Source of the DNA: Rhizobium lentis
Lineage (GTDB): Bacteria > Pseudomonadota > Alphaproteobacteria > Rhizobiales > Rhizobiaceae
Reading direction: 5' to 3'
Length of the DNA: 64,000 nt
Assembly (NCBI RefSeq): GCF_017352135.1
Contig: NZ_CP071455.1
Coordinates: 248,001-312,000 of the forward strand
The position numbers and the translations under genes were made by a program. Of the stretch, positions 1 through 64,000 are shown piece after piece (the stretch's first letter is position 1; the number at the start of each line of letters is the position of its first letter). A model generated the notes under the pieces. It was given only the letters and a program-made list of their open reading frames with translations. It was not told the origin of the DNA and searched no databases.

Positions 1-988
1 GACACAAGACGGCGATGACGCCGAGGACGACGAAATAGCCATATTGGAACTTAAGTTCCGGCATATCGTTGAAATTCATCCCGTAGATGCCGGCGATCGC
101 GGTGGGAACGGCGAGAATCGCCGCCCAGGCGGCAAGCTTGCGGGCGATCGCCGTCTGCTCCGTCTGGCCGATCATCACACTGGCCTCGAAAGCGAAGGCC
201 AGGACCTCGCGCAGCGCGTCGATATCCTCCTGCACCCGTCGCACATGATCGGTCACATCGCGGAACAGCGACTGGAGCGTCGGGTCCATGCCGGGAAGAT
301 CGATATGCTCGTAGCGCCGGCAGACATCCACCAGCGGCACCACGGCATTGCGCAGCCGCAAAAGCTTGCGCCGCAATAGATAGAGCCGCTCGATGTCCGA
401 CTTGCCGAGCTGTTCGCGCAGCACCAGATCCTCGAGTTTCTCCACCTCGTCCTGCACGACCTCGATCACCGGCATGTAATTGTCGACGATGAAATCGAGG
501 ATGGAATAGAGGATGTAGTTCTCGCCGTGGGCCAGCGCGGCGGGCGTCGCCTCGCATCGCTGCCGCACCGCCAGATAGGAGGAGGATTCTCCGTGGCGGA
601 CGGAGACAACATAACCGCGGCCGACGAACAGGTGGGTTTCGCCGAAGATGATTTCACCGTCCTTCATATGGGCGGTCCGGGCGACTATGAACATCGCGTC
701 GCCGTAAATTTCCAGTTTCGGGCGCTGGTGTGGCTGTGCGGCATCCTCGATAGCCAGCGGATGGAGATTGAACTCCGCCTGGACCTGGTGCAGCAGCACT
801 TCATCCGGCTCATGCAGGCCGATCCAGACAATGGCGTTCTCCCGGTTCCGCCAGTCGCCAGCCTCCTCTATCCTGATGTCGCGAATGCGCTGCCCGTGCT
901 GGTATACGGCGGCAGCCACGACGCCCGGTCGTTGATCGTACCGCGGCGACGGCGAGCCGCTGCCTTCCCGCGCGGCAACACCCTCCAT
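1..988 (-). CDS. corA: CorA-family magnesium/cobalt channel (C-terminus cut by window edge)
   Basis: Inner-membrane divalent cation channel of the CorA family, which imports Mg2+ as a pentamer. I read the reverse strand from an ATG at 988 for about 329 residues with no stop before the window ends. The N-terminal two-thirds is the soluble alpha/beta and long-helix funnel, with family stretches such as VWIGLHEPDE and ENYILYSILDFIVDNYMPVI. The first membrane helix ends in the signature YGMNF (GMN at about residue 303) and the second helix (FVVLGVIAVL) is just entered, so only a handful of residues should be missing. Upstream in-frame codons run to a TGA with no better ATG, so the start is reasonably fixed. 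No partner gene or Mg2+ riboswitch is evident upstream. Confidence 0.93.
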   Translation of the reverse strand, partial: MEGVAAREGSGSPSPRYDQRPGVVAAAVYQHGQRIRDIRIEEAGDWRNRENAIVWIGLHEPDEVLLHQVQAEFNLHPLAIEDAAQPHQRPKLEIYGDAMFIVARTAHMKDGEIIFGETHLFVGRGYVVSVRHGESSSYLAVRQRCEATPAALAHGENYILYSILDFIVDNYMPVIEVVQDEVEKLEDLVLREQLGKSDIERLYLLRRKLLRLRNAVVPLVDVCRRYEHIDLPGMDPTLQSLFRDVTDHVRRVQEDIDALREVLAFAFEASVMIGQTEQTAIARKLAAWAAILAVPTAIAGIYGMNFNDMPELKFQYGYFVVLGVIAVLC

Positions 989-1271
989 ATCCTTCAACCG
1001 TTCCAAATCCTGCCTCCCATCCCGCGGACAAACGTATCCGGATCCAAATCAATGAATCAGAGCATGGTGTCCCGCAAAGCCGCTCATAGTTTTCGGCCTC
1101 ATGCTCACCGCCGGCCCCGACGTTGCGCCGATCTTAATGCCATTTCGCAAAACATGCATCCGTCTCAATGCGGGGCAGCTTGGTCCTAGCCGGCAAACAT
1201 GCTTAACGGACAGCATGTGCGCGGCTCCTTTCCTGGCGAGAGGCTGCGCCCTCTTGAGGCGGTAAGCGTCA

Positions 1272-1976
1272 TCAAGTATCCGTGGAAATATCGTCCCAGT
1301 CCTGATCCATATAGCCGATCAGCCAATTGAGGGCGTAGTGGCGTTCATAGACGACGCCCCTATCCAATCCGCCGGGCGGCTCTTCGCCCTTCAACCTGGC
1401 GTTCACGGCGGCCCAATCGTATCGGTAGATCAGGTCGGCGGCATCGAGAAGTTCGGCCTGCGGACGCAGCCTGGCGCGGCGCATCAAGCCGTCCGTCCCC
1501 AGCTCGCGGAGCGTGTTGGCGATGGACGGAACGTCGCAAATATGGTCGGGACGTTCGAGGTCCGGCACAATCCCAAGCGCCCACAACATCACATGGACGC
1601 CTTCGTAACGCCAGGTGAAGTTCGTCCGATCCTGATCGGAGGGATCGGGATCGTCCATGAAAGCCTGTTCCTTCGGGGTGAAAAACCCCTCCGCGCTGAA
1701 CTGGCGAATAAGCGTCTGCCCCATCGCATGGTCGCCGGTCTCGCCTTTCACGGCGACGATCGCCAGCGCAATGGTCCGCTGGACGACAGCCATCGTCTTT
1801 CGCCGGGTACTCTCGTTTTCGGGGGCGATGGTCGGCAGATGATCGATAGTCGGCACGCCCTCCGATTGAAGTTGGGCAATGGACCGGGCCTTGCGCGCTT
1901 GAGCCTCGTCGGCGGGCTGCGAAACTGCCTGCACTGGAAGAAGCAATGCAAGGATGGTGGAGAATATGCGCTTCAT
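1272..1976 (-). CDS. Secreted DUF4272 domain protein
   Basis: A 234-residue protein with an N-terminal signal peptide (MKRIFSTILALLLPVQAVS, probable cleavage near residue 19-20) followed by a DUF4272-like domain. The recognisable parts are the RTIALAIVAVKGE helix and the WRYEGVHVMLWALG segment, then a C-terminal region with RHYALNWLIGY. The function of this family is unknown. The signal peptide suggests a periplasmic protein, which is less usual for a family mostly seen in cytoplasmic form. It stands alone: 134 bases separate it from the gene upstream on the same strand and 283 bases from corA downstream, neither holding a convincing terminator. Confidence 0.75.
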   Translation of the reverse strand: MKRIFSTILALLLPVQAVSQPADEAQARKARSIAQLQSEGVPTIDHLPTIAPENESTRRKTMAVVQRTIALAIVAVKGETGDHAMGQTLIRQFSAEGFFTPKEQAFMDDPDPSDQDRTNFTWRYEGVHVMLWALGIVPDLERPDHICDVPSIANTLRELGTDGLMRRARLRPQAELLDAADLIYRYDWAAVNARLKGEEPPGGLDRGVVYERHYALNWLIGYMDQDWDDISTDT

Positions 1977-2110
1977 CGTGGGCTGGCTCCTGTCATCTCA
2001 GCAATGCATCGATAGCCATTTCCGCGTTTGAACGGGATGCCAAGCGGGACGGCGAAGGCGATTTTTCCAAAACTGGTAAATGAATTTTTTTGCAATTTAA
2101 GGCTCCCTGT

Positions 2111-3289
2111 CTATTGCGAGTGAACCACACGTCCGGCCAAGCGAAACGGGCTTGCGACTGCGGCACCGGCGGCATCGAAGACGAAGGCGCCGACATCCCC
2201 AGCGCTCGAACGCCGGCCGCTCTCGAAGGAGGCAAGCTGAGTGCCGAACTTGGCGAGCGATGCGTAGCGGTCGTGACCCAATCCGTCGGAGGTCTTGATC
2301 GACGTGATGTCGATGACCCGAAGCCTCGCCTTCAAGGCAGCATCCTCGATGACGGGATCGTCGATGTCGGGCCGCTCGACGCGCGGCCGCTCTCCAGCGA
2401 TGAAGCTCGAGGCCACCAGCGCCCGGTCGTCCTTGGAGACGAGCAGCGAGATCGGCATCGGCATTGCACCGATGTCTTTCAGCTGCGAGCGGAAAACATC
2501 GACGTCGATATCCGGGGCGGCGAGCAACACCGCCAGTTTGCCGATGACCGCGTCGCGATGCTGCAGCTTGAGCTCCCGCACCGTTTCCATCACCAGAAAC
2601 CCGCCCATGCTGTGCCCGAACAGGATGATGCGCTTCACCTTGGCTGATGCCGAGAGCGATGTGACGAGTGAATCGAGTTCGCTGCGCGAGGAAAGTGCCG
2701 CGTCACGGTCGGCGACATATCCGGCGACCGAGGCCGCCGAAGGCCAGGAAAACAGGATCGGCGCGCCCCGGATCTTGGCGTCTGCGGCGATCTGGGCGGT
2801 ACGATAGAGCGCCTCCTGATAACTGTAGTTGTATCCATGCACAAAGATGCCGATAGTGCCGTCCGGCTGCACGAAGCCGAGTGCCTGCTGCACGAAAGCG
2901 TCCTTCGGTAGCTGCTTGCGCTCGACGACGGCAAATTGCCGTTCCGGATCCGGCTTTGCCGTCGGATAGGTGATCGCCGTATCCTTCCTCCCTGGAGGAA
3001 CGGAAAACGCATACTGCTCATAGGTAAGCTTCTCGGCCCAAGCTCTGCCGAAGCCGCCGCGCGCACTATCGGGGGTTCTGTTGGTGGCAACGAGGACGCT
3101 CACCTTGTCCGGCGCTATTTGGGAACGGACCGGCTCGTTCAGATGAACGGGCGTCAAGACTTCAGGCGATGGCCTCGTGGCGCAGCCCGCAAGCATCGCC
3201 AGTCCAATTGTGGCGATGACCGCGAGTGTCGCCTTCGGCAGGACTCGGGGAGTTGCCGAAGCCAACCCCCGGGATTGCTGTTCCGTCAT
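2111..3289 (-). CDS. Alpha/beta hydrolase lipoprotein, DUF900 family
   Basis: A 392-residue membrane-anchored serine hydrolase of the DUF900 esterase/lipase-like family; substrate unknown. The chosen ATG at 3289 has a GAGGGA ribosome site upstream and puts a lipoprotein signal at the N-terminus with lipobox LAGC (Cys36). A longer frame opens upstream but adds an unlikely basic leader. The hydrolase domain shows GIFVHGYNYSYQEAL near the oxyanion region, the nucleophile elbow GHSMGG (Ser near residue 226) and a late GHDRYAS histidine. Same-strand neighbour to the RND operon, but 178 bases separate them, so co-transcription is uncertain. Confidence 0.85.
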   Translation of the reverse strand: MTEQQSRGLASATPRVLPKATLAVIATIGLAMLAGCATRPSPEVLTPVHLNEPVRSQIAPDKVSVLVATNRTPDSARGGFGRAWAEKLTYEQYAFSVPPGRKDTAITYPTAKPDPERQFAVVERKQLPKDAFVQQALGFVQPDGTIGIFVHGYNYSYQEALYRTAQIAADAKIRGAPILFSWPSAASVAGYVADRDAALSSRSELDSLVTSLSASAKVKRIILFGHSMGGFLVMETVRELKLQHRDAVIGKLAVLLAAPDIDVDVFRSQLKDIGAMPMPISLLVSKDDRALVASSFIAGERPRVERPDIDDPVIEDAALKARLRVIDITSIKTSDGLGHDRYASLAKFGTQLASFESGRRSSAGDVGAFVFDAAGAAVASPFRLAGRVVHSQ

Positions 3290-3467
3290 CGATCCGTTTC
3301 CCTCAAGGCCACATGCTCTTCGGCGCGGAGTTTTGTCCACCATCATCCAGCATGCCGTTCCCGCCCCGGCGTGGGATGGCATCGCCCGCGCCATCCCACC
3401 ATTTCATCGCAGCCCGTGTTGCAGCGGCCGCCGCGACGGCCGTGGGCGATGGCCGTCGAAGACTGCC

Positions 3468-6400
3468 TCATGCTTCTGCCGTGGCGGCTTCGGCCGGAAC
3501 GCCTTCGTCCCTCGGGATCCTGAACCAGGCGACGTAGAGCGCCGGCAGGAACAGCAGGGTCAGCGCGGTACCGATGACGATGCCGCCCATCATGGCGTAG
3601 GCCATCGGCCCCCAGAAGATCTCGCGCGAGATCGGGATCAGCGCGAGCGTGGCGGCGGCGGCCGTCAGCATGATCGGCCGCATGCGGTGTTCTGTCGCCT
3701 CGATGACCGCCTGCCATGGCGCCATTCCTTCGCTGCGCAGATGCTCGATCTGCACCACCAGGATGACGGAGTTGCGGATGAGGATGCCGATCAGCGCCAG
3801 AATGCCGAGGATGGCGACGAAACCCATCGGGGCATTGCTCAGCAAGAGCGCTGCGACCACGCCGATCAGCGCCGTCGGCGCAACCGCAAAGACCAGGAAC
3901 AGGCGGCTGAAGCTCTGTAGCTGGATCATCAGGATCGTCGCCATCGTGAACAGCATCAGCGGAGCCACGGCCGCAATCGGCCCTTGCGCCTCGGCGCTGG
4001 ATTCGACGGCGCCGCCGATTTCCAGCTTGTATCCGACAGGAAGGCTCTTCTGGAACTCTTCGACCTTCTGCTTCAGCTGATCGACGACTGTGGCCGGCTG
4101 CGTCGAACCGATGACGGCCGCCTTGAGCGTGATCGTGGGCTGGCGGTCACGACGCCAGATTGTCGGCTGCTCGAGCTCGTAACGGAAATTCGCCACGGCA
4201 GACAGAGGCACGACCTTGCCGTTGGAGGTGGAGAGCTGAAGATTCTCAAGGGTCTGGATGGAGTCGCGCTCGGATGCCCTGGCGCGCCCGACCACGTTCA
4301 CCAGGTAGATGTCGTCGCGGATCTGTGTCGCCGTAGAACCTTCGACGATACCGTTAAGCGCCGTCGCGATGTCTTCGGAGGAGACGCCGAGCTGGCGCGC
4401 TTTGTCCTGCAGGACATCGACCTTCACGACACGGGAGGGTTCATTCCAGTCCAGCACCATGTTCGACAGTAGCGGATGCGAACCGACCACGCCGGCAAAC
4501 TGCTGGGAGATGTCGCGCACCTTCTGAATGTCAGGGCCGCTGATCCGGTACTGCACCGGCTTACCCACCGGCGGGCCGATGTCGAGAAGCTTCACGAAGG
4601 CGTCGGTGCCGGGGAAGGTCTTCGTCAGATAGGCCTGCAGGTCAGCCCGCACCTTGTCGCGCACGTCGAGGCCTTTGGTGACGATGATCGTCTGTCCGAA
4701 GGTGACATCGGGCGTCTGCACGTCAAAGGACAGGATGAAGCGCGGCGCGCCCTGGCCGACATAGGTCGTCCAATGGTCGACATCCTTGTTATCGGCCAAC
4801 ATTTCCTTTTCAAATTTGGCCATCTGCCTGTTGGTCTCGGCGATCGAGCTGTTGTGAGGCAGGTTCCAATCAATGACGAGCTCGGTTCTGTCCGAATTCG
4901 GGAAGAATTGCTGCTGCACCAGCCCCATGCCACCGACCGAAAGAGCGAAGGCGCCGACTGTGAGAACGATGGTGACCCAGCGCCAGCGCATTGCAAGCTT
5001 CAAGAGCCAGGAGAAGACAGTGGCGAAACGGCCCTTCTTCTCATGATGCGACTTCATCGTCTTCGGCAGGATCGTGACCCCGAGAAGCGGCGTGAAAAGC
5101 ACCGCGACGATCCAGGAAACGACCAGCGACACCGCAATGACGACGAAGAGCGTGAAGGTGAATTCGCCGGCGGCACTGCTGTTGAGACCGACCGGGATGA
5201 AGCCCGCGACGGTGACCAGCGTTCCCGTCAACATCGGGAAAGCCGTCGACGTATAGACGTGGGTGGCGGCTTTCCTTAGATCGTCGCCCGCCTCCAGGCG
5301 GGCCACCATCATCTCAACGGCGATCATGGCGTCGTCGACCAGCAGCCCGAGCGCGATGATGAGCGCGCCGAGCGAGATGCGCTGAAGCGAAATGCCGGAA
5401 TATTCCATCACCACGAAGGTGATGGCGAGCACCAGGGGAATGGAGATCGCCACAACCATGCCGGCCCGCAGGCCGAGGCTGATGAAGCTGATGACGAGCA
5501 CGATGACGATCGCTTCGAAGAGCGCCCGCGTAAAGCCCGAGACCGCTTCGTCGACGACATGCGGCTGGTCGGAAACGCGATGGACGTCCACGCCGATAGG
5601 AAGATCGGCAACGACACGTTTCATCTGCGCGTCGAGCCCCTCGCCGAATTCCAAGAGGTTGGCGCCCTGCTTCATGCCGATGGCAAGCCCGATCGCCGGC
5701 TCTCCGTTGAAGCGGAAAAGCGCCGACGGCGGGTCGACATAGCCGCGCTTGATCGTGGCGACGTCGGTCAGCGGGAAAAAGCGGTCATTGATGCGAAGGT
5801 TGATCGAGCGCAGGCTCTCCTCCGAGGAGAACTGTCCGCTTACCCGCAAGGCGATGCGCTCCGGCCCGGCATCGACGAAGCCGGACTGGGTAACGGCATT
5901 CTGGGCCTGCAGCGTCTGGATGACCGACTGCTGGTCGATGCCGAGCGCTGCGATCTGGCGTGTGGAGAATTCGAGATAGATCGCCTCGTCCTGGGCGCCG
6001 ATCACATCGACCTTGCCGACGTTCGGTACCGTCAGAACTTCGGAGCGGGCATTTTCCACAAGATCGCGAAGCTGACGCTGGGTCAGTCCGTCGCTCGTAA
6101 AGGCGTAGATGTTTCCGAACACGTCGCCGAAGCGGTCGTTGAAGAAGGGACCGATGACCCCGCTCGGGAAATCGCCCTTGATATCGGCGATCATGTTGCG
6201 GATGCGCAGCCAGGTCGGCGCGACATCCCTGGCCTTGGTCGTCGGCAGCAGCTCGACGAAAATGGTGGTCTGGCCGGCAACGGTCTGGCTTTTGGTGTAG
6301 TCGAGCGATTCCAGTTCCTGGAGCTTCTTCTCGATCCTGTCGGTCACCTGCCGCGTCACTTCCTCGGCGGACGCGCCGGGCCACTGGGCAGTGATCACCA

Positions 6401-6542
6401 TGGTCTTGATGGTGAAGTTCGGATCCTCTTCGCGGCCGAGGTTCAGATAGGAGAAGGCGCCCGCAAGGATGAAGACGATCATGAAGTACCAGACGAGCGA
6501 ACGGTGTTCGAGCGCCCAGTCGGAAAGATTGAAGGACTTCAC
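3468..6542 (-). CDS. RND multidrug efflux pump, inner-membrane transporter
   Basis: A 1024-residue proton-driven RND transporter of the AcrB/TriC type, the full length expected of the family. It has the N-terminal cytoplasmic stretch and first membrane helix (WALEHRSLVWYFMIVFILAG), large periplasmic porter loops, and the paired aspartates of helix 4 needed for proton relay (GLLVDDAMIAVEMM, about residues 402-403). A second six-helix block ends the protein. It is the last gene of a three-gene operon: its ATG overlaps the stop of the upstream adaptor by 4 bases (ATGA). No outer-membrane channel gene is present, so a TolC-like protein from elsewhere is presumably recruited. Likely exports toxic hydrophobic compounds; the actual substrate cannot be read. 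Confidence 0.95.
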   Translation of the reverse strand: MKSFNLSDWALEHRSLVWYFMIVFILAGAFSYLNLGREEDPNFTIKTMVITAQWPGASAEEVTRQVTDRIEKKLQELESLDYTKSQTVAGQTTIFVELLPTTKARDVAPTWLRIRNMIADIKGDFPSGVIGPFFNDRFGDVFGNIYAFTSDGLTQRQLRDLVENARSEVLTVPNVGKVDVIGAQDEAIYLEFSTRQIAALGIDQQSVIQTLQAQNAVTQSGFVDAGPERIALRVSGQFSSEESLRSINLRINDRFFPLTDVATIKRGYVDPPSALFRFNGEPAIGLAIGMKQGANLLEFGEGLDAQMKRVVADLPIGVDVHRVSDQPHVVDEAVSGFTRALFEAIVIVLVISFISLGLRAGMVVAISIPLVLAITFVVMEYSGISLQRISLGALIIALGLLVDDAMIAVEMMVARLEAGDDLRKAATHVYTSTAFPMLTGTLVTVAGFIPVGLNSSAAGEFTFTLFVVIAVSLVVSWIVAVLFTPLLGVTILPKTMKSHHEKKGRFATVFSWLLKLAMRWRWVTIVLTVGAFALSVGGMGLVQQQFFPNSDRTELVIDWNLPHNSSIAETNRQMAKFEKEMLADNKDVDHWTTYVGQGAPRFILSFDVQTPDVTFGQTIIVTKGLDVRDKVRADLQAYLTKTFPGTDAFVKLLDIGPPVGKPVQYRISGPDIQKVRDISQQFAGVVGSHPLLSNMVLDWNEPSRVVKVDVLQDKARQLGVSSEDIATALNGIVEGSTATQIRDDIYLVNVVGRARASERDSIQTLENLQLSTSNGKVVPLSAVANFRYELEQPTIWRRDRQPTITLKAAVIGSTQPATVVDQLKQKVEEFQKSLPVGYKLEIGGAVESSAEAQGPIAAVAPLMLFTMATILMIQLQSFSRLFLVFAVAPTALIGVVAALLLSNAPMGFVAILGILALIGILIRNSVILVVQIEHLRSEGMAPWQAVIEATEHRMRPIMLTAAAATLALIPISREIFWGPMAYAMMGGIVIGTALTLLFLPALYVAWFRIPRDEGVPAEAATAEA

Positions 6543-7618
6543 TGGCTGATCTCCTGGTCGATCCTGATGGCCTGGCCATCTTGAAGTTTATGCACGCCCG
6601 CCACGACCACTCGCTCTCCCGGAGCGAGCCCTTCCACGATGCGGACGGTGTCGACGACGTCGCCGTCGATCTTCACGCGGCGCAGCGACACTTTTTTCCC
6701 CGGCACGTCGACGATCCAGACGCTCGCGCCATCCGTGCTGGCGAGGATGGCTGATGCGGGTAGCACGATCTCGGGATCGGCGGCGATGGTTGCGGAGGCT
6801 GTAATCACCGCGCCGAGCCTGAAGGCTTCAGGCGGATCGGCGAGCGCAATCTTGGTCCTACTCGTGCGGGTGGCGGTCTCTGCCTCCGGCGCGATCTCGC
6901 GCACCACCCCGGACGTGCGGATTGTCGGATCGAGCTGCAGCGTCACTTCGAATGGCGCGCCGATCTTCAGTTTCTGAGCGGCCGCCTGAGGCACGTCGAC
7001 CACCGCATCGCGCTTGTCCGGTCGCGCGATGGTGACGACCGTCTGGCCCGCCGACACGACCTGGCCGACCTCGGCCGAGGTTGCCGTCACGACGCCATCG
7101 AATTCTGCCCGCAGCTGCGCGTAACCCAGTTGCTCTTTGGCCTTGTCGAGATTGGCCTGTGCCTTGGCCACGGCCGCCGCGGCCGTTCGTCTCGCCTGCT
7201 CGGCCTCTTCGAGCGAGGCCTCCGTGCCCGAACGCGATTCCACCAGCGCGCGCTGGCGCTGCTCCGTGGTGACCGCGTTTCGAAGCTGGGCGTCGCTGTT
7301 TTCGACGTCGGATTGGGCGCTGCGCACGGCAAGCTCCAGTGCCAGGGGATCGATGGCGGCCACGACGTCGCCCTTCTTGACGACATCACCGACATTGACG
7401 TTGCGGGCGATCATCCGGCCCAAAATCCGGAAGCCAAGCTCGGTCTCGATCGTCGGTTTGATCGTACCGGTCAGGCGGAGGGTCGTGGCAGGCGTCTGCC
7501 TGACTGTCATCGACAGCACGGGACGGGGCGCTTCCTCGGTGATTTCCTCCTGCTTCGTGCAGGAAGAGATCAGGGCCGTACCCATCATCAGTGCGATTAT
7601 CTTGGGACGAATACTCAC
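6539..7618 (-). CDS. RND efflux periplasmic adaptor lipoprotein (second in operon)
   Basis: A 359-residue membrane fusion protein (HlyD/AcrA type) that joins the RND pump to an outer-membrane channel. The N-terminus is a lipoprotein signal with lipobox ISSC (Cys20). Then come the lipoyl/barrel-sandwich halves flanking a coiled-coil hairpin rich in Ala, Glu and Gln (about residues 95-165), and a beta-barrel with the family phrase AEVGQVVSAGQTVVTIA. It overlaps the genes on both sides by 4 bases, which indicates translational coupling. It is a different protein from the adaptor encoded just upstream, so the operon carries two distinct adaptors for one pump. Confidence 0.93.
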   Translation of the reverse strand: MSIRPKIIALMMGTALISSCTKQEEITEEAPRPVLSMTVRQTPATTLRLTGTIKPTIETELGFRILGRMIARNVNVGDVVKKGDVVAAIDPLALELAVRSAQSDVENSDAQLRNAVTTEQRQRALVESRSGTEASLEEAEQARRTAAAAVAKAQANLDKAKEQLGYAQLRAEFDGVVTATSAEVGQVVSAGQTVVTIARPDKRDAVVDVPQAAAQKLKIGAPFEVTLQLDPTIRTSGVVREIAPEAETATRTSRTKIALADPPEAFRLGAVITASATIAADPEIVLPASAILASTDGASVWIVDVPGKKVSLRRVKIDGDVVDTVRIVEGLAPGERVVVAGVHKLQDGQAIRIDQEISQ

Positions 7619-8688
7619 TTGGAATCTTCCTTGACATAAGACACGATTTCACCCGGCCTGAGGAACTTGGTGCCGTCTGTCACCACGACCTCTCCTGCCG
7701 ACACGCCCGACTTGAGGATGAAGCTGCCGGTCTCGTAGCCGGCAACGTCGACCGCCCGGACCGAAACCGCGGAGGATGCGGGATCGACGATCCAGACAGC
7801 CGGCTTGCCGTCCTTGGACGTCATCGCCGACCAGGGCAGCTGGATGACGTCCTGCGGGACATAATTGAACTTGCCGACGACCGGGGCACCGAGAGGAATG
7901 GGGGCGTCGCTCGTGATCGCGACCTTGACCCTGATGGTGCCGGTCGAGGAATCAATCGTCGGCGAGATTTCGCGAACCTTCGCCGTGATCTTCTGCGCGG
8001 GGTCGGACAACAGGTTCACGGTGCCGTCGCCATCGACCGGGCGCAGGAACGCGCTCTCGACCACGTCGAACACGGCATCCCGGTCGCCGTCATGGGCAAG
8101 GGTGAAGACGACCTGGGCGGCCTGCGCCACCTGCCCGACCTCAGCGTTGCGGGCGGTTATCACACCGTCGGCATCCGCCTTCAGCTCGGTGTAGGACAGG
8201 GTGTCCTGGGCGGTTTCGAAGAGCGCCTGCGCCGATTTTGTCGATGCCTGCGCGGTCAGAAGCGCCTCCTGCGCCTGATCGAGCGCCGCACGGGTCGTCA
8301 CCTGGGTTCGAAACAGGCTCTGCTGGCGGTCGAAGGCAAGCTGCGCCTGGGTCTGCAGCGCTTCGGCCGATTGAAGATTGGCCGCCGCCACGTCCAGGTC
8401 GGCCTTCTGCTCTTCCGGATCGATCCGCGCGAGAAGCTGCCCCGCTTTGACGGATTGTCCGACTTCGACCAGCCGTTCGATGATCTTGCCGCTGACGCGG
8501 AAGGATAGATCGGTCTGGACACGCGCCCGCACTTCTCCCGTAAGGGCGCCGCCCTGGATCAGCGGCTCAGGCTTGGCGACGATGACGCCCACCTGCCGTC
8601 GGGTCGGCTCCGCCGGCCTGCCTTCATCGCTGCATGAACCCAGACCGATGGCGCATACGATCGCTGTGGCGATCAGAATGGTTCTCAT
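7615..8688 (-). CDS. RND efflux periplasmic adaptor lipoprotein (first in operon)
   Basis: A 357-residue membrane fusion protein, first gene of the RND operon. The start was set at the ATG at 8688 because it has an AGAGG ribosome site and gives a clean lipoprotein signal (lipobox GLGSC, Cys19). The frame stays open upstream through the regulatory region, but that part is not protein-like. Domain order: lipoyl half (LSFRVSGKIIERLVEVGQSVKAGQ kept here only as a region near residues 55-80), alpha-hairpin near 95-165, second lipoyl half and beta-barrel with a GQVAQAAQVVFTLAHDGDRD segment. Expression is probably repressed by the divergent TetR protein through the palindrome 8726-8745. Confidence 0.92.
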   Translation of the reverse strand: MRTILIATAIVCAIGLGSCSDEGRPAEPTRRQVGVIVAKPEPLIQGGALTGEVRARVQTDLSFRVSGKIIERLVEVGQSVKAGQLLARIDPEEQKADLDVAAANLQSAEALQTQAQLAFDRQQSLFRTQVTTRAALDQAQEALLTAQASTKSAQALFETAQDTLSYTELKADADGVITARNAEVGQVAQAAQVVFTLAHDGDRDAVFDVVESAFLRPVDGDGTVNLLSDPAQKITAKVREISPTIDSSTGTIRVKVAITSDAPIPLGAPVVGKFNYVPQDVIQLPWSAMTSKDGKPAVWIVDPASSAVSVRAVDVAGYETGSFILKSGVSAGEVVVTDGTKFLRPGEIVSYVKEDSK

Positions 8689-8716
8689 AGTTGACCTCTT
8701 GCTCTCAACGGCAGCT

Positions 8717-8745
8717 GCTATATAATTGACTAACGCATTAGTCAA
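8717..8745 (-). promoter_or_regulatory. Promoter of the RND operon with overlapping TetR operator
   Basis: The operator is TTGACTAACGCATTAGTCAA at 8726-8745, two perfect 8-bp arms (TTGACTAA / TTAGTCAA) around 4 bases. On the reverse strand the same bases supply a -35 box (TTGACT, 8745-8740), a 17-base spacer and a -10 of TATAGC (8722-8717). A repressor on the palindrome would cover the -35 box and spacer. It lies in the 111-base gap between the adaptor gene and the divergent tetR, the usual arrangement for TetR control of an efflux operon. Confidence 0.8.
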
Positions 8746-8799
8746 TGAAAGTTTTGCCGCAGGGACGAGGGCGCGCAACGAAAGGGAGACGAGGCACGA

Positions 8800-9432
8800 A
8801 TGGCAGATCAGAAGAAACTCACACGCGCAGAACAGAAGGCGCTGCGACCGATCCAGATCCTGGATGCCGCCTTCGAGGAATTCGTCAGAAACGGCTTTAC
8901 CGGCGCCCGCGTGGACGACATCGCCGACAGGGTCGGCGTCACCAAGGGCACCGTCTATGTCTATTTCGAGACGAAGGAGAAGCTCTTCGAAGCCATGATC
9001 AGCCATTTCTCCGTGCCCTTCCAGGAGCTGCTGGCGATCACCGCGAGCCTCAGCGGTAGCGCGGCTGACAGGCTGATGTCCATGCTCGGACTGCTCTATG
9101 ACCAGATCGCTGAGGATCGGACGACCCGCGAATTAACGCGGCTCGTCATTTCGGAAGGACAGCGGTTCCCCGATCTGATCGATCGCCATCACGACCAATT
9201 CATAGCGCCTGTTATCGCCAAGATCGACGGTCTCATTCTGGAAGGGGTTGAGTCCGGAGAGTTTCGGGAAATTCCGGTGGAATTCTCCGACATCGTCGTC
9301 GCCCCCATCCTGACGACGACGGTTCTGCGGCTGATATTCGACGATCGCCGCGTGCCTACTCCCGACAGGGAGGCCTTCCTCCGGACCTACTTCGACCTGC
9401 TGTTCAACGGCCTCCTTGTCGAACGCCGCTGA
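8800..9432 (+). CDS. TetR/AcrR-family repressor of the RND efflux operon
   Basis: A 210-residue regulator. Residues about 14-62 form the TetR DNA-binding domain, with IQILDAAFEEFVRNGF, the helix-turn-helix RVDDIADRVGVTKGTVYVYF and the following KEKLFEAMI. The rest is the all-helical ligand-binding and dimer domain. It is divergent from the RND operon with a palindromic operator in the shared gap, so it most likely represses the pump until a pump substrate binds it. The ligand is not predictable. The ATG has a GGGAGACGAGG region upstream as ribosome site. Confidence 0.92.
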   Translation: MADQKKLTRAEQKALRPIQILDAAFEEFVRNGFTGARVDDIADRVGVTKGTVYVYFETKEKLFEAMISHFSVPFQELLAITASLSGSAADRLMSMLGLLYDQIAEDRTTRELTRLVISEGQRFPDLIDRHHDQFIAPVIAKIDGLILEGVESGEFREIPVEFSDIVVAPILTTTVLRLIFDDRRVPTPDREAFLRTYFDLLFNGLLVERR

Positions 9433-9540
9433 TTGCGGGGGCAGAAAAATATGCCGATAACATAGCTTTTCCAGTTGTTATGTGAAAACACCGAGTTAGC
9501 TTATGTTGCGAAGGCAATATCTGAATTCCTGGCGGGAAAA

Positions 9541-10578
9541 GTGGAACGCAAAGTCAGTCTCAAGGATGTCGCGCGCGATGCTGATGTGTCGCTGAGCACG
9601 GCCTCGCATGCCCTGAACGGAACCGCGCCGCTGACGATCGAGGTGCGCGAGAGGGTTCTGGATTCTGCCAAACGCCTGGGCTACCTCGACCGTCGCAGGA
9701 GGAAGGCGACGATCGCCACGCTGCGCGTTCTGCTTCTCGCCATTCCCGACGATGCCGCTCCGCAGAGCGACCTCAACCTGGTGAGTTGGACGATCCTCAA
9801 CGGCCTTCGCAGGGAATGCGAGCGCCGCGGCATCCGCATCGTCCCTTATGTCAGCACCGGCCGGCGCATCGACGGCACAGAGGTCCGGAAGATCGCGCTG
9901 TCTGAACGCGCCGACGGCATCGTGGTTCTGAACGACGATCAGCCCGAACTCATCCGCAGCCTTGCCTCGGCTGATATGCCCGTCGTCATCGTCAACGGTG
10001 AGGACCCGGCCATGCTGGTCGATACGGTAACGCCCGAAAACCGCTTCGGCGCTCGGCTCGGCATAGAGCATCTGCTGGCGCTCGGCCACCGCCGAATCCT
10101 GCATTTGACCTGGAAGGGCCGCACGACGATCCAGCGCCGATATGACGGCTTTTCCGACGCCTATTTCGCCGCACAGCTTCCCGTGCCTGACGATATGATC
10201 ATCGAGGCCGAGGGATATGAGCCGAGACATGGCGAGGCTGCGATCGACGCGCTGCTCGATCGCGACCCTACGATGAAAGACGCGACCGCTGTCTTCTGCG
10301 CGGCCGACAATCTGGCGCTCGGCTGCCTGAAGGCCCTGGCCGATCGCAACATACGCGTGCCCGACGCGGTCTCCGTGCTCGGCTTCGACGACATCGTTCC
10401 CGGCGAGTTCAGCCGGCCGCCGCTTTCGACGGTGAGCGTACCCACCGACCGGCTCGGCGCCGCCGCTCTCGCGCTTATCGAACAGCGGCTGATTGCCAAC
10501 GATCCGCAGCGGCCGGCACATCGCCTGGAGCTCGGCTGCCATCTCGTCCTGCGCGGCAGCATTGCACCACCGCGCTGA
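9541..10578 (+). CDS. LacI-family transcriptional regulator
   Basis: A 345-residue LacI-type regulator: N-terminal helix-turn-helix (SLKDVARDADVSLSTASHAL, about residues 6-25) with hinge helix, then a periplasmic-binding-protein-like sensor domain with the closing phrases VSVLGFDDIVPGEFSRPPLS and STVSVPTDRLG. The GTG at 9541 was taken as start: it is preceded by GGCGGGA and directly begins the DNA-binding domain. The frame stays open to a TTG at 9475 but that would add 22 atypical residues. The ligand is probably a sugar. It may control the pectin oligosaccharide locus downstream, whose palindromes are of LacI type, but AraC and ROK genes lie between and compete for that role. A weak inverted repeat (ATAACA/TGTTAT, 9457-9481) precedes it. 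Confidence 0.88.
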   Translation: MERKVSLKDVARDADVSLSTASHALNGTAPLTIEVRERVLDSAKRLGYLDRRRRKATIATLRVLLLAIPDDAAPQSDLNLVSWTILNGLRRECERRGIRIVPYVSTGRRIDGTEVRKIALSERADGIVVLNDDQPELIRSLASADMPVVIVNGEDPAMLVDTVTPENRFGARLGIEHLLALGHRRILHLTWKGRTTIQRRYDGFSDAYFAAQLPVPDDMIIEAEGYEPRHGEAAIDALLDRDPTMKDATAVFCAADNLALGCLKALADRNIRVPDAVSVLGFDDIVPGEFSRPPLSTVSVPTDRLGAAALALIEQRLIANDPQRPAHRLELGCHLVLRGSIAPPR

Positions 10579-10608
10579 ACCGCCGGAAGATGCGGGATCC
10601 CGCTCAAA

Positions 10609-11640
10609 TCAGCGTAAGCGTTCAGCCCGCAGCCGCGTATCCCTCGGGCTTTCTCCAAAGGTGTTGCGGTAGATAATGGAGAACCTGCCCGCGTGAGCAA
10701 AACCCCATATCGCGCAGATTTCGCGGACGGATTGCTGGTTGGTCGGGTCCCGCAGATGCTCGCGGGCTGCCTGTAGCCGGATCGTGCGCAGGTATCCTGC
10801 CGGCGACGTTCCCCTGAAGGCCTTAAAGCCCGTTTGCAGCGCGCGAAGGGAAACGCCGACACCATCGGCAACCATCGTCATGGTGAGAGGTTCCGCGATA
10901 TTGGCATGCATGTAGTCGATGGCCCGTCGAACATGCCAAGGCGCAATCAACGATACCTTCTTTCTTTCCAGATGATGAGAGAAACGATGCCGGCCAAATC
11001 GGAGCACCAGATGAGCGAGAGTTTCGCTCATCGCCGCTGCGGCAAGGGGCGAAGATAGAAGCGGACCGCCGTTGCGCATGCCCTGCACGATCGTCTGGAG
11101 CAGATTGCCAATGAGCTGGCCTGACTGCGTTGCAAGATCGAGCACAGGGTCGAGGTCGAGCGACTCGGAGAGTGGCGGTTCAACCAGCGAGGCGAGCGTC
11201 CTCTTCACAACCTTCCAATCCAGGAACAGGACGTCCGAGCGGTGCGGTCCACCCTGGATCACGCGATCGCCGGCTTCGTGGTTGTTGGCCATAAGCAGGT
11301 GACCAGCGCCGCTTTCGACGGTCCGCTTCCCGATCGACAGTCGAAAGGATCCTGAGTGCGGCATGAAAAACGCGAGATGTTGCGGCGAGTCCTCAAGCGT
11401 TCGTATTGTCCACGAACTCTGATATGCCGAATGAAGCACCGTGAGCGCCTCGGTCCTTCTCAAGTCCGCGGCCCAGGCAAACCTCCGGTCATTCTTCAAC
11501 GGCTGCGCGCCGAAAACCCCATAACCCGCTGAAAAGGCTTGGACCATCGACTCGAAGTTGGCCCCTTTATGCGTGGGCGTAAAACCGAAACCCTCGTGCT
11601 CGGCAAGGCGGGCTATAGTCTCTGGTCTCAACGAATCCAT
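10609..11640 (-). CDS. AraC-family transcriptional regulator
   Basis: A 343-residue regulator. The C-terminal third (about residues 235-335) is an AraC/XylS double helix-turn-helix, with AIDYMHANIAEPLTMTMVAD, the SLRALQTGFKAFRGTSPAGY helix region and the end motif IWGFAHAGRFSIIYRNTFGESP. The N-terminal part resembles the AraC-binding-like domain of regulators such as FeaR (includes DVLFLDWKVVKRTLASL), so it probably senses a small molecule, unidentified. It is convergent with the LacI gene (30-base gap) and divergent from the ROK gene. Ribosome site GGGAGGA lies about 12 bases before the ATG. Confidence 0.9.
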   Translation of the reverse strand: MDSLRPETIARLAEHEGFGFTPTHKGANFESMVQAFSAGYGVFGAQPLKNDRRFAWAADLRRTEALTVLHSAYQSSWTIRTLEDSPQHLAFFMPHSGSFRLSIGKRTVESGAGHLLMANNHEAGDRVIQGGPHRSDVLFLDWKVVKRTLASLVEPPLSESLDLDPVLDLATQSGQLIGNLLQTIVQGMRNGGPLLSSPLAAAAMSETLAHLVLRFGRHRFSHHLERKKVSLIAPWHVRRAIDYMHANIAEPLTMTMVADGVGVSLRALQTGFKAFRGTSPAGYLRTIRLQAAREHLRDPTNQQSVREICAIWGFAHAGRFSIIYRNTFGESPRDTRLRAERLR

Positions 11641-11780
11641 GGCGCTCGATTCCTCCCTTGCACCTGAACCGACGCCATCGCGACTGGCCTGACCAATCTT
11701 GATGAGTTAAGCAGGACCCAAAACCATTAGATGATTTTTCTTGCCCTGCAGAAGCAAAGTGGTTCCCTTTCACCTGCTTC

Positions 11781-11793
11781 ACACTTATAGTGT
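11781..11793. promoter_or_regulatory. Short palindrome ahead of the ROK gene
   Basis: ACACT-TAT-AGTGT, perfect 5-bp arms around three bases, 20 bases before the ATG at 11813. The TATAGT within it (11786-11791) could be a -10 box. This suggests an autoregulatory operator, but a 5-bp arm can arise by chance. Confidence 0.35.
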
Positions 11794-11812
11794 AAATCAA
11801 AATGATCGGAAA

Positions 11813-12964
11813 ATGAAGTACGCTCCTTTAAACCATGTGGCCGCACATTTTTTGCGGGACGCGCATCCGGCGAGAGTAGCGTCTCGCAACGAACGGGACC
11901 TCTTGCGGTTGATCTGGAAGTCGCCCGGCATCGAACGCTCGAGCCTGACCGAACCGCTTGATCTCACCCAGCAATCGCTGCACAGAATCGTCGGGCGGCT
12001 CCATGATCGGGGAATGGTCGCCTTTTCCCAGTCGGAAAACCGACGGGCCGGTCCGCCCAGTCCAGAGCTGACGCTCCGACGGGAGTGGTGTCTGACGCTC
12101 GGCATCTCCGTCAACGTCGGCTCGATCGGCCTTTGCCTCATGGGTTTCGGTGAGCCGGTGGACAATATGGAAATTCCGCAGACGGGCTCGTCGCTGTCCG
12201 AGGAGATGGACCGGATCGAAGCGGCGGTCGAAGACATTCTTGCCCGACGCGGTGCCAAGCGGCGCGACATTCTCGGCGTCGGCCTCGCAGTCGCCGGCCA
12301 CCGCATGTTTGAAACGGCTTTCAATTGTCCCCTGCCGCTAGCCCATTGGTCTCTGATCGACCTGGCGCCCTTGCTTGGAGAGCGACTTGGCCTGCCGGTC
12401 TGGGCGGATAATGTCGCCAGGACCGCGGCTCTGGCGGAAGCCATCTTCGGCGTTGGACGTGACGTCGCCGATTTTGCCTATATCGCCCATCTTCACGGTT
12501 ATGGCGGCGGCCTGGTTTCCGGGGGCATGCCGTTTCGCGGCAGTTTCGGGAATGCCGGTGAATTCTCCGTTCTCTTCGGACGTCAGGACTACGACGATCG
12601 CCCCGCCCTCAACCAGCTGCTCGAACATCTTCGCGCCAACGGGCGCGTGGGCCTGACCCTGAGGGATCTGAAGAACGAAAATCTGGTGGATTGGGATGGC
12701 GTCGAGGAATGGATCGACCGCGTCAGTCCGGCCCACAATCGGGCCGTCAATGCGATCTGCGCGATCTTCGACCCGGCATTGATCGTGCTTGGCGGCGAGC
12801 TTCCACATTCGCTTGCGACAATGCTGATCGAACGCACCGAATTCAACAATCTCCCTCGGCATGGCGCATTGCGCGACGTTCCGGCGCTGGCCGTGGCACA
12901 GATCATCGATGCCCCCGGCGCCATCGGCGCGGCCTTGATCCCGCTCTTCGAAACCGTTTTGTGA
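11813..12964 (+). CDS. ROK-family transcriptional regulator (NagC/XylR type), degenerate kinase fold
   Basis: A 383-residue protein with an N-terminal winged helix (RDLLRLIWKSPGIERSSLTE then LTQQSLHRIVGRLHDRGMVA, about residues 28-70) and a C-terminal ROK actin-like domain (GVGLAVAGHRMF, VWADNVARTAALAEAIFG, VLGGELP near the end). The ATG at 11813 was chosen for position; the frame also opens at 11741. The zinc-binding cysteine motif and the catalytic histidine of ROK kinases are missing: the corresponding stretch reads GSFGNAGEFSVLFG. It is therefore a sugar-sensing regulator, not a kinase. Adjacent to and convergent with the pectin oligosaccharide operon, so it is one candidate for its regulator. 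Confidence 0.85.
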   Translation: MKYAPLNHVAAHFLRDAHPARVASRNERDLLRLIWKSPGIERSSLTEPLDLTQQSLHRIVGRLHDRGMVAFSQSENRRAGPPSPELTLRREWCLTLGISVNVGSIGLCLMGFGEPVDNMEIPQTGSSLSEEMDRIEAAVEDILARRGAKRRDILGVGLAVAGHRMFETAFNCPLPLAHWSLIDLAPLLGERLGLPVWADNVARTAALAEAIFGVGRDVADFAYIAHLHGYGGGLVSGGMPFRGSFGNAGEFSVLFGRQDYDDRPALNQLLEHLRANGRVGLTLRDLKNENLVDWDGVEEWIDRVSPAHNRAVNAICAIFDPALIVLGGELPHSLATMLIERTEFNNLPRHGALRDVPALAVAQIIDAPGAIGAALIPLFETVL

Positions 12965-13008
12965 TTACGGCTCGGACAGTCAACCCCGCGCGGCTTCTCC
13001 AAACAGCA

Positions 13009-13046
13009 CTGAAGTGCACCGCCGGACCAGGCGCGGTGCGCTTCAG
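13009..13046. terminator. Hairpin between convergent ROK and ABC permease genes
   Basis: Inverted repeat 13009-13022 with 13033-13046, 14-bp stem with one mismatch and a 10-base loop. It sits in the 173-base gap between two convergent genes, as expected for a bidirectional terminator. There is no T-run on either side, so intrinsic termination may be weak. Confidence 0.5.
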
Positions 13047-13137
13047 CCGGGCGCGATGAGATGGGAATGCAGTCTTCAATGCTTGGGAGGCGCTCTCCAC
13101 ATCTCGACCTCCATTTGGGCTACGCGCCGGGGTCCGG

Positions 13138-14184
13138 TCACTTCATCCCTGTTCCGGCGATGCCTGTCGTGATGTATTTCTGCAGGAACAGGAAGACGAC
13201 GGTGACGGGCAGCAGGCTGAGGAAGGTCATCGCCAGGATATAGTGCCACTGCACCGAGAACTCGCCCTGGAATGCGTTCAGACCGACCTGCAGCGTGAAA
13301 TTCTCGCGGCTGTTGAGGACGATGAGCGGCCAGAGGAAGTCGTTCCAGCGCCAGAGCACCGAAAAGATCGCCAGCACCGCGAGAGCGGGCGCCGTCAGCG
13401 GCAGGATGATGCGCCAGAAGATGCAGAATTCGCTCGCCGCATCGACGCGCGCCGCCTCGATCAATTCGTCGGGAATGGTCAGCATATATTGCCGCAGCAG
13501 GAAGACGGCGGTCGGCGAGGCGATCGTCGGCAGGATGACGCCCCAGAGATTGTCCGCGAGCCCGACCCCGACGATGACGAGATAGGCCGGCACCATGACG
13601 ACGGCGAGCGGGATCATCAGCGTCGAAATGATGATGACGAAAACAGTCGTGTCGCCGCGAAACTTGTATTTCGACAGCGCGAATGCCGCCATGGCGTTGA
13701 CGATTAGCGTCAGAAGCGTCGCAACGACGGTGACGAACACCGAATTCTTGAGGAAGGTCAGGAAGTTGAAGCGCGTCAGCGGATCGGTGTAATTCTCGGT
13801 GGCGACGGTCAGGTGCTGCACCGGCGTGATCCCCTTTACGTCGACGCTGACCGGCGGCCCTGGATTTGCGGGATCGACCATCTGGGCCTTGAGACCGATG
13901 CGCCGCACCATGGCCATTTCGCGCTGCTGGCCATCGACCGTGACCTGCCAGATGCTGAGCGGCTTGTCGAAGCCGGGCACAGTCTGCTCCACCGCTGTCC
14001 GGGGGAGCAGCGACGGCGGAAAGCGCGTGATTTCGGCGGCCGGCTTCAGCGAGGAGAGGCCTGCCCAAACGACGGGGACCAGCACGGCGAGCGTGCCGCC
14101 GATCAGCCAGACCCATGACAACATATCGGTGATATCGATACGACCGGCCCGGCGCGTGCGCGAGAGAAAGCTGATCGGGTTCAT
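13138..14184 (-). CDS. Sugar ABC transporter permease, MalG type
   Basis: A 348-residue inner-membrane permease, last gene of the pectin oligosaccharide operon. It has six predicted helices and the ATPase-docking EAA loop (ELIEAARVDAASEFCIFWRI, near residue 240). It is longer than the usual 280 residues because of an approximately 70-residue periplasmic insert after the first helix (between LKPAAEITRFPPS and TRFNFLTFLKNSV), a feature I recall from alpha-glucoside-type permeases such as AglG. The ATG at 14184 follows the upstream permease stop by one base, with GGAG as ribosome site. Works with the permease, ATPase and binding protein of this locus. Confidence 0.92.
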   Translation of the reverse strand: MNPISFLSRTRRAGRIDITDMLSWVWLIGGTLAVLVPVVWAGLSSLKPAAEITRFPPSLLPRTAVEQTVPGFDKPLSIWQVTVDGQQREMAMVRRIGLKAQMVDPANPGPPVSVDVKGITPVQHLTVATENYTDPLTRFNFLTFLKNSVFVTVVATLLTLIVNAMAAFALSKYKFRGDTTVFVIIISTLMIPLAVVMVPAYLVIVGVGLADNLWGVILPTIASPTAVFLLRQYMLTIPDELIEAARVDAASEFCIFWRIILPLTAPALAVLAIFSVLWRWNDFLWPLIVLNSRENFTLQVGLNAFQGEFSVQWHYILAMTFLSLLPVTVVFLFLQKYITTGIAGTGMK

Positions 14185-14185
14185 C

Positions 14186-15172
14186 TCAGGACTCCATTCG
14201 CTTGCCCAAGCGCAGCTGTATGAGGGTGAGGACCAGAAGCACCAGCCCCATGAGAACCGATGCGGCGGAGGCAAGTCCGAAGACGCGCAGATCGCTGCCG
14301 AATGCCATCTGGTAGATATACTGGACGATGAAGCTGTTGGCCGTGCCGGGACCGCCGCCGTTCGTCAGAACCCAGGCCTCGTCGAAGATCTGCACGGACT
14401 TGATCATCAGAAGGATGAAGACGACGAGCAGGTTCGGAGCCAGCAGGGGCAGCGTGATCCTGAACAGGGTGCGCCGCGGCGAAGCGGCGTCGATGGAGGC
14501 AGCCTCGTAGAGCTCCTTCGGGATCGCCTGCAGGCCGGCGAGCAGGATCAAGGTGTAAAAACCCATATGGAACCAGACCGACACCACCACGACGAAGAAG
14601 CGCGACCAGCCCACATCGAGCAGGAAGATTTCCGGCGGCACGCCGATCATCTGGAAGAAGGCGTTCAGCAACCCGTTACGATCGAGGAACCATTTCCAGA
14701 TCAGACCGATGACGACGGGCGAGAGCAGAACGGGATAGAAGAACATCGCCCGGAAGAAGCCGCGCGCGAAGATCGCCCGATTGAGGATCAGCGCCGTGAT
14801 CAGCGCCACCAGCAATGTGGCGACGACATTGCACGCCACGAACCAGAGCGTATTCCACACCGCCGTCCAGAACAGCGATTCCTGGCAGGTTCCCGGCTGC
14901 AGGTAATTGCCGCAGGAAAGCAGGGTTCGGAAATTGTCGAAGCCGACGAAAGGCCGTTCCGAGACGAAAAGATTGGTGCCGCCGGTGAAGGCGTAACCGA
15001 CCGCGATCGCGATCGGAAGGAAGGTGAAGATGGCAAACAGAATGAGGTTCGGCGCCAGGAACATCCAGGGCATGCGCTTGCGGCCGAAAATGTGCTCGAA
15101 CGCATTCATCGGCGCTTCGACCACCCTCATCGCCGTTTCGCCCGCCTGGGAGAACAATGCACCAGCCGCCAT
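14186..15172 (-). CDS. Sugar ABC transporter permease, MalF type
   Basis: A 328-residue inner-membrane permease with six to seven helices, starting with MPWMFLAPNLILFAIF after a 34-residue cytoplasmic leader. The EAA loop is LYEAASIDAASPRRTLFRI. Two cysteines in the first periplasmic loop (SCGNYLQPGTCQ) could form a disulphide, which is uncommon in this family. It begins two bases after the ATPase stop and ends one base before the next permease. Pairs with the 13138-14184 permease to form the channel. Confidence 0.93.
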   Translation of the reverse strand: MAAGALFSQAGETAMRVVEAPMNAFEHIFGRKRMPWMFLAPNLILFAIFTFLPIAIAVGYAFTGGTNLFVSERPFVGFDNFRTLLSCGNYLQPGTCQESLFWTAVWNTLWFVACNVVATLLVALITALILNRAIFARGFFRAMFFYPVLLSPVVIGLIWKWFLDRNGLLNAFFQMIGVPPEIFLLDVGWSRFFVVVVSVWFHMGFYTLILLAGLQAIPKELYEAASIDAASPRRTLFRITLPLLAPNLLVVFILLMIKSVQIFDEAWVLTNGGGPGTANSFIVQYIYQMAFGSDLRVFGLASAASVLMGLVLLVLTLIQLRLGKRMES

Positions 15173-15174
15173 GG

Positions 15175-16268
<1,094 letters not shown>

Positions 16269-16281
<13 letters not shown>

Positions 16282-17633
16282 GCCCCACTCCCATCAGATG
16301 TCGCCGTTTCGAAGACGACGTCGTTTTCGTTCCAGCCTTGCGGCAGCGGTGCCGGCCGTGTGATCCGCACCTCGTTCATCGATATCCCGGTGACGTCGGC
16401 CACGTAGACGGCAGGCATTCCGCCGGGATAGTTCTGCAAGCCGATCACCCGGCCGTCCGAACCGCGGGTCCAGGCATTGGCCCGCCCGCCGCCATCGGCC
16501 CTCGGTGCGAGGTCGGCGTTCGTCGGACGCAGGTCATAGGTCCGCCCGGTGCCAAGCGTGCCGGCCTGCTGATCGATGGCGATACGGGCCAACGACACAT
16601 TGCGGATGCCAGAAGGTGCTGCCGCAATGACGGTGATCGCCCCTTCCATACGGCCGGTCACGTCTTCGACGATCAGGTTTTCGATGGCGCCCGCGGGGCG
16701 TTCGGCGACGCGGTCGATGACATTGACGGTCAGCGCCTCCCCTGAGCCCCAAAAACCATCCGGTGTTTCCCGGCACTCTACCGCAATCCGCGAGAACCTC
16801 ACGTTCGAGATCCGCCCGCCGTCGCGGGAGAATATGCCGAGCGCTCGGTTGGAAGCCGAGACATTGCAATCCTCGAATAAGACGTTGCTGACGTCACCAT
16901 GCGTTTCCGTGCCGATCTTCAGCGCGCAGCTCAAACTCTCAACGGAGCAACGGCGAATTAGGATGTTTTCGCATCGCCCGATGGCGACGCCTTGAGGGCC
17001 GATGCTCGTCTTCAGGCATATGCCGTCGTCGGCCGTTGATATCCTGCAATCCTCGATGACGGCGCCACGGCAGGCGTCGAGCACGATGCCGTCGGTATTG
17101 GGAAGGCGGCGATCGTTTTCGATGGTGACGTTGCGGACCGTGAGATCGGTGCAGTCGACGAAATGCAGCGTCCACATCGGCGAGCGGCTAATGGTGACGG
17201 AGCTGATCTCGACCTCGTCGCAGCCTTCGAAGACGACGACGCGGGGACGAAATTCGGCCGGGATGAAGGTTCCCACGCTTTCATCGTCGCCTGTGATGAA
17301 GTTGTCGCAGCCGGCCTCGATGCGCCCTTCCCCCGTCAGGCTGATCCGCCGCGCACCGTTAGCGACAATCATGCCGCGGTCCGATTTCTCGGCGACCACC
17401 GAAACCGTCGTATGCGCATAAGCCGCATAATCGGGGACAGGACGCAGGATCGCGCCGGCGGCAAGATGCAGATCGACGCCGGAATGCAGCCGGAGCCCCC
17501 GGCAGAGGTGGATGCCCGCCAGGAGCTCCAGGCGGCCGCCGCCGGCAACCGAAAGACTGTCGATTTCGGACTGCAGGCGGTCGGTATTGTCGCCGTCGAG
17601 CGCCTCAATCGCGACGAGGGAGGAAGCACTCAT
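16269..17633 (-). CDS. Intracellular GH28 polygalacturonase/rhamnogalacturonan hydrolase-like enzyme
   Basis: A 454-residue right-handed beta-helix glycosidase of family GH28. Two of the catalytic motifs are clear: NTDG (Asn179, Asp181) and ADDG (Asp202-Asp203), which together supply the three acidic residues. A following CALKIGTETHG stretch fits the family third motif. There is no signal peptide, so it acts in the cytoplasm on imported oligosaccharides rather than on polymer. It overlaps the GH105 gene by 4 bases upstream and the ATPase gene by 13 bases downstream. Partnership with GH105 points to rhamnogalacturonan or unsaturated galacturonan fragments as substrate; exact linkage unknown. 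Confidence 0.9.
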
Positions 17634-18724
17634 TGGCGGCGGCCACTCTCGATAAGCACTTCGGTCAGAAGCAGCATGGTCAGCGCCTGGCCGTAAGGCG
17701 TCGGCAGGTTCGGGATGCGCCGGTAGAAATCGAGATCGTGACCCATCGGCGTGCCGTCGGAAACGCCGTGGACAACGCCTTCGTCATCGATCTGCGCCAG
17801 CACCGCCGCAAGCGCGCGCTCTGCATAGACCTTGTCGCTCTCGTCGAGAATGCCGGCGTCGATGGCGCGCAATATGCCATAGGCGATGCCCGCGGTTGCC
17901 GAGGTTTCGAGTGGCGAAGCCGGGTCGTCCAGAAGCGTCGTGAACATGCCGTCCGGCCGCTGGTAAGCCTTGAGCGAACGCACCTGGCTGACGAGGACGT
18001 TCGACAGGAAACGCCGGTCCTTCTGACTGAGCGTCGGCACGAGATCGAAGAGTTCGGGGATCGCCACCGTGATCCAGGCATTGCCGCGCGCCCAGAAGGC
18101 ATTGGCGAAATTGTGCCGGCCGTTGAAGGTCCAGCCGTGATACCAAAGGCCGCTTACCGGGTCGGAAAGATAGCGAGTGTGGATTACGAACTGATAGACG
18201 GCCTCGTCAATCCAGTCGTCGCGCCCGCAGAGGACGCCGGCCTGGGCGAGGAAGAGGCAGGCCATGAACAGCGTGTCGTCCCACAATTCCCCGTCGTTGA
18301 GACGTTCCTTGACGACATGCTGGAAGCCACCATCCTCGGTCTTCGGCAGCTCCTTGACGAGCCATTCGGCCCAGTCCTCGACCAGCGCGCGAAAATCGGG
18401 ACGCTCGACATGCTGAACGAGGATCGCGAGCGGCAGCATCGGCGCCGTGCTGTTGATCTGGCGCGGCGGAATACCCCGTTCGATTTGGGCGCTGTACCAC
18501 GCAACGAGCTCCTGCAACGCCTTCTGGTCATTGGCGGATATTGCGCGGCGCAAGAATCCGTAAAGGCCGACGCCGACTTCCCAGTCCCATTCGTCGAACT
18601 GGATGCCGGAGGCGGCGCTGTCCGTGACGAGACCCTCCTTGATGCCCCGGAGTCGGCTGAAAGCCGTCGCCACGCGATCGATGGTCGTCAGGAGAGCGGC
18701 GTTGTCGACAGATGCTGTGTTCAT
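17630..18724 (-). CDS. GH105 unsaturated (rhamno)galacturonyl hydrolase, YteR-like
   Basis: A 364-residue (alpha/alpha)6-barrel enzyme of family GH105, which removes the 4,5-unsaturated galacturonyl group left by pectate or rhamnogalacturonan lyases through hydration of the double bond. Family features are GELWDDTLFM (WDD at 148-150, Asp of the active site), WYHGW and FWARGNAW. No signal peptide, so cytoplasmic. Its presence tells that the imported oligosaccharides are lyase products. It starts 16 bases after the 840-residue protein and overlaps GH28 by 4 bases, so all are one transcript. Confidence 0.93.
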   Translation of the reverse strand: MNTASVDNAALLTTIDRVATAFSRLRGIKEGLVTDSAASGIQFDEWDWEVGVGLYGFLRRAISANDQKALQELVAWYSAQIERGIPPRQINSTAPMLPLAILVQHVERPDFRALVEDWAEWLVKELPKTEDGGFQHVVKERLNDGELWDDTLFMACLFLAQAGVLCGRDDWIDEAVYQFVIHTRYLSDPVSGLWYHGWTFNGRHNFANAFWARGNAWITVAIPELFDLVPTLSQKDRRFLSNVLVSQVRSLKAYQRPDGMFTTLLDDPASPLETSATAGIAYGILRAIDAGILDESDKVYAERALAAVLAQIDDEGVVHGVSDGTPMGHDLDFYRRIPNLPTPYGQALTMLLLTEVLIESGRRQ

Positions 18725-18740
18725 GCTGGAGACCTATGTT

Positions 18741-21263
18741 TTAGGAGTAGAACGGCCCGTCAGTGCCGGCTTGGGACGCGGCGCTGTCGTGGGTGAGGAT
18801 CGGGTGCGGCTGATCATGCGTGAACGGCCGGGCCTTACCGGCGATCGAAAGACCGTCGGCATAGGAAAGAGCAATCGCCGGACCGCCTGGCGGCGTCAGA
18901 GAAAGACGCCGAAGCGCCGGATCGAAGGAGACCACCGTCTGGCACAGGCGCTCGATGAAGGCCTTGAAAGCATCGTCATTGCCGGATGCTACGATAGAAG
19001 CCCAGCCGCAGAGCGACCCATGCGATCGCGCCTCGCGGCCGGCGGTCGGGCCGTCCGTGATCAGTTCCAGGCCGTTCGACGCCCAGAGGGCGGCAAATCC
19101 CCTTCCTGACCGGGCGATCAACCATTTGTCTTCGACGATCAGATCGTCGAGACCGTCGCGGCCGATATAGGCGTGCGTCCAGGCATGCCGCGCGTCGGCT
19201 GTATCCTCGATCAGAAGGGCGACGTCACGATGCTGGGCGACACGCGGCAGGATGCCGTTGCCGGCCCAATAAGACGGTCTTTGATTGCCCCACGGGTCGT
19301 CTTCGCCCGGGTGGTTGACCCAAAGTCTCGCCATTGGATGGCCGGCAAGCCTGATATCGAGAACATGCTGCTGATGCCCCTTCCGGCCGGTCTTGTGGTC
19401 GACAACCGTCGAAAGCTGCGCGGCCTCGTTCTTGAAGAGCACGAGCTTTCCGCTCTCCAGCCCTTGGCTGTAGCGCGCCTCGACGCTTCTTCCCCGCGAA
19501 AGCGAAGCAAGCTCGGCGAGATCGGCCGGCGGCTCATAATCGCCGGCGCAGAACATGGTCAGCGCGGCGACGCCGTTGTTGAGCCAGCCCGTGCCGAAGG
19601 CGACCTGGGCGAAGGGTGCAAGCTCGGTCAGCGGGCCCGCGCGCAGTTCCTTGTCGTAGGCGCGCCCCTGTGACCCGGCCGGAACGCCGGCGAGCGTATG
19701 AAGGGCAATCATGCGGAAGATGAGATCGATCTGGCCGCGGGCGCGATCGGCGATGCCGCTTTCAGCCCAGCGCTCCAGCGCCAGCAGGCCAATGAAGTCG
19801 ATCGGGTAATAGGCCGCCGAATTCCATTCCGCCAGGCCATGCGCTTCGACGCTGTCGAACCAGCGCCCGAGCCGTTCGGCGGCGAGTTCCGCCTGCTGCC
19901 GTCCCGTCCGCCCCGAGGTCGAGAACACGTCGCCGGGCAGCAGAAGTCCGGCCAGCAGCTGGCTCGTATGGAAGCAGAGCACATGGTTCTCGCTCCAGAA
20001 CCACATCGCGTCGTTGCCCGGCTCGTCAACCCAGTATCGGTAGGAGAGAACGGAATGGCGAATGCGATCAACCGTGGCCTTGGGCATCCGGTCGCCGTAC
20101 GCGCCGAGCAGCCACAGCAGCGGCACCATGATGAAATCCGAGCAATCCTCCCGCGCATCGATGGAGGCGAGCGTCATGTCGACGATGCGATCGAAGCTTT
20201 CCTGGTCGTCATGACCGGTTTCCATCATGGCGATGAGCCGCCCGGCGCGGTTGGCGCCGAAGCGGGCGCTGTATTCTAACGCCTGGCGCTTGCGGGCGGA
20301 AAGCGACGCCGCTGCCGGCGATGGCAAGATGCTGCTCATGAAGGCGGCGTCAATGACGCGGGTGACCGAGCCCGGCCCCGACCCGATCGTCATGTGGATA
20401 CCGTGATAACCGTCGGCAATGCCGCAGACATCCTGCGCCGTCAGCCGGCTCTGACCTGCGTGGAGGGTCAGTTTCGCATCGGCGAGGACCGGCCGCTCGT
20501 GACCATGTCCGAACACCTTGAGCTCCACCGGCAGGTCGCGCTCGGGCGCCGTGTCGAAGATGATCTCCAGCGGCTCTCTGACGAAGACGTCGCGCGCCGG
20601 CCGCACGCCGCGCGAAAGGGCTTCCAGCTCCCGCACCTCGTTGTGATCGAGCGCTACCGGCAGCAGCACTGAGAGCGGCTCCTTGTCCAGCATTTCGAGC
20701 TCGAAGAACCAGGTCGTGTCGCGCTCGGCAAGATCTTCGCTATGGACGAGAATCTCGTTGTCGCCGGCTTCGAGCGGCAAAGCTATCTCGGTTGCGCTCT
20801 CGACGTTACGCTTGAAGGGCTCGAAGCGAACCGCCTCCCGCCCGTTGACCCATATGCGAACGCCGCCGCAGGTCTTGAGCGCGAGATTGAGCGCACGCGG
20901 CGCTTCCGTCCTGAAGGTGCCCTTCAGCCAACGCCTGACATGCGTGGGCACGTGCCAGAAGCTGGTGAATTCGACGCGGCGGTTCGAGCCGGGAAGATAG
21001 AGGCTTTCGGTCGGCCAGGACGTGTCGGGGATGAGCTCGCGGCCGACCATGGTCGACCAGAAGGCCTTGCGGCAGGGCAGGTCGCCGACATCGACGAAAC
21101 CGTTGATGAAACGATAGTTCACACGGTCTTCGGCGGGCGCCGGCTCGCCGGGAAAATGGCTCGCGATGAGCGCTGATACCGCCCATGCCGTTATCGTCTG
21201 CCCCTGGCCCACGCCATATGCTGGCGCCATGTCGTCCGGCTGCTTGATGCTTTCCGTTTTCAC
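18741..21263 (-). CDS. Uncharacterised 840-residue protein of the pectin oligosaccharide locus, probable carbohydrate-active enzyme
   Basis: I do not recognise a characterised family. The N-terminal ~200 residues look like beta-sandwich carbohydrate-binding or support domains (GGVRIWVNGREAVRFEPF, LEAGDNEILVHSEDLAERD). From about residue 325 to 560 the protein is helical with repeated Trp/His/Tyr-rich segments such as MWFWSENHVLCFHTSQLLAG (WSENH at 423-427) and EWNSAAYYPIDF (EWNS at 479-482), typical of (alpha/alpha) toroid lyases and hydrolases. A beta-rich C-terminal part (about 590-840) follows, as in heparinase-like lyases. No signal peptide. The GTG at 21263 was chosen because GGAGGAGG lies 8 bases before it. 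First gene of the operon, preceded by the palindrome 21287-21300. A role in rhamnogalacturonan side-chain or backbone cleavage is inference from context. Confidence 0.8.
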   Translation of the reverse strand: MKTESIKQPDDMAPAYGVGQGQTITAWAVSALIASHFPGEPAPAEDRVNYRFINGFVDVGDLPCRKAFWSTMVGRELIPDTSWPTESLYLPGSNRRVEFTSFWHVPTHVRRWLKGTFRTEAPRALNLALKTCGGVRIWVNGREAVRFEPFKRNVESATEIALPLEAGDNEILVHSEDLAERDTTWFFELEMLDKEPLSVLLPVALDHNEVRELEALSRGVRPARDVFVREPLEIIFDTAPERDLPVELKVFGHGHERPVLADAKLTLHAGQSRLTAQDVCGIADGYHGIHMTIGSGPGSVTRVIDAAFMSSILPSPAAASLSARKRQALEYSARFGANRAGRLIAMMETGHDDQESFDRIVDMTLASIDAREDCSDFIMVPLLWLLGAYGDRMPKATVDRIRHSVLSYRYWVDEPGNDAMWFWSENHVLCFHTSQLLAGLLLPGDVFSTSGRTGRQQAELAAERLGRWFDSVEAHGLAEWNSAAYYPIDFIGLLALERWAESGIADRARGQIDLIFRMIALHTLAGVPAGSQGRAYDKELRAGPLTELAPFAQVAFGTGWLNNGVAALTMFCAGDYEPPADLAELASLSRGRSVEARYSQGLESGKLVLFKNEAAQLSTVVDHKTGRKGHQQHVLDIRLAGHPMARLWVNHPGEDDPWGNQRPSYWAGNGILPRVAQHRDVALLIEDTADARHAWTHAYIGRDGLDDLIVEDKWLIARSGRGFAALWASNGLELITDGPTAGREARSHGSLCGWASIVASGNDDAFKAFIERLCQTVVSFDPALRRLSLTPPGGPAIALSYADGLSIAGKARPFTHDQPHPILTHDSAASQAGTDGPFYS

Positions 21264-21286
21264 AGATCGCCTCCTCCGCAATCTCA

Positions 21287-21300
21287 TGAAAATATTTTCA
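21287..21300. promoter_or_regulatory. LacI-type palindromic operator ahead of the 840-residue gene
   Basis: TGAAAATATTTTCA, a perfect 14-bp palindrome 23 bases upstream of the GTG at 21263, between the probable promoter and the ribosome site. A near-identical copy lies at 21428-21441 before the divergent binding-protein gene. The shape fits LacI-family operators. The cognate regulator is not proven. Confidence 0.7.
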
Positions 21301-21367
21301 CTTGGTTATTTTGATGCGCGATTTCTGAAAATTGCTCAAAAACATCGCTATTCGCGTAGAAAATAGC

Positions 21368-21395
21368 TTGACGGAATGAATGTCAAGTATATGAA
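21368..21395 (+). promoter_or_regulatory. Probable sigma70 promoter of the binding-protein gene
   Basis: -35 TTGACG at 21368-21373, a 16-base spacer and -10 TATGAA at 21390-21395. The downstream palindrome 21428-21441 would then lie in the early transcribed region, suiting a roadblock or repression. Confidence 0.5.
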
Positions 21396-21427
21396 ATTCG
21401 CTTATCGATGGCTGATGCCGCGATTGA

Positions 21428-21441
21428 TGAAAATGTTTTCA
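21428..21441. promoter_or_regulatory. LacI-type palindromic operator ahead of the binding-protein gene
   Basis: TGAAAATGTTTTCA, one base off a perfect palindrome and one base different from the copy at 21287-21300. It ends directly before the GGGAGG ribosome site of the gene starting at 21455. Two copies 141 bases apart bracket the divergent promoters, which could allow looping. Confidence 0.7.
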
Positions 21442-21454
21442 TGGGAGGATGAAA

Positions 21455-22741
21455 ATGAAAACCTATCTATCAGGGGCTTTCGCACTGGCGCTGGCCACCG
21501 TTTCTTTCGCATGGTCGAGCGTCGCCATGGCGGAAACCCAGACGATCACCTTTCTCTTCACCGACGACGACCAGGCTTACGTCGAGCGCATGGAAGCGCT
21601 GAGCAAGGAATTCGAAACCGCGCACCCCGACATCAAGGTGAATTTCGTCTCGTCGGGCTATGATGCCGTCGCCAAGCAGCTGCCGGTGCAGCTTGCCATC
21701 GGCGAAGGTCCTGACATCGCCAAGATCACCGACTGGCAGCTCGCGCCCTATTACCTCGACATGCGCCCGCTGATGAAGGATCCGGACGGCTTCGCCAAGC
21801 TGCACGGCGACAGCCTGAACACGCTTCGCTTCCCCGGCGTCAACGATCCGAATTCGATCAACGGCTACGTCGCGTCACAGACCTTCAACCTGCCCTTCGT
21901 CAACAAGACGCTCTTCGAACAGGCGAACGAACCGCTTCCGCAGCCGACCGCCACGCTGAAGGAAATCGTCGAAGCCTCCGCCCGGGTCGCCAAGGCGACC
22001 GGCGCCCAGATCCCCTTCACGATGGACCGCTCCGGCCACCGCTTCTCGGGTGCCGCCTTCTCCTACGGCTCGAATTACGTCAAGGACGGCAAGTTCTCGT
22101 TCCCTGACGATGCCGCCAAGCGCTACATCACCGATCTCTACAACTGGACGAAGGACGGCTCTTTCCCCAAGGAAATGTGGGGTGCTGCCGGCGGAACCCA
22201 GTACAAGAACATGGGTGACGAATTCGTCAACGGCAATGTCGTGACCTATCTCGCCGGCAACTGGATGGTCAATCCGTTCCAGAAGAAGATCGGCGACGGC
22301 TTCGACTGGACGGCACTCAGCGCGCCCTGCGGCGATGCCGGCTGCTATGCTATGCCCGGCGGCACCGCGATCGTCGGTTTCAAGCGCACCAAGCACCCGG
22401 AAGCCGTGGCCGCCTTCATCGAGTTCCTCGGGTCTGAAAACATCCAGCGTGAAATCGCCGAAAACTACGTCATCCTGACCGGCGCCGACATCAAGGATCC
22501 GCAATACAAGCTCGAGAGCAAGAACGCCAAGGATGCCATGGCCGTCTTCCTCGCGGCCCGCAACAGTGCGCCGCAGGCAGCCCGCGATCTGGAACGCCTC
22601 AAGGGATCTGGGGCCATCTATCAAACGATCGTGCAGCGGATGAGCCAGCTGTTCGTCGGCGAGCTTTCCCTCGAAGAGACCTTCAAGGCCATGGCCGCAG
22701 ACGTCGACAAGGTCAACGTGACGCTCGCCGCCAACAAGTAA
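21455..22741 (+). CDS. Sugar ABC transporter substrate-binding protein (pectin oligosaccharide locus)
   Basis: A 428-residue periplasmic binding protein of the CUT1 class. Signal peptide with probable cleavage after AMA (residue 26). The mature part has the family phrases EFETAHPDIKVNFV and a C-terminal AAFIEFLGSENIQREIAENY. Of two neighbouring ATGs, 21455 was preferred because GGGAGG sits 6 bases before it, while the ATG at 21449 abuts the ribosome site. It is divergent from the operon carrying the permeases, ATPase and pectin enzymes and shares its palindrome, so it should deliver unsaturated pectic oligosaccharides to that transporter. A strong terminator follows. Confidence 0.93.
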   Translation: MKTYLSGAFALALATVSFAWSSVAMAETQTITFLFTDDDQAYVERMEALSKEFETAHPDIKVNFVSSGYDAVAKQLPVQLAIGEGPDIAKITDWQLAPYYLDMRPLMKDPDGFAKLHGDSLNTLRFPGVNDPNSINGYVASQTFNLPFVNKTLFEQANEPLPQPTATLKEIVEASARVAKATGAQIPFTMDRSGHRFSGAAFSYGSNYVKDGKFSFPDDAAKRYITDLYNWTKDGSFPKEMWGAAGGTQYKNMGDEFVNGNVVTYLAGNWMVNPFQKKIGDGFDWTALSAPCGDAGCYAMPGGTAIVGFKRTKHPEAVAAFIEFLGSENIQREIAENYVILTGADIKDPQYKLESKNAKDAMAVFLAARNSAPQAARDLERLKGSGAIYQTIVQRMSQLFVGELSLEETFKAMAADVDKVNVTLAANK

Positions 22742-22776
22742 CCGGCCGCGCCTGTCTCCCACAGATTGCGCGCCGC

Positions 22777-22818
22777 ATCAGCCACGGCCTCGCAACGGGC
22801 CGTGGCTGATCGTTTTTT
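22777..22818 (+). terminator. Intrinsic terminator of the binding-protein gene
   Basis: 13-bp perfect stem 22777-22789 with 22798-22810, 8-base loop, followed by CG and six T. It lies 36 bases after the stop codon at 22741. Confidence 0.92.
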
Positions 22819-23096
22819 GTCCATGCTTCGGCTCATCCTTCCGGCCGGCCGGTACAGCGCGGAAGAGATCGGCTTGCCGCCGACCGGCATCTCGCCGGGA
22901 CCGATGTTACCGTACAGTGGAGCGGCTTCCCCAGTATTGCGCCCGATCAAGTATATTCAGCCAGCCTTGTACATCAGGCAGAGAAGTCGTCGTGACAGGC
23001 GCCACGGGAGAGGCTATAGGCGTCGTGGTCAGTTCAAAACGCCGACACCCCGGTTACGTCAGCCGTCGATCCGTCTACCACATAGAGGTGCATTCC
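22819..23096. other. Remainder of the 355-base gap before the DUF3422 gene
   Basis: Non-coding stretch between the terminator and the DUF3422 start. The reading frame of the downstream gene is open back to 22917, but that leader does not look like protein. I see no convincing promoter boxes or palindrome. Confidence 0.5.
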
Positions 23097-24359
23097 ATGC
23101 CGATGGGTTCCGAACATCCGCTGCGCAGGGAGTTGCATAACGAGCTGCATGCGCGGCCGTCGCTTTACTTCGATGGCGATACCGACGTCTGGCATGTCGC
23201 CATCGTCGGCGACAACGGCTCGCCTCTGCTGCCGGATTCCCTTCCGGGATTGGAGGACGTCTCAACCACCCTCGGAGGCAACCACGGAATCGGCCGCTTC
23301 GGCGACGGCCGGCTGAAATGGGAGGCGCATACCGAGTTTCTAAGCCTCACCTTCGTCGCTCCGGCAGCGTCTGCGCCCGGCAGCCATCCGCCCGAGGCTT
23401 TCAAGGCCTGCTGCGACAGGATCGACGGAAAGGTGATTGCAGCCGTCCGGGTGCTGGTGCGCGACGAGAAGGACGGGCCGGCTCTCGAAAAACCCAAGCT
23501 CGACTACGTCGCCTCCAGGGTCGGCGGCGGCGATGCCGAAGTACATTCGAATTTCCGCCTGAGCGACAGCGGTTTCGTCGAATTCCTGTTCTTCAACCAC
23601 AACCTCAACGCCTATCGCACCGGCCGCATGGTCCGGCGCGTCCTCGAAATCGAGACATACAGGATGATGGCGATGCTGGCGATGCCGATGGCGCGCGAGA
23701 CGATCTCGCAGCTCTCGGCCTTCGACCGGCGCCTCGATCTGCTGATCACGCACATGCAAAGCGCCGTCAAAGTCGACAAGGCGCTGCTTTCCGAAGTGAC
23801 GAGGCTCTCCTCCGACGTCCTCAACTTCTCCGCGCTTGCGCGCCACCGCTTCGGGGCGACCAAAGCCTATGCGGAGATCGTCACCAGCCGGGTATCGGAG
23901 CTGCGCGAAGAGCGCGTCGAGCAGCGCCAGCGGATCGGCACCTTCATCGGACGACGCTTCCAGCCGGCCGTGCGTTCCGTGCATGCCGCAGAACGCCGCC
24001 TCGACGAACTCGCCGAACGGGTCAGTCTCGCCGGCGATCTGCTCAGAACCACCGTTCAGGTTCAGCTCGAGGATCAGAACGCTTCGCTGCTGACCTCGAT
24101 GGAAGAAAGGGCGCGAATCCAGGTGCATATCCAGCAGGCGGTCGAAGGCTTCTCCGTTATCGCCATCACCTATTACACCGTGGGCCTCGCCAAGATCTGC
24201 CTCGAAAGCATTACCGAGCTGGGCGTCGATCCGCATATGGCCAAGCTCGCGGTGCTTGCAGCCATCCCGCTCGTGCTCTTGGCTGTGTGGACCGCCGTTC
24301 GCCACGTTCGCAGAAGCATTGCCGGCGCCCCACACAGCCCGGTATCCGGAAATCGCTGA
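23097..24359 (+). CDS. DUF3422 family protein with C-terminal membrane anchor
   Basis: A 420-residue protein of the DUF3422 family, conserved in alphaproteobacteria and of unknown function. It begins with the family opening LRRELHNELHARPSLYF, has a central domain with FLFFNHNLNAYRTGRMVRRV, then a long helical coiled-coil section (about residues 225-345) and two membrane helices near the end (VIAITYYTVGLAKI and LAVLAAIPLVLLAVWTAV). The ATG at 23097 has AGAGGTG upstream and directly precedes the conserved opening. It lies alone between the pectin locus and a convergent MarR gene, so context gives no function. Confidence 0.85.
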   Translation: MPMGSEHPLRRELHNELHARPSLYFDGDTDVWHVAIVGDNGSPLLPDSLPGLEDVSTTLGGNHGIGRFGDGRLKWEAHTEFLSLTFVAPAASAPGSHPPEAFKACCDRIDGKVIAAVRVLVRDEKDGPALEKPKLDYVASRVGGGDAEVHSNFRLSDSGFVEFLFFNHNLNAYRTGRMVRRVLEIETYRMMAMLAMPMARETISQLSAFDRRLDLLITHMQSAVKVDKALLSEVTRLSSDVLNFSALARHRFGATKAYAEIVTSRVSELREERVEQRQRIGTFIGRRFQPAVRSVHAAERRLDELAERVSLAGDLLRTTVQVQLEDQNASLLTSMEERARIQVHIQQAVEGFSVIAITYYTVGLAKICLESITELGVDPHMAKLAVLAAIPLVLLAVWTAVRHVRRSIAGAPHSPVSGNR

Positions 24360-24391
24360 CGCGCCGATACTCAGGCTGCCGCAAGGGGACT

Positions 24392-24868
24392 TCAGGCCTC
24401 TTCACGAGCCTCCTCGCTTCCTTCCAGCTTGTGAAGAAGCGCCCTCATGACGCGATGCGTCCTCTCAATCTCGGTGACCTCGAGACCGTCCGCGAGACCA
24501 CTCGCCCATGGAGCCTGGAGGCGCATGGCCGCCTCGCAGGTGATCCGTCCCTTTTCCGTCAGCACGACGAGTTGCGCGCGCCGGTGATGGGGGTTGGCTG
24601 CAAAAGCGACGAGCCCCTCTTTCTCCAGATCGTTGACGATGCGCTGCACGTTCTGGCGGTTGGCTCCCATGTCGCGCGCCAGCCAGGCGACCGGCTGCGG
24701 GCGTTCCGAAGCTTCGATGGTGCCGAGAACTTGCCAGCGCGCGCTCGTCAGCCCGAGATTGGCGACGAGCCTGTCTCCTGACGTCAGCATCCGGTTGTTG
24801 AGCCTGAACAAGTCAAGGATGAGCTTGGTCAATGCGGATCCCGCGGCGGTTCGTTCAACTTCAGCCAT
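24392..24868 (-). CDS. MarR-family transcriptional regulator
   Basis: A 158-residue winged-helix repressor. Features are LGLTSARWQVLGTI, the recognition region VAWLARDMGANRQNVQRIVNDLE, and the wing with LVAFAANPHHRRAQLVVLTEKG (about residues 85-107). The flanking helices form the dimer. It is divergent from a small monooxygenase-like gene, and the 97-base gap contains a perfect inverted repeat at 24887-24906, so it probably represses itself and that gene. Inducer unknown. Confidence 0.9.
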   Translation of the reverse strand: MAEVERTAAGSALTKLILDLFRLNNRMLTSGDRLVANLGLTSARWQVLGTIEASERPQPVAWLARDMGANRQNVQRIVNDLEKEGLVAFAANPHHRRAQLVVLTEKGRITCEAAMRLQAPWASGLADGLEVTEIERTHRVMRALLHKLEGSEEAREEA

Positions 24869-24886
24869 TTGTCACCATGCAAATAA

Positions 24887-24906
24887 ATTGACATCATAAT
24901 GTCAAT
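24887..24906. promoter_or_regulatory. MarR operator between the divergent marR-type and monooxygenase genes
   Basis: ATTGACATCATAATGTCAAT, perfect 8-bp arms around CATA. It also contains TTGACA on each strand, usable as -35 boxes. A partial half-site pair (TGTC-GAATT-GACA, 24924-24936) lies 18 bases further on. Confidence 0.75.
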
Positions 24907-24965
24907 ATCATATGTTTTCTTCATGTCGAATTGACACCATGGAACCATAGAGACCGGAGCAAGTC

Positions 24966-25334
24966 ATGCCACATTTTCGTCCGATGGACCCCACCTTCCC
25001 GATCGACCGGCAACTCGGCCTCGAAGCCTCCCCGGTCGTGCTGGTCAACCTGTTCACCCTCGACAAGGCGGACGAGCCGAGATTCCTCGAGGTCTGGCAG
25101 GACGACGCCGCCTTCATGAAGCGCCAACCCGGCTTCATCTCCACGCAGTTGCACCGCGCGCTCGGCGAAAACCCGACCTATCTCAATTACGCCGTCTGGG
25201 AATCCACCGCGCATTTCCAAGCCGCCTTCGTCCATCCTGAATTCAGGGCGAAAACCTCTGCTTATCCCTCGTCGGCGGTCGCGTCACCGCATCTCTTCCA
25301 GAAGGTCGCAGTCGCCGGCATCTGCGTGGCCTAG
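24966..25334 (+). CDS. Antibiotic biosynthesis monooxygenase (ABM) domain protein
   Basis: A 122-residue small dimeric ferredoxin-like-fold protein of the ABM superfamily. The domain runs from VVLVNLFTLDKADEPRFLEV through FMKRQPGFISTQLHRAL to YAVWESTAHFQAAF. Such proteins include quinol monooxygenases and heme-degrading or structural members; catalytic identity cannot be assigned. The ATG has CCGGAGC upstream. It is controlled with the divergent MarR gene, consistent with a detoxification or redox role. Confidence 0.8.
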   Translation: MPHFRPMDPTFPIDRQLGLEASPVVLVNLFTLDKADEPRFLEVWQDDAAFMKRQPGFISTQLHRALGENPTYLNYAVWESTAHFQAAFVHPEFRAKTSAYPSSAVASPHLFQKVAVAGICVA

Positions 25335-25531
25335 GGCCTTTCCGGGTTAGATCGAAGCATTCTGTTGCTCAAACGGCGTCGGATGGTCGACCGGCCGGCG
25401 CGCGTCCTAGCCCGGCTCTGCGGCCAAGACGGCGGGGCGATAAGGCGGCCCGCTTCGGCACCGGCTCCCTCGACTTGAGGTGCGCTGCAAATAACTTGAA
25501 ATGAGCACGTCAAGCCCTTGTTTTATAGCCG

Positions 25532-26404
25532 CTATCTTCCACCGAAACCGGAGCCCACGCTGATGCCTTTGTAGATCACCCGCTGCAGCACGATGGCCAG
25601 GATCACGCCCGGCACCATGGAGATCGTCGCACCTGCCATGATGTAATTCCACGAGGTGCCCTGCTGCGTCTGGAACAAGGTGAGCCCGAGCGGCAGCGTG
25701 GCTTTATCGAGGCCGCTGGTGGCGATCAGCGGCCAGAGAAAGCTCTTCCACTGGGCGATGAAGGTGAAGAGCGCCAAGAGGCTGATCGCCGGCATGGCGA
25801 GAGGAACGATGACCCTGACAAGGATGCGCAGCCGCGAGGCGCCGTCCATCATCGCCGCCTCGTCGAGATCCTTGGGAATGCCGAGGATGAACTGACGCAG
25901 CAGGAAGGTGCCGAACGACGAAAATGCGACCGGCAGGATCATACCGTGATAGGTGTTGATCCAGCCGAGCTTGCTGACGACGAGGAAGAGCGGGATGACC
26001 AGCATCACCTGAGGGATCATCAGCGTGCTGAGATAGGTGAGCAGCAGCCCCTCGCGGCCGGGAAACCGCAGCCTGGCGAAAGCATAGGCAGAGAGACAGG
26101 ATACCACGATGACGATCGCGGTGACGCCGCAGGCGACAATAACAGAATTCAGGAGGAAGGTGCCGAAGGGCAGCGACACCAGCGCCTCGACGAAATTGCC
26201 CCATTGGTATTCCTCGGGCAGGATGCGGACCGGCACGGCCATCACTTCGGTGTTGGAACGCACCGCGTTCGACACCATCCAGAAGAAGGGAAAGAGGAAG
26301 AGCAGCGCGACCAGCGACAATGTGGCATAGCTGACGAAGCTGCCGATCCGTCGCAGGATGCGATGTCGGGACTGGGAATGCCGTGAAGTCGCGTCATTCA
26401 TCAT
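25532..26404 (-). CDS. Sugar ABC transporter permease, MalG type (fucoside locus)
   Basis: A 290-residue inner-membrane permease with six helices and the EAA docking loop LDEAAMMDGASRLRILVRV (about residues 185-203). It overlaps the end of the upstream MalF-type gene by 11 bases. It belongs to the ABC set following the GH29 fucosidase on the same strand. No ATPase gene follows: the next gene downstream is convergent, so the system must use an ATPase encoded elsewhere. Confidence 0.92.
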   Translation of the reverse strand: MMNDATSRHSQSRHRILRRIGSFVSYATLSLVALLFLFPFFWMVSNAVRSNTEVMAVPVRILPEEYQWGNFVEALVSLPFGTFLLNSVIVACGVTAIVIVVSCLSAYAFARLRFPGREGLLLTYLSTLMIPQVMLVIPLFLVVSKLGWINTYHGMILPVAFSSFGTFLLRQFILGIPKDLDEAAMMDGASRLRILVRVIVPLAMPAISLLALFTFIAQWKSFLWPLIATSGLDKATLPLGLTLFQTQQGTSWNYIMAGATISMVPGVILAIVLQRVIYKGISVGSGFGGR

Positions 26405-27319
26405 AGTGCACCCATTTGCGCTGCATGTGGAACTGCAGGATGGTCAGGCCCATGATCATCACGAACATCACCCAGGCGAGCGCCGAGGCATAACCCATCT
26501 GGAAATTGGTGAAACCCTTCTGATAGATGGCGAAGCCGAGGGTGGCTGTTGCCGAGCCCGGACCGCCGCGCGTCATCGCGAAGATCTCGTCGAAGACCTG
26601 CAGCGAGGTGATGGCCGTCATGACCGTGGCGAAGAAGACCGTCGGCGAGATGAGCGGCAGACGGATGCGCCAGAAGCGGCGCCAGGGACCGGCGCCGTCG
26701 ATCATCGCCGCTTCAAGATAATGCTTCGGCACCAGGTCGAGCGCGGCGTTGAACATCACGACGTTATAGCCGACATTGGCCCAGAGCGTGACGAGCACGA
26801 CCGCCTGCATGGCCCAGCTCGAACTCAGCAGAAAATTCGGCAAGCCGAGGCCGAGCGAGCGGATGATGCTGTCGGCGAGCCCGTCTGGCGTGAAGATCAG
26901 CAGCCACACCACGGAGGCTGCGATCGTCGGGGTAAAGGTCGGCAGGAAGAAGATCACCCGGAAAATCGCCTTGCCGCGCTTGAGGCTCGATATCCAGACC
27001 GCGAGCGTCAGGGACACGACGATATTCAGCGCCAGATATTCGACAGCAAGAACAGCGTATTGCTCAATATGGTGTAGAAGGCCGGATCGACGGTGAAGAG
27101 CTTTATATAATTCTGGAATCCGACGAAGGACGGCGTCTTGAGCAGCTGCCAGTTGGTGAAGGAGAGCGCCAGTGACGCCAGGATCGGCAGGGCCATGAAG
27201 ATCATGAAGCCGAGGAAACTCGGCAGCAGGAATAGCATGGCCGTCTGCGTTTCAGGCTTCAGAAAGCGCCGTGGCTGACCAGGCTGCAGGCTTATTTCGG
27301 CAATGGCGCTTTCCGACAT
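26394..27319 (-). pseudogene. Sugar ABC transporter permease, MalF type, interrupted by a -1 frameshift
   Basis: Two frames together encode one permease. The first (from ATG 27319, ribosome site GGAGG) gives the N-terminal leader, the first helix region (TAMLFLLPSFLGFMIFMALP) and ends SNTLFLLSNIWR at a stop at 27026. The second gives the rest, including VWISSLKRGKAIFRVIFFLP and the EAA loop YLEAAMIDGAGPWRRFWRI, down to 26394. Reading one base back near 27040-27060 gives the expected NTLFL-AVEYLALNIVVSLTLAVW junction, so one base appears lost. There is no slippery heptamer there. Either the gene is inactive, which would cripple the transporter, or the base call is wrong. Confidence 0.8.
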
Positions 27320-27361
27320 CCCTTCCTCCATGCGCGGCAGCTCCTTCCGCCGCGCTCTAGA

Positions 27362-27460
27362 GCAATTCCAGCAAAAGCGTGCAACGGTTTTGCGTCCGGA
27401 ATTGCGTGAAAACAAAGAGATAGAGCATTTCCGTGATTCAAAGAAAAACGGAGATGCTCT
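27362..27460. repeat. Double-hairpin intergenic palindromic element (RIME-like)
   Basis: Two adjacent hairpins in the gap between the binding-protein and permease genes. The first has arms GCAATTCC (27362-27369) and GGAATTGC (27398-27405) with inner GCAAAA/TTTTGC pairing. The second has 13-base arms (27422-27434 and 27448-27460) with one mismatch. The sequence type is one I recall as a dispersed intergenic repeat in Rhizobium genomes. Inside an operon it could stabilise upstream mRNA and lower permease expression. Confidence 0.7.
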
Positions 27461-27473
27461 TGCGCGACATGCT

Positions 27474-28697
27474 CTATTGCTGCACGAGGCTCTGGATGGA
27501 CTCCATCGTCTGCCTGGCGTCGGCGCTGCCGCCGAAGGCGGGTGGGAAATATTGGTTGAAGAGATTTTCCACCGCCGCCCAATTGTTGGTGATCACATAG
27601 GGCACCGAATGCGCCAGCGAATAGTCGAGCGCCTCGCCGCCATTGGTGATGTCCTTGGCCGCCACCTTGTACCAGGAGGCTTGCGAAGCCGTGCGCGCCG
27701 GGAGCGCGCGCCCCTGTTCGGCGAGATACTGCAATGCTTCCGGACTGGTCAGCACCTGGATCGCCTTCCAGGCCGCATCCTTGTTCTTGCTCGTCGTGGA
27801 AATGCCGAAACCTGATCCCGCCGTGACGGCCGCAAGTTCCTTGGCGTCGTCACGCGGCAGCGTGGTCAGGCCGATCTTGAACTTCGCCTTGTCCTTCATG
27901 CCGATGATCGACCAGGGGCCATCGACATACATGGCGACATTGCCCGAGTTGAAGCGACCCTGGATAACCGTGCCGACATCGGCGCTCGACGGCACCAGCG
28001 GCGCGACCTTGTCCTTGGCGGCAAAGCCGATCACCCTTTCGGCAGCGGCAATGGCGCTTGGATTGGTAAGGTCGAGTTCCCCGGCGTCGTTCACGTATTT
28101 GTCGCCCCAGGCCGAGGCCAGGACCGAATAGTTCTGTGGGGTGATGCCGAAGCCGTACTTGCCGTCCTTCGTCAGCTTCTTGGCGGCATCGGTAAACTCG
28201 GCGAGCGTCCAGCCCGGTTTCGGCAAGGGAATGCCGGCAGCTTGGATCGCGTCCACGTTATAATAGATGACCCACGGACCGACGTCATAAGGCAAGCCGT
28301 AAAGCTGCTTGTCGACGGACATGCCGCCGATGATCGAAGGGGTAAAGGCCCCGATATCGAACTTGTCGGCGGCGATGCGGTCGTTCAGCGGCTCGAGCAG
28401 CGAATAGAAGTTCGGCATGCGCAGCGACTGCATGGACACGATGTCGGCAAGCTGGCCGGACGCCGCCAGCACCGGCAGCCGCGTCCAGTAGTCGACCCAG
28501 CCCGTCGTCGTCAGCGTCACCTTGATATCGGGATATTTGGCAGTCACCATATCGGCCAGGTGCTGCCAGCTCTTGGTGTCGGCCTCCGAACCGGTCCACA
28601 TCTGCCAGGTCAGGTTGACCTGCTCGGCCGAAGCGGATGTGGCAAAGAGGCTTCCGCCGATTGCGGCGAGCAAAAGCGTTTTCTTCAGAACCTTCAT
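27474..28697 (-). CDS. Sugar ABC transporter substrate-binding protein (fucoside locus)
   Basis: A 407-residue periplasmic binding protein. Signal peptide cleaved after SASA (residue 24). The mature part starts EQVNLTWQMWTGSEADTKSW and has the family phrases TAKYPDIKVTLTTTG and PGWTLAEFTDAAKKL. The ATG at 28697 has GGAGGAGAAACCC before it; the frame is open for 11 more codons upstream. It follows the fucosidase gene by 49 bases and precedes the frameshifted permease. Its ligand is presumably a fucose-containing oligosaccharide, inferred from the neighbour. Confidence 0.93.
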   Translation of the reverse strand: MKVLKKTLLLAAIGGSLFATSASAEQVNLTWQMWTGSEADTKSWQHLADMVTAKYPDIKVTLTTTGWVDYWTRLPVLAASGQLADIVSMQSLRMPNFYSLLEPLNDRIAADKFDIGAFTPSIIGGMSVDKQLYGLPYDVGPWVIYYNVDAIQAAGIPLPKPGWTLAEFTDAAKKLTKDGKYGFGITPQNYSVLASAWGDKYVNDAGELDLTNPSAIAAAERVIGFAAKDKVAPLVPSSADVGTVIQGRFNSGNVAMYVDGPWSIIGMKDKAKFKIGLTTLPRDDAKELAAVTAGSGFGISTTSKNKDAAWKAIQVLTSPEALQYLAEQGRALPARTASQASWYKVAAKDITNGGEALDYSLAHSVPYVITNNWAAVENLFNQYFPPAFGGSADARQTMESIQSLVQQ

Positions 28698-28746
28698 GGG
28701 TTTCTCCTCCCTCCATGACGCAATGAACACGCGAATGGGACCGAGT

Positions 28747-30072
28747 TCATGCCTTGAGGATGATCTCGATCACCGGGACGGTAACGTCCGGTCGCCGGAC
28801 CGGCAGCTCGAGCATGACCATGCCTTCCGGCACCATCACGCCGACATTGGGATCCACATCCCTGGTGTGGGTGAGCCAGCGCACTTCGCTGGCGTCATGC
28901 AGGAACTGCACATAGGCGATCCTGCCGGCGATGCCCTCGATGTGGATGTGGCGGTAAGGCCAGTTATAAACATGCAGATACAGTCGGTTGCCCCGCTGGG
29001 TGTAGCGGCAGCCGGCCGGTGCCGGAAGTTCGGACGGACCGGCTCCATAGATGGAGCGCGCGTTGACGGCCATCCAGTTCTGGTAGACCTCGAGCGCGGC
29101 GATGGCGCGCGCATCGAACGTGCCCCGCCCGGTCGGGCCGACATTCATGAGGAGGTTGCCGCCGAGCGCAACGGAATCGATCAGCAGCTGGATGATCTGT
29201 TCCGGGCTCTTCCAGCTATCCTCGTCACGGTGATAGCCCCAGGAGCCACTGAAAGTGTGGCAGGCTTCCCAGAGCACCCCTTGGCTCGCGATGGCGGGCG
29301 CCACGCGTGGCGTATATTGCTCCGGCGTGGTTATGTCGGGCAAAATTCCCGGCGGCAGATCGAGGCGGTTGTTGATGATGATTTCGGGCTGCAGCTCGCG
29401 CGCCAGTTCGACCAGCCGCTCGCTCTCCCAGTCTGCGCGCCCCTTGCCGGGCAGGCCGCGATATTCGCGGGCGGGCCCGGGATAGCTGAAATCGAACCAG
29501 ATAATGTCGACGCGACCGAAGCCGGTCAGAAGCTCGCGCACCTGTTCGCGCATATAGGCCGCATAGTTGGCAACGTTGCGGCCGGCATTCAGCGCCTTGG
29601 CTTCGGGATGGTTGCGCAAGGGATGGTGAAGGTCGATCGGGAAATCCGGATGATGCCAGTCGAGCAGCGAATAATAGAAGCCGATCTTCAACCCCTCGGC
29701 GCGGAAGGCCTCGACCAGCGGCGTCAGCAGATCCCGGCCGCAGGGGGTGTTCGGCGCCTTGTAGTCGGTGACCTTGCTGTCCCAAAGGCAGAAACCCTCG
29801 TGATGCTTGGTCGTCACCACGACATATTTCATGCCGGCGAGACGGGCGCGACGCGCCCATTCCTTGGGATCGTAGAGGTCGGGATCGAAATTGTCGAAAT
29901 AGCGCTGGTAATGGTCGTCGCTCAGCTCTTCGCGGTTCTTCAACCACTCGTGCCGGGCTCCAAGAGCATAAAGGCCCCAATGGATGAACATACCGAGGCG
30001 GTCATAGCTGAACCAGGCGTGCTTACCCGCCCCCGATGCCGAATTCTCCGGCAGGCGCTCCGAACTCGTCAC
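28747..30072 (-). CDS. GH29 alpha-L-fucosidase, cytoplasmic
   Basis: A 441-residue family GH29 enzyme that releases L-fucose from glycosides by a retaining mechanism. Signature parts are the opening WFSYDRLGMFIHWGLYA, the TTKHHEGFCLWDS segment, and the nucleophile region IIWFDFSYPG (Asp194). A C-terminal beta-sandwich follows from about residue 340. The GTG at 30072 was taken as start because GGGAGGAG lies 7 bases upstream. No signal peptide, so it acts on imported fucosides such as plant xyloglucan, arabinogalactan or pectin side-chain fragments. First gene of the operon with the binding protein and permeases, under the operator at 30110-30121. No fucose-metabolism genes are nearby. Confidence 0.93.
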   Translation of the reverse strand: MTSSERLPENSASGAGKHAWFSYDRLGMFIHWGLYALGARHEWLKNREELSDDHYQRYFDNFDPDLYDPKEWARRARLAGMKYVVVTTKHHEGFCLWDSKVTDYKAPNTPCGRDLLTPLVEAFRAEGLKIGFYYSLLDWHHPDFPIDLHHPLRNHPEAKALNAGRNVANYAAYMREQVRELLTGFGRVDIIWFDFSYPGPAREYRGLPGKGRADWESERLVELARELQPEIIINNRLDLPPGILPDITTPEQYTPRVAPAIASQGVLWEACHTFSGSWGYHRDEDSWKSPEQIIQLLIDSVALGGNLLMNVGPTGRGTFDARAIAALEVYQNWMAVNARSIYGAGPSELPAPAGCRYTQRGNRLYLHVYNWPYRHIHIEGIAGRIAYVQFLHDASEVRWLTHTRDVDPNVGVMVPEGMVMLELPVRRPDVTVPVIEIILKA

Positions 30073-30109
30073 AGGTTTCTCCTCCCTGTTTTCCGGTTCC
30101 ACGTCATGT

Positions 30110-30157
30110 CGAACCGGTTCGGTGAGTGAACATCTTCCTTGATCCGGCGCCTGTCAA
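30110..30157 (-). promoter_or_regulatory. Promoter and LacI operator of the fucosidase operon
   Basis: On the reverse strand: -35 TTGACA at 30157-30152, a 17-base spacer and a weak -10 GATGTT at 30134-30129. The perfect 12-bp palindrome CGAACCGGTTCG at 30110-30121 would fall on or just after the start of transcription, suiting repression by the divergent LacI protein. Confidence 0.7.
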
Positions 30158-30261
30158 GGCGAAAATCACAAATCGCAAAACTGCCGATTAGGCCGTGCTG
30201 TAGAGGCCAATAGACGGCGCGTGTTGCAACGCCGAATAAAATCTGACAAAAGAAAGCTCTA

Positions 30262-30271
30262 GAACCGGTTC
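30262..30271. promoter_or_regulatory. Second LacI operator copy, ahead of the lacI-type gene
   Basis: GAACCGGTTC, the same core palindrome as at 30110-30121, placed 6 bases before the ATG at 30278. It suggests autoregulation. The two copies are about 151 bases apart. Confidence 0.7.
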
Positions 30272-30277
30272 GATAAC

Positions 30278-31285
30278 ATGACGACCATACGAGATGTCGC
30301 GCGCCTGGCGGGGGTTTCGATCTCGACTGTCTCGCTCGCGCTCAACAGCCCGAAAAAGGTGGGCGCCGAGACGCTCGAGCGCATCCGGCAGGCGATACAA
30401 TCGACGGGCTACCGCATCGATCCGGTGGCGCAGACGCTGGCGCGCGGGCGAAGCTCGCTGATCGGCTTCGTTGCAGCCAATCTCGGCAACATGTTCTTCG
30501 GCGACGTCCGACGCGAGATCGAGCACCAGGCGCTCGACCACGGCTATTTCGTGCTGATCGCGGATTCCTCCGGCAGGGCCGATCTCGAACGGGCGTTGCT
30601 GGAGCGGCTGCAGGCGCAGAAGATCGCCGGCATCGCCTTGGCGGCAAACGGACACGGCGAGGAATACGCAACCTTCTTGCGCGACTTCAAGACGCCGATC
30701 GTCATGTTCGACCAAAAGGTGGAGGGTGCGGCGCGTGATTTCGTCGGCTCCGACAATGCGCTGACGACGACCATCCTGGCGGAGCACCTGCTGCAACTCG
30801 GCCACCGACGCATCGCCCTGATCTCCGGACCGAGCAGCCTTTACACCGCCAACGAGCGCCTGACGGGATTCTTGAACACGATGGCCGGCGCCGGGGTCGA
30901 GGTCGATCCTTCGCTGGTGGTCGAGGGCGGGTATACCAGGGCCGGCGGCCACGCACAGGCAATGCGCCTGCTGACCCGCCGCGACCGGCCGACTGCCATT
31001 ATCGGCGCCAACAACATGACCGGCCTTGCTGCTTTGCAGGCGATGCAGGAAATGGGCTTCCGTTGCCCCGACGACGTATCGCTAGCCATGGTCGACGACG
31101 TGCCCTGGAGCAACGTCATCACGCCCCGCATCACCATGGTCGTCCAGGATGCGCAGAAGCTCGGCGAACTCGCTGCACAGCGTCTGCTGGCCAGGATCGC
31201 AAGCCCCGAAGCCGCCGCCGAGCCGCCGCAGGATTTCATCCTGACGCCGCGCTTCGTGCGCGGCGAGTCGACCAGACGGCTGTGA
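30278..31285 (+). CDS. LacI-family regulator of the fucosidase/ABC locus
   Basis: A 335-residue regulator: helix-turn-helix TIRDVARLAGVSISTVSLAL at residues 3-22, hinge to about 60, then the sugar-sensing domain (IGFVAANLGNMFFGDVRREI, LLQLGHRRIALISGPSSLYT, DDVSLAMVDDVPWSNVITPR). It is divergent from the fucosidase operon, and the gap holds two copies of GAACCGGTTC, one beside each start. It most likely represses the operon until a fucoside or fucose-derived ligand binds. Confidence 0.93.
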   Translation: MTTIRDVARLAGVSISTVSLALNSPKKVGAETLERIRQAIQSTGYRIDPVAQTLARGRSSLIGFVAANLGNMFFGDVRREIEHQALDHGYFVLIADSSGRADLERALLERLQAQKIAGIALAANGHGEEYATFLRDFKTPIVMFDQKVEGAARDFVGSDNALTTTILAEHLLQLGHRRIALISGPSSLYTANERLTGFLNTMAGAGVEVDPSLVVEGGYTRAGGHAQAMRLLTRRDRPTAIIGANNMTGLAALQAMQEMGFRCPDDVSLAMVDDVPWSNVITPRITMVVQDAQKLGELAAQRLLARIASPEAAAEPPQDFILTPRFVRGESTRRL

Positions 31286-31587
31286 GGGCTTCCGGGGCGA
31301 AGCTGCGCCAAAGCACGAGAGAACCTCATCCTTGTAGGTTGCCGTTGCTATATGGTGGGGCCGGGAGACGGGGAGGCGCTTCATCCTCAGGTTTGGAACT
31401 CGTACCTCAGCGCGCATCTCCGTCGCCATGTCTTGGCTCGAACGGTTGCTGGGCTTTGGGCCCGCGTTGCAAGGAGGAGCAGTCATGCATGCCGCGGCGT
31501 CGAAGACCCTTTCAAGGCGCGGGATAGATTCGACCGGCTGGCGGCGATCATTCTGAGCCTCTGTGATCTCGCGGAAAGCTCCCCGAG
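31286..31587. other. 302-base gap between lacI-type and kinase genes, with a possible micro-ORF
   Basis: No established gene. A strong ribosome-site-like AAGGAGGAGC precedes an ATG at 31485 that opens only 23 codons (31485-31556, starts MHAAASKTLSRRG). Another frame from about 31484 to the TAA at 31589-31591 has coding-like base use (RFDRLAAIILSLCDLAES) but no start. This could be the frameshifted remnant of a small gene. Confidence 0.3.
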
Positions 31588-33960
31588 CTAACGGGCAGCA
31601 GTAATCCGCACTTCATCCGACATCTCCGCACCGATCGGAATCCGAAGCGTAAACGTCGTGCCGTTTCCGCGGCTACTTGTCACCACTATCGATCCCCCGT
31701 GAAGCTCGATGATCTGCTTGACGAGATTGAGGCCGATGCCGGTGCCGGCAATACCTGTGGAGCTTCTGGCGCGAAAATAACGCTGGAACATCTTCGGGAG
31801 GTCGTCGGCGTCGATGCCGATGCCCTCGTCGCGCACGGCGATGCAGACGTTATCTCCTTCCTGCCATCCCGTAACGTGGACGTTCGGAGAGTCCGGCGCG
31901 TATTTCACGGCATTCGAAAAGAGGTTGCTGAAGACCTGATCGAGAGCGGGATGATCGCCGTAGATGGTCGAAGGAAGTCGATCGAGGTCGAGCAAGAAGC
32001 GATGGGACCGCCGGATGCTTTCCTGACGTGCGCTGCAGGTTCCGATGATTTCGGCAATCGAGCACGGCTTGTGCACGATGCTGATCCGGCCATGATCCAA
32101 TCGCCCGGCCGCAAGAATGCTTTCCATCAGTTCGAGCATGCGCGAAACCGAGCTGCGGATCTGATCGGCTTTTTCGGAGAGAAACTCCGGCGTCGCCGCC
32201 TCCTTGCGCCGAATGAGCCGCTGCGCCGCGCCGTCAATCACTGCGAGCGGCGTACGGAACTCATGCGACGCCATCGAGACGAACTGGCGCTGCAACTCGT
32301 TGATCTGCTTTTCCTGTTCAAGCATGCGTTCGAGCTCTTCCGTCTGCCTCGCCAATTCGACCGTGCGGGAGCGCACCATCTCTTCAAGCGTGTCGCGGTG
32401 CTGCAGCAAGGCCTTTTCGGCGCGCTTGGCCTCGGTGACGTCGACGACTGCCATCAGCGACGCGGCCTTACCCTTATAGGTCAAACAGGTGGAATAGACG
32501 GTGACTTCGATGGCCGTGCCATCTCCCTTGAGATGCTGGGAGCAACGGGTCGAGGCGGGATGTTCGACGTCGAAGAGGAGAACCTCGGGTCGGTTGAATT
32601 CCTGCGGCGCCTCGATGTCGGACAGCCGCATCGTCAGGAATTGTTCCAGACCGTAGCCGTAGTGATCGATGGCGGCCTGGTTTACGTGGAGAAATCGCAA
32701 CGTTTCACGATCGTAAACCCACATCGGCATCGGGTTGCCTTCAAACAGCAGCCTGAACGACGCCTCCTGCATCTTAAGATCGGTGATGTCGACACGTATG
32801 CCGACACTGCCCCCTTCGGAGATCCGGCGTTCTTCGATCCGCAGCCACCGGTTTCCGGGCAGGCGCTGCTCGTGTTTGCTGCTGGGCTCGGCGTGATGAG
32901 CCAGCCTTTCCGCCAGCCATTCCTCTTCCCGGCCGACTGCTTCGGGATATTGGCCGCGTTCGAGGCCTGCACGCAGACGGTCTTCGAAGCGCATGCCTTT
33001 CTCGAGCATATCGCCGCTTTCGGCATAAAGCTGTTCGTATCTCCTGTTCCACAGGACGAAGCGGTCTTCCGCGTCGAACAATACGAGGCCTTCCGGGACG
33101 ACTTCGAAAGCCGCCAGAAGCCGGGCATGCGCCGCCCGCGCCTCCTGCTCGGCGCGTTCCGCCTGGGCGTGCGCCTTGGCAAGCGCCCTATCAGCCAGCC
33201 AGGCCTGCGTGATATCCTCGTGGGTCGAGACCCAGCCGCCGTCCTGTGTCCGCTGATGATAGCCACGGATGATCTGGCCGGACTTGAGTTCCTTGATCCA
33301 GTCCTGAGGCGTGTCGCCCTTGTTGGTCGCTTCTGCCCAGGCAAGATAGTCCGAGGTCGAGGTGGCGGGAACGGCGCCGACCCCGTGTCTTAGATTCAGA
33401 ATGTCTTCGAGCGACTGCCCTGGATGGATGACGGAGGGATCAAGCCCGTAGACTTCGGCATAACGATTGTTTGAAAGCAGCAGCCGGCCGCCTTCGTCAA
33501 ACAGGCAGACGCCTTGGCCCATACTGGCAAGGGCCGTGTCGAGCTGCTCGTTGCGCCGCCGCAGGCGCGCGTGAACAGAACCGAGCTCGATATGTCGTTT
33601 GATGCGGGCGACGAGCTCGCCGGCGGAGACAAGATTGGAAACGCAATCCACCGCGCCGGCGGCAAGCCCTCCAATCCGGCTTTCCTCGTCCTCCGGCAAG
33701 ACGAGGATGATCACCGGAATATCACTCGTTAGCGGATTTTCCTTCAGACGCCGGCAGTCTTCGAGACCATGTCCCTCCGGCGACAGGGCGTCCAGCAGAA
33801 TAAGTTCCGGCAGCGGTCGCTCGGCGGCGAGTTGGTGAAACTGATCCCGGTCGAGGTGAACGCGCAACGCTATACCATGTCGTTCAAGATCACCGCCGAC
33901 ACCATGCAGGCCTGGCAACGCGCCGCCCATCGCAAAGATTCTGTGCAGTTCGCCGGACAC
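31588..33960 (-). CDS. Multi-PAS sensor histidine kinase with degenerate N-terminal receiver domain
   Basis: About 790 residues. Order: receiver-like domain (about 10-125), three PAS modules (about 130-255, 270-395, 400-520), a coiled coil (LEEMVRSRTVELARQTEELE region), HisKA with the phospho-acceptor in SHEFRTPLAV (His566) and a HATPase domain with N-box LFSNAVKYA, DEGIGID and TGIGLNLVKQI. The receiver keeps the LILLD aspartate but lacks the N-terminal acidic pair, the conserved Thr and the KP-lysine (reads VSNLVSAGEL), so it is unlikely to be phosphorylated normally. The GTG at 33960 follows GGGGGAACG; an ATG at 33996 without ribosome site is the alternative. No membrane helix, so it senses a cytoplasmic signal. 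No partner response regulator is adjacent. Confidence 0.88.
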   Translation of the reverse strand: MSGELHRIFAMGGALPGLHGVGGDLERHGIALRVHLDRDQFHQLAAERPLPELILLDALSPEGHGLEDCRRLKENPLTSDIPVIILVLPEDEESRIGGLAAGAVDCVSNLVSAGELVARIKRHIELGSVHARLRRRNEQLDTALASMGQGVCLFDEGGRLLLSNNRYAEVYGLDPSVIHPGQSLEDILNLRHGVGAVPATSTSDYLAWAEATNKGDTPQDWIKELKSGQIIRGYHQRTQDGGWVSTHEDITQAWLADRALAKAHAQAERAEQEARAAHARLLAAFEVVPEGLVLFDAEDRFVLWNRRYEQLYAESGDMLEKGMRFEDRLRAGLERGQYPEAVGREEEWLAERLAHHAEPSSKHEQRLPGNRWLRIEERRISEGGSVGIRVDITDLKMQEASFRLLFEGNPMPMWVYDRETLRFLHVNQAAIDHYGYGLEQFLTMRLSDIEAPQEFNRPEVLLFDVEHPASTRCSQHLKGDGTAIEVTVYSTCLTYKGKAASLMAVVDVTEAKRAEKALLQHRDTLEEMVRSRTVELARQTEELERMLEQEKQINELQRQFVSMASHEFRTPLAVIDGAAQRLIRRKEAATPEFLSEKADQIRSSVSRMLELMESILAAGRLDHGRISIVHKPCSIAEIIGTCSARQESIRRSHRFLLDLDRLPSTIYGDHPALDQVFSNLFSNAVKYAPDSPNVHVTGWQEGDNVCIAVRDEGIGIDADDLPKMFQRYFRARSSTGIAGTGIGLNLVKQIIELHGGSIVVTSSRGNGTTFTLRIPIGAEMSDEVRITAAR

Positions 33961-34128
33961 GACCGTTCCCCCGTTCGTCCACATGGACGCGACCATAAGT
34001 CGTGCCGGTTAACATGCCCCTCACCTACGGTCAGCATCATGGCATTCCTCATTCTATGGTTGAAGAAAAGTTTGCGGGGGGTGGGTAAATATCAGGTGAT
34101 GCAAGCGGCAGGGCGTTCTTCGAAGTTT

Positions 34129-34572
34129 TCACCGATGTCGGCTGGACCGACCTACCGTTCGTTCCATGCCCTTGCGCAGGATATCCAGGCCGCGCTGGTA
34201 TTTTTCGGTGTTCTTGCCGGCTTGTTCGGCCTGTCGGAGATTGTCTTCGAGATCGGCCTGTTTGACCGGCAGGGCCAGCGGGTTCGCTGCGGCGCGCCTG
34301 ACGAATTCCTCGTCAGGCTCGTCGGGACGTCGGGTCAAAGCATCCACCGCGGAAATGATCGCTGGCGGAAAACCTTCCTCCCTCAGCCTGTCGAGGGTCC
34401 AGCCGCTGCCTTTTTCGGCGACGTCGTGAAGATAGGCGACCGTCCGCGCGTCGTCACCCGAAACAAGGAGGGCGACCCGCTGACAGTGCTCGAAGAACGG
34501 CTGGCCGGTCTTGTCCACCTGCCCCTTATGCGCCTCGATGGCGATTTGCATGGCATGATCGAGATGCTGCAT
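34129..34572 (-). CDS. Small HD-domain protein, SpoT/Mesh1-like
   Basis: A 147-residue stand-alone HD phosphohydrolase-type protein. It shows the metal motifs of the SpoT hydrolase fold: an early His in FFEHCQRVALLV, the pair in VAYLHDVAEKG (His-Asp near residue 48), and the late KQADLEDNLRQ. A domain this size resembles small alarmone hydrolases, which remove pyrophosphate from (p)ppGpp or related nucleotides. That activity is an inference and other nucleotides are possible. It starts 5 bases after the DUF2934 gene, so the two are co-transcribed. Confidence 0.78.
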   Translation of the reverse strand: MQHLDHAMQIAIEAHKGQVDKTGQPFFEHCQRVALLVSGDDARTVAYLHDVAEKGSGWTLDRLREEGFPPAIISAVDALTRRPDEPDEEFVRRAAANPLALPVKQADLEDNLRQAEQAGKNTEKYQRGLDILRKGMERTVGRSSRHR

Positions 34573-34577
34573 GGCGG

Positions 34578-34904
34578 CTACGGTCCCTCGGTCTCTCTGA
34601 TCTTCCGCCGGGAAGCTTCCTCCCCGGTTGTCATCTCGATATCGGGCGTCGACGTTCCGGCAACTTGATCAGGTCCGGCTCGTGGCCGATCGAGATCACC
34701 GCTTTCCCCGGCCGCTTGAAGCAGCGCCGCATCGTCCCTGTCATCTTGCTCAAGCAGGTCTCGCAGCGTCTCATGCTCGTCCTCGCCGGCCAGCTCATCG
34801 CAGGCTTGCATCCAGTGACGCAGGTCCGCACCTTCAGGGCGGCCTTCGGCTTCCCATATTTCATAGGCGCGCCGCCGTATCTGCTCGTGTTTGTCTATGG
34901 CCAT
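34578..34904 (-). CDS. DUF2934 domain protein
   Basis: A 108-residue acidic protein. Residues 1-40 match the DUF2934 module (IRRRAYEIWEAEGRPEG and HWMQACDEL), a short helical motif common in rhizobial plasmid-borne stress proteins; its function is unknown. The remaining part is Asp/Glu-rich and probably disordered. The ATG at 34904 has GGAG at the right distance, while the ATG 12 bases upstream has none. Forms a two-gene unit with the HD protein downstream. Confidence 0.75.
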   Translation of the reverse strand: MAIDKHEQIRRRAYEIWEAEGRPEGADLRHWMQACDELAGEDEHETLRDLLEQDDRDDAALLQAAGESGDLDRPRAGPDQVAGTSTPDIEMTTGEEASRRKIRETEGP

Positions 34905-35036
34905 GGTCTTCTCCAATTCCGACCTGATGCGCAGCCTAAGCTTAGCTCCGGCCGGCCTAAAACGATCGCGTTCTAGGCCGCCATCTCCCGACAGCTTTCA
35001 GCGCAGCTTCGGCACGACGAGCCGAGCGGTCGGCCT

Positions 35037-35393
35037 TCAAGGCGAATTGATGGTGGGAAGAAAATCCTCCACCTGCTTGCGCTGATCTTTTGAAAGCGTC
35101 TCCACCCGCTCCTTCCAGAAGCGTTCGGCCGCCGGAGGATCCTCCTCCCATTGGCGAACAGTGGTGATGTTGTCGTCGATCTTGGACCGACGGCGCCCGC
35201 CGAGACTCAGATACTCCTTTGCGAGTTTGAGGCTCGGGGTTTCAGTGCCGCTATCGCGATCCAATGTCGAACTCGCGTTGCTGCGGGCTGCTTGCGAGGC
35301 TTTCTGACGATCGGCCTCGGCCCGCTGCGTGTCGAAGGAGCGCGCGTCGTCGGTTCCGCTCTCGGGTGTCGTGTCGGTTTTGAAAGTGCTCAT
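35037..35393 (-). CDS. Small hypothetical protein, probable general-stress gene
   Basis: A 118-residue protein I do not recognise. The first 50 residues are Ser/Thr/Asp-rich and probably disordered. The rest is charged and helical, with LGGRRRSKIDDNITTVRQWE and WKERVETLSKDQRKQVEDFL. No signal peptide or membrane helix. GAGGTG precedes the ATG. The upstream region has an EcfG-like promoter (35421-35445) that would start transcription about 20 bases before the ATG. Confidence 0.65.
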   Translation of the reverse strand: MSTFKTDTTPESGTDDARSFDTQRAEADRQKASQAARSNASSTLDRDSGTETPSLKLAKEYLSLGGRRRSKIDDNITTVRQWEEDPPAAERFWKERVETLSKDQRKQVEDFLPTINSP

Positions 35394-35420
35394 GGATCAC
35401 CTCGATTGCTGTGATCCAAT

Positions 35421-35445
35421 AACCCTTGCCAGCGGCCAGAGTTCC
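35421..35445 (-). promoter_or_regulatory. EcfG-type (general stress) promoter, near consensus
   Basis: Reverse strand: -35 GGAAC (35445-35441), 16-base spacer, -10 GGTT (35424-35421), against the alphaproteobacterial EcfG consensus GGAAC-N16/17-CGTT as I recall it. One base differs in the -10. Confidence 0.55.
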
Positions 35446-35499
35446 GCACATCTGCGATTGATTTGAGCGGCTAATCGAGCCGGACCGGCCTGCCGGCAA

Positions 35500-35790
35500 T
35501 CAGTGAACGGCCATGCTCACCATGCGATAGGGATGCACCGCCTCGAACTGCGAGATCATCGCCGTTGCCTGAAGCAACACGCGCTCGGCATTCTCGGGAT
35601 CGTCCCGGGCGAGCTCGTCGGCGTTGACGCGGATCGCCTCGGCCATGTTGTTGGATAGGACAGCAAACTGCATATTGCCTTCGACAAGAGCCTCGCGCGC
35701 CGTATCCTCCAGCGTACGAGCGATATCGACGAAGATTTCCTCGCGTTCCTCGACACTGAGGTCTTTGATTATATTGGTCTTCTCTTCCAT
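35500..35790 (-). CDS. Small hypothetical protein, probable general-stress gene
   Basis: A 96-residue acidic, all-helical protein of unknown family (IKDLSVEEREEIFVDIARTL, ALVEGNMQFAVLSNNMAEAI). No signal peptide or membrane helix. The ATG at 35790 was preferred over a GTG three codons earlier because AGGAG lies at proper distance. It is divergent from groEL, and an exact EcfG-type promoter (35937-35961) lies upstream of it, overlapping nothing of the groEL promoter but ending only 12 bases from it. Confidence 0.65.
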   Translation of the reverse strand: MEEKTNIIKDLSVEEREEIFVDIARTLEDTAREALVEGNMQFAVLSNNMAEAIRVNADELARDDPENAERVLLQATAMISQFEAVHPYRMVSMAVH

Positions 35791-35936
35791 GTCACTCACT
35801 CCTGAGACGTGGGACGGTGATCGAGCTCATCGAGCCTCGATCGCCTGAGAGCTAGGAATGCCGAAATCCGCTTTCAACCCCTGGTGCAGTTTGAACTCGT
35901 CTTCGAGACGAGGGGGACGACCATCGTCTTATGTCG

Positions 35937-35961
35937 AACGCAGGAGCGGGTCTTCTGTTCC
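35937..35961 (-). promoter_or_regulatory. EcfG-type (general stress) promoter, exact consensus
   Basis: Reverse strand: GGAAC at 35961-35957, 16-base spacer, CGTT at 35940-35937, an exact match to GGAAC-N16-CGTT. It would transcribe the 96-residue gene at 35790-35500 with a leader of about 135 bases. Confidence 0.68.
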
Positions 35962-35973
35962 CGGGGAGGATCG

Positions 35974-36002
35974 TTGGCAGTCGTCATCAGAGAGTGCTAA
36001 TT
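35974..36002 (+). promoter_or_regulatory. CIRCE operator over a sigma70 promoter, upstream of groEL
   Basis: TTGGCAGTC-N9-GAGTGCTAA at 35974-36000. The right arm is exact for the HrcA operator CIRCE and the left arm matches at 7 of 9 positions. The same bases give -35 TTGGCA (35974-35979), a 17-base spacer and -10 CTAATT (35997-36002), so HrcA would sit directly on the promoter. Confidence 0.85.
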
Positions 36003-36014
36003 TTTCTTCTGCTC

Positions 36015-36045
36015 CTCTTGAAATCGAAAAACCCCCGAACCAGAT
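36015..36045 (+). promoter_or_regulatory. RpoH (heat-shock sigma) promoter of groEL
   Basis: CTCTTGAA (36015-36022), 17 bases, CCAGAT (36040-36045), which fits the rhizobial RpoH consensus CNCTTGAA-N16/18-CCANAT as I recall it. It lies just downstream of the CIRCE promoter, giving groEL two stacked heat-responsive promoters. Confidence 0.75.
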
Positions 36046-36081
36046 CATTCGCGCAAGGCGCGCGCGCGTTTACGCATGTCG

Positions 36082-36111
36082 TGTCGCCAAACCGCTGTAC
36101 ATTTGGCGACA
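36082..36111 (+). promoter_or_regulatory. Strong hairpin in the groEL leader
   Basis: Perfect 10-bp arms TGTCGCCAAA (36082-36091) and TTTGGCGACA (36102-36111) with a 10-base loop, 30 bases before the groEL ATG. It is within transcripts from both promoters. It leaves the GAAGGAG ribosome site free, so mRNA stabilisation is likelier than a start-masking thermometer. Confidence 0.55.
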
Positions 36112-36129
36112 TGCGCTAGCTGCCGATGA

Positions 36130-37770
<1,641 letters not shown>

Positions 37771-37781
37771 GACAGGCCGCC

Positions 37782-37864
37782 GGCTCGCCCGGATCGGAAG
37801 ATTTGGGCCTGCTCGGCCGATATCTCAATCCTTTTTTGGCGTCGCCACCGGGCGAGCCCTTTTT
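37782..37864 (+). terminator. Probable groEL terminator with long loop
   Basis: Perfect 11-bp arms at 37782-37792 and 37848-37858 followed by CTTTTT. The loop is 55 bases, unusually long, so it is a plausible but not classical terminator. It ends 14 bases before the next start codon. Confidence 0.5.
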
Positions 37865-37878
37865 CCGAGGGAATGAAA

Positions 37879-38130
37879 ATGGTTCAACCGATCGTAAACC
37901 GATCGCAGGTGCCGCTGGACTCCCGCGATCTCGAAACCTGCCAGCGTGTCTTCGACAAGCTCAGCGCCGATTTCGCAGTCGCAAGGGATAGCGACGAAGC
38001 CGAACGAATGGCGAGCATCATTATCGAACTCTACCGGCAGGGCGTGCGCGATCCCAATCACCTGCAGTCGATGGTCGAAGCGGCCCGCGGCCTCTTCGAA
38101 CCGAGCGGGCGCCCGCCGGCTGCTCGGTGA
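37879..38130 (+). CDS. Small hypothetical protein downstream of groEL
   Basis: An 83-residue protein of unknown family, probably helical (SRDLETCQRVFDKLSADFAV, EAERMASIIIELYRQGVRDP). Similar short proteins are, as I recall, common in rhizobia. Of two ATGs, 37879 has CGAGGG at better spacing than 37873. No membrane helix or signal. It lies 108 bases after groEL with a probable terminator between, so it may have its own promoter. Confidence 0.65.
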   Translation: MVQPIVNRSQVPLDSRDLETCQRVFDKLSADFAVARDSDEAERMASIIIELYRQGVRDPNHLQSMVEAARGLFEPSGRPPAAR

Positions 38131-38183
38131 CTGCGCCGACTTGACAGGGCGTCAGCTTGGATTACCACACCGTCGACCATCTT

Positions 38184-38223
38184 GGATCGGCCCGAAAATC
38201 GATTCCGATTTTCGGGCCGATCC
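38184..38223. repeat. Perfect 18-bp hairpin, rhizobial intergenic palindrome
   Basis: Arms 38184-38201 and 38206-38223 are perfect reverse complements around ATTC; the core is CCGAAAATCG/CGATTTTCGG. I recall related palindromes scattered between Rhizobium genes. It lies between the small gene and the YdiJ-type gene, 40 bases before the latter's ATG. Confidence 0.75.
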
Positions 38224-38262
38224 GCTACGGACAAAGTTCGAGTGCATTCCGAAGGTATCGAA

Positions 38263-41200
38263 ATGATTCCACGCCTCCAGCCGAAGATTTCCGTTTCCCT
38301 GCCCGCCGCGGGGTTTTTCCAGCGGCTCGTCGAGGCGGGATTCGACGGCGACATCGAGACCGGCCCGGCGAGCCGAACCGTATTTTCGACCGACAATTCC
38401 ATCTACCAGCTCGAGCCGACCGGCATCCTTTTTCCTCGAGGCGTGGAAGACCTGCAGGTCGTGACAGCCGTGCTCTCAGAACCGGCCTTCCACGGGATCA
38501 ACATCGCGCCTCGTGGCGGCGGCACGGGCACAAACGGGCAATCGCTGACATCGGGCGTCGTGGTGGATTGTTCGCGGCACATGCGGTCCATTCTCGAAAT
38601 CGATCCCGTCCGACGAGTTGCGCGCGTCCAGGCGGGCGTCGTGAAGGATCAACTGAACCAGGCGCTGAAACCTTACGGTCTTTTTTTCGCGCCCGAACTC
38701 TCCACCTCCAATCGCGCCACAATCGGCGGCATGATCTCCACCGATGCCTGCGGCCAGGGGTCCTGCCTCTACGGCAAGACCAGCAATCACGTTCTCGGAT
38801 TGCGCATCGTGCTCGCGGACGGATCCGATTTCTGGTCACGCCCGCTCGATGCCGGCGCGCTTGAGGAGATTGCCGCAAGCAAGGACCGCGTCGGCAAGAT
38901 CCACAGGACGGTAGAGCGGATCACCCGCGAAAAGCGCGACCGGATCGCCGAGATCTTCCCGAAACTCAACCGCTACATGACCGGCTACGACCTCGCCCAT
39001 GTCAGGCGAGCCGACGGACGCTTCGACCTCAACGCCGTTCTTTGCGGCTCGGAGGGAACGCTGGCCATGATCGCCGAAGCCGAACTCAACCTTCTGCCGA
39101 TCCCCGCCCATGCGGCGCTGATCAATATCCGCTACGGCGATTTCAATACCGCCCTGGAGGACGCCCGCAATCTCGTGGCGCTGAAGGTCGCTTCCGTGGA
39201 AACCGTCGATGAGAAAGTTCTCGACCTTGCGAGACGCGACATCGTCTGGCCCGGCATTGCTCGCTTCTTCCCGGATGACGCGGGCGGGACGACCGATGGC
39301 ATCAATATCGTGGAAGTCCTCGCCGACCACGAGGCGGAGCTCGAACGCAAGCTTTCGGAAGTGACGGCAGCCCTTGACACCGGCGCAAATGCCCGCCACG
39401 CGGGTTACACGATTGCCCGAGGCCATGCCGAGGTCGAGGCGATCTGGTCAATGCGCAAGCGGGCCGTCGGCCTGCTTGGAAATGTGGAGGGGCCGGTCAG
39501 GCCCGTCGCCTTCGTCGAGGATACAGCCGTGCCGCCGGAAAATCTGGCGGCCTACATCCGCGAATTCCGCGCGCTTCTCGATAGCGCAGGCCTTTCCTAC
39601 GGCATGTTCGGACATGTTGATGCCGGCGTCTTGCACGTGCGACCCGCTCTTGACCTCACCCGCGACGCTCATGTCCGGCTGGTTCGGGAGATCAGCGACG
39701 CCGTCGTGGCGCTTACCCGCAAATATGGCGGCGTGCTCTGGGGAGAACACGGCAAGGGGGTGCGTTCGGAATATGTACCCGAATTCTTCGGCGATCTTTA
39801 TCCTAGCCTGCAGGAGATCAAGCGGGCTTTCGATCCGGAGAACCGGCTCAATCCTGGCAAGATCGCAACGCCTGCCGCTGAGGCGCTCACCAAGATCGAC
39901 GATGTCCCGCTGCGGGGCGATATCGACCGCATCATCGGAAACGATATCCGCTCCGCCTTCGACAATGCCGCCTATTGCAACGGCAATGGCGCCTGTTTCG
40001 ATTTCGACGAAACCAGCCCGATGTGTCCCTCCTATAAGGCGACGCGCGACCGGCGTTTTTCACCCAAAGGCCGCGCCGCGCTGATGCGCGAATGGTTGAG
40101 GCTGCTTGCCGAACAGGGCATCGATCCACGTGATGAAGCGACACGCCTGCGGCGAAGCGCTCCGCTCGCCGGCCTCGCGCGACGCGCCTTCAACTCTTTG
40201 AACCCTGCAAACCAGGCTGATTTTTCCCACGAGGTGCGCGCGGCGATGGACACCTGTCTCGCCTGCAAGGCCTGCGCCGGGCAATGTCCGGTGAAGGTCA
40301 GCGTGCCGGCCTTCCGCTCGAAATTCCTGGAACTCTACTACGGGCGCTATCTCCGGCCGCTGAAGGACCCGCTGGTTGCTGCGATCGAGACGACCTTGCC
40401 GCTCGTCCGGCGCATCCGGCCTGCCTATAATCTGGTCGTCGGCACGCGCGCCGGCAGGGCGATGATGCGCATGGTGGGGCTGACCTCCCTGCCGCGTCTG
40501 TCACAAATCTCCCTGGCGAAGGAAGCCGCCCGCCTCGGTGTGCCGGTTGCGACCGCGCAGACGATCGAAGCGCTATCCCCGGCTGAACGGCAGCGGCGCG
40601 TCGTCTTCGTCGCCGACAGCTTTACCGCCTATTTCGATCCTGACGTCGCTCTCGCCGCGATCGCTCTCGCCAGGAAAATGGGACTCTCACCCCTCCTCGC
40701 TGCCTCCCATATCAATGGCAAGGCCCTCCATGTTCATGGTTACCTCGGACGCTTCGAGGCCGCCGCCCAGCGGACCGCACGCTATCTTCAGCAACTTGAT
40801 CATGCCGGTATGACCCTCGTCGGGCTCGATCCGTCGATGACGCTCGCTTTCCGCAGCGAGTATAAGGGCATGCTGCAGGCTGCAGTCCTTCTTCCACAGG
40901 AATGGCTTGCCGCCAATCTCGACCGGGTTGCCGCTTCGCCTTCTGTCGTTGAGGGCAACAGCTTCCGACTAATGGCGCATTGCACCGAACGCACCAACGC
41001 ACCGGCCTCCGTCGCACAATGGCAAAATATATTCGAAAGCCTTGGCATTGACCTCCAGGTGGCACAAACCGGCTGTTGCGGCATGGCAGGAACCTTCGGG
41101 CACGAGGCCCGCAACCGCCCGATCTCCGAACGCCTCTACGCAATGAGCTGGAAGCCGGAGCTTGATGCGGCCGGCGACGCCGATATCCTCATGGCGACAG

Positions 41201-41304
41201 GATATTCCTGCCGTTCGCAGGTGAAGGAGATCGATAACCGGCGCATCCCGCATCCGTTTCAGGTCATCGCCCGGATCATTTCGGCAAAGACCGAAATCCG
41301 GTAG
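38263..41304 (+). CDS. YdiJ-type FAD/4Fe-4S D-2-hydroxyacid dehydrogenase
   Basis: A 1013-residue fusion of a GlcD-like FAD oxidase (about 1-480), a middle helical region, and a GlpC/GlcF-like iron-sulfur part. The opening MIPRLQPKISV and TDNSIYQLEPTGILFPR resemble E. coli YdiJ, which I recall as a D-2-hydroxyglutarate dehydrogenase. Flavin motif: APRGGGTGTNGQSLTSG. Iron-sulfur site: CLACKACAGQCP (Cys665, 668, 671, 675), with a further Cys cluster near residues 575-590 and a CCG motif (Cys938-939). It oxidises D-2-hydroxyacids and passes electrons to the respiratory chain. Start at 38263 aligns with YdiJ; the frame opens 27 codons earlier within the palindrome. Stands alone. Confidence 0.9.
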   Translation: MIPRLQPKISVSLPAAGFFQRLVEAGFDGDIETGPASRTVFSTDNSIYQLEPTGILFPRGVEDLQVVTAVLSEPAFHGINIAPRGGGTGTNGQSLTSGVVVDCSRHMRSILEIDPVRRVARVQAGVVKDQLNQALKPYGLFFAPELSTSNRATIGGMISTDACGQGSCLYGKTSNHVLGLRIVLADGSDFWSRPLDAGALEEIAASKDRVGKIHRTVERITREKRDRIAEIFPKLNRYMTGYDLAHVRRADGRFDLNAVLCGSEGTLAMIAEAELNLLPIPAHAALINIRYGDFNTALEDARNLVALKVASVETVDEKVLDLARRDIVWPGIARFFPDDAGGTTDGINIVEVLADHEAELERKLSEVTAALDTGANARHAGYTIARGHAEVEAIWSMRKRAVGLLGNVEGPVRPVAFVEDTAVPPENLAAYIREFRALLDSAGLSYGMFGHVDAGVLHVRPALDLTRDAHVRLVREISDAVVALTRKYGGVLWGEHGKGVRSEYVPEFFGDLYPSLQEIKRAFDPENRLNPGKIATPAAEALTKIDDVPLRGDIDRIIGNDIRSAFDNAAYCNGNGACFDFDETSPMCPSYKATRDRRFSPKGRAALMREWLRLLAEQGIDPRDEATRLRRSAPLAGLARRAFNSLNPANQADFSHEVRAAMDTCLACKACAGQCPVKVSVPAFRSKFLELYYGRYLRPLKDPLVAAIETTLPLVRRIRPAYNLVVGTRAGRAMMRMVGLTSLPRLSQISLAKEAARLGVPVATAQTIEALSPAERQRRVVFVADSFTAYFDPDVALAAIALARKMGLSPLLAASHINGKALHVHGYLGRFEAAAQRTARYLQQLDHAGMTLVGLDPSMTLAFRSEYKGMLQAAVLLPQEWLAANLDRVAASPSVVEGNSFRLMAHCTERTNAPASVAQWQNIFESLGIDLQVAQTGCCGMAGTFGHEARNRPISERLYAMSWKPELDAAGDADILMATGYSCRSQVKEIDNRRIPHPFQVIARIISAKTEIR

Positions 41305-41382
41305 TTGCACATGGCATTTCCGCGGAGTTGACAACCAAGCCACGCCGCCTGCGACGGCGGCAGTCCGAGCGGCTCCGCGAGT

Positions 41383-42513
41383 TCACGCCACGGCCGCGAT
41401 CGTGTCGCCGTCATTCGGCAGCAGCCGCGCCACGGCGCTCAAGAGGTCCGTCTGTGATATCAGGCCGAGGATTCGGTCGTCGTCGTCGACCACGATGACG
41501 GCATGCGTGCGCCCGTCCGTCAGAACGGGCAGCAGCGACAGAGCAGCATCCGAAGCTCTCGCCACCGCCGGTTTGGAGATCGCATGGGCAATCGTATCGC
41601 CGCCGGCAAACAATTCACGCAAGCCGAGAGTGCCGACCAGACGGCCTTCCGGATCCTTGACCGGCAAGGTGCGGATATTGTGCTTCAAAAGAAGATGGCG
41701 TGCGGCGTCCGGCTCGGATGTCTCGCCGATGGCGATCACGTCACGCGACATGATATCGGCGCAGCTTATCTTGCCGTTTGAGCGGATAGCCGCTTGCAAC
41801 TCGACCTGCTGCAACAGTCGCCCGAGGTCTGCCCGATCGATATCGAAGGTTTCGTCGAGCGCTTCGAGGGCGGCATCGACATCTTCTTCGCGAAAACCCA
41901 CCCGCACGGCAGATGGCGCATCGGTCGTCTGATGGGTGTTCTCCGCAGGTTTCGGGACGACGTGCGGATAGTTCCGCCTTGAAAGCTTGTGGAACAGCAG
42001 CCCAAGCCCGACGAGAATGCAGGAATTCAAAGCGACCGGCACGAAGGGAAACAGGAACCCCCAGCCGGCGACGACAGGACCGCCGAGCACGGCTGTCAGT
42101 GCTGCGGCCCCTCCCGGCGGGTGAAGGCACCGCGTGAACGACATCGCGCCTATGGCGAGCGAAACGCCGACGCCCGTCGCAATGATCGGATCACCTATAA
42201 AATAGGCGGCAATGATGCCCATCATGGCGGAAATCGTATTGCCGCCGATGATTGCCCAGGGCTGCGCCAGCGGGCTTGCCGGCACTGCGAAAAGCAGCAC
42301 CGCCGACGCCCCCATCGGCGCGACGAGCAGCGGAAGATGCGGTCCTTGGCCGAACAGGTAGCCGCTGATGACGCCGGTGAGACCGATGCCCAGCAGCGCG
42401 CCGAAACACGCGATCAATCGTTCTCTTAATGTCGCGCCGGCCAGGATGGGCGAAAACAGGCGAAAGCGAGGAAAACGGCTCGACCCGACCTTTGGTGAAA
42501 CGGGATGCTGCAT
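41383..42513 (-). CDS. HPP-family membrane protein with C-terminal CBS pair
   Basis: A 376-residue protein. The N-terminal ~170 residues form four or five membrane helices of the HPP family, including the naming motif in FTRCLHPPGGAAALTAVLGG. The C-terminal part is a pair of CBS domains (about 235-365: CADIMSRDVIAIGETSEPDA, VKDPEGRLVGTLGLREL, VVDDDDRILGLISQTDLL) that bind adenosine nucleotides. HPP proteins in some organisms transport nitrite; here only a CBS-regulated transport role can be suggested. The ribosome site is weak. It is 53 bases downstream of the LysR gene. Confidence 0.88.
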   Translation of the reverse strand: MQHPVSPKVGSSRFPRFRLFSPILAGATLRERLIACFGALLGIGLTGVISGYLFGQGPHLPLLVAPMGASAVLLFAVPASPLAQPWAIIGGNTISAMMGIIAAYFIGDPIIATGVGVSLAIGAMSFTRCLHPPGGAAALTAVLGGPVVAGWGFLFPFVPVALNSCILVGLGLLFHKLSRRNYPHVVPKPAENTHQTTDAPSAVRVGFREEDVDAALEALDETFDIDRADLGRLLQQVELQAAIRSNGKISCADIMSRDVIAIGETSEPDAARHLLLKHNIRTLPVKDPEGRLVGTLGLRELFAGGDTIAHAISKPAVARASDAALSLLPVLTDGRTHAVIVVDDDDRILGLISQTDLLSAVARLLPNDGDTIAAVA

Positions 42514-42566
42514 GCGAAGACCAATGTAAGCGAGGATTGTCTGGGGCGAAGGAGAAGACGGAGGAG

Positions 42567-43472
42567 CTAGTTCGTCGCCAGCCTGATACCTCCGCCTTTC
42601 CCAGCGCTGAGCACTTCACGGAAGGCACTGAACGCGCTGGGGCGATCCTCCCTGCGGTAGATCAGCAGCGTCTCGACGGGCCCGAGCTGATGGGTCTGGA
42701 CGGCCGTCGGCCAGTGCATGAGATCAAGCACGGATCTCGGCATCACACCCGCCGTATTCCCGGTCGCAACACTCGCCAGGATCGCATGGTAGGAGCCGAG
42801 CTCGCTCGTCGGCAGGGCGCTCGATTTGCGCGCCCAGTTTTCGGCGATCCGGCGATAGGTGCAGCCGGGTTCCAAGGCCGCGAGCGATCCGACACGCAGG
42901 TCGGCGGCGGATTTGATGACGGGATGCCCGGATGGCAGCACGATCAACAGATCTTCGACGAAGATCGTCTCCATTTCCAGCGCCTCGAGTTCGGCGTCGA
43001 AATCCAGATCCTCCTCGCGCATCGTCTTTGGCGGGCGGGCAATCAGCGCGCAATCCAGCACATCAGCCAGGACGTCGCGGGCCAGATCACGAGACGCGCC
43101 CATCGTCAGATGCAGCGACACGTCGGGCCACATCTGGTTGAATTGCGTCAGCGCCGCAGGCAGCCTGCTTGCCGCCGTGCTCTCCATCGTGCCGACGCGC
43201 AGAGTTCCCGATGGGGCGAGAGGACGCACGGCCTGCCGCGCCTGGAGCGCAAGCGCCATAAGCCGGTTGGCATAGGCGAGGAATGTCTCACCCTCGCGTG
43301 TCAGCGTCATCTTCTTGCCGTCACGACTGAACAGCAAAGCGCCAAGATCCTCCTCCAGCTGCTGGATGCGCGTCGTCACGTTCGACGGCACCCGCCCGAC
43401 GGCCTTTGCCGCCTTTGTCACGCTGCGGTCGCTGGCAACGGCGAGGAATATCTCGATCGACGAAAGGTCCAA
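42567..43472 (-). CDS. LysR-family transcriptional regulator
   Basis: A 301-residue regulator with the N-terminal winged helix (IEIFLAVASDRSVTKAAKAV, SNVTTRIQQLEEDLGALLF) and a substrate-binding effector domain from about residue 88. The start is a TTG at 43472, preceded by AAGAGA; no ATG lies nearby in frame and the TTG gives the usual LysR opening. Effector unknown. Its promoter region contains a 20-bp AT-rich inverted repeat (43503-43522). It might regulate the HPP-CBS gene downstream. Confidence 0.92.
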   Translation of the reverse strand: MDLSSIEIFLAVASDRSVTKAAKAVGRVPSNVTTRIQQLEEDLGALLFSRDGKKMTLTREGETFLAYANRLMALALQARQAVRPLAPSGTLRVGTMESTAASRLPAALTQFNQMWPDVSLHLTMGASRDLARDVLADVLDCALIARPPKTMREEDLDFDAELEALEMETIFVEDLLIVLPSGHPVIKSAADLRVGSLAALEPGCTYRRIAENWARKSSALPTSELGSYHAILASVATGNTAGVMPRSVLDLMHWPTAVQTHQLGPVETLLIYRREDRPSAFSAFREVLSAGKGGGIRLATN

Positions 43473-43781
43473 TGAAAAATCTCTTTTCCAGAATTAGAGC
43501 GATTTATAATTCTCTATATAAAAATCATCTCTTGAGCTCAAGCGGGTTTCGGCACCGGGCGATAGCGCCGGAACGGGGTGGCGCCTGAAGGTTCCCGGCT
43601 CCGACTTGCTCGTTCAGACCTCCATGCCATCCGCAGACAAACAGGCAAGGGATTGCCGAAAAAAAGATCGCTGCGCCGCCGAAATAGCCATGCAAGCCGC
43701 GATATGGTCTCCGCCGCACGGTGTTTTGCGAGCTGGCATGCGGATTGCTTCTGTATGCTTACCTGCAGAGCGATCGGCCCG
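43473..43781. other. 309-base gap upstream of the LysR gene
   Basis: Contains TTTATA-N8-TATAAA at 43503-43522, an AT-rich inverted repeat that could be a LysR site or a pair of divergent -10 boxes. The rest, to 43781, has an open frame that joins the membrane protein starting at 43782 but is poor in coding character. Confidence 0.45.
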
Positions 43782-44093
43782 ATGTTGCACCTTGTCCTGA
43801 CTTGTCTACTTCTGAGCGTCGCTTCGGGCCTGAGCATGCGGCGCTTTCTTCTGCCATATTTTCCAGGCGGCGACCTTTCAGAAAAATCCGCTCCCGTGAC
43901 GATCGTCGCAAGCGCCGTCTTTCTGGCAGCGGCCGCCTTCACTGTCTCCGATCAGGGCCTTTGGGCCAAGTCCGTCATCCTCATGCTCTGCCTTTTACTG
44001 GCAGCACTGCTCGACGACGCCCGACCGAGGCTGACTATCGCCCTTTCCGTCGTCAGCCTGGCAGCCTATCTCGGGCTACGCTCAATTGGCTGA
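43782..44093 (+). CDS. Small hypothetical membrane protein
   Basis: About 103 residues with three hydrophobic stretches (LHLVLTCLLLSVASGLSM, VTIVASAVFLAAAAFTV, VILMLCLLLAALL and a last LSVVSLAAYLGL). I do not recognise a family. The ATG at 43782 was chosen because it begins the first membrane helix, but the ribosome site is weak and an ATG at 43755 is possible. Divergent from the LysR gene, so it may be its target. Confidence 0.5.
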   Translation: MLHLVLTCLLLSVASGLSMRRFLLPYFPGGDLSEKSAPVTIVASAVFLAAAAFTVSDQGLWAKSVILMLCLLLAALLDDARPRLTIALSVVSLAAYLGLRSIG

Positions 44094-44363
44094 GCCCGTC
44101 CGTCTTGTGCGAGCATGCCAGCGGCGACGAGACCGTACGGCTTCATTTCTCGACGCCCGATCGAGACCTGCAGCCACCTGTGAAACTCATTCCTCAGCAG
44201 TCGCATCGTTTCCACCGCGGTTCGCAAAGTCCCGCGAAAGACATGGGAAGGATGGGTTCGAGCGGCCCTTAGAATGATCTTCGTGAAGGAATAATTTCGT
44301 ATTATTATTCTTTCTGCCTGAATATTTTTCGGAGCGAACCGATTCAAGAATGGGAGAGGGGCG

Positions 44364-44567
44364 ATGATCGGGAATCAGGAGGGAAGAAGGATCTGGTCGC
44401 AGTGGTATGCCTGGCATCCCGTCGTGCCGATCGACGATACGGTGTTCTGGCTCGAGACCGTATACCGGCGAGAAACCGCGGAAGGCCTATGGCAATATCG
44501 TTCGTTCCGGCCCGAATTCGAACGAACCCAGGCTTCGGCCGCCTTGCCCATCTGTCCCGGCGCTTGA
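44364..44567 (+). CDS. Very small hypothetical protein, Trp/Tyr-rich
   Basis: A 67-residue protein (WSQWYAWHPVVPIDDTVFW, then LETVYRRE) resembling short aromatic-rich proteins I recall from rhizobial genomes; function unknown. Supported by a strong GAGAGGGG ribosome site before the ATG. The upstream 60 bases are AT-rich with an AATAAT-N5-ATTATT inverted repeat (44290-44306). It ends 8 bases from the convergent GNAT gene. Confidence 0.55.
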   Translation: MIGNQEGRRIWSQWYAWHPVVPIDDTVFWLETVYRRETAEGLWQYRSFRPEFERTQASAALPICPGA

Positions 44568-44574
44568 TGCCCTG

Positions 44575-45477
44575 TCAACCTAGCGCCTGACTGACGAGCG
44601 CATAGGTCTTCGGCTGATGCTCCGCTTGATGTCCCGGATTCGGCAGCCAGGGCTCGCCCAGCGACATGGTCGTCACCATGTCGTAGATCGCAAGGCCGCA
44701 GCGGGAGAGGAAATCGCCGAATATCCCGCCTTTCTCGCGTGTGTCGAGGCGCAGGAATGCGCCTGCATGCTCGACCGCATGCGGATGGATGACGGCAATC
44801 GCGTCTGCGTCACTGCTCGCCACCACCGGACCGACGACATGGCCGCGCCCGAACCTTCGGCAAAGTGAGAAGGCCTCGATCCGGCCGCCGCGGACCAGCA
44901 CGACGCCCTTGGAACTTGCTATAAGGCGAGCCAGAAGCAGCCTGCGGTCGGTGCCGAAGGCCACGCGATCCAGGTCCGCGATCGGCCCTAGATCTCCAGC
45001 GTCCAGGGGGCGTACGACGGCACCGTCCGACAGTTCCACATCCGGCGGCAATGTCGCTTCACCCTGGCATTGATAGACGGGCGCCTCCGACACAAAATCC
45101 AGGGATAGATAAAGGCGTCGCGCCGCCCGTGTCGAGTTCAGCCCCAGATTGCGTCCAGCGACCTGGTCGAGCGCGTGGCGCATCAGCCATTGCCCGGCGC
45201 CGTTGGCCTGCAGGCGCGGCGAGGTGATGACCATACCGATCGTGGCGAAGCGATCATCATAGGGAAACCACATGGCGGAGCCGAGGATGCGGCCGATTTC
45301 ATCGATGGCCGCGATACCCTGGCCGAATTCGCGCAGGAACTGCCAGTCTTCCCGGCGATGAGGCCAGGCGACGGACATCGAAAGCGCATGGAGTTTGTCG
45401 AGGTCGACGCTGTCGATCCCGGCGATGCGCGTCTCAAAACTATCGACCAATCTGGATTCGGATGTCAGTGCACTCAC
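44575..45477 (-). CDS. GNAT-family acetyltransferase, two-domain (paralogue of 61146-61982)
   Basis: A 300-residue protein with an N-terminal GNAT domain (acetyl-CoA loop region SPRLQANGAGQWLM) and a C-terminal domain with VRPLDAGDLGPIADLDRVAF, RFGRGHVVGPVVASSD and FLRLDTREKGGIF. It is clearly homologous along its length to the second GNAT protein in this window: shared WPHR-EDWQ, LDR-AFG-DR, RFGRG-VGPVVA and the final QALG. The GTG at 45477 (ribosome site GGAGGG) lines up with the paralogue's start. It probably acetylates a small amine or amino acid; substrate unknown. Divergent from the deacetylase operon. Confidence 0.85.
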   Translation of the reverse strand: MSALTSESRLVDSFETRIAGIDSVDLDKLHALSMSVAWPHRREDWQFLREFGQGIAAIDEIGRILGSAMWFPYDDRFATIGMVITSPRLQANGAGQWLMRHALDQVAGRNLGLNSTRAARRLYLSLDFVSEAPVYQCQGEATLPPDVELSDGAVVRPLDAGDLGPIADLDRVAFGTDRRLLLARLIASSKGVVLVRGGRIEAFSLCRRFGRGHVVGPVVASSDADAIAVIHPHAVEHAGAFLRLDTREKGGIFGDFLSRCGLAIYDMVTTMSLGEPWLPNPGHQAEHQPKTYALVSQALG

Positions 45478-45722
45478 TACCCGCCCTCCTGGCGCGTGTC
45501 TGGCCCCTTGGGAAAGCCGCCGAGGATATTCCTTTATAGAGATTAGGACGGATCGCGCGATACAATCGACTGGCGAAGCCCGCGCAAACACAACAATCAT
45601 CCAAATCCGATGCACTTTCAGCAAATAAAGCCTGGGCGGGCCTCTACAGTCATAGCCCGAACCCGACCGCCGGCAGCGCCGTGATGGCCAGAGCCCGGTA
45701 GCGATACGACGTGAGAAGGCTT

Positions 45723-46847
45723 ATGCAGGCAATTGAAATCCTCGAAAGGCTTGTCGGCTTCCCCTCCGTCGTCGGTACACCGAACGGCGAGATCGTCGGC
45801 TGGATTCGGCATTACCTGCAAAATCACGGCATTGCCATCACCGAGCTTCGCGGCCCCGAGGGTGACCGGTCGAACCTCTTCGCGACAATCGGCCCAAGGG
45901 AGATGCCCGGCTACATCCTCTCCGGTCATATGGACGTCGTTCCCGCCGCAGAAGACGGGTGGAGCAGCGATCCGTTTCGACTCCGCGCCGAGGCGGGCCG
46001 CCTCTACGGTCGCGGAACCACCGACATGAAAGGCTTTCTAGCCGTCATGCTTGCGGCCGTTCCTGCACTCGCGGCGGCACAACTCGGCCGGCCCATCCAC
46101 CTCGCCTTTTCCTACGATGAGGAGGCGGGTTGCCGCGGCGTCCCGCACATGATCGCGCGCCTGCCTGAGCTCTGTGCCCATCCGCTTGGCGCGATCATCG
46201 GCGAGCCGAGCGGCATGCAGGCGATCCGCGCCCACAAGGGCAAGGCCGCAGCCCGGTTGACGATCCGGGGCCGGTCCGGTCATTCCTCGCGCCCGGACCA
46301 GGGACTGAATGCAATCCATGCCATGACCGACGTCTTGGCCTGCGCCGGCGCCGAAGCGGAACGCCTGTCCAAAGGCCCGTTCGAGCATGTGTTCGAACCG
46401 CCCTATTCCTCGCTTCAGGTCGGCACGCTGAAGGGCGGCCAGGCGGTCAACATCATTCCCGAGACCTGCGAAGCCGAGTTCGAAGCCAGGGCGATTTCCG
46501 CGATCGACCCGGCCACGCTACTGACGCCGCTTCGGGCGGTGGCCGAGGCGCTGCCGCGGCGCGGCTTCGAGGTGGAGTGGCGCGAACTCAGCGCCTATCC
46601 GGCGCTGTCGCTTGCCGCCGAAGCGCCGCTTGCACGCTTGCTTGAAGAACTCACCGGCGTGGAGCCGCTCGACGCCGTCAGCTACGGCACCGAAGCCGGT
46701 CTTTTCCAGCGGGCCGGCATTGACGCGATCATCTGCGGGCCGGGTGACATCGCCCGTGCTCACAAGCCGGACGAATTCATAATTGCCGATGAACTGCTGG
46801 CCTGCCAGGCGATGGTCGAGGCGCTCGCCCGGCATTGCATCCGCTGA
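45723..46847 (+). CDS. M20-family deacetylase, ArgE-like
   Basis: A 374-residue zinc amidohydrolase similar to acetylornithine deacetylase. Metal-site motifs are LSGHMDVVPA (His, Asp), YGRGTTDMKGFLA (Asp), the catalytic pair SYDEEAGC (Glu-Glu), and a late KPDEF with His before it (RAHKPDEFI). A dimerisation lid occupies about 175-285 (GRSGHSSRPDQGLNAI). The ATG at 45723 has GAGAAGG just upstream; a GTG 12 bases earlier is possible. First gene of an operon without arginine genes, so the substrate is likely another N-acylated amino acid or diamine. Confidence 0.88.
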   Translation: MQAIEILERLVGFPSVVGTPNGEIVGWIRHYLQNHGIAITELRGPEGDRSNLFATIGPREMPGYILSGHMDVVPAAEDGWSSDPFRLRAEAGRLYGRGTTDMKGFLAVMLAAVPALAAAQLGRPIHLAFSYDEEAGCRGVPHMIARLPELCAHPLGAIIGEPSGMQAIRAHKGKAAARLTIRGRSGHSSRPDQGLNAIHAMTDVLACAGAEAERLSKGPFEHVFEPPYSSLQVGTLKGGQAVNIIPETCEAEFEARAISAIDPATLLTPLRAVAEALPRRGFEVEWRELSAYPALSLAAEAPLARLLEELTGVEPLDAVSYGTEAGLFQRAGIDAIICGPGDIARAHKPDEFIIADELLACQAMVEALARHCIR

Positions 46848-46866
46848 CGATTAAGGAGCCGATGCA

Positions 46867-47790
46867 ATGACCTTTCTCTTCAATTCCGATGCGAAGCGCG
46901 GCGCCATATTCGCCGAGGCCTTCGCGCGCGAACTGCCGGACATTGCCTTCGCCATTGATCCGGCATCGGTCGAACCGGAATCGATACGCTACCTGATCAC
47001 CTGGACTGTTCCGGATGATCTCGTGCGCTACCGCAATCTCGAAATCCTCTTTTCGATCGGCGCCGGCGTCGACCAGTTCCGCATCGATGCGGTGCCTGCC
47101 GGGGTCAAGGTGGTGCGCATGGTCGAAGACGGCATCATCAGAATGATGCAGGAATATGCGACGCTCGCCGTGCTCGCTCTCCATCGTGATCTGCCCGCCT
47201 ATCTCGACCAGCAACGGCGCCGGATCTGGCAGCCGATGACACCGGTGCAGGCCACGAAACGCCGTATCGGAGTACTCGGGCTTGGCATGCTGGGAAGCGC
47301 GGTGCTTAAGAGCTTGCGGCCCTTCGGCTTTCCACTGTCCGGCTGGAGTCGTACTCCCCGCATCATCGACAGCGTTCGATGCCTCAGCGGCGGCGAGGGA
47401 CTCGAGGTCCTGCTTGAAACCAGCGATATTCTCGTCTGCATGCTGCCGCTGACGGAGGAGACGCGCGGCTTTCTGAATGCCGAACTCTTCGCCAAGCTTC
47501 CGTCCGGGGCAGCACTCGTTCATGTCGGCCGCGGCGCCCAGCTCGATCATCAGGCGCTCGTCGACGCGCTGAACGCCGGACATCTCTCCGGCGCCGTCGT
47601 CGACGTCACCGATCCGGAGCCGCTGCCGGCTGACCACGCCTTCTGGAGCCATCCGAAAATTCTGCTGACGCCGCATATTGCCAGCGTCACCCAAGCTGAA
47701 ACCGCCGCGGCCGCCGTGATCGGCAACATCAGACGGCATCGCGTCGGCCTCGACCCGATCGGGCTGGTCGATCGCAGCCGAGGCTACTGA
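46867..47790 (+). CDS. ghrA: Glyoxylate/hydroxypyruvate reductase A-like dehydrogenase
   Basis: A 307-residue D-2-hydroxyacid dehydrogenase that reduces glyoxylate or hydroxypyruvate (or a related 2-oxoacid) with NAD(P)H. It has the Rossmann motif [13 protein letters not shown], the catalytic Arg in [13 protein letters not shown], Glu in DVTDPEPLP and His in LLTPHIASV. The N-terminal substrate domain includes [10 protein letters not shown]. It follows the deacetylase by 19 bases with AAGGAG ribosome site. Confidence 0.88.
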
Positions 47791-47828
47791 TTCATCTCCC
47801 CACACATCTGACCCCGGAAAGGAAACCC

Positions 47829-48182
47829 ATGTCCCTGCTCAAGACAATCGACGTCAACCCATCCCAGGCGCCGCGCGAGTCCGGCCCCCTCCCCGAGCGC
47901 CTGATCTCGGGCAATCCAACCTACAAGACCTGGGCGCAGGATGTTGCTCGCGCAGACACGGTTCATACCGGCGTATGGGAGGCGACGCCCGGTGAGACTC
48001 GATCCATCAAGGGCGAGACATTCGAATTCTGCCATATTCTTTCAGGCTTGGTCGAACTCACCCCCGAAGGCGGAGAGCCGGTCGTCTACAAGGCCGGCGA
48101 CAGCTTTGTCATGAAGCCGGGCTTCGTCGGCGTCTGGAAGACGATCGAGACGGTCCGCAAGATCTACGTGACCGTGACGTGA
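47829..48182 (+). CDS. Cupin-domain protein
   Basis: A 117-residue single cupin barrel of the Cupin_3 (DUF861) type: WEATPGETRSIKGETFEFCH, then ILSGLVELTPEGG and YKAGDSFVMKPGFVGVW. This group includes ureidoglycine-aminohydrolase-like and sugar-binding members; no specific activity can be assigned. Only part of the metal-ligand set is visible (Glu and His in FEFCHIL). Third gene of the deacetylase operon, 38 bases after the reductase. Confidence 0.8.
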   Translation: MSLLKTIDVNPSQAPRESGPLPERLISGNPTYKTWAQDVARADTVHTGVWEATPGETRSIKGETFEFCHILSGLVELTPEGGEPVVYKAGDSFVMKPGFVGVWKTIETVRKIYVTVT

Positions 48183-48194
48183 CTGCGACGCGGA

Positions 48195-48210
48195 GCGCGG
48201 TTTTCCGCGC
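48195..48210. terminator. GC-rich hairpin after the cupin gene
   Basis: GCGCGG-TTTT-CCGCGC directly after the cupin stop. No T-run follows, so it may only attenuate transcription into the aldehyde dehydrogenase gene across the 183-base gap. Confidence 0.35.
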
Positions 48211-48365
48211 GCGGACGGTGCGGCATCGGTGCCGGGCATCCGCCGTAGATTTGACTGACGGCGGCGCGCAAAACGCAATTTTCGACCGTCGCAGCATTCC
48301 CGGTCGATGCATGCTGCTCGCTTTCCCCAGCTAGGCTTGTTCTCAGCTCACGGCGAGGACACGCA

Positions 48366-49829
48366 ATGACACTCAGCTTCGATCCCAACACGATCTCCCT
48401 GCCTGTCGGACATTTCATCGGCGGCCGTCTGGTTCCGGCCGAAGCCGTCATCGACATGCATCGGCCTTCCGACGGCAAAGCCTATGCGGGCTGCCCGCTC
48501 GCCGACGCGGCGCTCGTGGACCAAGCCGTCGAGACGGCAAGGGGGGCGTTAGACAGGAGCAATTGGGGCGGCGTGCGGCCGCGTGAGCGCACCACGGCGC
48601 TACAGCGCTGGGCTGACCTGATCGAAGCCGAGGCAGAAACTCTCGCCAGGCTTGAAGCGCTCTCCTCAACCCGCCCCGTCGGCCATCTCGTCGCCGGCGA
48701 TATCGCCGTCACCGCCGAGCAGATCCGCTTCTTTGCCGAATTCGCCGACAAGGAAGGCGGCGATCTCGTCCCGACCGACGACGCGAATTTCGGCATGATC
48801 GTGACGGAGCCCTATGGTGTGGTCGGCGCCATCACACCCTGGAATTTCCCCTTGTCGATGGCGGGCTGGAAGCTTGGCCCGGCACTGGCGGCGGGCAATG
48901 CGGTGGTGTTGAAACCATCGGAAATGACGCCGTTCTCGACACTCTATCTTGCCGAGCTTTCGGTGCGGGCCGGCTTGCCCGCCGGCCTCGTCAACATCGT
49001 CCTTGGTGACGGCCCGACCACCGGCACCGCCATCACCGGACATCCGGGGATTTCCAAAGTCAGCTTCACCGGCTCGACGACGGCCGGCGCGGCGATCATG
49101 GCCAATATTGCCAGGACGGGCGTGAAGCCGATGACACTGGAGCTCGGCGGCAAGAGCCCGCAGTTGGTCTTTGCGGATGCCGATCTCGATCTCGCGGCAG
49201 GCGCCATCGCCGCCAGCATTTTGTCCAATGCCGGCCAGGCCTGCATATGCGGATCCCGCCTCATCGTCGAGGCGAAGATAGCGGATGCACTCGCGGCCGC
49301 ACTCATCGCGAGGCTGGCGGCAATCCGCCCCGGCCCCACCTGGGACGAAACGACCGATTATTCGCCCGTCATCTCCGAACGCCAGATCGCCCGCATGGAC
49401 GGCATCATCCGCGCCGCGATCGACGGCGGGGCCGAATGCCTCACCGGTGGCCGCCGGCTCGATCGTGAGGGCTATTTCTACGCGCCGACCCTGATTTCGG
49501 GCGTAACGGCAACATCACCCGCGGTTCTCGAGGAAATCTTCGGGCCGGTCCTGACCATCCAGACCTTCGAGACGGAAGAGGAGGCGCTGAGCCTGGCAGA
49601 TCATCCATCCTATGGCCTGGCCGCCGGTCTCTTCACCCGCGATCTCTCCCGTGCGATCCGCCTCACCCGCCGCCTGCAGGCCGGCACCGTCTGGGTCAAC
49701 CGCTACGGCCGCTCGCGCGACCATATCCTGCCGACCGGCGGCTACAAGCAGTCCGGCATCGGCAAGGACCTCGGCCGCGAAGCCTATCATGCCAACCGCA
49801 AGAGCAAGAGCGTGCTCATCAGCCTTTAA
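48366..49829 (+). CDS. NAD(P)-dependent aldehyde dehydrogenase
   Basis: A 487-residue aldehyde dehydrogenase. Motifs: ITPWNFPLSMAGWKLGPALA (NAD-binding region), FTGSTTAGAAIM, general base in LELGGKSPQ (Glu259) and catalytic Cys293 in GQACICGSR. The C-terminal phrase VNRYGRSRDHILPTGGYKQS replaces the more common GGVK-type ending. It opens a cluster with a tartrate-dehydrogenase-like enzyme and GabD. Substrate unknown; likely an aldehyde from amine or hydroxyacid breakdown. Confidence 0.92.
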   Translation: MTLSFDPNTISLPVGHFIGGRLVPAEAVIDMHRPSDGKAYAGCPLADAALVDQAVETARGALDRSNWGGVRPRERTTALQRWADLIEAEAETLARLEALSSTRPVGHLVAGDIAVTAEQIRFFAEFADKEGGDLVPTDDANFGMIVTEPYGVVGAITPWNFPLSMAGWKLGPALAAGNAVVLKPSEMTPFSTLYLAELSVRAGLPAGLVNIVLGDGPTTGTAITGHPGISKVSFTGSTTAGAAIMANIARTGVKPMTLELGGKSPQLVFADADLDLAAGAIAASILSNAGQACICGSRLIVEAKIADALAAALIARLAAIRPGPTWDETTDYSPVISERQIARMDGIIRAAIDGGAECLTGGRRLDREGYFYAPTLISGVTATSPAVLEEIFGPVLTIQTFETEEEALSLADHPSYGLAAGLFTRDLSRAIRLTRRLQAGTVWVNRYGRSRDHILPTGGYKQSGIGKDLGREAYHANRKSKSVLISL

Positions 49830-49838
49830 GGAGCTGCG

Positions 49839-50882
49839 ATGAAGACCTACAGGATTGCCCTTCTGCCGGGAGACGGCATCGGCCGCGACGTGACCGACGC
49901 TGCCTGGGCCGTGCTCGAAAAGACTGCCGGATCGAGCGGGTTTTGTCTTGAAGCGACCCGCTACCCCTGGTCCTGCGACTACTATCTCGAAAACGGCAGC
50001 ATGATGCCCGCCGACGGGATCGAGACGCTGAGATCCTTCGACGCCATCTTGCTCGGCGCCGTCGGATGGCCCAGCAAGGTGCCGGATTCCGTGTCGCTGC
50101 ATGGGTTGCTGCTGCCCATCCGCAAGGCTTTTGTGCAATATGCCAACATCCGCCCGCACAAGCTGCTGCCCGGTGTGCTGGGACCGCTGCGGTCGCAAGA
50201 CTTCGACATCCTGTGCATCCGTGAAAACACCGAGGGCGAATATTCCGGCGCCGGCGGCCGCGTGCATCAGGGCACAGACAGCGAGGTGGCGGTCGAAACC
50301 TCCATCTTCACCCGAAAGGGGGTCGAACGCATCCTGCGTTTCGGCTTCGAGCAAGCGCGTGCGCGGCGCGGTAAACTCGCGTCGGTGACCAAGTCCAACG
50401 CGCAGAAATATTCGATGGTCTTCTGGGACGAGATCACCCACCGCCTCTCCGCCGAATATCCCGATGTCGAAGTGACGAGCTACCATATCGACGCCATGGC
50501 CGCCCGTATGGTCATGGCGCCCGATAGTCTCGATGTCGTGGTTGCATCCAACCTGTTCGGCGACATTCTGACCGACCTCGGCGCCGCCATCCAGGGTGGG
50601 CTCGGGTTTGCGGCATCCGCCAACGTCAATCCTGATCGCCGGGCGCCGTCGATGTTCGAACCCGTCCACGGTTCCGCGCCCGATATCGCTCATCTCGGCA
50701 TCGCCAATCCGATCGCCGCCATCTGGTCGGGAGCGATGATGCTGCAGCATCTGGGGGAAACGGCTGCGGCCGGAAAGGTGATGGCAGCTATCGAGGCAAC
50801 GACCGCACGCGGCATCGGCGCAATCCCCGGCAAAGACAAGACCGATGCAATCACGGCATCGGTGCTTTCGGCACTTGACTGA
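49839..50882 (+). CDS. Tartrate dehydrogenase/decarboxylase-like enzyme
   Basis: A 347-residue member of the isocitrate/isopropylmalate dehydrogenase family, closest in style to tartrate dehydrogenase and D-malate dehydrogenase: LLPGDGIGRDVTDAAW, WSCDYYLENGSMMP, HGLLLPIRKAFVQYANIRPH, IRENTEGEYSGAGGR and the metal-binding SNLFGDILTDLGA. These enzymes oxidise and often decarboxylate tartrate, malate or related hydroxyacids with NAD and Mn2+ or Mg2+. It lies 9 bases after the aldehyde dehydrogenase with AAGGAG, and 15 bases before gabD, so one transcript. Confidence 0.87.
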   Translation: MKTYRIALLPGDGIGRDVTDAAWAVLEKTAGSSGFCLEATRYPWSCDYYLENGSMMPADGIETLRSFDAILLGAVGWPSKVPDSVSLHGLLLPIRKAFVQYANIRPHKLLPGVLGPLRSQDFDILCIRENTEGEYSGAGGRVHQGTDSEVAVETSIFTRKGVERILRFGFEQARARRGKLASVTKSNAQKYSMVFWDEITHRLSAEYPDVEVTSYHIDAMAARMVMAPDSLDVVVASNLFGDILTDLGAAIQGGLGFAASANVNPDRRAPSMFEPVHGSAPDIAHLGIANPIAAIWSGAMMLQHLGETAAAGKVMAAIEATTARGIGAIPGKDKTDAITASVLSALD

Positions 50883-50897
50883 TCAATGGAGAACTAA

Positions 50898-52355
50898 ATG
50901 AACGGACTAAGGGATGAGAGCCTGCTTCGCCAGCAAGGGCTGATCGACGGAGAATGGCGTGCGGCCGCAACCGGGCGCATGATCGAGGTGATCGACCCGG
51001 CGACGCAGAATGTGCTGGGCATGGTGCCCGACATGGACGGAGCCGATACGCGGGCGGCAATCGCGGCGGCGGAAAAGGCCTTCGGTCCATGGCGGGCAAA
51101 AACCAATGCCGAGCGCGCCGCTTTGCTGGAAGCCTGGCACGATCTGATGATGGACAATATCGAGGATCTGGCGCTGATCCTGACCCGGGAACAGGGCAAG
51201 CCGCTGACGGAGGCGCGCGTCGAAATCCGTTACGGCGCCTCGTTCATCAAATGGTTTTCCGAGGAAGCGCGCCGCATTGGCGGAACGACCATCCCCTCGC
51301 CCACCGCAGAGCGGCGGATCGTCGTTCTGAAGGAGCCCGTCGGCGTATCGGCGATCGTCACACCGTGGAATTTTCCAAATGCGATGATCACCCGCAAGGT
51401 GGGGCCAGCACTTGCGGCCGGTTGCACGGTCGTCATCAAGCCATCGGAGCTGACCCCCTTCTCGGCACTGGCGCTCGCCGTACTGGCGGAGCGCGCCGGC
51501 ATCCCCAAGGGGGTGATCAACATCGTCACCGGCATGCCGACCGCAATCGGCAACGAGTTGATGACGAACCAGACCGTCCGCAAGATCTCTTTCACCGGCT
51601 CAACCCGCGTCGGGTCGCTGTTGATGCGCGGCGCGGCCGACAGCATCAAGCGGCTCAGTCTCGAACTCGGCGGAAACGCGCCTTTCATCGTCTTCGACGA
51701 TGCCGATCTCGACCTTGCCGTGGAGGGCGCCATCGCATCGAAATTCCGCAACGGTGGACAGACCTGTGTCTGCGCCAACCGCCTTCTCGTCCAGTCCGGC
51801 GTCTACGACGCCTTTGCCGCCAAACTCGGCGCGCGGGTCTCGGCCATGAAGGTCGGGGCAGGCACTGAGGCCGGCACCGATATCGGACCGATGATCAACA
51901 AGGCTGCGATCGACAAGATCAAGCGTCACGTGGATGATGCGGTGGAAAAGGGAGCCAAGATCCTCGCCACTGCCGGCTCCATGCCGGTCGGCGATCAATA
52001 TGCGGCGCCGATGGTGCTCGGAGGCGCAACGACCGAGATGCAGCTTGCCACCGAAGAGACATTCGGACCCGTTGCCCCTCTCTTTCGCTTCGACACCGAG
52101 GAGGAGGCGATCCGCATCGCAAATTCCACTCCCTTCGGCCTTGCGGCCTATTTCTACACGGAGAGCCTGAAACGGTCCTGGCGGGTCGGCGAGGCGCTCG
52201 AATTCGGCATGATCGGCCTGAACACGGGCGCCATCTCGACTGAGGTCGCTCCGTTCGGCGGCGTCAAGCAATCCGGCCTCGGGCGCGAGGGCGCCCAATG
52301 CGGCATTGAGGAATATCTTGAAATGAAGAGTTTCCACATCGGTGGGCTCTCCTGA
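50898..52355 (+). CDS. gabD: Succinate-semialdehyde dehydrogenase
   Basis: A 485-residue aldehyde dehydrogenase of the GabD group, which oxidises succinate semialdehyde to succinate in GABA and putrescine breakdown. Motifs: VTPWNFPNAMITRKVGPALA, FTGSTRVGSLLM, LELGGNAPFIVF (Glu256), GQTCVCANR (Cys290) and the GabD-type ending APFGGVKQSGLGREGAQCG. Related substrates such as glutarate semialdehyde are possible. Last gene of the operon, followed by a strong terminator. Confidence 0.9.
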   Translation: MNGLRDESLLRQQGLIDGEWRAAATGRMIEVIDPATQNVLGMVPDMDGADTRAAIAAAEKAFGPWRAKTNAERAALLEAWHDLMMDNIEDLALILTREQGKPLTEARVEIRYGASFIKWFSEEARRIGGTTIPSPTAERRIVVLKEPVGVSAIVTPWNFPNAMITRKVGPALAAGCTVVIKPSELTPFSALALAVLAERAGIPKGVINIVTGMPTAIGNELMTNQTVRKISFTGSTRVGSLLMRGAADSIKRLSLELGGNAPFIVFDDADLDLAVEGAIASKFRNGGQTCVCANRLLVQSGVYDAFAAKLGARVSAMKVGAGTEAGTDIGPMINKAAIDKIKRHVDDAVEKGAKILATAGSMPVGDQYAAPMVLGGATTEMQLATEETFGPVAPLFRFDTEEEAIRIANSTPFGLAAYFYTESLKRSWRVGEALEFGMIGLNTGAISTEVAPFGGVKQSGLGREGAQCGIEEYLEMKSFHIGGLS

Positions 52356-52369
52356 CCGGCAAGAAGACA

Positions 52370-52399
52370 AAGGGCGCCGGAAACTCCGCCGGCGCCCTT
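52370..52399. terminator. Bidirectional terminator between gabD and the FAD oxidoreductase gene
   Basis: Perfect 11-bp arms AAGGGCGCCGG (52370-52380) and CCGGCGCCCTT (52389-52399), 8-base loop. The A-rich left flank gives a T-rich tail for leftward transcription. It separates convergent operons. Confidence 0.85.
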
Positions 52400-52490
52400 C
52401 CCAAGTAGTTCTTTTCCACCTTCTTCCAAACGGCGGCAGCTTTTGAGAGACGCGGCTGAGAAAGCCTCGACCGCTCTCGTCACGCCGCGC

Positions 52491-53765
52491 TTACACGAAG
52501 CGATCAAGCGTCTTGTAATAGAGCCCGACGACCGGCAGGAACCACGGCTTGCCGAAATGGCCGGGCACGGCAGGCCATTCGAGCCCCTTTACCGGATTGC
52601 GGTCCGCCTTGCCCATGATGGCGTCGGCGATGATCATGCCGAGATGGGTGGAGAGTTGGGCGCCGTGGCCGGAATAGCCCATGGCGTACCAAACGCCGTC
52701 AACGTAGCCCGCGCGGGGATAACGGTCTTTCGTCATATCGACGAGCCCGCCCCAGCAATAGTCGATCTCAACGCCGGCAAGTCGTGGGAAGATTTCGGCC
52801 AGGCTGGCGCGCAGAATATCGCCGCTCTTTTCATCCGAGCGCTGATCAGACGTGGCGGAAAAACGTGCGCGGCCGCCGAAGATCAGCCGCTTGTCCGGCG
52901 ACAGTCGGAAATAATTGCCGATATTCATCGAGGTGACGCAGGTCCGGTTTCCCGGCATCGTCGCGGCGATTTCGGCATCGGTCAGCGGACGGGTGGCCAC
53001 AAGAAAACTGCCGACCGAAATGATCCGGCGGCGAAAATAGCCGAAGAGGGACGGCGTGTAGGCGCCCGTCGCGACCAAGACGTGGTCTGCGGTAACGCTG
53101 CCGCGTGCGGTCGCAAGGCTGTGCCGACCATTGCCCTGCCGGTGCGCCGTCACCGCCGCCTTTTCGAAGATGACGGCGCCGTGGCGGACGGCCGCGGCGG
53201 CGAGCCCGGCGACATAGCGACCCATATGCATCATCGCACTCTTCTTCGAGAGCATGGCGCCATGGAAGGGCGAGCCGACCTCACTCTTCAAGTCATCCGC
53301 CGAAAGCAGCGCCGTCTCCGGATCGACGTCTCTGTGCACAGCCTCGAAGTTGCGGGCAATGGCCTCGAAATGCTGAGGTTTGGAGGCAAGCTTCAGCTTT
53401 CCGGCGCGACGGAAATTGCAGTCGATGCCCTCCTCGGCGATGATCGCCTCGATCGTGTCGATGGACTCATCGAACGCACGATAGAGCGCGATAGCATTCT
53501 CCGCGCCGAGCGCTGACTTCGCGGACAGGAAGCTGTGGGCCAGTCCGTTGTTGAGGTGGCCTCCATTGCGCCCCGATGCGCCCCAGCCCACTCGTTCTGC
53601 CTCCAGTACGACGACCCTGGCGCCGACTTTCGCAAGCTGGCGCGCTGCTGCTAGCCCCGTAAAGCCAGCCCCGATGACGGCGACATCATAATGCCCTTCG
53701 ACCGGGCCTTGAGCCGCATCGGCAAAAGCACGGGCTGTGTCGTGCCAGTAGGACTGGAATTGCAT
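52491..53765 (-). CDS. FAD-dependent amine oxidoreductase, PuuB/OrdL-like
   Basis: A 424-residue DAO-family flavoenzyme. FAD-binding motif VAVIGAGFTGLAAARQL (GAGFTG at 32-37), GASGRNGGHLNNG, and the C-terminal GGLVDMTKDRYPRAG and YSGHGAQLSTHLG typical of gamma-glutamylputrescine oxidases and related enzymes. It would oxidise a secondary or acylated amine to an aldehyde plus amine with H2O2. The ATG at 53765 follows GGAGACAAG and lies 13 bases after the dehalogenase stop. Opposed to an operon with two aldehyde dehydrogenases, which suits amine breakdown. Confidence 0.87.
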   Translation of the reverse strand: MQFQSYWHDTARAFADAAQGPVEGHYDVAVIGAGFTGLAAARQLAKVGARVVVLEAERVGWGASGRNGGHLNNGLAHSFLSAKSALGAENAIALYRAFDESIDTIEAIIAEEGIDCNFRRAGKLKLASKPQHFEAIARNFEAVHRDVDPETALLSADDLKSEVGSPFHGAMLSKKSAMMHMGRYVAGLAAAAVRHGAVIFEKAAVTAHRQGNGRHSLATARGSVTADHVLVATGAYTPSLFGYFRRRIISVGSFLVATRPLTDAEIAATMPGNRTCVTSMNIGNYFRLSPDKRLIFGGRARFSATSDQRSDEKSGDILRASLAEIFPRLAGVEIDYCWGGLVDMTKDRYPRAGYVDGVWYAMGYSGHGAQLSTHLGMIIADAIMGKADRNPVKGLEWPAVPGHFGKPWFLPVVGLYYKTLDRFV

Positions 53766-53778
53766 CCGCTTGTCTCCG

Positions 53779-54447
53779 TCAGAGGCCAACGACGCCAGGC
53801 AGGCTCGATATACCTGAAATTTCTACATAGCCGTAATAGGGATTGGCCGGCTCGTGACCGCGATTGACCCAGACCTTGTTCTTGATGCCGAGATCGTGGG
53901 CCGACATCAGATCATAGCGGAAGGAGGACGAGCAATGCAGCACGTCTTGCGGTCCGCAGCCGAGCATGTCGAACATATATTCAAAGGCCTGGAACCGCGG
54001 TTTGTAGGCATTTGCCTGTTGGGCGGTATAGACAGCGTGGAATGGCGCACCGAGCTTTTCGACATTCGACATGATCTGCGCGTCCATGGCGTTCGACAGG
54101 ATCACCAGCGGAATTTCCCGGGCGACCCTGGCGAGGCCCTCCGGTACGTCGCGATGCGGCCCCCAGGTCGGAACACGCGCGTAGATCATCTGAGCGGCTT
54201 CGTCGCGAAATGTTACGCCGTTGCGCTTGCAAGTCCGCTCGAGCGAATTATGGACAACCTCGGCGTAGGGCTTCCAGGCGCCCATGATCTCGTCCAGGCG
54301 ATAGGCGGCGAAATTCTTGATGAACTCCACCATGCGCGGCTCATCGAGCTGGTCGCCGTAGAGATCGCGTGCCGCTTCTGCCATCTGAAAATTGGTCAGC
54401 GTGCCGTAGCAATCGAAGGTGATGTATTTCGGACGGAACGTCGTCAT
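53779..54447 (-). CDS. Haloacid dehalogenase, type II
   Basis: A 222-residue HAD hydrolase of the L-2-haloacid dehalogenase group. Nucleophile Asp12 in FDCYGTLTNF, second motif VILSNAMDAQI, Lys in ANAYKPRFQAFEYM, and HCSSSFRYDLMSAHDLGIK with the final acidic motif. These enzymes replace halogen by hydroxyl on 2-haloacids, but members in catabolic clusters often act on phosphate esters or other small acids. Co-transcribed with the FAD oxidoreductase. No known haloacid transporter is nearby. Confidence 0.87.
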   Translation of the reverse strand: MTTFRPKYITFDCYGTLTNFQMAEAARDLYGDQLDEPRMVEFIKNFAAYRLDEIMGAWKPYAEVVHNSLERTCKRNGVTFRDEAAQMIYARVPTWGPHRDVPEGLARVAREIPLVILSNAMDAQIMSNVEKLGAPFHAVYTAQQANAYKPRFQAFEYMFDMLGCGPQDVLHCSSSFRYDLMSAHDLGIKNKVWVNRGHEPANPYYGYVEISGISSLPGVVGL

Positions 54448-54671
54448 CTGCGTATCCTTTAACGATCGGAACTGGGGACGTGTTCAAAATCATAGGCACT
54501 GCTTCACCCGTGGCTTACCTGAATTAGCCGCATCGGAAGCAGAATCTATCGTATCGAGAGTGGCGTTTGGCAGAAGGTTGCGCGCGCTTGCTGCTCCTGG
54601 AAATTGAAGCGATCGTAAGAAAGGATCAAACGGCCCAGTTCTGCGCCGCCGGAAGGCGGCCGGCTATCGGT

Positions 54672-55346
54672 TCAATCGTGATCGTGATCATGCTCATGAT
54701 GCGATGGAAGATCGAGGTCGAAGGTATTGACGAGATCGGCCACCTGAGCAGGGCTGAGGAAACGGGGATTGAGGTTGCGCAGCAGCAGATAGAGCTTCGC
54801 CGTTTCCTCCAGTTCCTCGGTCGCGAAGACCGCCGCTTCCAGACTGTCACCGGCGACGACAGGGCCATGATTGGCCAGAAGCACCGAAGAATATCTGCCA
54901 GCCAGCCCCCGGATCGCGTCTGCCACCGCCGGATCCCCGGGGCGAAAATACGGCACCAAAGCGGTCTCACCGGCGCGCATGAGATAATATGGCGTCATCG
55001 GCGGCAGGGCGGCACGCGGATCGATCTCCGGCAGCATCGTCAGCGCCACCGCATGAGTGGAGTGAAGATGGACGATGGCACGGGCGCTGCCGCGTGTCTC
55101 ATAGAGGGCAGTGTGAAGCGGGATTTCTTTTGTCGGCTTGTCGCCGGACAGCAGCCGGCCTTCCGCGTCAAGCCTTGAGATGCGGGCCGGGTCGAGAAAG
55201 CCGAGCGAGGCGTTGGTCGGCGTCACCAGCCAGCCGCCGTCCTCCAATCGCAACGATATGTTGCCGGACGAACCGGGCGTCAGCCCGCGCTCGAACAGCG
55301 AGCGACCGTATCGGCAGATTTCCTCACGCAGGCGCGTGTCGGACAT
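54672..55346 (-). CDS. otnC: 3-oxo-tetronate 4-phosphate decarboxylase
   Basis: A 224-residue class II aldolase/adducin-fold enzyme. It takes 3-oxo-tetronate 4-phosphate to dihydroxyacetone phosphate and CO2, the last step of four-carbon acid sugar breakdown. Metal ligands appear in IVHLHSTHAVAL and LLANHGPVVAG, with GLTPGSSGNISLR at the phosphate site. It is 16 bases downstream of the LacI gene with GGAGGA ribosome site, while its pathway partners are divergent on the other side of that gene. The C-terminus is an unusual His/Asp-rich tail (SHHEHDHDHD). Confidence 0.9.
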   Translation of the reverse strand: MSDTRLREEICRYGRSLFERGLTPGSSGNISLRLEDGGWLVTPTNASLGFLDPARISRLDAEGRLLSGDKPTKEIPLHTALYETRGSARAIVHLHSTHAVALTMLPEIDPRAALPPMTPYYLMRAGETALVPYFRPGDPAVADAIRGLAGRYSSVLLANHGPVVAGDSLEAAVFATEELEETAKLYLLLRNLNPRFLSPAQVADLVNTFDLDLPSHHEHDHDHD

Positions 55347-55362
55347 GGCGGTTCCTCCAATA

Positions 55363-56361
55363 TTACGCAGTTGCCCCTTCGATCAGTTCAAAACCGAGAT
55401 CGATGGCCTGCGGCGGCGCATTGGCGATGACCAGCTGCGCGGCAATCTGCCCCGTTGCCACACGCGGCGTCCGGATGGTCGATAAAGGTTGCGGGATTGC
55501 CCGGCCGATATCGAGACCGTTATAGCCGAATATGGCGAGCTGCGAGGGGATGGCGATCCCTTGAGCGAGACAGTGAAAATAACCGCCGAGCGCCATGTCA
55601 TCGTTGGAAAAGTAGACCGCATCGAGGTCGGTCGCTCGTGCCAACAGTCGCTCCAGTCCCTGCTTGCCGTTTTCCACTGACGAAGCGCTCGCCAGGATTT
55701 CGCGAGCGATAAGTGGAGTTCCGTTAGCTTCGAGAGTTTCGCAAAAGCTCAAAAAACGCTTTCCGGCACGGGTGTCGCGGTCCAGGTCGTGACCGACATA
55801 GCCGATCCGTCGGTAGCCCCGCCGGAGCAGGAAGGCAGCGCTCTCCTGTCCGGCCGCGCGGTTCGAGAAGCCGACGGCGATATCGAGGGGATCGCCGTCC
55901 AAATCGAGCAACTCCACCACCCGGCATCCGCTGGCACGCAGCATCTTCGCTGTTCCCTCGGTATGCTCGTAGCCCGCCAACATCACTGCCGCCGGGCGCC
56001 AGGCAAGCATCGCGGCGGCGAGCGCTTCCTCCTTGGCCGGATCATAATCGGTGACGGAGAACACCGCCTGGTAGCGGTTTTCTTCCAGGACGGCGCTGGC
56101 GCCGCGCAGCACATCGGGAAAGACGATGTTCGAGAGCGAGGGAATGACGAAGGCGACCAGACGCGAACCGGTGGAGGCCAGCGTCCCGGCAATCCGGTTC
56201 GGCACATAGCCCAGCCGCTCGACGGCAGCCATCACCCGCTCCCGCGTCCTGCCGGAAAACGAACCGTGGTTGCGCAGCACACGCGACACCGTGCTTTCAC
56301 CGACACCGGCCGCTTCCGCGACCTCGGCAAGCGTTACCGTCGCCTGATGTTTGAATTCCAT
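55363..56361 (-). CDS. LacI-family regulator of the threonate locus
   Basis: A 332-residue regulator with helix-turn-helix VTLAEVAEAAGVGESTVSRV (residues 9-28), hinge with YVPNRIAGTLAS and a GntR-like sensor domain (VIPSLSNIVFPDVLRGA, RRGYRRIGYVGHDLDRDTRA, IFGYNGLDIGRAIPQPLSTI). The ATG at 56361 directly precedes the DNA-binding domain; the frame is open 19 codons upstream into the operator region. Three tandem 16-bp palindromes separate it from the divergent transporter gene, so it most likely controls both arms. Effector probably a tetronate intermediate. Confidence 0.92.
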   Translation of the reverse strand: MEFKHQATVTLAEVAEAAGVGESTVSRVLRNHGSFSGRTRERVMAAVERLGYVPNRIAGTLASTGSRLVAFVIPSLSNIVFPDVLRGASAVLEENRYQAVFSVTDYDPAKEEALAAAMLAWRPAAVMLAGYEHTEGTAKMLRASGCRVVELLDLDGDPLDIAVGFSNRAAGQESAAFLLRRGYRRIGYVGHDLDRDTRAGKRFLSFCETLEANGTPLIAREILASASSVENGKQGLERLLARATDLDAVYFSNDDMALGGYFHCLAQGIAIPSQLAIFGYNGLDIGRAIPQPLSTIRTPRVATGQIAAQLVIANAPPQAIDLGFELIEGATA

Positions 56362-56425
56362 CGTTACATCGAACCCAGCTTTTCCCCACCATTTTTCATT
56401 GCTCACGCCAAGAAGCAAGATTTTT

Positions 56426-56496
56426 TTGGCAGCGCTACCAATTTACCGTTGGCAGCGCTGCCAAAATGGACTATTGGAAATTGGCAGCGCTGCCAA
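56426..56496. promoter_or_regulatory. Three tandem LacI operators of the threonate locus
   Basis: TTGGCAGCGCTGCCAA occurs perfectly at 56449-56464 and 56481-56496, and with one change (GCTACC) at 56426-56441. Start-to-start spacings are 23 and 32 bases. Each is a 16-bp palindrome with central GC, as in GntR/LacI-type operators. They fill the divergent promoter region. Confidence 0.9.
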
Positions 56497-56554
56497 AGAC
56501 GGCGCGCCGGGCCGCAGGAGGATCGACGGGCCGGCAACAGTGGAGGAGAAAATC

Positions 56555-57871
56555 ATGACACTGCAGACGCAGGCGCCAGTGGCTGGCGCATATATCGCTG
56601 AGGCCTGGGAGGACCGGGCCTATGGCAAGGTATTCTGGCGCATAATACCCTTTTTGATGCTGTGCTACGTCGTGGCCTATCTCGACCGCGTCAATGTCGG
56701 CTTCGCGAAGCTGCAGATGTCGAGCGAACTCGGCCTGTCGGAAGCCGCCTATGGCATCGGCGCCGGCATCTTCTTCATCGGTTATTTTCTGTTTGAAGTG
56801 CCGAGCAACGTCATCATGAACAAGGTGGGCGCGCGGGTGTGGATCGCCCGCATCATGGTCACGTGGGGCATCATATCAGCCGCCTTCATGTTCACCTCGT
56901 CGGAAACCGTCTTCTATGTCCTGCGTTTCCTGTTGGGCGTTGCCGAAGCCGGATTTTTCCCTGGCATCATTCTCTATCTGACCGCGTGGTATCCGGCCCA
57001 TCGCCGCGCCAGGATCATCACCACCTTCATGTCGGCGATCCCGGTCTCCGCCATTTTCGGCAATCCGCTATCGGGTCTCCTGATGGACAGTTTCCACGGC
57101 GCGCATGGCCTTTCAGGCTGGCAGTGGATGTTCCTGATCGAAGCCGTTCCGGCCATTCTTTTCGGTATCGCGACGTTCTTCTATCTTGATGATACGATCC
57201 AGGACGCGAAATGGCTGGACGATAAGGAAAAGCGCGTGCTGACGGCCAATATCGAGGCGGAGAACCGGATCAAGGCGACAAGCCCGCACAGCATCGCGGC
57301 AACCCTGGCCGACCGTCGCGTCTGGCTGATGTGCCTGATCTATTTTTGCTTCGTGCTCGGGCAATATGGCCTGAATTTTTGGATGCCGACCATCGTCAAG
57401 GCCTCGGGCGTGAGCGGAAATCTGAATATCGGTCTGATTTCCGCGATCCCCTATATCTGCACATTCGTCGCCATGCTGGCGCTCGGCCGTTCCGCCGACA
57501 GGCTGCGCGAACGCCGCTGGCATCTCGTCGTCCCGGCTCTCACCGCCGCCGGCGGTTTTGTCGCGGCGACCATGGCGACCAGCACGACGGTCTCGATCGT
57601 CTGCCTCTCGCTGGCGGCGGCGGGTGCGATCAGCTGCGCGCCGCTCTTCTGGTCGCTGCCGACGGCCTTTCTTGCCGGCACCGGCGCTGCGGCCGGTATC
57701 GCCTGGATCAATTCGGTCGGCAACCTCGCCGGGTTTCTCGGGCCGTTTCTGGTCGGCTATCTCAAGGATTTCACCGGCACCAACAGCGCCGGCATGTATC
57801 TGCTGGCGGCCGCGCTGGTCATTGGCTCGCTGGCCGTGTTGACGGTTCCGGCGAAAAGCGTCAATCGCTGA
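56555..57871 (+). CDS. MFS transporter, anion:cation symporter family (probable threonate importer)
   Basis: A 438-residue 12-helix MFS carrier of the ACS type. Features: LMLCYVVAYLDRVNVGFAKL in helix 1, GYFLFEVPSNVIMNKVGARV at loop 2-3, LRFLLGVAEAGFFPGIILYL, and WINSVGNLAGFLGPFLVGYL in helix 11. Members import organic acid anions with protons or sodium. The ATG at 56555 has GGAGGAG upstream; the frame is open from 56351 through the operators, which is not coding. First gene of the ltnD-otnI-otnK operon, so L-threonate or a related tetronate is the likely cargo. Confidence 0.92.
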   Translation: MTLQTQAPVAGAYIAEAWEDRAYGKVFWRIIPFLMLCYVVAYLDRVNVGFAKLQMSSELGLSEAAYGIGAGIFFIGYFLFEVPSNVIMNKVGARVWIARIMVTWGIISAAFMFTSSETVFYVLRFLLGVAEAGFFPGIILYLTAWYPAHRRARIITTFMSAIPVSAIFGNPLSGLLMDSFHGAHGLSGWQWMFLIEAVPAILFGIATFFYLDDTIQDAKWLDDKEKRVLTANIEAENRIKATSPHSIAATLADRRVWLMCLIYFCFVLGQYGLNFWMPTIVKASGVSGNLNIGLISAIPYICTFVAMLALGRSADRLRERRWHLVVPALTAAGGFVAATMATSTTVSIVCLSLAAAGAISCAPLFWSLPTAFLAGTGAAAGIAWINSVGNLAGFLGPFLVGYLKDFTGTNSAGMYLLAAALVIGSLAVLTVPAKSVNR

Positions 57872-57936
57872 ACGGCAGCCCTCCGGGACAGGACCCGGAG
57901 GGCGCAGACGTTCCTCACAAGATGGAGAATCTCCTC

Positions 57937-58878
57937 ATGTCACCGCTTGCTGAAAACCCGGGCTCCGCCATTGTCGCGGCCGTAATCGGTCTTGGTTCCA
58001 TGGGGCTCGGAATGGCCCGGTCGATGAAGCGCGCCGGTCTCGACGTCGTCGGATATGACATCACGCCGGCGGCGGTGGACCGCTTCATCGCTGATGGCGG
58101 ACGTGGCGCAGCGACCCCCGCCGATGCGGCAAAGGGCGCCGACATCGTCGTCTCCGTGGTCGTCAACGGCGCGCAGACCGAGGCGGTGCTATTCGGGCCT
58201 GAAGGCGTCGCGCATGCGATGGAGCCCGGCGCGGTCTTCATCTCGTCGGCCACCATGGATCCAGCCGTCGCCCGCGATCTGGCGCAACGGGTGGAGGCTC
58301 TCGGCTTGCATTATCTCGACGCGCCGATTTCGGGCGGCGCGGCCAAGGCGGCGCAGGGCGCGTTGACGATCATGGCGTCCGGCTCCAGGCAGGCCTTCGA
58401 CGCCGCCCGCCCAAGTCTCGACGCCATGGCCGCCAAAGTCTACGAGCTTGGCGACGCAGCCGGCAAAGGCGCGGCCTTCAAGATGATCAACCAGCTTCTC
58501 GCCGGCGTGCACATCGCCGCCGCCTGCGAGGCGATAAGTTTTGCCGCCAAGCAGGGCCTCGACCTCGACAAGGTCTATGAGGTAATCACGGCCTCGGCCG
58601 GCAATTCGTGGATGTTCGAAAACCGCGTGCCGCATGTGCTGGCCGGCGATTATACTCCGCTCAGCAGCATCGAGATTTTCGTCAAGGACCTCGGCATCGT
58701 CCAGGATATGGCCCGCTCCGAACGATATCCGGTGCCGCTCGCGGCAGCCGCCTTGCAGATGTATCTGGCCGCCGCAGGCGCCGGCATGGGCCGTGACGAC
58801 GATTCCTCGCTCGCCCGGCTCTATGCCCAGCTTTCCGGCGCAGAATTGCCGGGCTTCAAAGAGCCGCAGAGCCTGTAG
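57937..58878 (+). CDS. ltnD: L-threonate dehydrogenase
   Basis: A 313-residue beta-hydroxyacid dehydrogenase that oxidises L-threonate to 2-oxo-tetronate with NAD. Motifs: VIGLGSMGLGMARSMK, the substrate loop DAPISGGAAKAAQGALTIMA, catalytic Lys in GAAFKMINQLLAGVHIAAAC and the C-terminal DLGIVQDMARS. LtnD is assigned over other family members because otnI, otnK and otnC are adjacent. The ATG at 57937 has TGGAG 9 bases upstream; an ATG at 57922 lacks a site. Confidence 0.9.
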   Translation: MSPLAENPGSAIVAAVIGLGSMGLGMARSMKRAGLDVVGYDITPAAVDRFIADGGRGAATPADAAKGADIVVSVVVNGAQTEAVLFGPEGVAHAMEPGAVFISSATMDPAVARDLAQRVEALGLHYLDAPISGGAAKAAQGALTIMASGSRQAFDAARPSLDAMAAKVYELGDAAGKGAAFKMINQLLAGVHIAAACEAISFAAKQGLDLDKVYEVITASAGNSWMFENRVPHVLAGDYTPLSSIEIFVKDLGIVQDMARSERYPVPLAAAALQMYLAAAGAGMGRDDDSSLARLYAQLSGAELPGFKEPQSL

Positions 58879-58892
58879 AGGGAACGCTAGAC

Positions 58893-59669
58893 ATGCCGGT
58901 TTTCGCCGCCAACCTGACGATGATGTTTAACGAATGGACATTCCTCGACCGTTTCGACGCCGCAGCCGATGCCGGCTTTGCCGCCGTCGAATACCTCTTT
59001 CCCTACGAGGCCACGCCGGAGGCGATTGCCGAACGGCTTGCCCGCAACAATCTGCAGCAGGCCCTGTTCAACCTGCCGCCGGGCGACTGGGCAGCCGGCG
59101 AGCGCGGCATCGCGGCCCTTCCCGGAAGGTTCGATGAGCTGAAGACTTATGTCGAGCGGGCACTGGATTATGCGGCGGCGACGGGCGTCAGGCGATTGCA
59201 CCTGATGGCGGGCATCGCCGATGCTCATGATCAGAACGCCTCTTCCTGCTATCGGCGATCCGTTGCCTACACCGCCGGCCGGCTTGGGGAAAAGGGCATC
59301 GACCTTCTGCTTGAGCCGATCAACGGGCGCAACATGCCGGGATATTTCCTCAACGACTTCGGGAGGGCCGAGCGGTTGATCGCCGAATGCGGTCTGCCGA
59401 ACCTGAAGCTCCAATTCGACATCTATCACCGTCAGATCATCCATGGCGACGTCGCCATGGCATTGCGGCGCCTGCTGCCGATCACAGGCCATATCCAGAT
59501 CGCCAGCGTGCCGTCCCGCAACGAGCCGGATGGGGAGGAGCTGAACTATCCCTATCTGTTCAGCGAGATCGACCGGCTGGGTTATGACGGTTTCATCGGC
59601 TGCGAATATATTCCGCGGGGACGCACGCTGGACGGCTTGGGCTGGTTCGCCCCTTTTGCACGGAGCTAG
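58893..59669 (+). CDS. otnI: 2-oxo-tetronate isomerase
   Basis: A 258-residue TIM-barrel enzyme of the hydroxypyruvate isomerase family. It converts 2-oxo-tetronate to 3-oxo-tetronate. Typical phrases are ANLTMMFNEWTFLDRFDAAA, LLLEPINGRNMPGYFL (Glu), LQFDIYHRQI (Asp, His) and GCEYIPRG (Glu), which supply metal ligands. GAGGG ribosome site; 14 bases after ltnD, and its stop abuts the otnK start. Confidence 0.92.
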   Translation: MPVFAANLTMMFNEWTFLDRFDAAADAGFAAVEYLFPYEATPEAIAERLARNNLQQALFNLPPGDWAAGERGIAALPGRFDELKTYVERALDYAAATGVRRLHLMAGIADAHDQNASSCYRRSVAYTAGRLGEKGIDLLLEPINGRNMPGYFLNDFGRAERLIAECGLPNLKLQFDIYHRQIIHGDVAMALRRLLPITGHIQIASVPSRNEPDGEELNYPYLFSEIDRLGYDGFIGCEYIPRGRTLDGLGWFAPFARS

Positions 59670-60950
59670 ATGATGGCCATTTCACTCGGATCGATTGCTG
59701 ACGACTATACGGGCGCGTCGGATCTCGCCAACACGCTGACAAAGAACGGCCTGCGCACGGTGCAGACGGTCGGCATTCCCGATCCCGCGCTTGCACTGCC
59801 TGACGTGGATGCCGTCGTCATTTCCCTGAAAATCCGCTCAGTCCCGGCCTCCGAGGCCGTGACTGCTGCCACCGAAGCTGAGCGATGGCTGCGCGAGCGA
59901 GGCGCGCACCACGTGCTTTACAAAATCTGTTCGACCTTCGATTCCACCGATGCCGGCAATATCGGTCCCGTCACCGAGGCCTTGAGCGACGCGGCCGGCG
60001 GCGGGAGTGTGCTGGTAACACCGGCCTTTCCGGAAACGGGACGGACCGTCTATCTCGGCCATCTCTTCGTCGGCGGCCAGCCATTGAACGAAAGCCCGCT
60101 CAAGGACCACCCCTTGAACCCGATGCACGATGCCAATCTCGTGCGGGTTCTCACCCGGCAATCGCGCGGCTCCGTCGGACTGCTCGACCTGGCAAACGTC
60201 GCTGCCGGCCCTGCCGCGGCCAGGGCGAGGTTCGATGCGTTGCGCCCGACGGGCGTGAGCATGGCTATTGCCGATGCAATATTCGAAAGGGATCTGGAGA
60301 CGCTCGGCGAGATCGCGCTCGAAATGCCGGTATCCACCGGTGCGTCCGGCCTTGGTCTCGGCCTTGCGCGCGCTCTCGTCCGTTCCGGCCGCATATCCGG
60401 CAGCGAAACCGCTGAAGACATCATTCGCCCTGTGGGGGGGCTTTCGGCGATCGTGGCCGGCAGCTGTTCGCAGGCGACGCTGCGCCAGCTCGACGTCGCC
60501 GAACGATCGATGCCTGTGCTGCGGCTTGATCCGGAACGGCTGCTCGCCGGTCCGGATGAGATCACCGCAGCGATTTCCTGGGCCGGAGACCGCCTCTCCG
60601 CCGGCCCCGTCATCATCGCGGCGAGCGCGGCGCCGGAAACGGTATCCCGGCTGCAACGCCAATATGGGCGGGAGGCCTCCGGCCACGCGATCGAGACCGC
60701 AACCTCGATGATCGCAGCTGAATTGGTTGAGAGAGGCGTGCGCCGCCTCGTGGTCGCCGGCGGCGAAACGTCTGGGGCCGCAGTCGACAGGCTCGCCATT
60801 CCGGCATTTCTGATCGGCCCCGAGATTGCCCCCGGCGTGCCGATTCTGCGCACGCTCGGCAACGCACAGGGCGACATGCTTCTGGCGTTGAAATCAGGAA
60901 ACTTCGGCGGCGACGATTTCTTTGCGGCAGCGCTGGCGATGATGCACTGA
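59670..60950 (+). CDS. otnK: 3-oxo-tetronate kinase
   Basis: A 426-residue kinase of the former DUF1537 family. It phosphorylates 3-oxo-tetronate at O4 with ATP, making the OtnC substrate. N-terminal ISLGSIADDYTGASDLANTL carries the Asp-Asp signature; KICSTFDSTDAGNIGPVTEA and LVVAGGETSGAAVDRL are family motifs of the sugar-acid and nucleotide sites. ATG at 59670 immediately follows the otnI stop; the next codon is also ATG (59673) and has slightly better spacing from GGAG. Confidence 0.93.
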   Translation: MMAISLGSIADDYTGASDLANTLTKNGLRTVQTVGIPDPALALPDVDAVVISLKIRSVPASEAVTAATEAERWLRERGAHHVLYKICSTFDSTDAGNIGPVTEALSDAAGGGSVLVTPAFPETGRTVYLGHLFVGGQPLNESPLKDHPLNPMHDANLVRVLTRQSRGSVGLLDLANVAAGPAAARARFDALRPTGVSMAIADAIFERDLETLGEIALEMPVSTGASGLGLGLARALVRSGRISGSETAEDIIRPVGGLSAIVAGSCSQATLRQLDVAERSMPVLRLDPERLLAGPDEITAAISWAGDRLSAGPVIIAASAAPETVSRLQRQYGREASGHAIETATSMIAAELVERGVRRLVVAGGETSGAAVDRLAIPAFLIGPEIAPGVPILRTLGNAQGDMLLALKSGNFGGDDFFAAALAMMH

Positions 60951-61145
60951 GCTTCAGCGAACGGAACGATTTCATGCCGAGCCGGTCTGGACAGCATCCG
61001 GACAGGATCGATATCGATGGCCCCAGCATAAGATGCGGCGGCCCGTCAGCGCAAAGCTATAAGATACTGCTCGAGCCACGGCCTTCAGACGATCTGCCCG
61101 CCGGGGCTCCGGCAGACTTGCGGGCACGACATGAAGGATGGCCCG

Positions 61146-61982
61146 ATGCAAACACGTCAGATCGAAATCGCCGCGTTCAGCCCCGGCCATCTGGAAGCCG
61201 CCGTAGCGCTCTCCAGACAGGCGGGCTGGCCGCATCGGCCCGAGGACTGGCAGATGGCGCACGCCTTGAGCGAAGGCGTGGTCGCAATCGAAGACGGCAG
61301 GGTCGTCGGCACCGTGCTCGTCACATCCTACAAGGAGGATTGCGCGACCATCAACATGGTCATCGTCGACGAAACCATGCGCGGTCGCGGCGTCGGCCGC
61401 AGGCTGATGGATGCCGCCTTGCGGATCGCTGGCGACCGGCCGCTGCGGCTGATCGCGACAACGGCGGGGCTGCCGCTCTATCAAAAGCTGGGCTTTGATG
61501 AAACCGGGACAGTGATGCAGCACCAGGGCCTTGCCGAAGAAATCGGCGCGCCGACCGGCACCGACGCCGCCACCGCCGGCGATCTCCCGGCCATCATGGC
61601 GCTCGACCGCCTTGCCTTCGGCGCCGACCGCGAAAAACTCATCGCCTGTCTCGCACAGGTGGGCGAATTCGCCGTCATTCGCCGCAACGGCGGTGTCTCG
61701 GGTTTCGCCTGCCTGCGTCCCTTTGGTCGCGGCGAGGTGATCGGGCCCGTGGTCGCCGCAGACATCGAAGACGCCAGGAAACTCATCGAACATCACGTCG
61801 CCGCACGCGCAGGAAGGTTCCTCAGGGTGGATACGACCGCCGAAACCGGACTGTCTCCATGGCTCGACACGCTGGGGCTCGCCCATGTCGGTGGCGGTAT
61901 CGCAATGAGAAGGCCATCGATCGGCGACGTCGCCGCCCGGACCGCCACCATCTTTGCCCTTGCCAACCAAGCCCTCGGCTGA
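61146..61982 (+). CDS. GNAT-family acetyltransferase, two-domain (paralogue of 44575-45477)
   Basis: A 278-residue protein with an N-terminal GNAT domain (INMVIVDETMRGRGVGRRLMDAA, where RGRGVG binds acetyl-CoA; LPLYQKLGFDETG) and a second domain (DLPAIMALDRLAFGADREKL, RPFGRGEVIGPVVAADIEDA, FLRVDTTAETGLSPW). The ATG at 61146 with AAGGAT upstream was taken over one 15 bases earlier. It lies 12 bases before an aminotransferase gene, so the two are co-transcribed. This suggests acetylation of an amine or amino acid that is also a transamination substrate or product. Confidence 0.87.
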   Translation: MQTRQIEIAAFSPGHLEAAVALSRQAGWPHRPEDWQMAHALSEGVVAIEDGRVVGTVLVTSYKEDCATINMVIVDETMRGRGVGRRLMDAALRIAGDRPLRLIATTAGLPLYQKLGFDETGTVMQHQGLAEEIGAPTGTDAATAGDLPAIMALDRLAFGADREKLIACLAQVGEFAVIRRNGGVSGFACLRPFGRGEVIGPVVAADIEDARKLIEHHVAARAGRFLRVDTTAETGLSPWLDTLGLAHVGGGIAMRRPSIGDVAARTATIFALANQALG

Positions 61983-61994
61983 TTCGGAGATCCC

Positions 61995-63371
61995 ATGTAT
62001 AGCAACTCGCTCATCGAACTCGATCGCGCCCATCTCATTCATCCCGTAGCGTCCTACCGCAGTCATGAAAAACATGGCGTGCGCGTGCTGGCCTCGGCCA
62101 AGGGAGCAACGGTCACCGACGCCTCGGGCAAACAGCTGATCGACGGTTTCGCCGGTCTGTGGTGCGTCAATGCCGGTTACGGCCACGACAGCATCGTCGA
62201 GGCGGCAGCCCGGCAGATGCGGGAGCTTCCCTATGCAACAGCCTATTTCGGCCTCGGCTCCGAGCCAGCGATCCGGCTCGCCGGGGAGCTTGCCGACCGG
62301 ACCCCAGGCAATCTGAACCATGTCTACTTCACGCTCGGCGGCTCGGACGCGGTGGACAGCACGGTCCGCTTCATCCGCTACTACTGGAATGCCCGGGGAC
62401 GGCCCGAGCGCGATCAGTTCATCTCGGTCGAACAGGGCTATCACGGCTCCTCCACGGTGGGTGCGGGCCTGACCGCCCTGCCTGCCTTCCATGCCGGCTT
62501 CGGCCTTCCTTTCGATTGGCAGCATAAAATTCCGTCGCATTACGCCTATCGCAACCCGGTCGGCGACAGCCCGCAGGCAATCATCGAGGCCTCGCTTGCG
62601 GCGCTGAAAAGCAAGGTGAAGGCGATCGGGCCTGAACGCGTCGCCGCCTTCTACGTCGAACCGATCCAGGGTTCTGGCGGCGTGCTTGTGCCGCCGAAAG
62701 GCTGGCTTAAGGCGATGCGGGAATTCTGCCGCGAGCACGATATCCTTTTTGTCGCGGATGAGGTGATCACCGGCTTTGGCCGGACGGGGCCGCTTTTTGC
62801 CTGCAGCGAGGAAGGGGTCGTGCCTGATTTCATGACGACCGCCAAGGGCCTCACCTCCGGCTACGTCCCGATGGGCGCCGTCTTCATGGCCGATCATGTC
62901 TATGAAACGATTGCCGAGGGGGCGGGCGCCGCCGCAATTGGTCATGGCTACACCTATTCGGCCCATCCAGTCAGCGCCGCGGTCGGCCTCGAAGTCTTGA
63001 AGCTCTACGAAAACGGCCTGCTCGACAATGGCATCAAGGCCGGGAAGCGGCTGATGCAGGGCCTGGAATCGCTAAGAAATCACCCGCTCGTCGGCGATGT
63101 CCGCGGGCGCGGCATGCTGGCCGCCATCGAACTCGTGGTCGATAAGGCCAACCGGACGCCGCTACCGGCGTCCGCCGATCCGGCGCGTCGCATCTTCGAT
63201 CGCGCCTGGGAAAACGGCCTCGTCATCCGCGCGTTCGCCAACGGCATCCTTGGCTACGCGCCGCCGCTTTGCTGCACCGACGCCGAGATCGATGCGATCG
63301 TCGAACGCACGCGTTTGACGCTGGACGAGACGCTGGAGGATCCGGATGTGCGCCGGGCGCTACGGGCCTGA
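61995..63371 (+). CDS. Class III PLP aminotransferase (omega-amino acid/diamine type)
   Basis: A 458-residue fold-type I aminotransferase. PLP-binding Lys284 in TTAKGLTSGYVPMGAV, the conserved Asp in LFVADEVITGFGRTG, GLWCVNAGYGH and QGYHGSSTVGAG near the cofactor. It transfers an omega-amino group from a diamine, beta-alanine, GABA or similar to pyruvate or 2-oxoglutarate, giving a semialdehyde. The downstream aldehyde step could be GabD at 50898-52355, inferred. GGAG ribosome site. Confidence 0.92.
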   Translation: MYSNSLIELDRAHLIHPVASYRSHEKHGVRVLASAKGATVTDASGKQLIDGFAGLWCVNAGYGHDSIVEAAARQMRELPYATAYFGLGSEPAIRLAGELADRTPGNLNHVYFTLGGSDAVDSTVRFIRYYWNARGRPERDQFISVEQGYHGSSTVGAGLTALPAFHAGFGLPFDWQHKIPSHYAYRNPVGDSPQAIIEASLAALKSKVKAIGPERVAAFYVEPIQGSGGVLVPPKGWLKAMREFCREHDILFVADEVITGFGRTGPLFACSEEGVVPDFMTTAKGLTSGYVPMGAVFMADHVYETIAEGAGAAAIGHGYTYSAHPVSAAVGLEVLKLYENGLLDNGIKAGKRLMQGLESLRNHPLVGDVRGRGMLAAIELVVDKANRTPLPASADPARRIFDRAWENGLVIRAFANGILGYAPPLCCTDAEIDAIVERTRLTLDETLEDPDVRRALRA

Positions 63372-63477
63372 GAATACCGCGAAACGGTCAGATTCGGTGT
63401 TTTGTGCCGCCCCAGGGCGCCTTTTCGGAGAATCCGGCGCGGCGCAAGTGACAAACTGAAACACACGAAAGGCACGG

Positions 63478-63944
63478 ATGACAACAAATCCGGCCTTCAT
63501 ACAAGAGCAGGACAACGATCCTGCCGGGAACGGAACATTCTTCTTCGAGAAGCCGCGCTCCATCGGAGCCGAACACTGGGGAATTCGCGTGAGCAGAAGC
63601 CTTCCGAAAATCAGCTACATGAGCTTCGACATGGTCGGCGCGCTCATCGATTCAGCCGAAGCGGGACATGAGATCGATGGCGAGCGGGCGCTCAGCATCA
63701 CGACGCCCGCCGCTACTCAGACGACGTCGACCTCTTTCCCGGCGATCTCGTGCGCGTCCATCTCGCGACCGCGCCGGAGCTTGGCCTGCCCGCAGCCGGT
63801 CGCCATATGTGCGATCGGCGGGAGCGGCGGCATGCCCAGAAGGACTGCGACGGCACGATCGAGCCGGCCGAATTCACCGCACCCGATGATCATTTCACGT
63901 CGATGGCCGGCCTCGCGGAGGCCGTGGCTGCTTCGCGCGCCTGA
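63478..63944 (+). pseudogene. Small hypothetical gene with apparent -1 frameshift
   Basis: The ATG at 63478 (AAGG upstream) opens a frame with good codon use to about 63700 (EHWGIRVSRSLPKISYMSFD, MVGALIDSAEAGHEIDGER). After that the codon bias and protein-like sequence move to the frame one base back (RRYSDDVDLFPGDLVRVHLA, ELGLPAAGRHMCDRRE) ending at TGA 63942-63944. Joined, it would be about 155 residues. No family recognised. The shift may be a real mutation or a base-call error near 63690-63715. Confidence 0.5.
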
Positions 63945-64000
63945 CTTTTAAAACCGGATCGGCTCGCCAGCAGGCGGCCGTCACAGAAAGAAAAGGGGAA

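Follow-up and report, generated by a model that had tools for sequence, protein, structure and literature searches.

Unnamed (alpha/alpha) toroid proteins encoded beside GH105 in Rhizobium and its relatives as candidate oligosaccharide uronate dehydratases

Introduction

GH105 enzymes act on unsaturated uronyl ends, and TRAP importers suit very small substrates. Uronate dehydratases have been described in family GH154 (DUF2264, PF10022), which includes BcGDH and BT_3677 (PMC12269599). BcGDH was identified as a glucuronate dehydratase by assay, mutants and crystal structure, and that report names N176/N177/W178, Y229, R285 and Y289 among the residues it uses. There the authors doubt that GH154 proteins are hydrolases and suspect LacZ contamination behind the apparent beta-galactosidase activity of their own GH154 preparations. 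Judging by the GH154 case, published in 2025 (PMC12269599), pairs of a dehydratase and a hydrolase may be common and wrongly annotated as glycosidases. A further example is the ulvan oligosaccharide dehydratase P29_PDnc (PMC8511951), which according to PMC12269599 dehydrates the non-reducing-end uronate and feeds GH105. Its catalysis is ascribed to an aspartate (D248), an arginine and a lysine (K303) and not to a tyrosine (PMC8511951).

PMC12269599 also lists polysaccharide lyase families built from a toroid followed by an antiparallel beta domain, namely PL35, PL8, 12, 15, 17, 21, 23 and 39. In BcPL35 the toroid residues E228 and Y232 as well as H387 and Y413 are conserved, and the mutants E228A, H387A and Y413A had no detectable activity (PMC12269599).

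Here we analysed a window of 64,000 nucleotides from Rhizobium lentis (NZ_CP071455.1), in which the initial annotation had singled out an 840-residue protein, called X below. It lies on a contig of 877 kb (C2) in a genome of 6.4 Mb with a completeness of 100%.

The gene, its operon and its family

X is an open reading frame on the minus strand with a GTG start at 21263 (Table 1), and the plus strand over the same interval is interrupted by stops. An alternative ATG 24 bases upstream would yield 848 residues. Since GGAGGAGG stands ahead of the GTG and the orthologue in R. etli CFN 42 is annotated at the identical length of 2523 bases, we took the GTG as the start and as residue 1 of our numbering. 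Of 199 plasmid records with a match, 118 encode X at 80-95% identity, and a protein search returned 492 homologues at E <= 0.001 (7990 scored candidates), so that the reading frame is not due to chance. As first described, X leads a GH105-GH28-ABC operon; the ABC importer genes encode an ATPase and two permeases, and the whole operon lies on the minus strand. X and GH105 are 16 bases apart, GH105 and GH28 overlap by 4 bases, and GH28 overlaps the ATPase gene. The closest solved relatives of the GH28 protein are 5olp and the exo-polygalacturonosidase 3jur. The GH105 protein bears the NCBIfam name "beta-galactosidase BglB", which merits a recheck in view of the LacZ suspicion and the doubts about GH154 hydrolases voiced in PMC12269599.

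By a crude hydrophobicity measure no clear signal peptide was found in the first 45 residues of X, the highest 12-residue mean being 1.76 (residues 23-34), a small margin from the 2.07 and 2.19 of two secreted binding proteins; GH105 and GH28 reached 1.05 and 1.47. This agrees with the earlier statement that a signal peptide is lacking, and X is probably cytoplasmic.

Other genes in the window include a DUF3422 gene at 22917-24359 (+), which is a neighbour in R. etli CFN 42 too. At 25532-30102 (-) there is a separate cluster, in which ABC permeases and a sugar-binding protein accompany an alpha-L-fucosidase (GH29); a LacI regulator is encoded at 30278-31285. A minus-strand reading frame at 9496-10542 is probably on the wrong strand, given that R. 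etli CFN 42 carries a LacI gene at this place in the opposite orientation.

Table 1. Features of the X locus, in positions of the window
Feature	Position	Strand	Basis or conservation
X, unnamed 840-aa protein, first operon gene	18741..21263	-	ORF, GTG start, R. etli orthologue
GH105 unsaturated uronyl hydrolase family protein	17630..18724	-	PF07470 E 9e-98; 3qwt (putative GH105) E 7e-87
GH28, PglB-type polygalacturonase	16269..17633	-	PF00295; NCBIfam PglB
ABC importer ATPase, UgpC/MalK type	15175..16281	-	Family match; R. etli annotation
ABC importer permease	14186..15172	-	Family match
ABC importer permease	13138..14184	-	Family match; length from R. etli annotation
Sugar-binding protein, divergent, signal-peptide-like N-terminus	21449..22741	+	PF01547/PF13416; hydrophobicity
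ROK regulator	11741..12964	+	PF00480
Perfect 14-bp palindrome TGAAAATATTTTCA, candidate operator	21287..21300		Between X and binding-protein gene
Second candidate operator copy TGAAAATGTTTTCA	21428..21441		Between X and binding-protein gene
PA14 / GH2 sugar-binding-like beta-sandwich, X residues about 15-200	20664..21221	-	
(alpha/alpha) toroid, X residues 313-593	19485..20327	-	Toroid-only AlphaFold2 model; VIA-align
C-terminal beta domain, X residues about 593-827	18783..19487	-	DSSP of full model
D373-C374, invariant	20142..20147	-	54/54 (A7), 37/37 (A2)
E425-N426-H427, station 1, helix start	19983..19991	-	54/54 (A7), 37/37 (A2)
E479 ... Y485-Y486, station 2	19806..19829	-	E479, Y485 54/54 and 37/37; Y486 47/54, 26/37
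R534-A-Y536, station 3	19656..19664	-	R534, Y536 54/54 and 37/37
Q631, beta domain, invariant	19371..19373	-	37/37 (A2)
H697, beta domain, invariant	19173..19175	-	37/37 (A2)

Like the initial annotation, we could not assign X to a known family. It matched no family of Pfam (PF10022 included), NCBIfam or PHROG at E <= 1, and as a single protein it had one chance-level match (E 1.3) among PDB sequences. With the A1 profile the sole PDB match below E 0.01 was RsgI3, located in the N-terminal sandwich, and nothing was found beyond residue 300. Profile comparison by hhalign against a narrow 9-row DUF2264 alignment gave probabilities of 0.8% with the 37-row alignment A2 and 0.4% with A1, and against a narrow 7-row heparinase II/III alignment 0.1%. 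No sequence similarity of X to PF07940 or to a solved toroid lyase was seen in these Pfam, PDB and heparinase II/III comparisons. In seven distant relatives Pfam gave weak PA14-type, galactose-binding-type and unrelated stretches, and NCBIfam nothing.

Among the 120 X homologues listed many are named, mostly as hypothetical, with three heparinase- or rhamnosidase-like labels and two PA14 labels. A haloarchaeal relative used as query returned 1074 matches (7999 scored candidates) without a family name, a set that may overlap with the 492 above; the 120 listed are mostly proteins of about 620-680 residues. Such short forms, which by the names among the matches listed point to haloarchaea, Firmicutes, Chloroflexota and Armatimonadota, lack the N-terminal sandwiches where aligned. 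Long and short forms are homologous: a search with a short form (P0208) brings up proteins of Rhizobium with E values of about 1e-23 to 1e-27. Another short form (P0223) carries GNAT acetyltransferase domains, and GNAT genes also lie near the haloarchaeal locus L104 (4940-8491).

Predicted structure

In the full AlphaFold2 model (mean pLDDT 86.3, pTM 0.88) X begins with two beta-sandwiches, the first of them PA14/GH2-like, continues with an (alpha/alpha) toroid and ends in a beta domain, which bears out the beta-sandwich N-terminus, helical core and beta-rich C-terminus read earlier from the sequence. The toroid modelled by itself reached a pLDDT of 90.9 and a pTM of 0.91. The model of toroid and beta domain aligned best, though loosely, with PL17, PL35, dermatan sulfate epimerase and PL8. 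PL17 aligns with residues 317-808 of the model as a single unit, and PL35, heparinase III and hyaluronate lyases come near to doing so (5.4-6.2 A). Hyaluronate lyase belongs to PL8, Dp0100 to PL39, heparinase III to PL12 and the endoglucanase 1is9 to GH8.

The PL17 exo-oligoalginate lyases, represented by Alg17c, share with X the toroid and beta domain over 423 aligned residues and substrates of oligosaccharide scale, and the toroid His and Tyr are 56 residues apart in PL17 and 58 in X. However, identity is 8%, a sequence match is absent, and X has two additional N-terminal sandwiches. The PL35 chondroitinases/GAGases (9o3q, 8khw) likewise differ from X by an identity of 10-12% and the absence of a sequence match, and human dermatan sulfate epimerase 1 (6hzn) is an epimerase with 8% identity.

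A whole-model Foldseek search was uninformative for the core, as its best 50 rows, at TM 0.09-0.16, were beta-sandwich proteins, those of GH2 among them. The two-domain core aligns, loosely, with uronate elimination enzymes. Foldseek with the toroid alone had no match at E <= 0.001, the intrinsic factor and 14-3-3 rows revealing noise. The lyase-like character proposed in the initial annotation is partly supported: in the model comparison the core resembles lyases with a toroid and an antiparallel beta domain more than any other protein listed, and chain cutting and rhamnogalacturonan I as the substrate are possibilities.

X could be read as a lyase that acts on oligosaccharides inside the cell and represents a new family; it would cleave imported homogalacturonan or rhamnogalacturonan oligosaccharides by beta-elimination and leave a delta-4,5 uronate for GH105. 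This is possible, if on the doubtful side. The model shows the layout of the toroid lyases listed in PMC12269599, which is common to an epimerase; its closest full-model rows are PL17 and PL35, and pectin fits the GH28 and GH105 partners. Against it, profile similarity to the narrow heparinase II/III alignment was not found, and an exolyase would give unsaturated monomers and leave GH105 unneeded, yet GH105 is near-constant beside X and twice fused to it. Two relatives stand beside TRAP importers, which are suited to very small substrates.

Invariant residues

Conservation was scored in two overlapping alignments, A2 (37 diverse sequences) and A7 (54 sequences, toroid). WSENH at 423-427 and EWNS at 479-482 are positioned as given in the initial annotation. 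The three motifs of Table 1 lie at, or just ahead of, helix starts (DSSP), and the alternation of helices suggests that those bearing them are the inner toroid helices. N426 and Y485 are 59 residues apart and Y485 and R534 another 49, followed by Y536. Y485 is likely to be the catalytic tyrosine. In the beta domain H630 is kept in 13 and H633 in 31 of the 37 sequences of A2. Unnamed relatives that we aligned, from haloarchaea, Firmicutes, Chloroflexota and others, have the same active-site set as X.

The toroid predicted for X may be common to it and GH154 (PMC12269599), whose N, Y and R...Y stations follow one another as they do in X and whose genes often neighbour GH88/GH105. In contrast, detectable sequence homology is absent (Pfam, hhalign), and BcGDH is a chain of 400 residues to which X adds the N-terminal sandwiches and the C-terminal beta domain. 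The places of the stations are analogous but the sets differ: NN-W, Y229 and R285-x3-Y289 in GH154 compared to E-N-H, Y and R-x-Y in X. Order and spacing agree and the letters partly so; this is a parallel in layout and not membership. The host itself encodes a DUF2264 protein (C1:1900261-1901274) of the GH154/BcGDH dehydratase family; a DUF2264 protein of this genus matches 9o4u at E 7e-27 and retains the stations as NNW 158-160, DHY 209-211, R261 and Y265.

A second parallel leads to BcPL35, where E228/Y232 and H387/Y413 (PMC12269599) would correspond to E479/Y485 and H697/Q631, all invariant in X. For the essential H387 and Y413, as reported there, X has no proven counterpart. Because X has parallels both in GH154 and in BcPL35, its residues favour elimination more than they split a dehydratase from a lyase. 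The BcPL35 parallel speaks for a lyase and against a hydrolase, in our view with no change in the ranking of the readings.

Since the same helix starts have three invariant acids close by, X might also be a glycoside hydrolase, for instance a uronidase or rhamnosidase, with D373, E425 or E479 as acid/base on the toroid; we consider this unlikely. Many toroids are hydrolases, endoglucanase and GH105 were tied for the toroid alone (VIA-align), and GH2-type enzymes have sandwiches similar to the N-terminal one of X. Nevertheless, the invariant N-H, Y and R-x-Y of X have their parallel in elimination enzymes, an essential glutamate is reported for the lyase BcPL35 as well (PMC12269599), and the two-domain core ranks lyases first. 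Besides, a hydrolase acting on saturated uronates would not need its GH105 partner.

Partnership with GH105, KduI and KduD

GH105 lies immediately downstream of X on the same strand in 76 of 80 loci on genome contigs. Of the other four, one (L079) is a contig end and three are from Chelativorans, where L091 is cut about 550 bases behind X; all three Chelativorans genomes encode a PF07470 protein elsewhere. At 12 more distant loci (25-42% identity) GH105 was found within the stretch in 10 and not in 2, and among the matches listed at least two proteins are fusions of X and GH105 (P0087, P0109). Among 398 sampled genomes from the phylum, PF07470 (E <= 0.001) occurred in 9/9 with X compared to 35/389 without, or 30/389 over the family cut-off (Fisher 1.1e-9 and 3.4e-10 for the two thresholds), the nine not being independent, since four come from the family of the window's organism and three from another. 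Within the former, PF07470 was present in 4/4 genomes with X and in 0/13 without.

KduI and KduD were sought around seven loci (L094, L096, L098 and L102-L105; in the first three among selected ORFs), and L095, L097 and L099-L101 were checked for the genes of the window's operon alone. At about 30% identity, relatives stand beside KduI and an ABC importer (L102), beside KduI, KduD and TRAP (L103), beside an SDR dehydrogenase and KduI (L096) and beside an SDR, TRAP and a PfkB kinase (L098). At 38% identity, L105 combines GH105, ABC, KduI and KduD with rhamnose catabolism upstream. KduI is absent from the window's X operon, and the host has one KduI (L136), on another contig, which is the third of three host PF04962 matches and the only one we regard as KduI. 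The other two, including the strongest, fail to match the KduI of the relatives and may be IolB. A search for PL4-type lyases (PF14683) had no match anywhere, its controls included, and is uninformative.

Two contexts count against the link of X with GH105 and KduI. A host paralogue with about 32% identity (L094, C1:4035607-4037949) is flanked by a LacI-type gene and an ABC importer. Further upstream lie an Opp-type importer and, about 7 kb off, UxuA, and GH105 was not found near the paralogue; this setting suggests a glucuronate-related role without its own GH105. The haloarchaeal L104 is surrounded by oxidoreductases, and GH88/105 was not found on its 620-kb plasmid.

The two-domain layout shared with dermatan sulfate epimerase would also admit an oligosaccharide uronate C5-epimerase. 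This seems highly improbable, because KduI, KduD and GH105 act on a residue without C5 configuration and epimerisation ahead of them has no known need.

Proposed function

The bond with GH105 together with the motif parallel to GH154 suggests a dehydratase making the unsaturated end for GH105, an option absent from the initial annotation. We therefore tentatively favour X as a cytoplasmic uronate dehydratase creating a delta-4,5 end for its partner, the leading reading even if short of probable in itself. Dehydration is preferred because of the tight GH105 partnership, the importers for very small substrates, the lack of any other depolymerase seen at those relatives and the GH154 station parallel, and cleavage by a lyase ranks not far below it, in view of the beta domain and of the parallel with PL35.

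As a dehydratase, X would act on small uronate oligosaccharides after their import, with a beta-elimination at the uronic acid of the non-reducing end, a reaction like that reported for P29_PDnc. Residue roles, reaction and substrate are what we infer here: N426/H427 and R534 would handle the carboxylate, and Y485, aided by R534, and Y536 would serve as base and acid. H-5 and the free 4-OH would be lost as water, turning the saturated end into a delta-4,5-unsaturated one. GH105, encoded by the next gene, would hydrolyse the unsaturated residue to 5-keto-4-deoxyuronate, which KduI and KduD would carry on to KDG. Going by GH28 and by the rhamnose genes of L105, the substrate may be GalA-Rha or an oligogalacturonate; GlcA is also possible.

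Uronate elimination on an (alpha/alpha) toroid is of a known kind; a description of the X family and its coupling to GH105 was not found in the open-access papers retrieved, judged from titles and abstracts. With slightly more reserve still, X may be the founder of another family of dehydratases for oligosaccharide uronates, independent of GH154/BcGDH and P29_PDnc and built on a two-domain lyase architecture. X and GH105 would then work as a pair, the one dehydrating and the other hydrolysing, so that saturated uronates are removed and no uronidase is needed. If true, this would assign a function to a large family for which no Pfam, NCBIfam or PHROG model was found. Moreover, it would account for the removal of saturated uronic acids from pectin fragments by symbiotic Rhizobium and by plant-associated relatives in Agrobacterium, whose GH105 alone acts on unsaturated ones. 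The partner itself bears the name of a beta-galactosidase in NCBIfam.

Candidate operator

The intergenic region between X and the divergent binding-protein gene holds four strand matches to the palindromes TGAAAATNTTTTCA, a number reached in 0 of 100 shuffles. Of 77 related loci (three of the 80 loci, shorter than 17 kb, were left out), 59 have a looser form of the palindrome no more than 330 bases upstream of X, with at least two copies in 42, and this form is absent from the remaining 1.396 Mb of the loci. The palindromes are likely to be the operator of an X regulon. As they lie between the two transcription units and are kept across loci, the X operon and the binding protein of the importer are probably under one regulator, and the ROK gene is a candidate for the protein that binds them.
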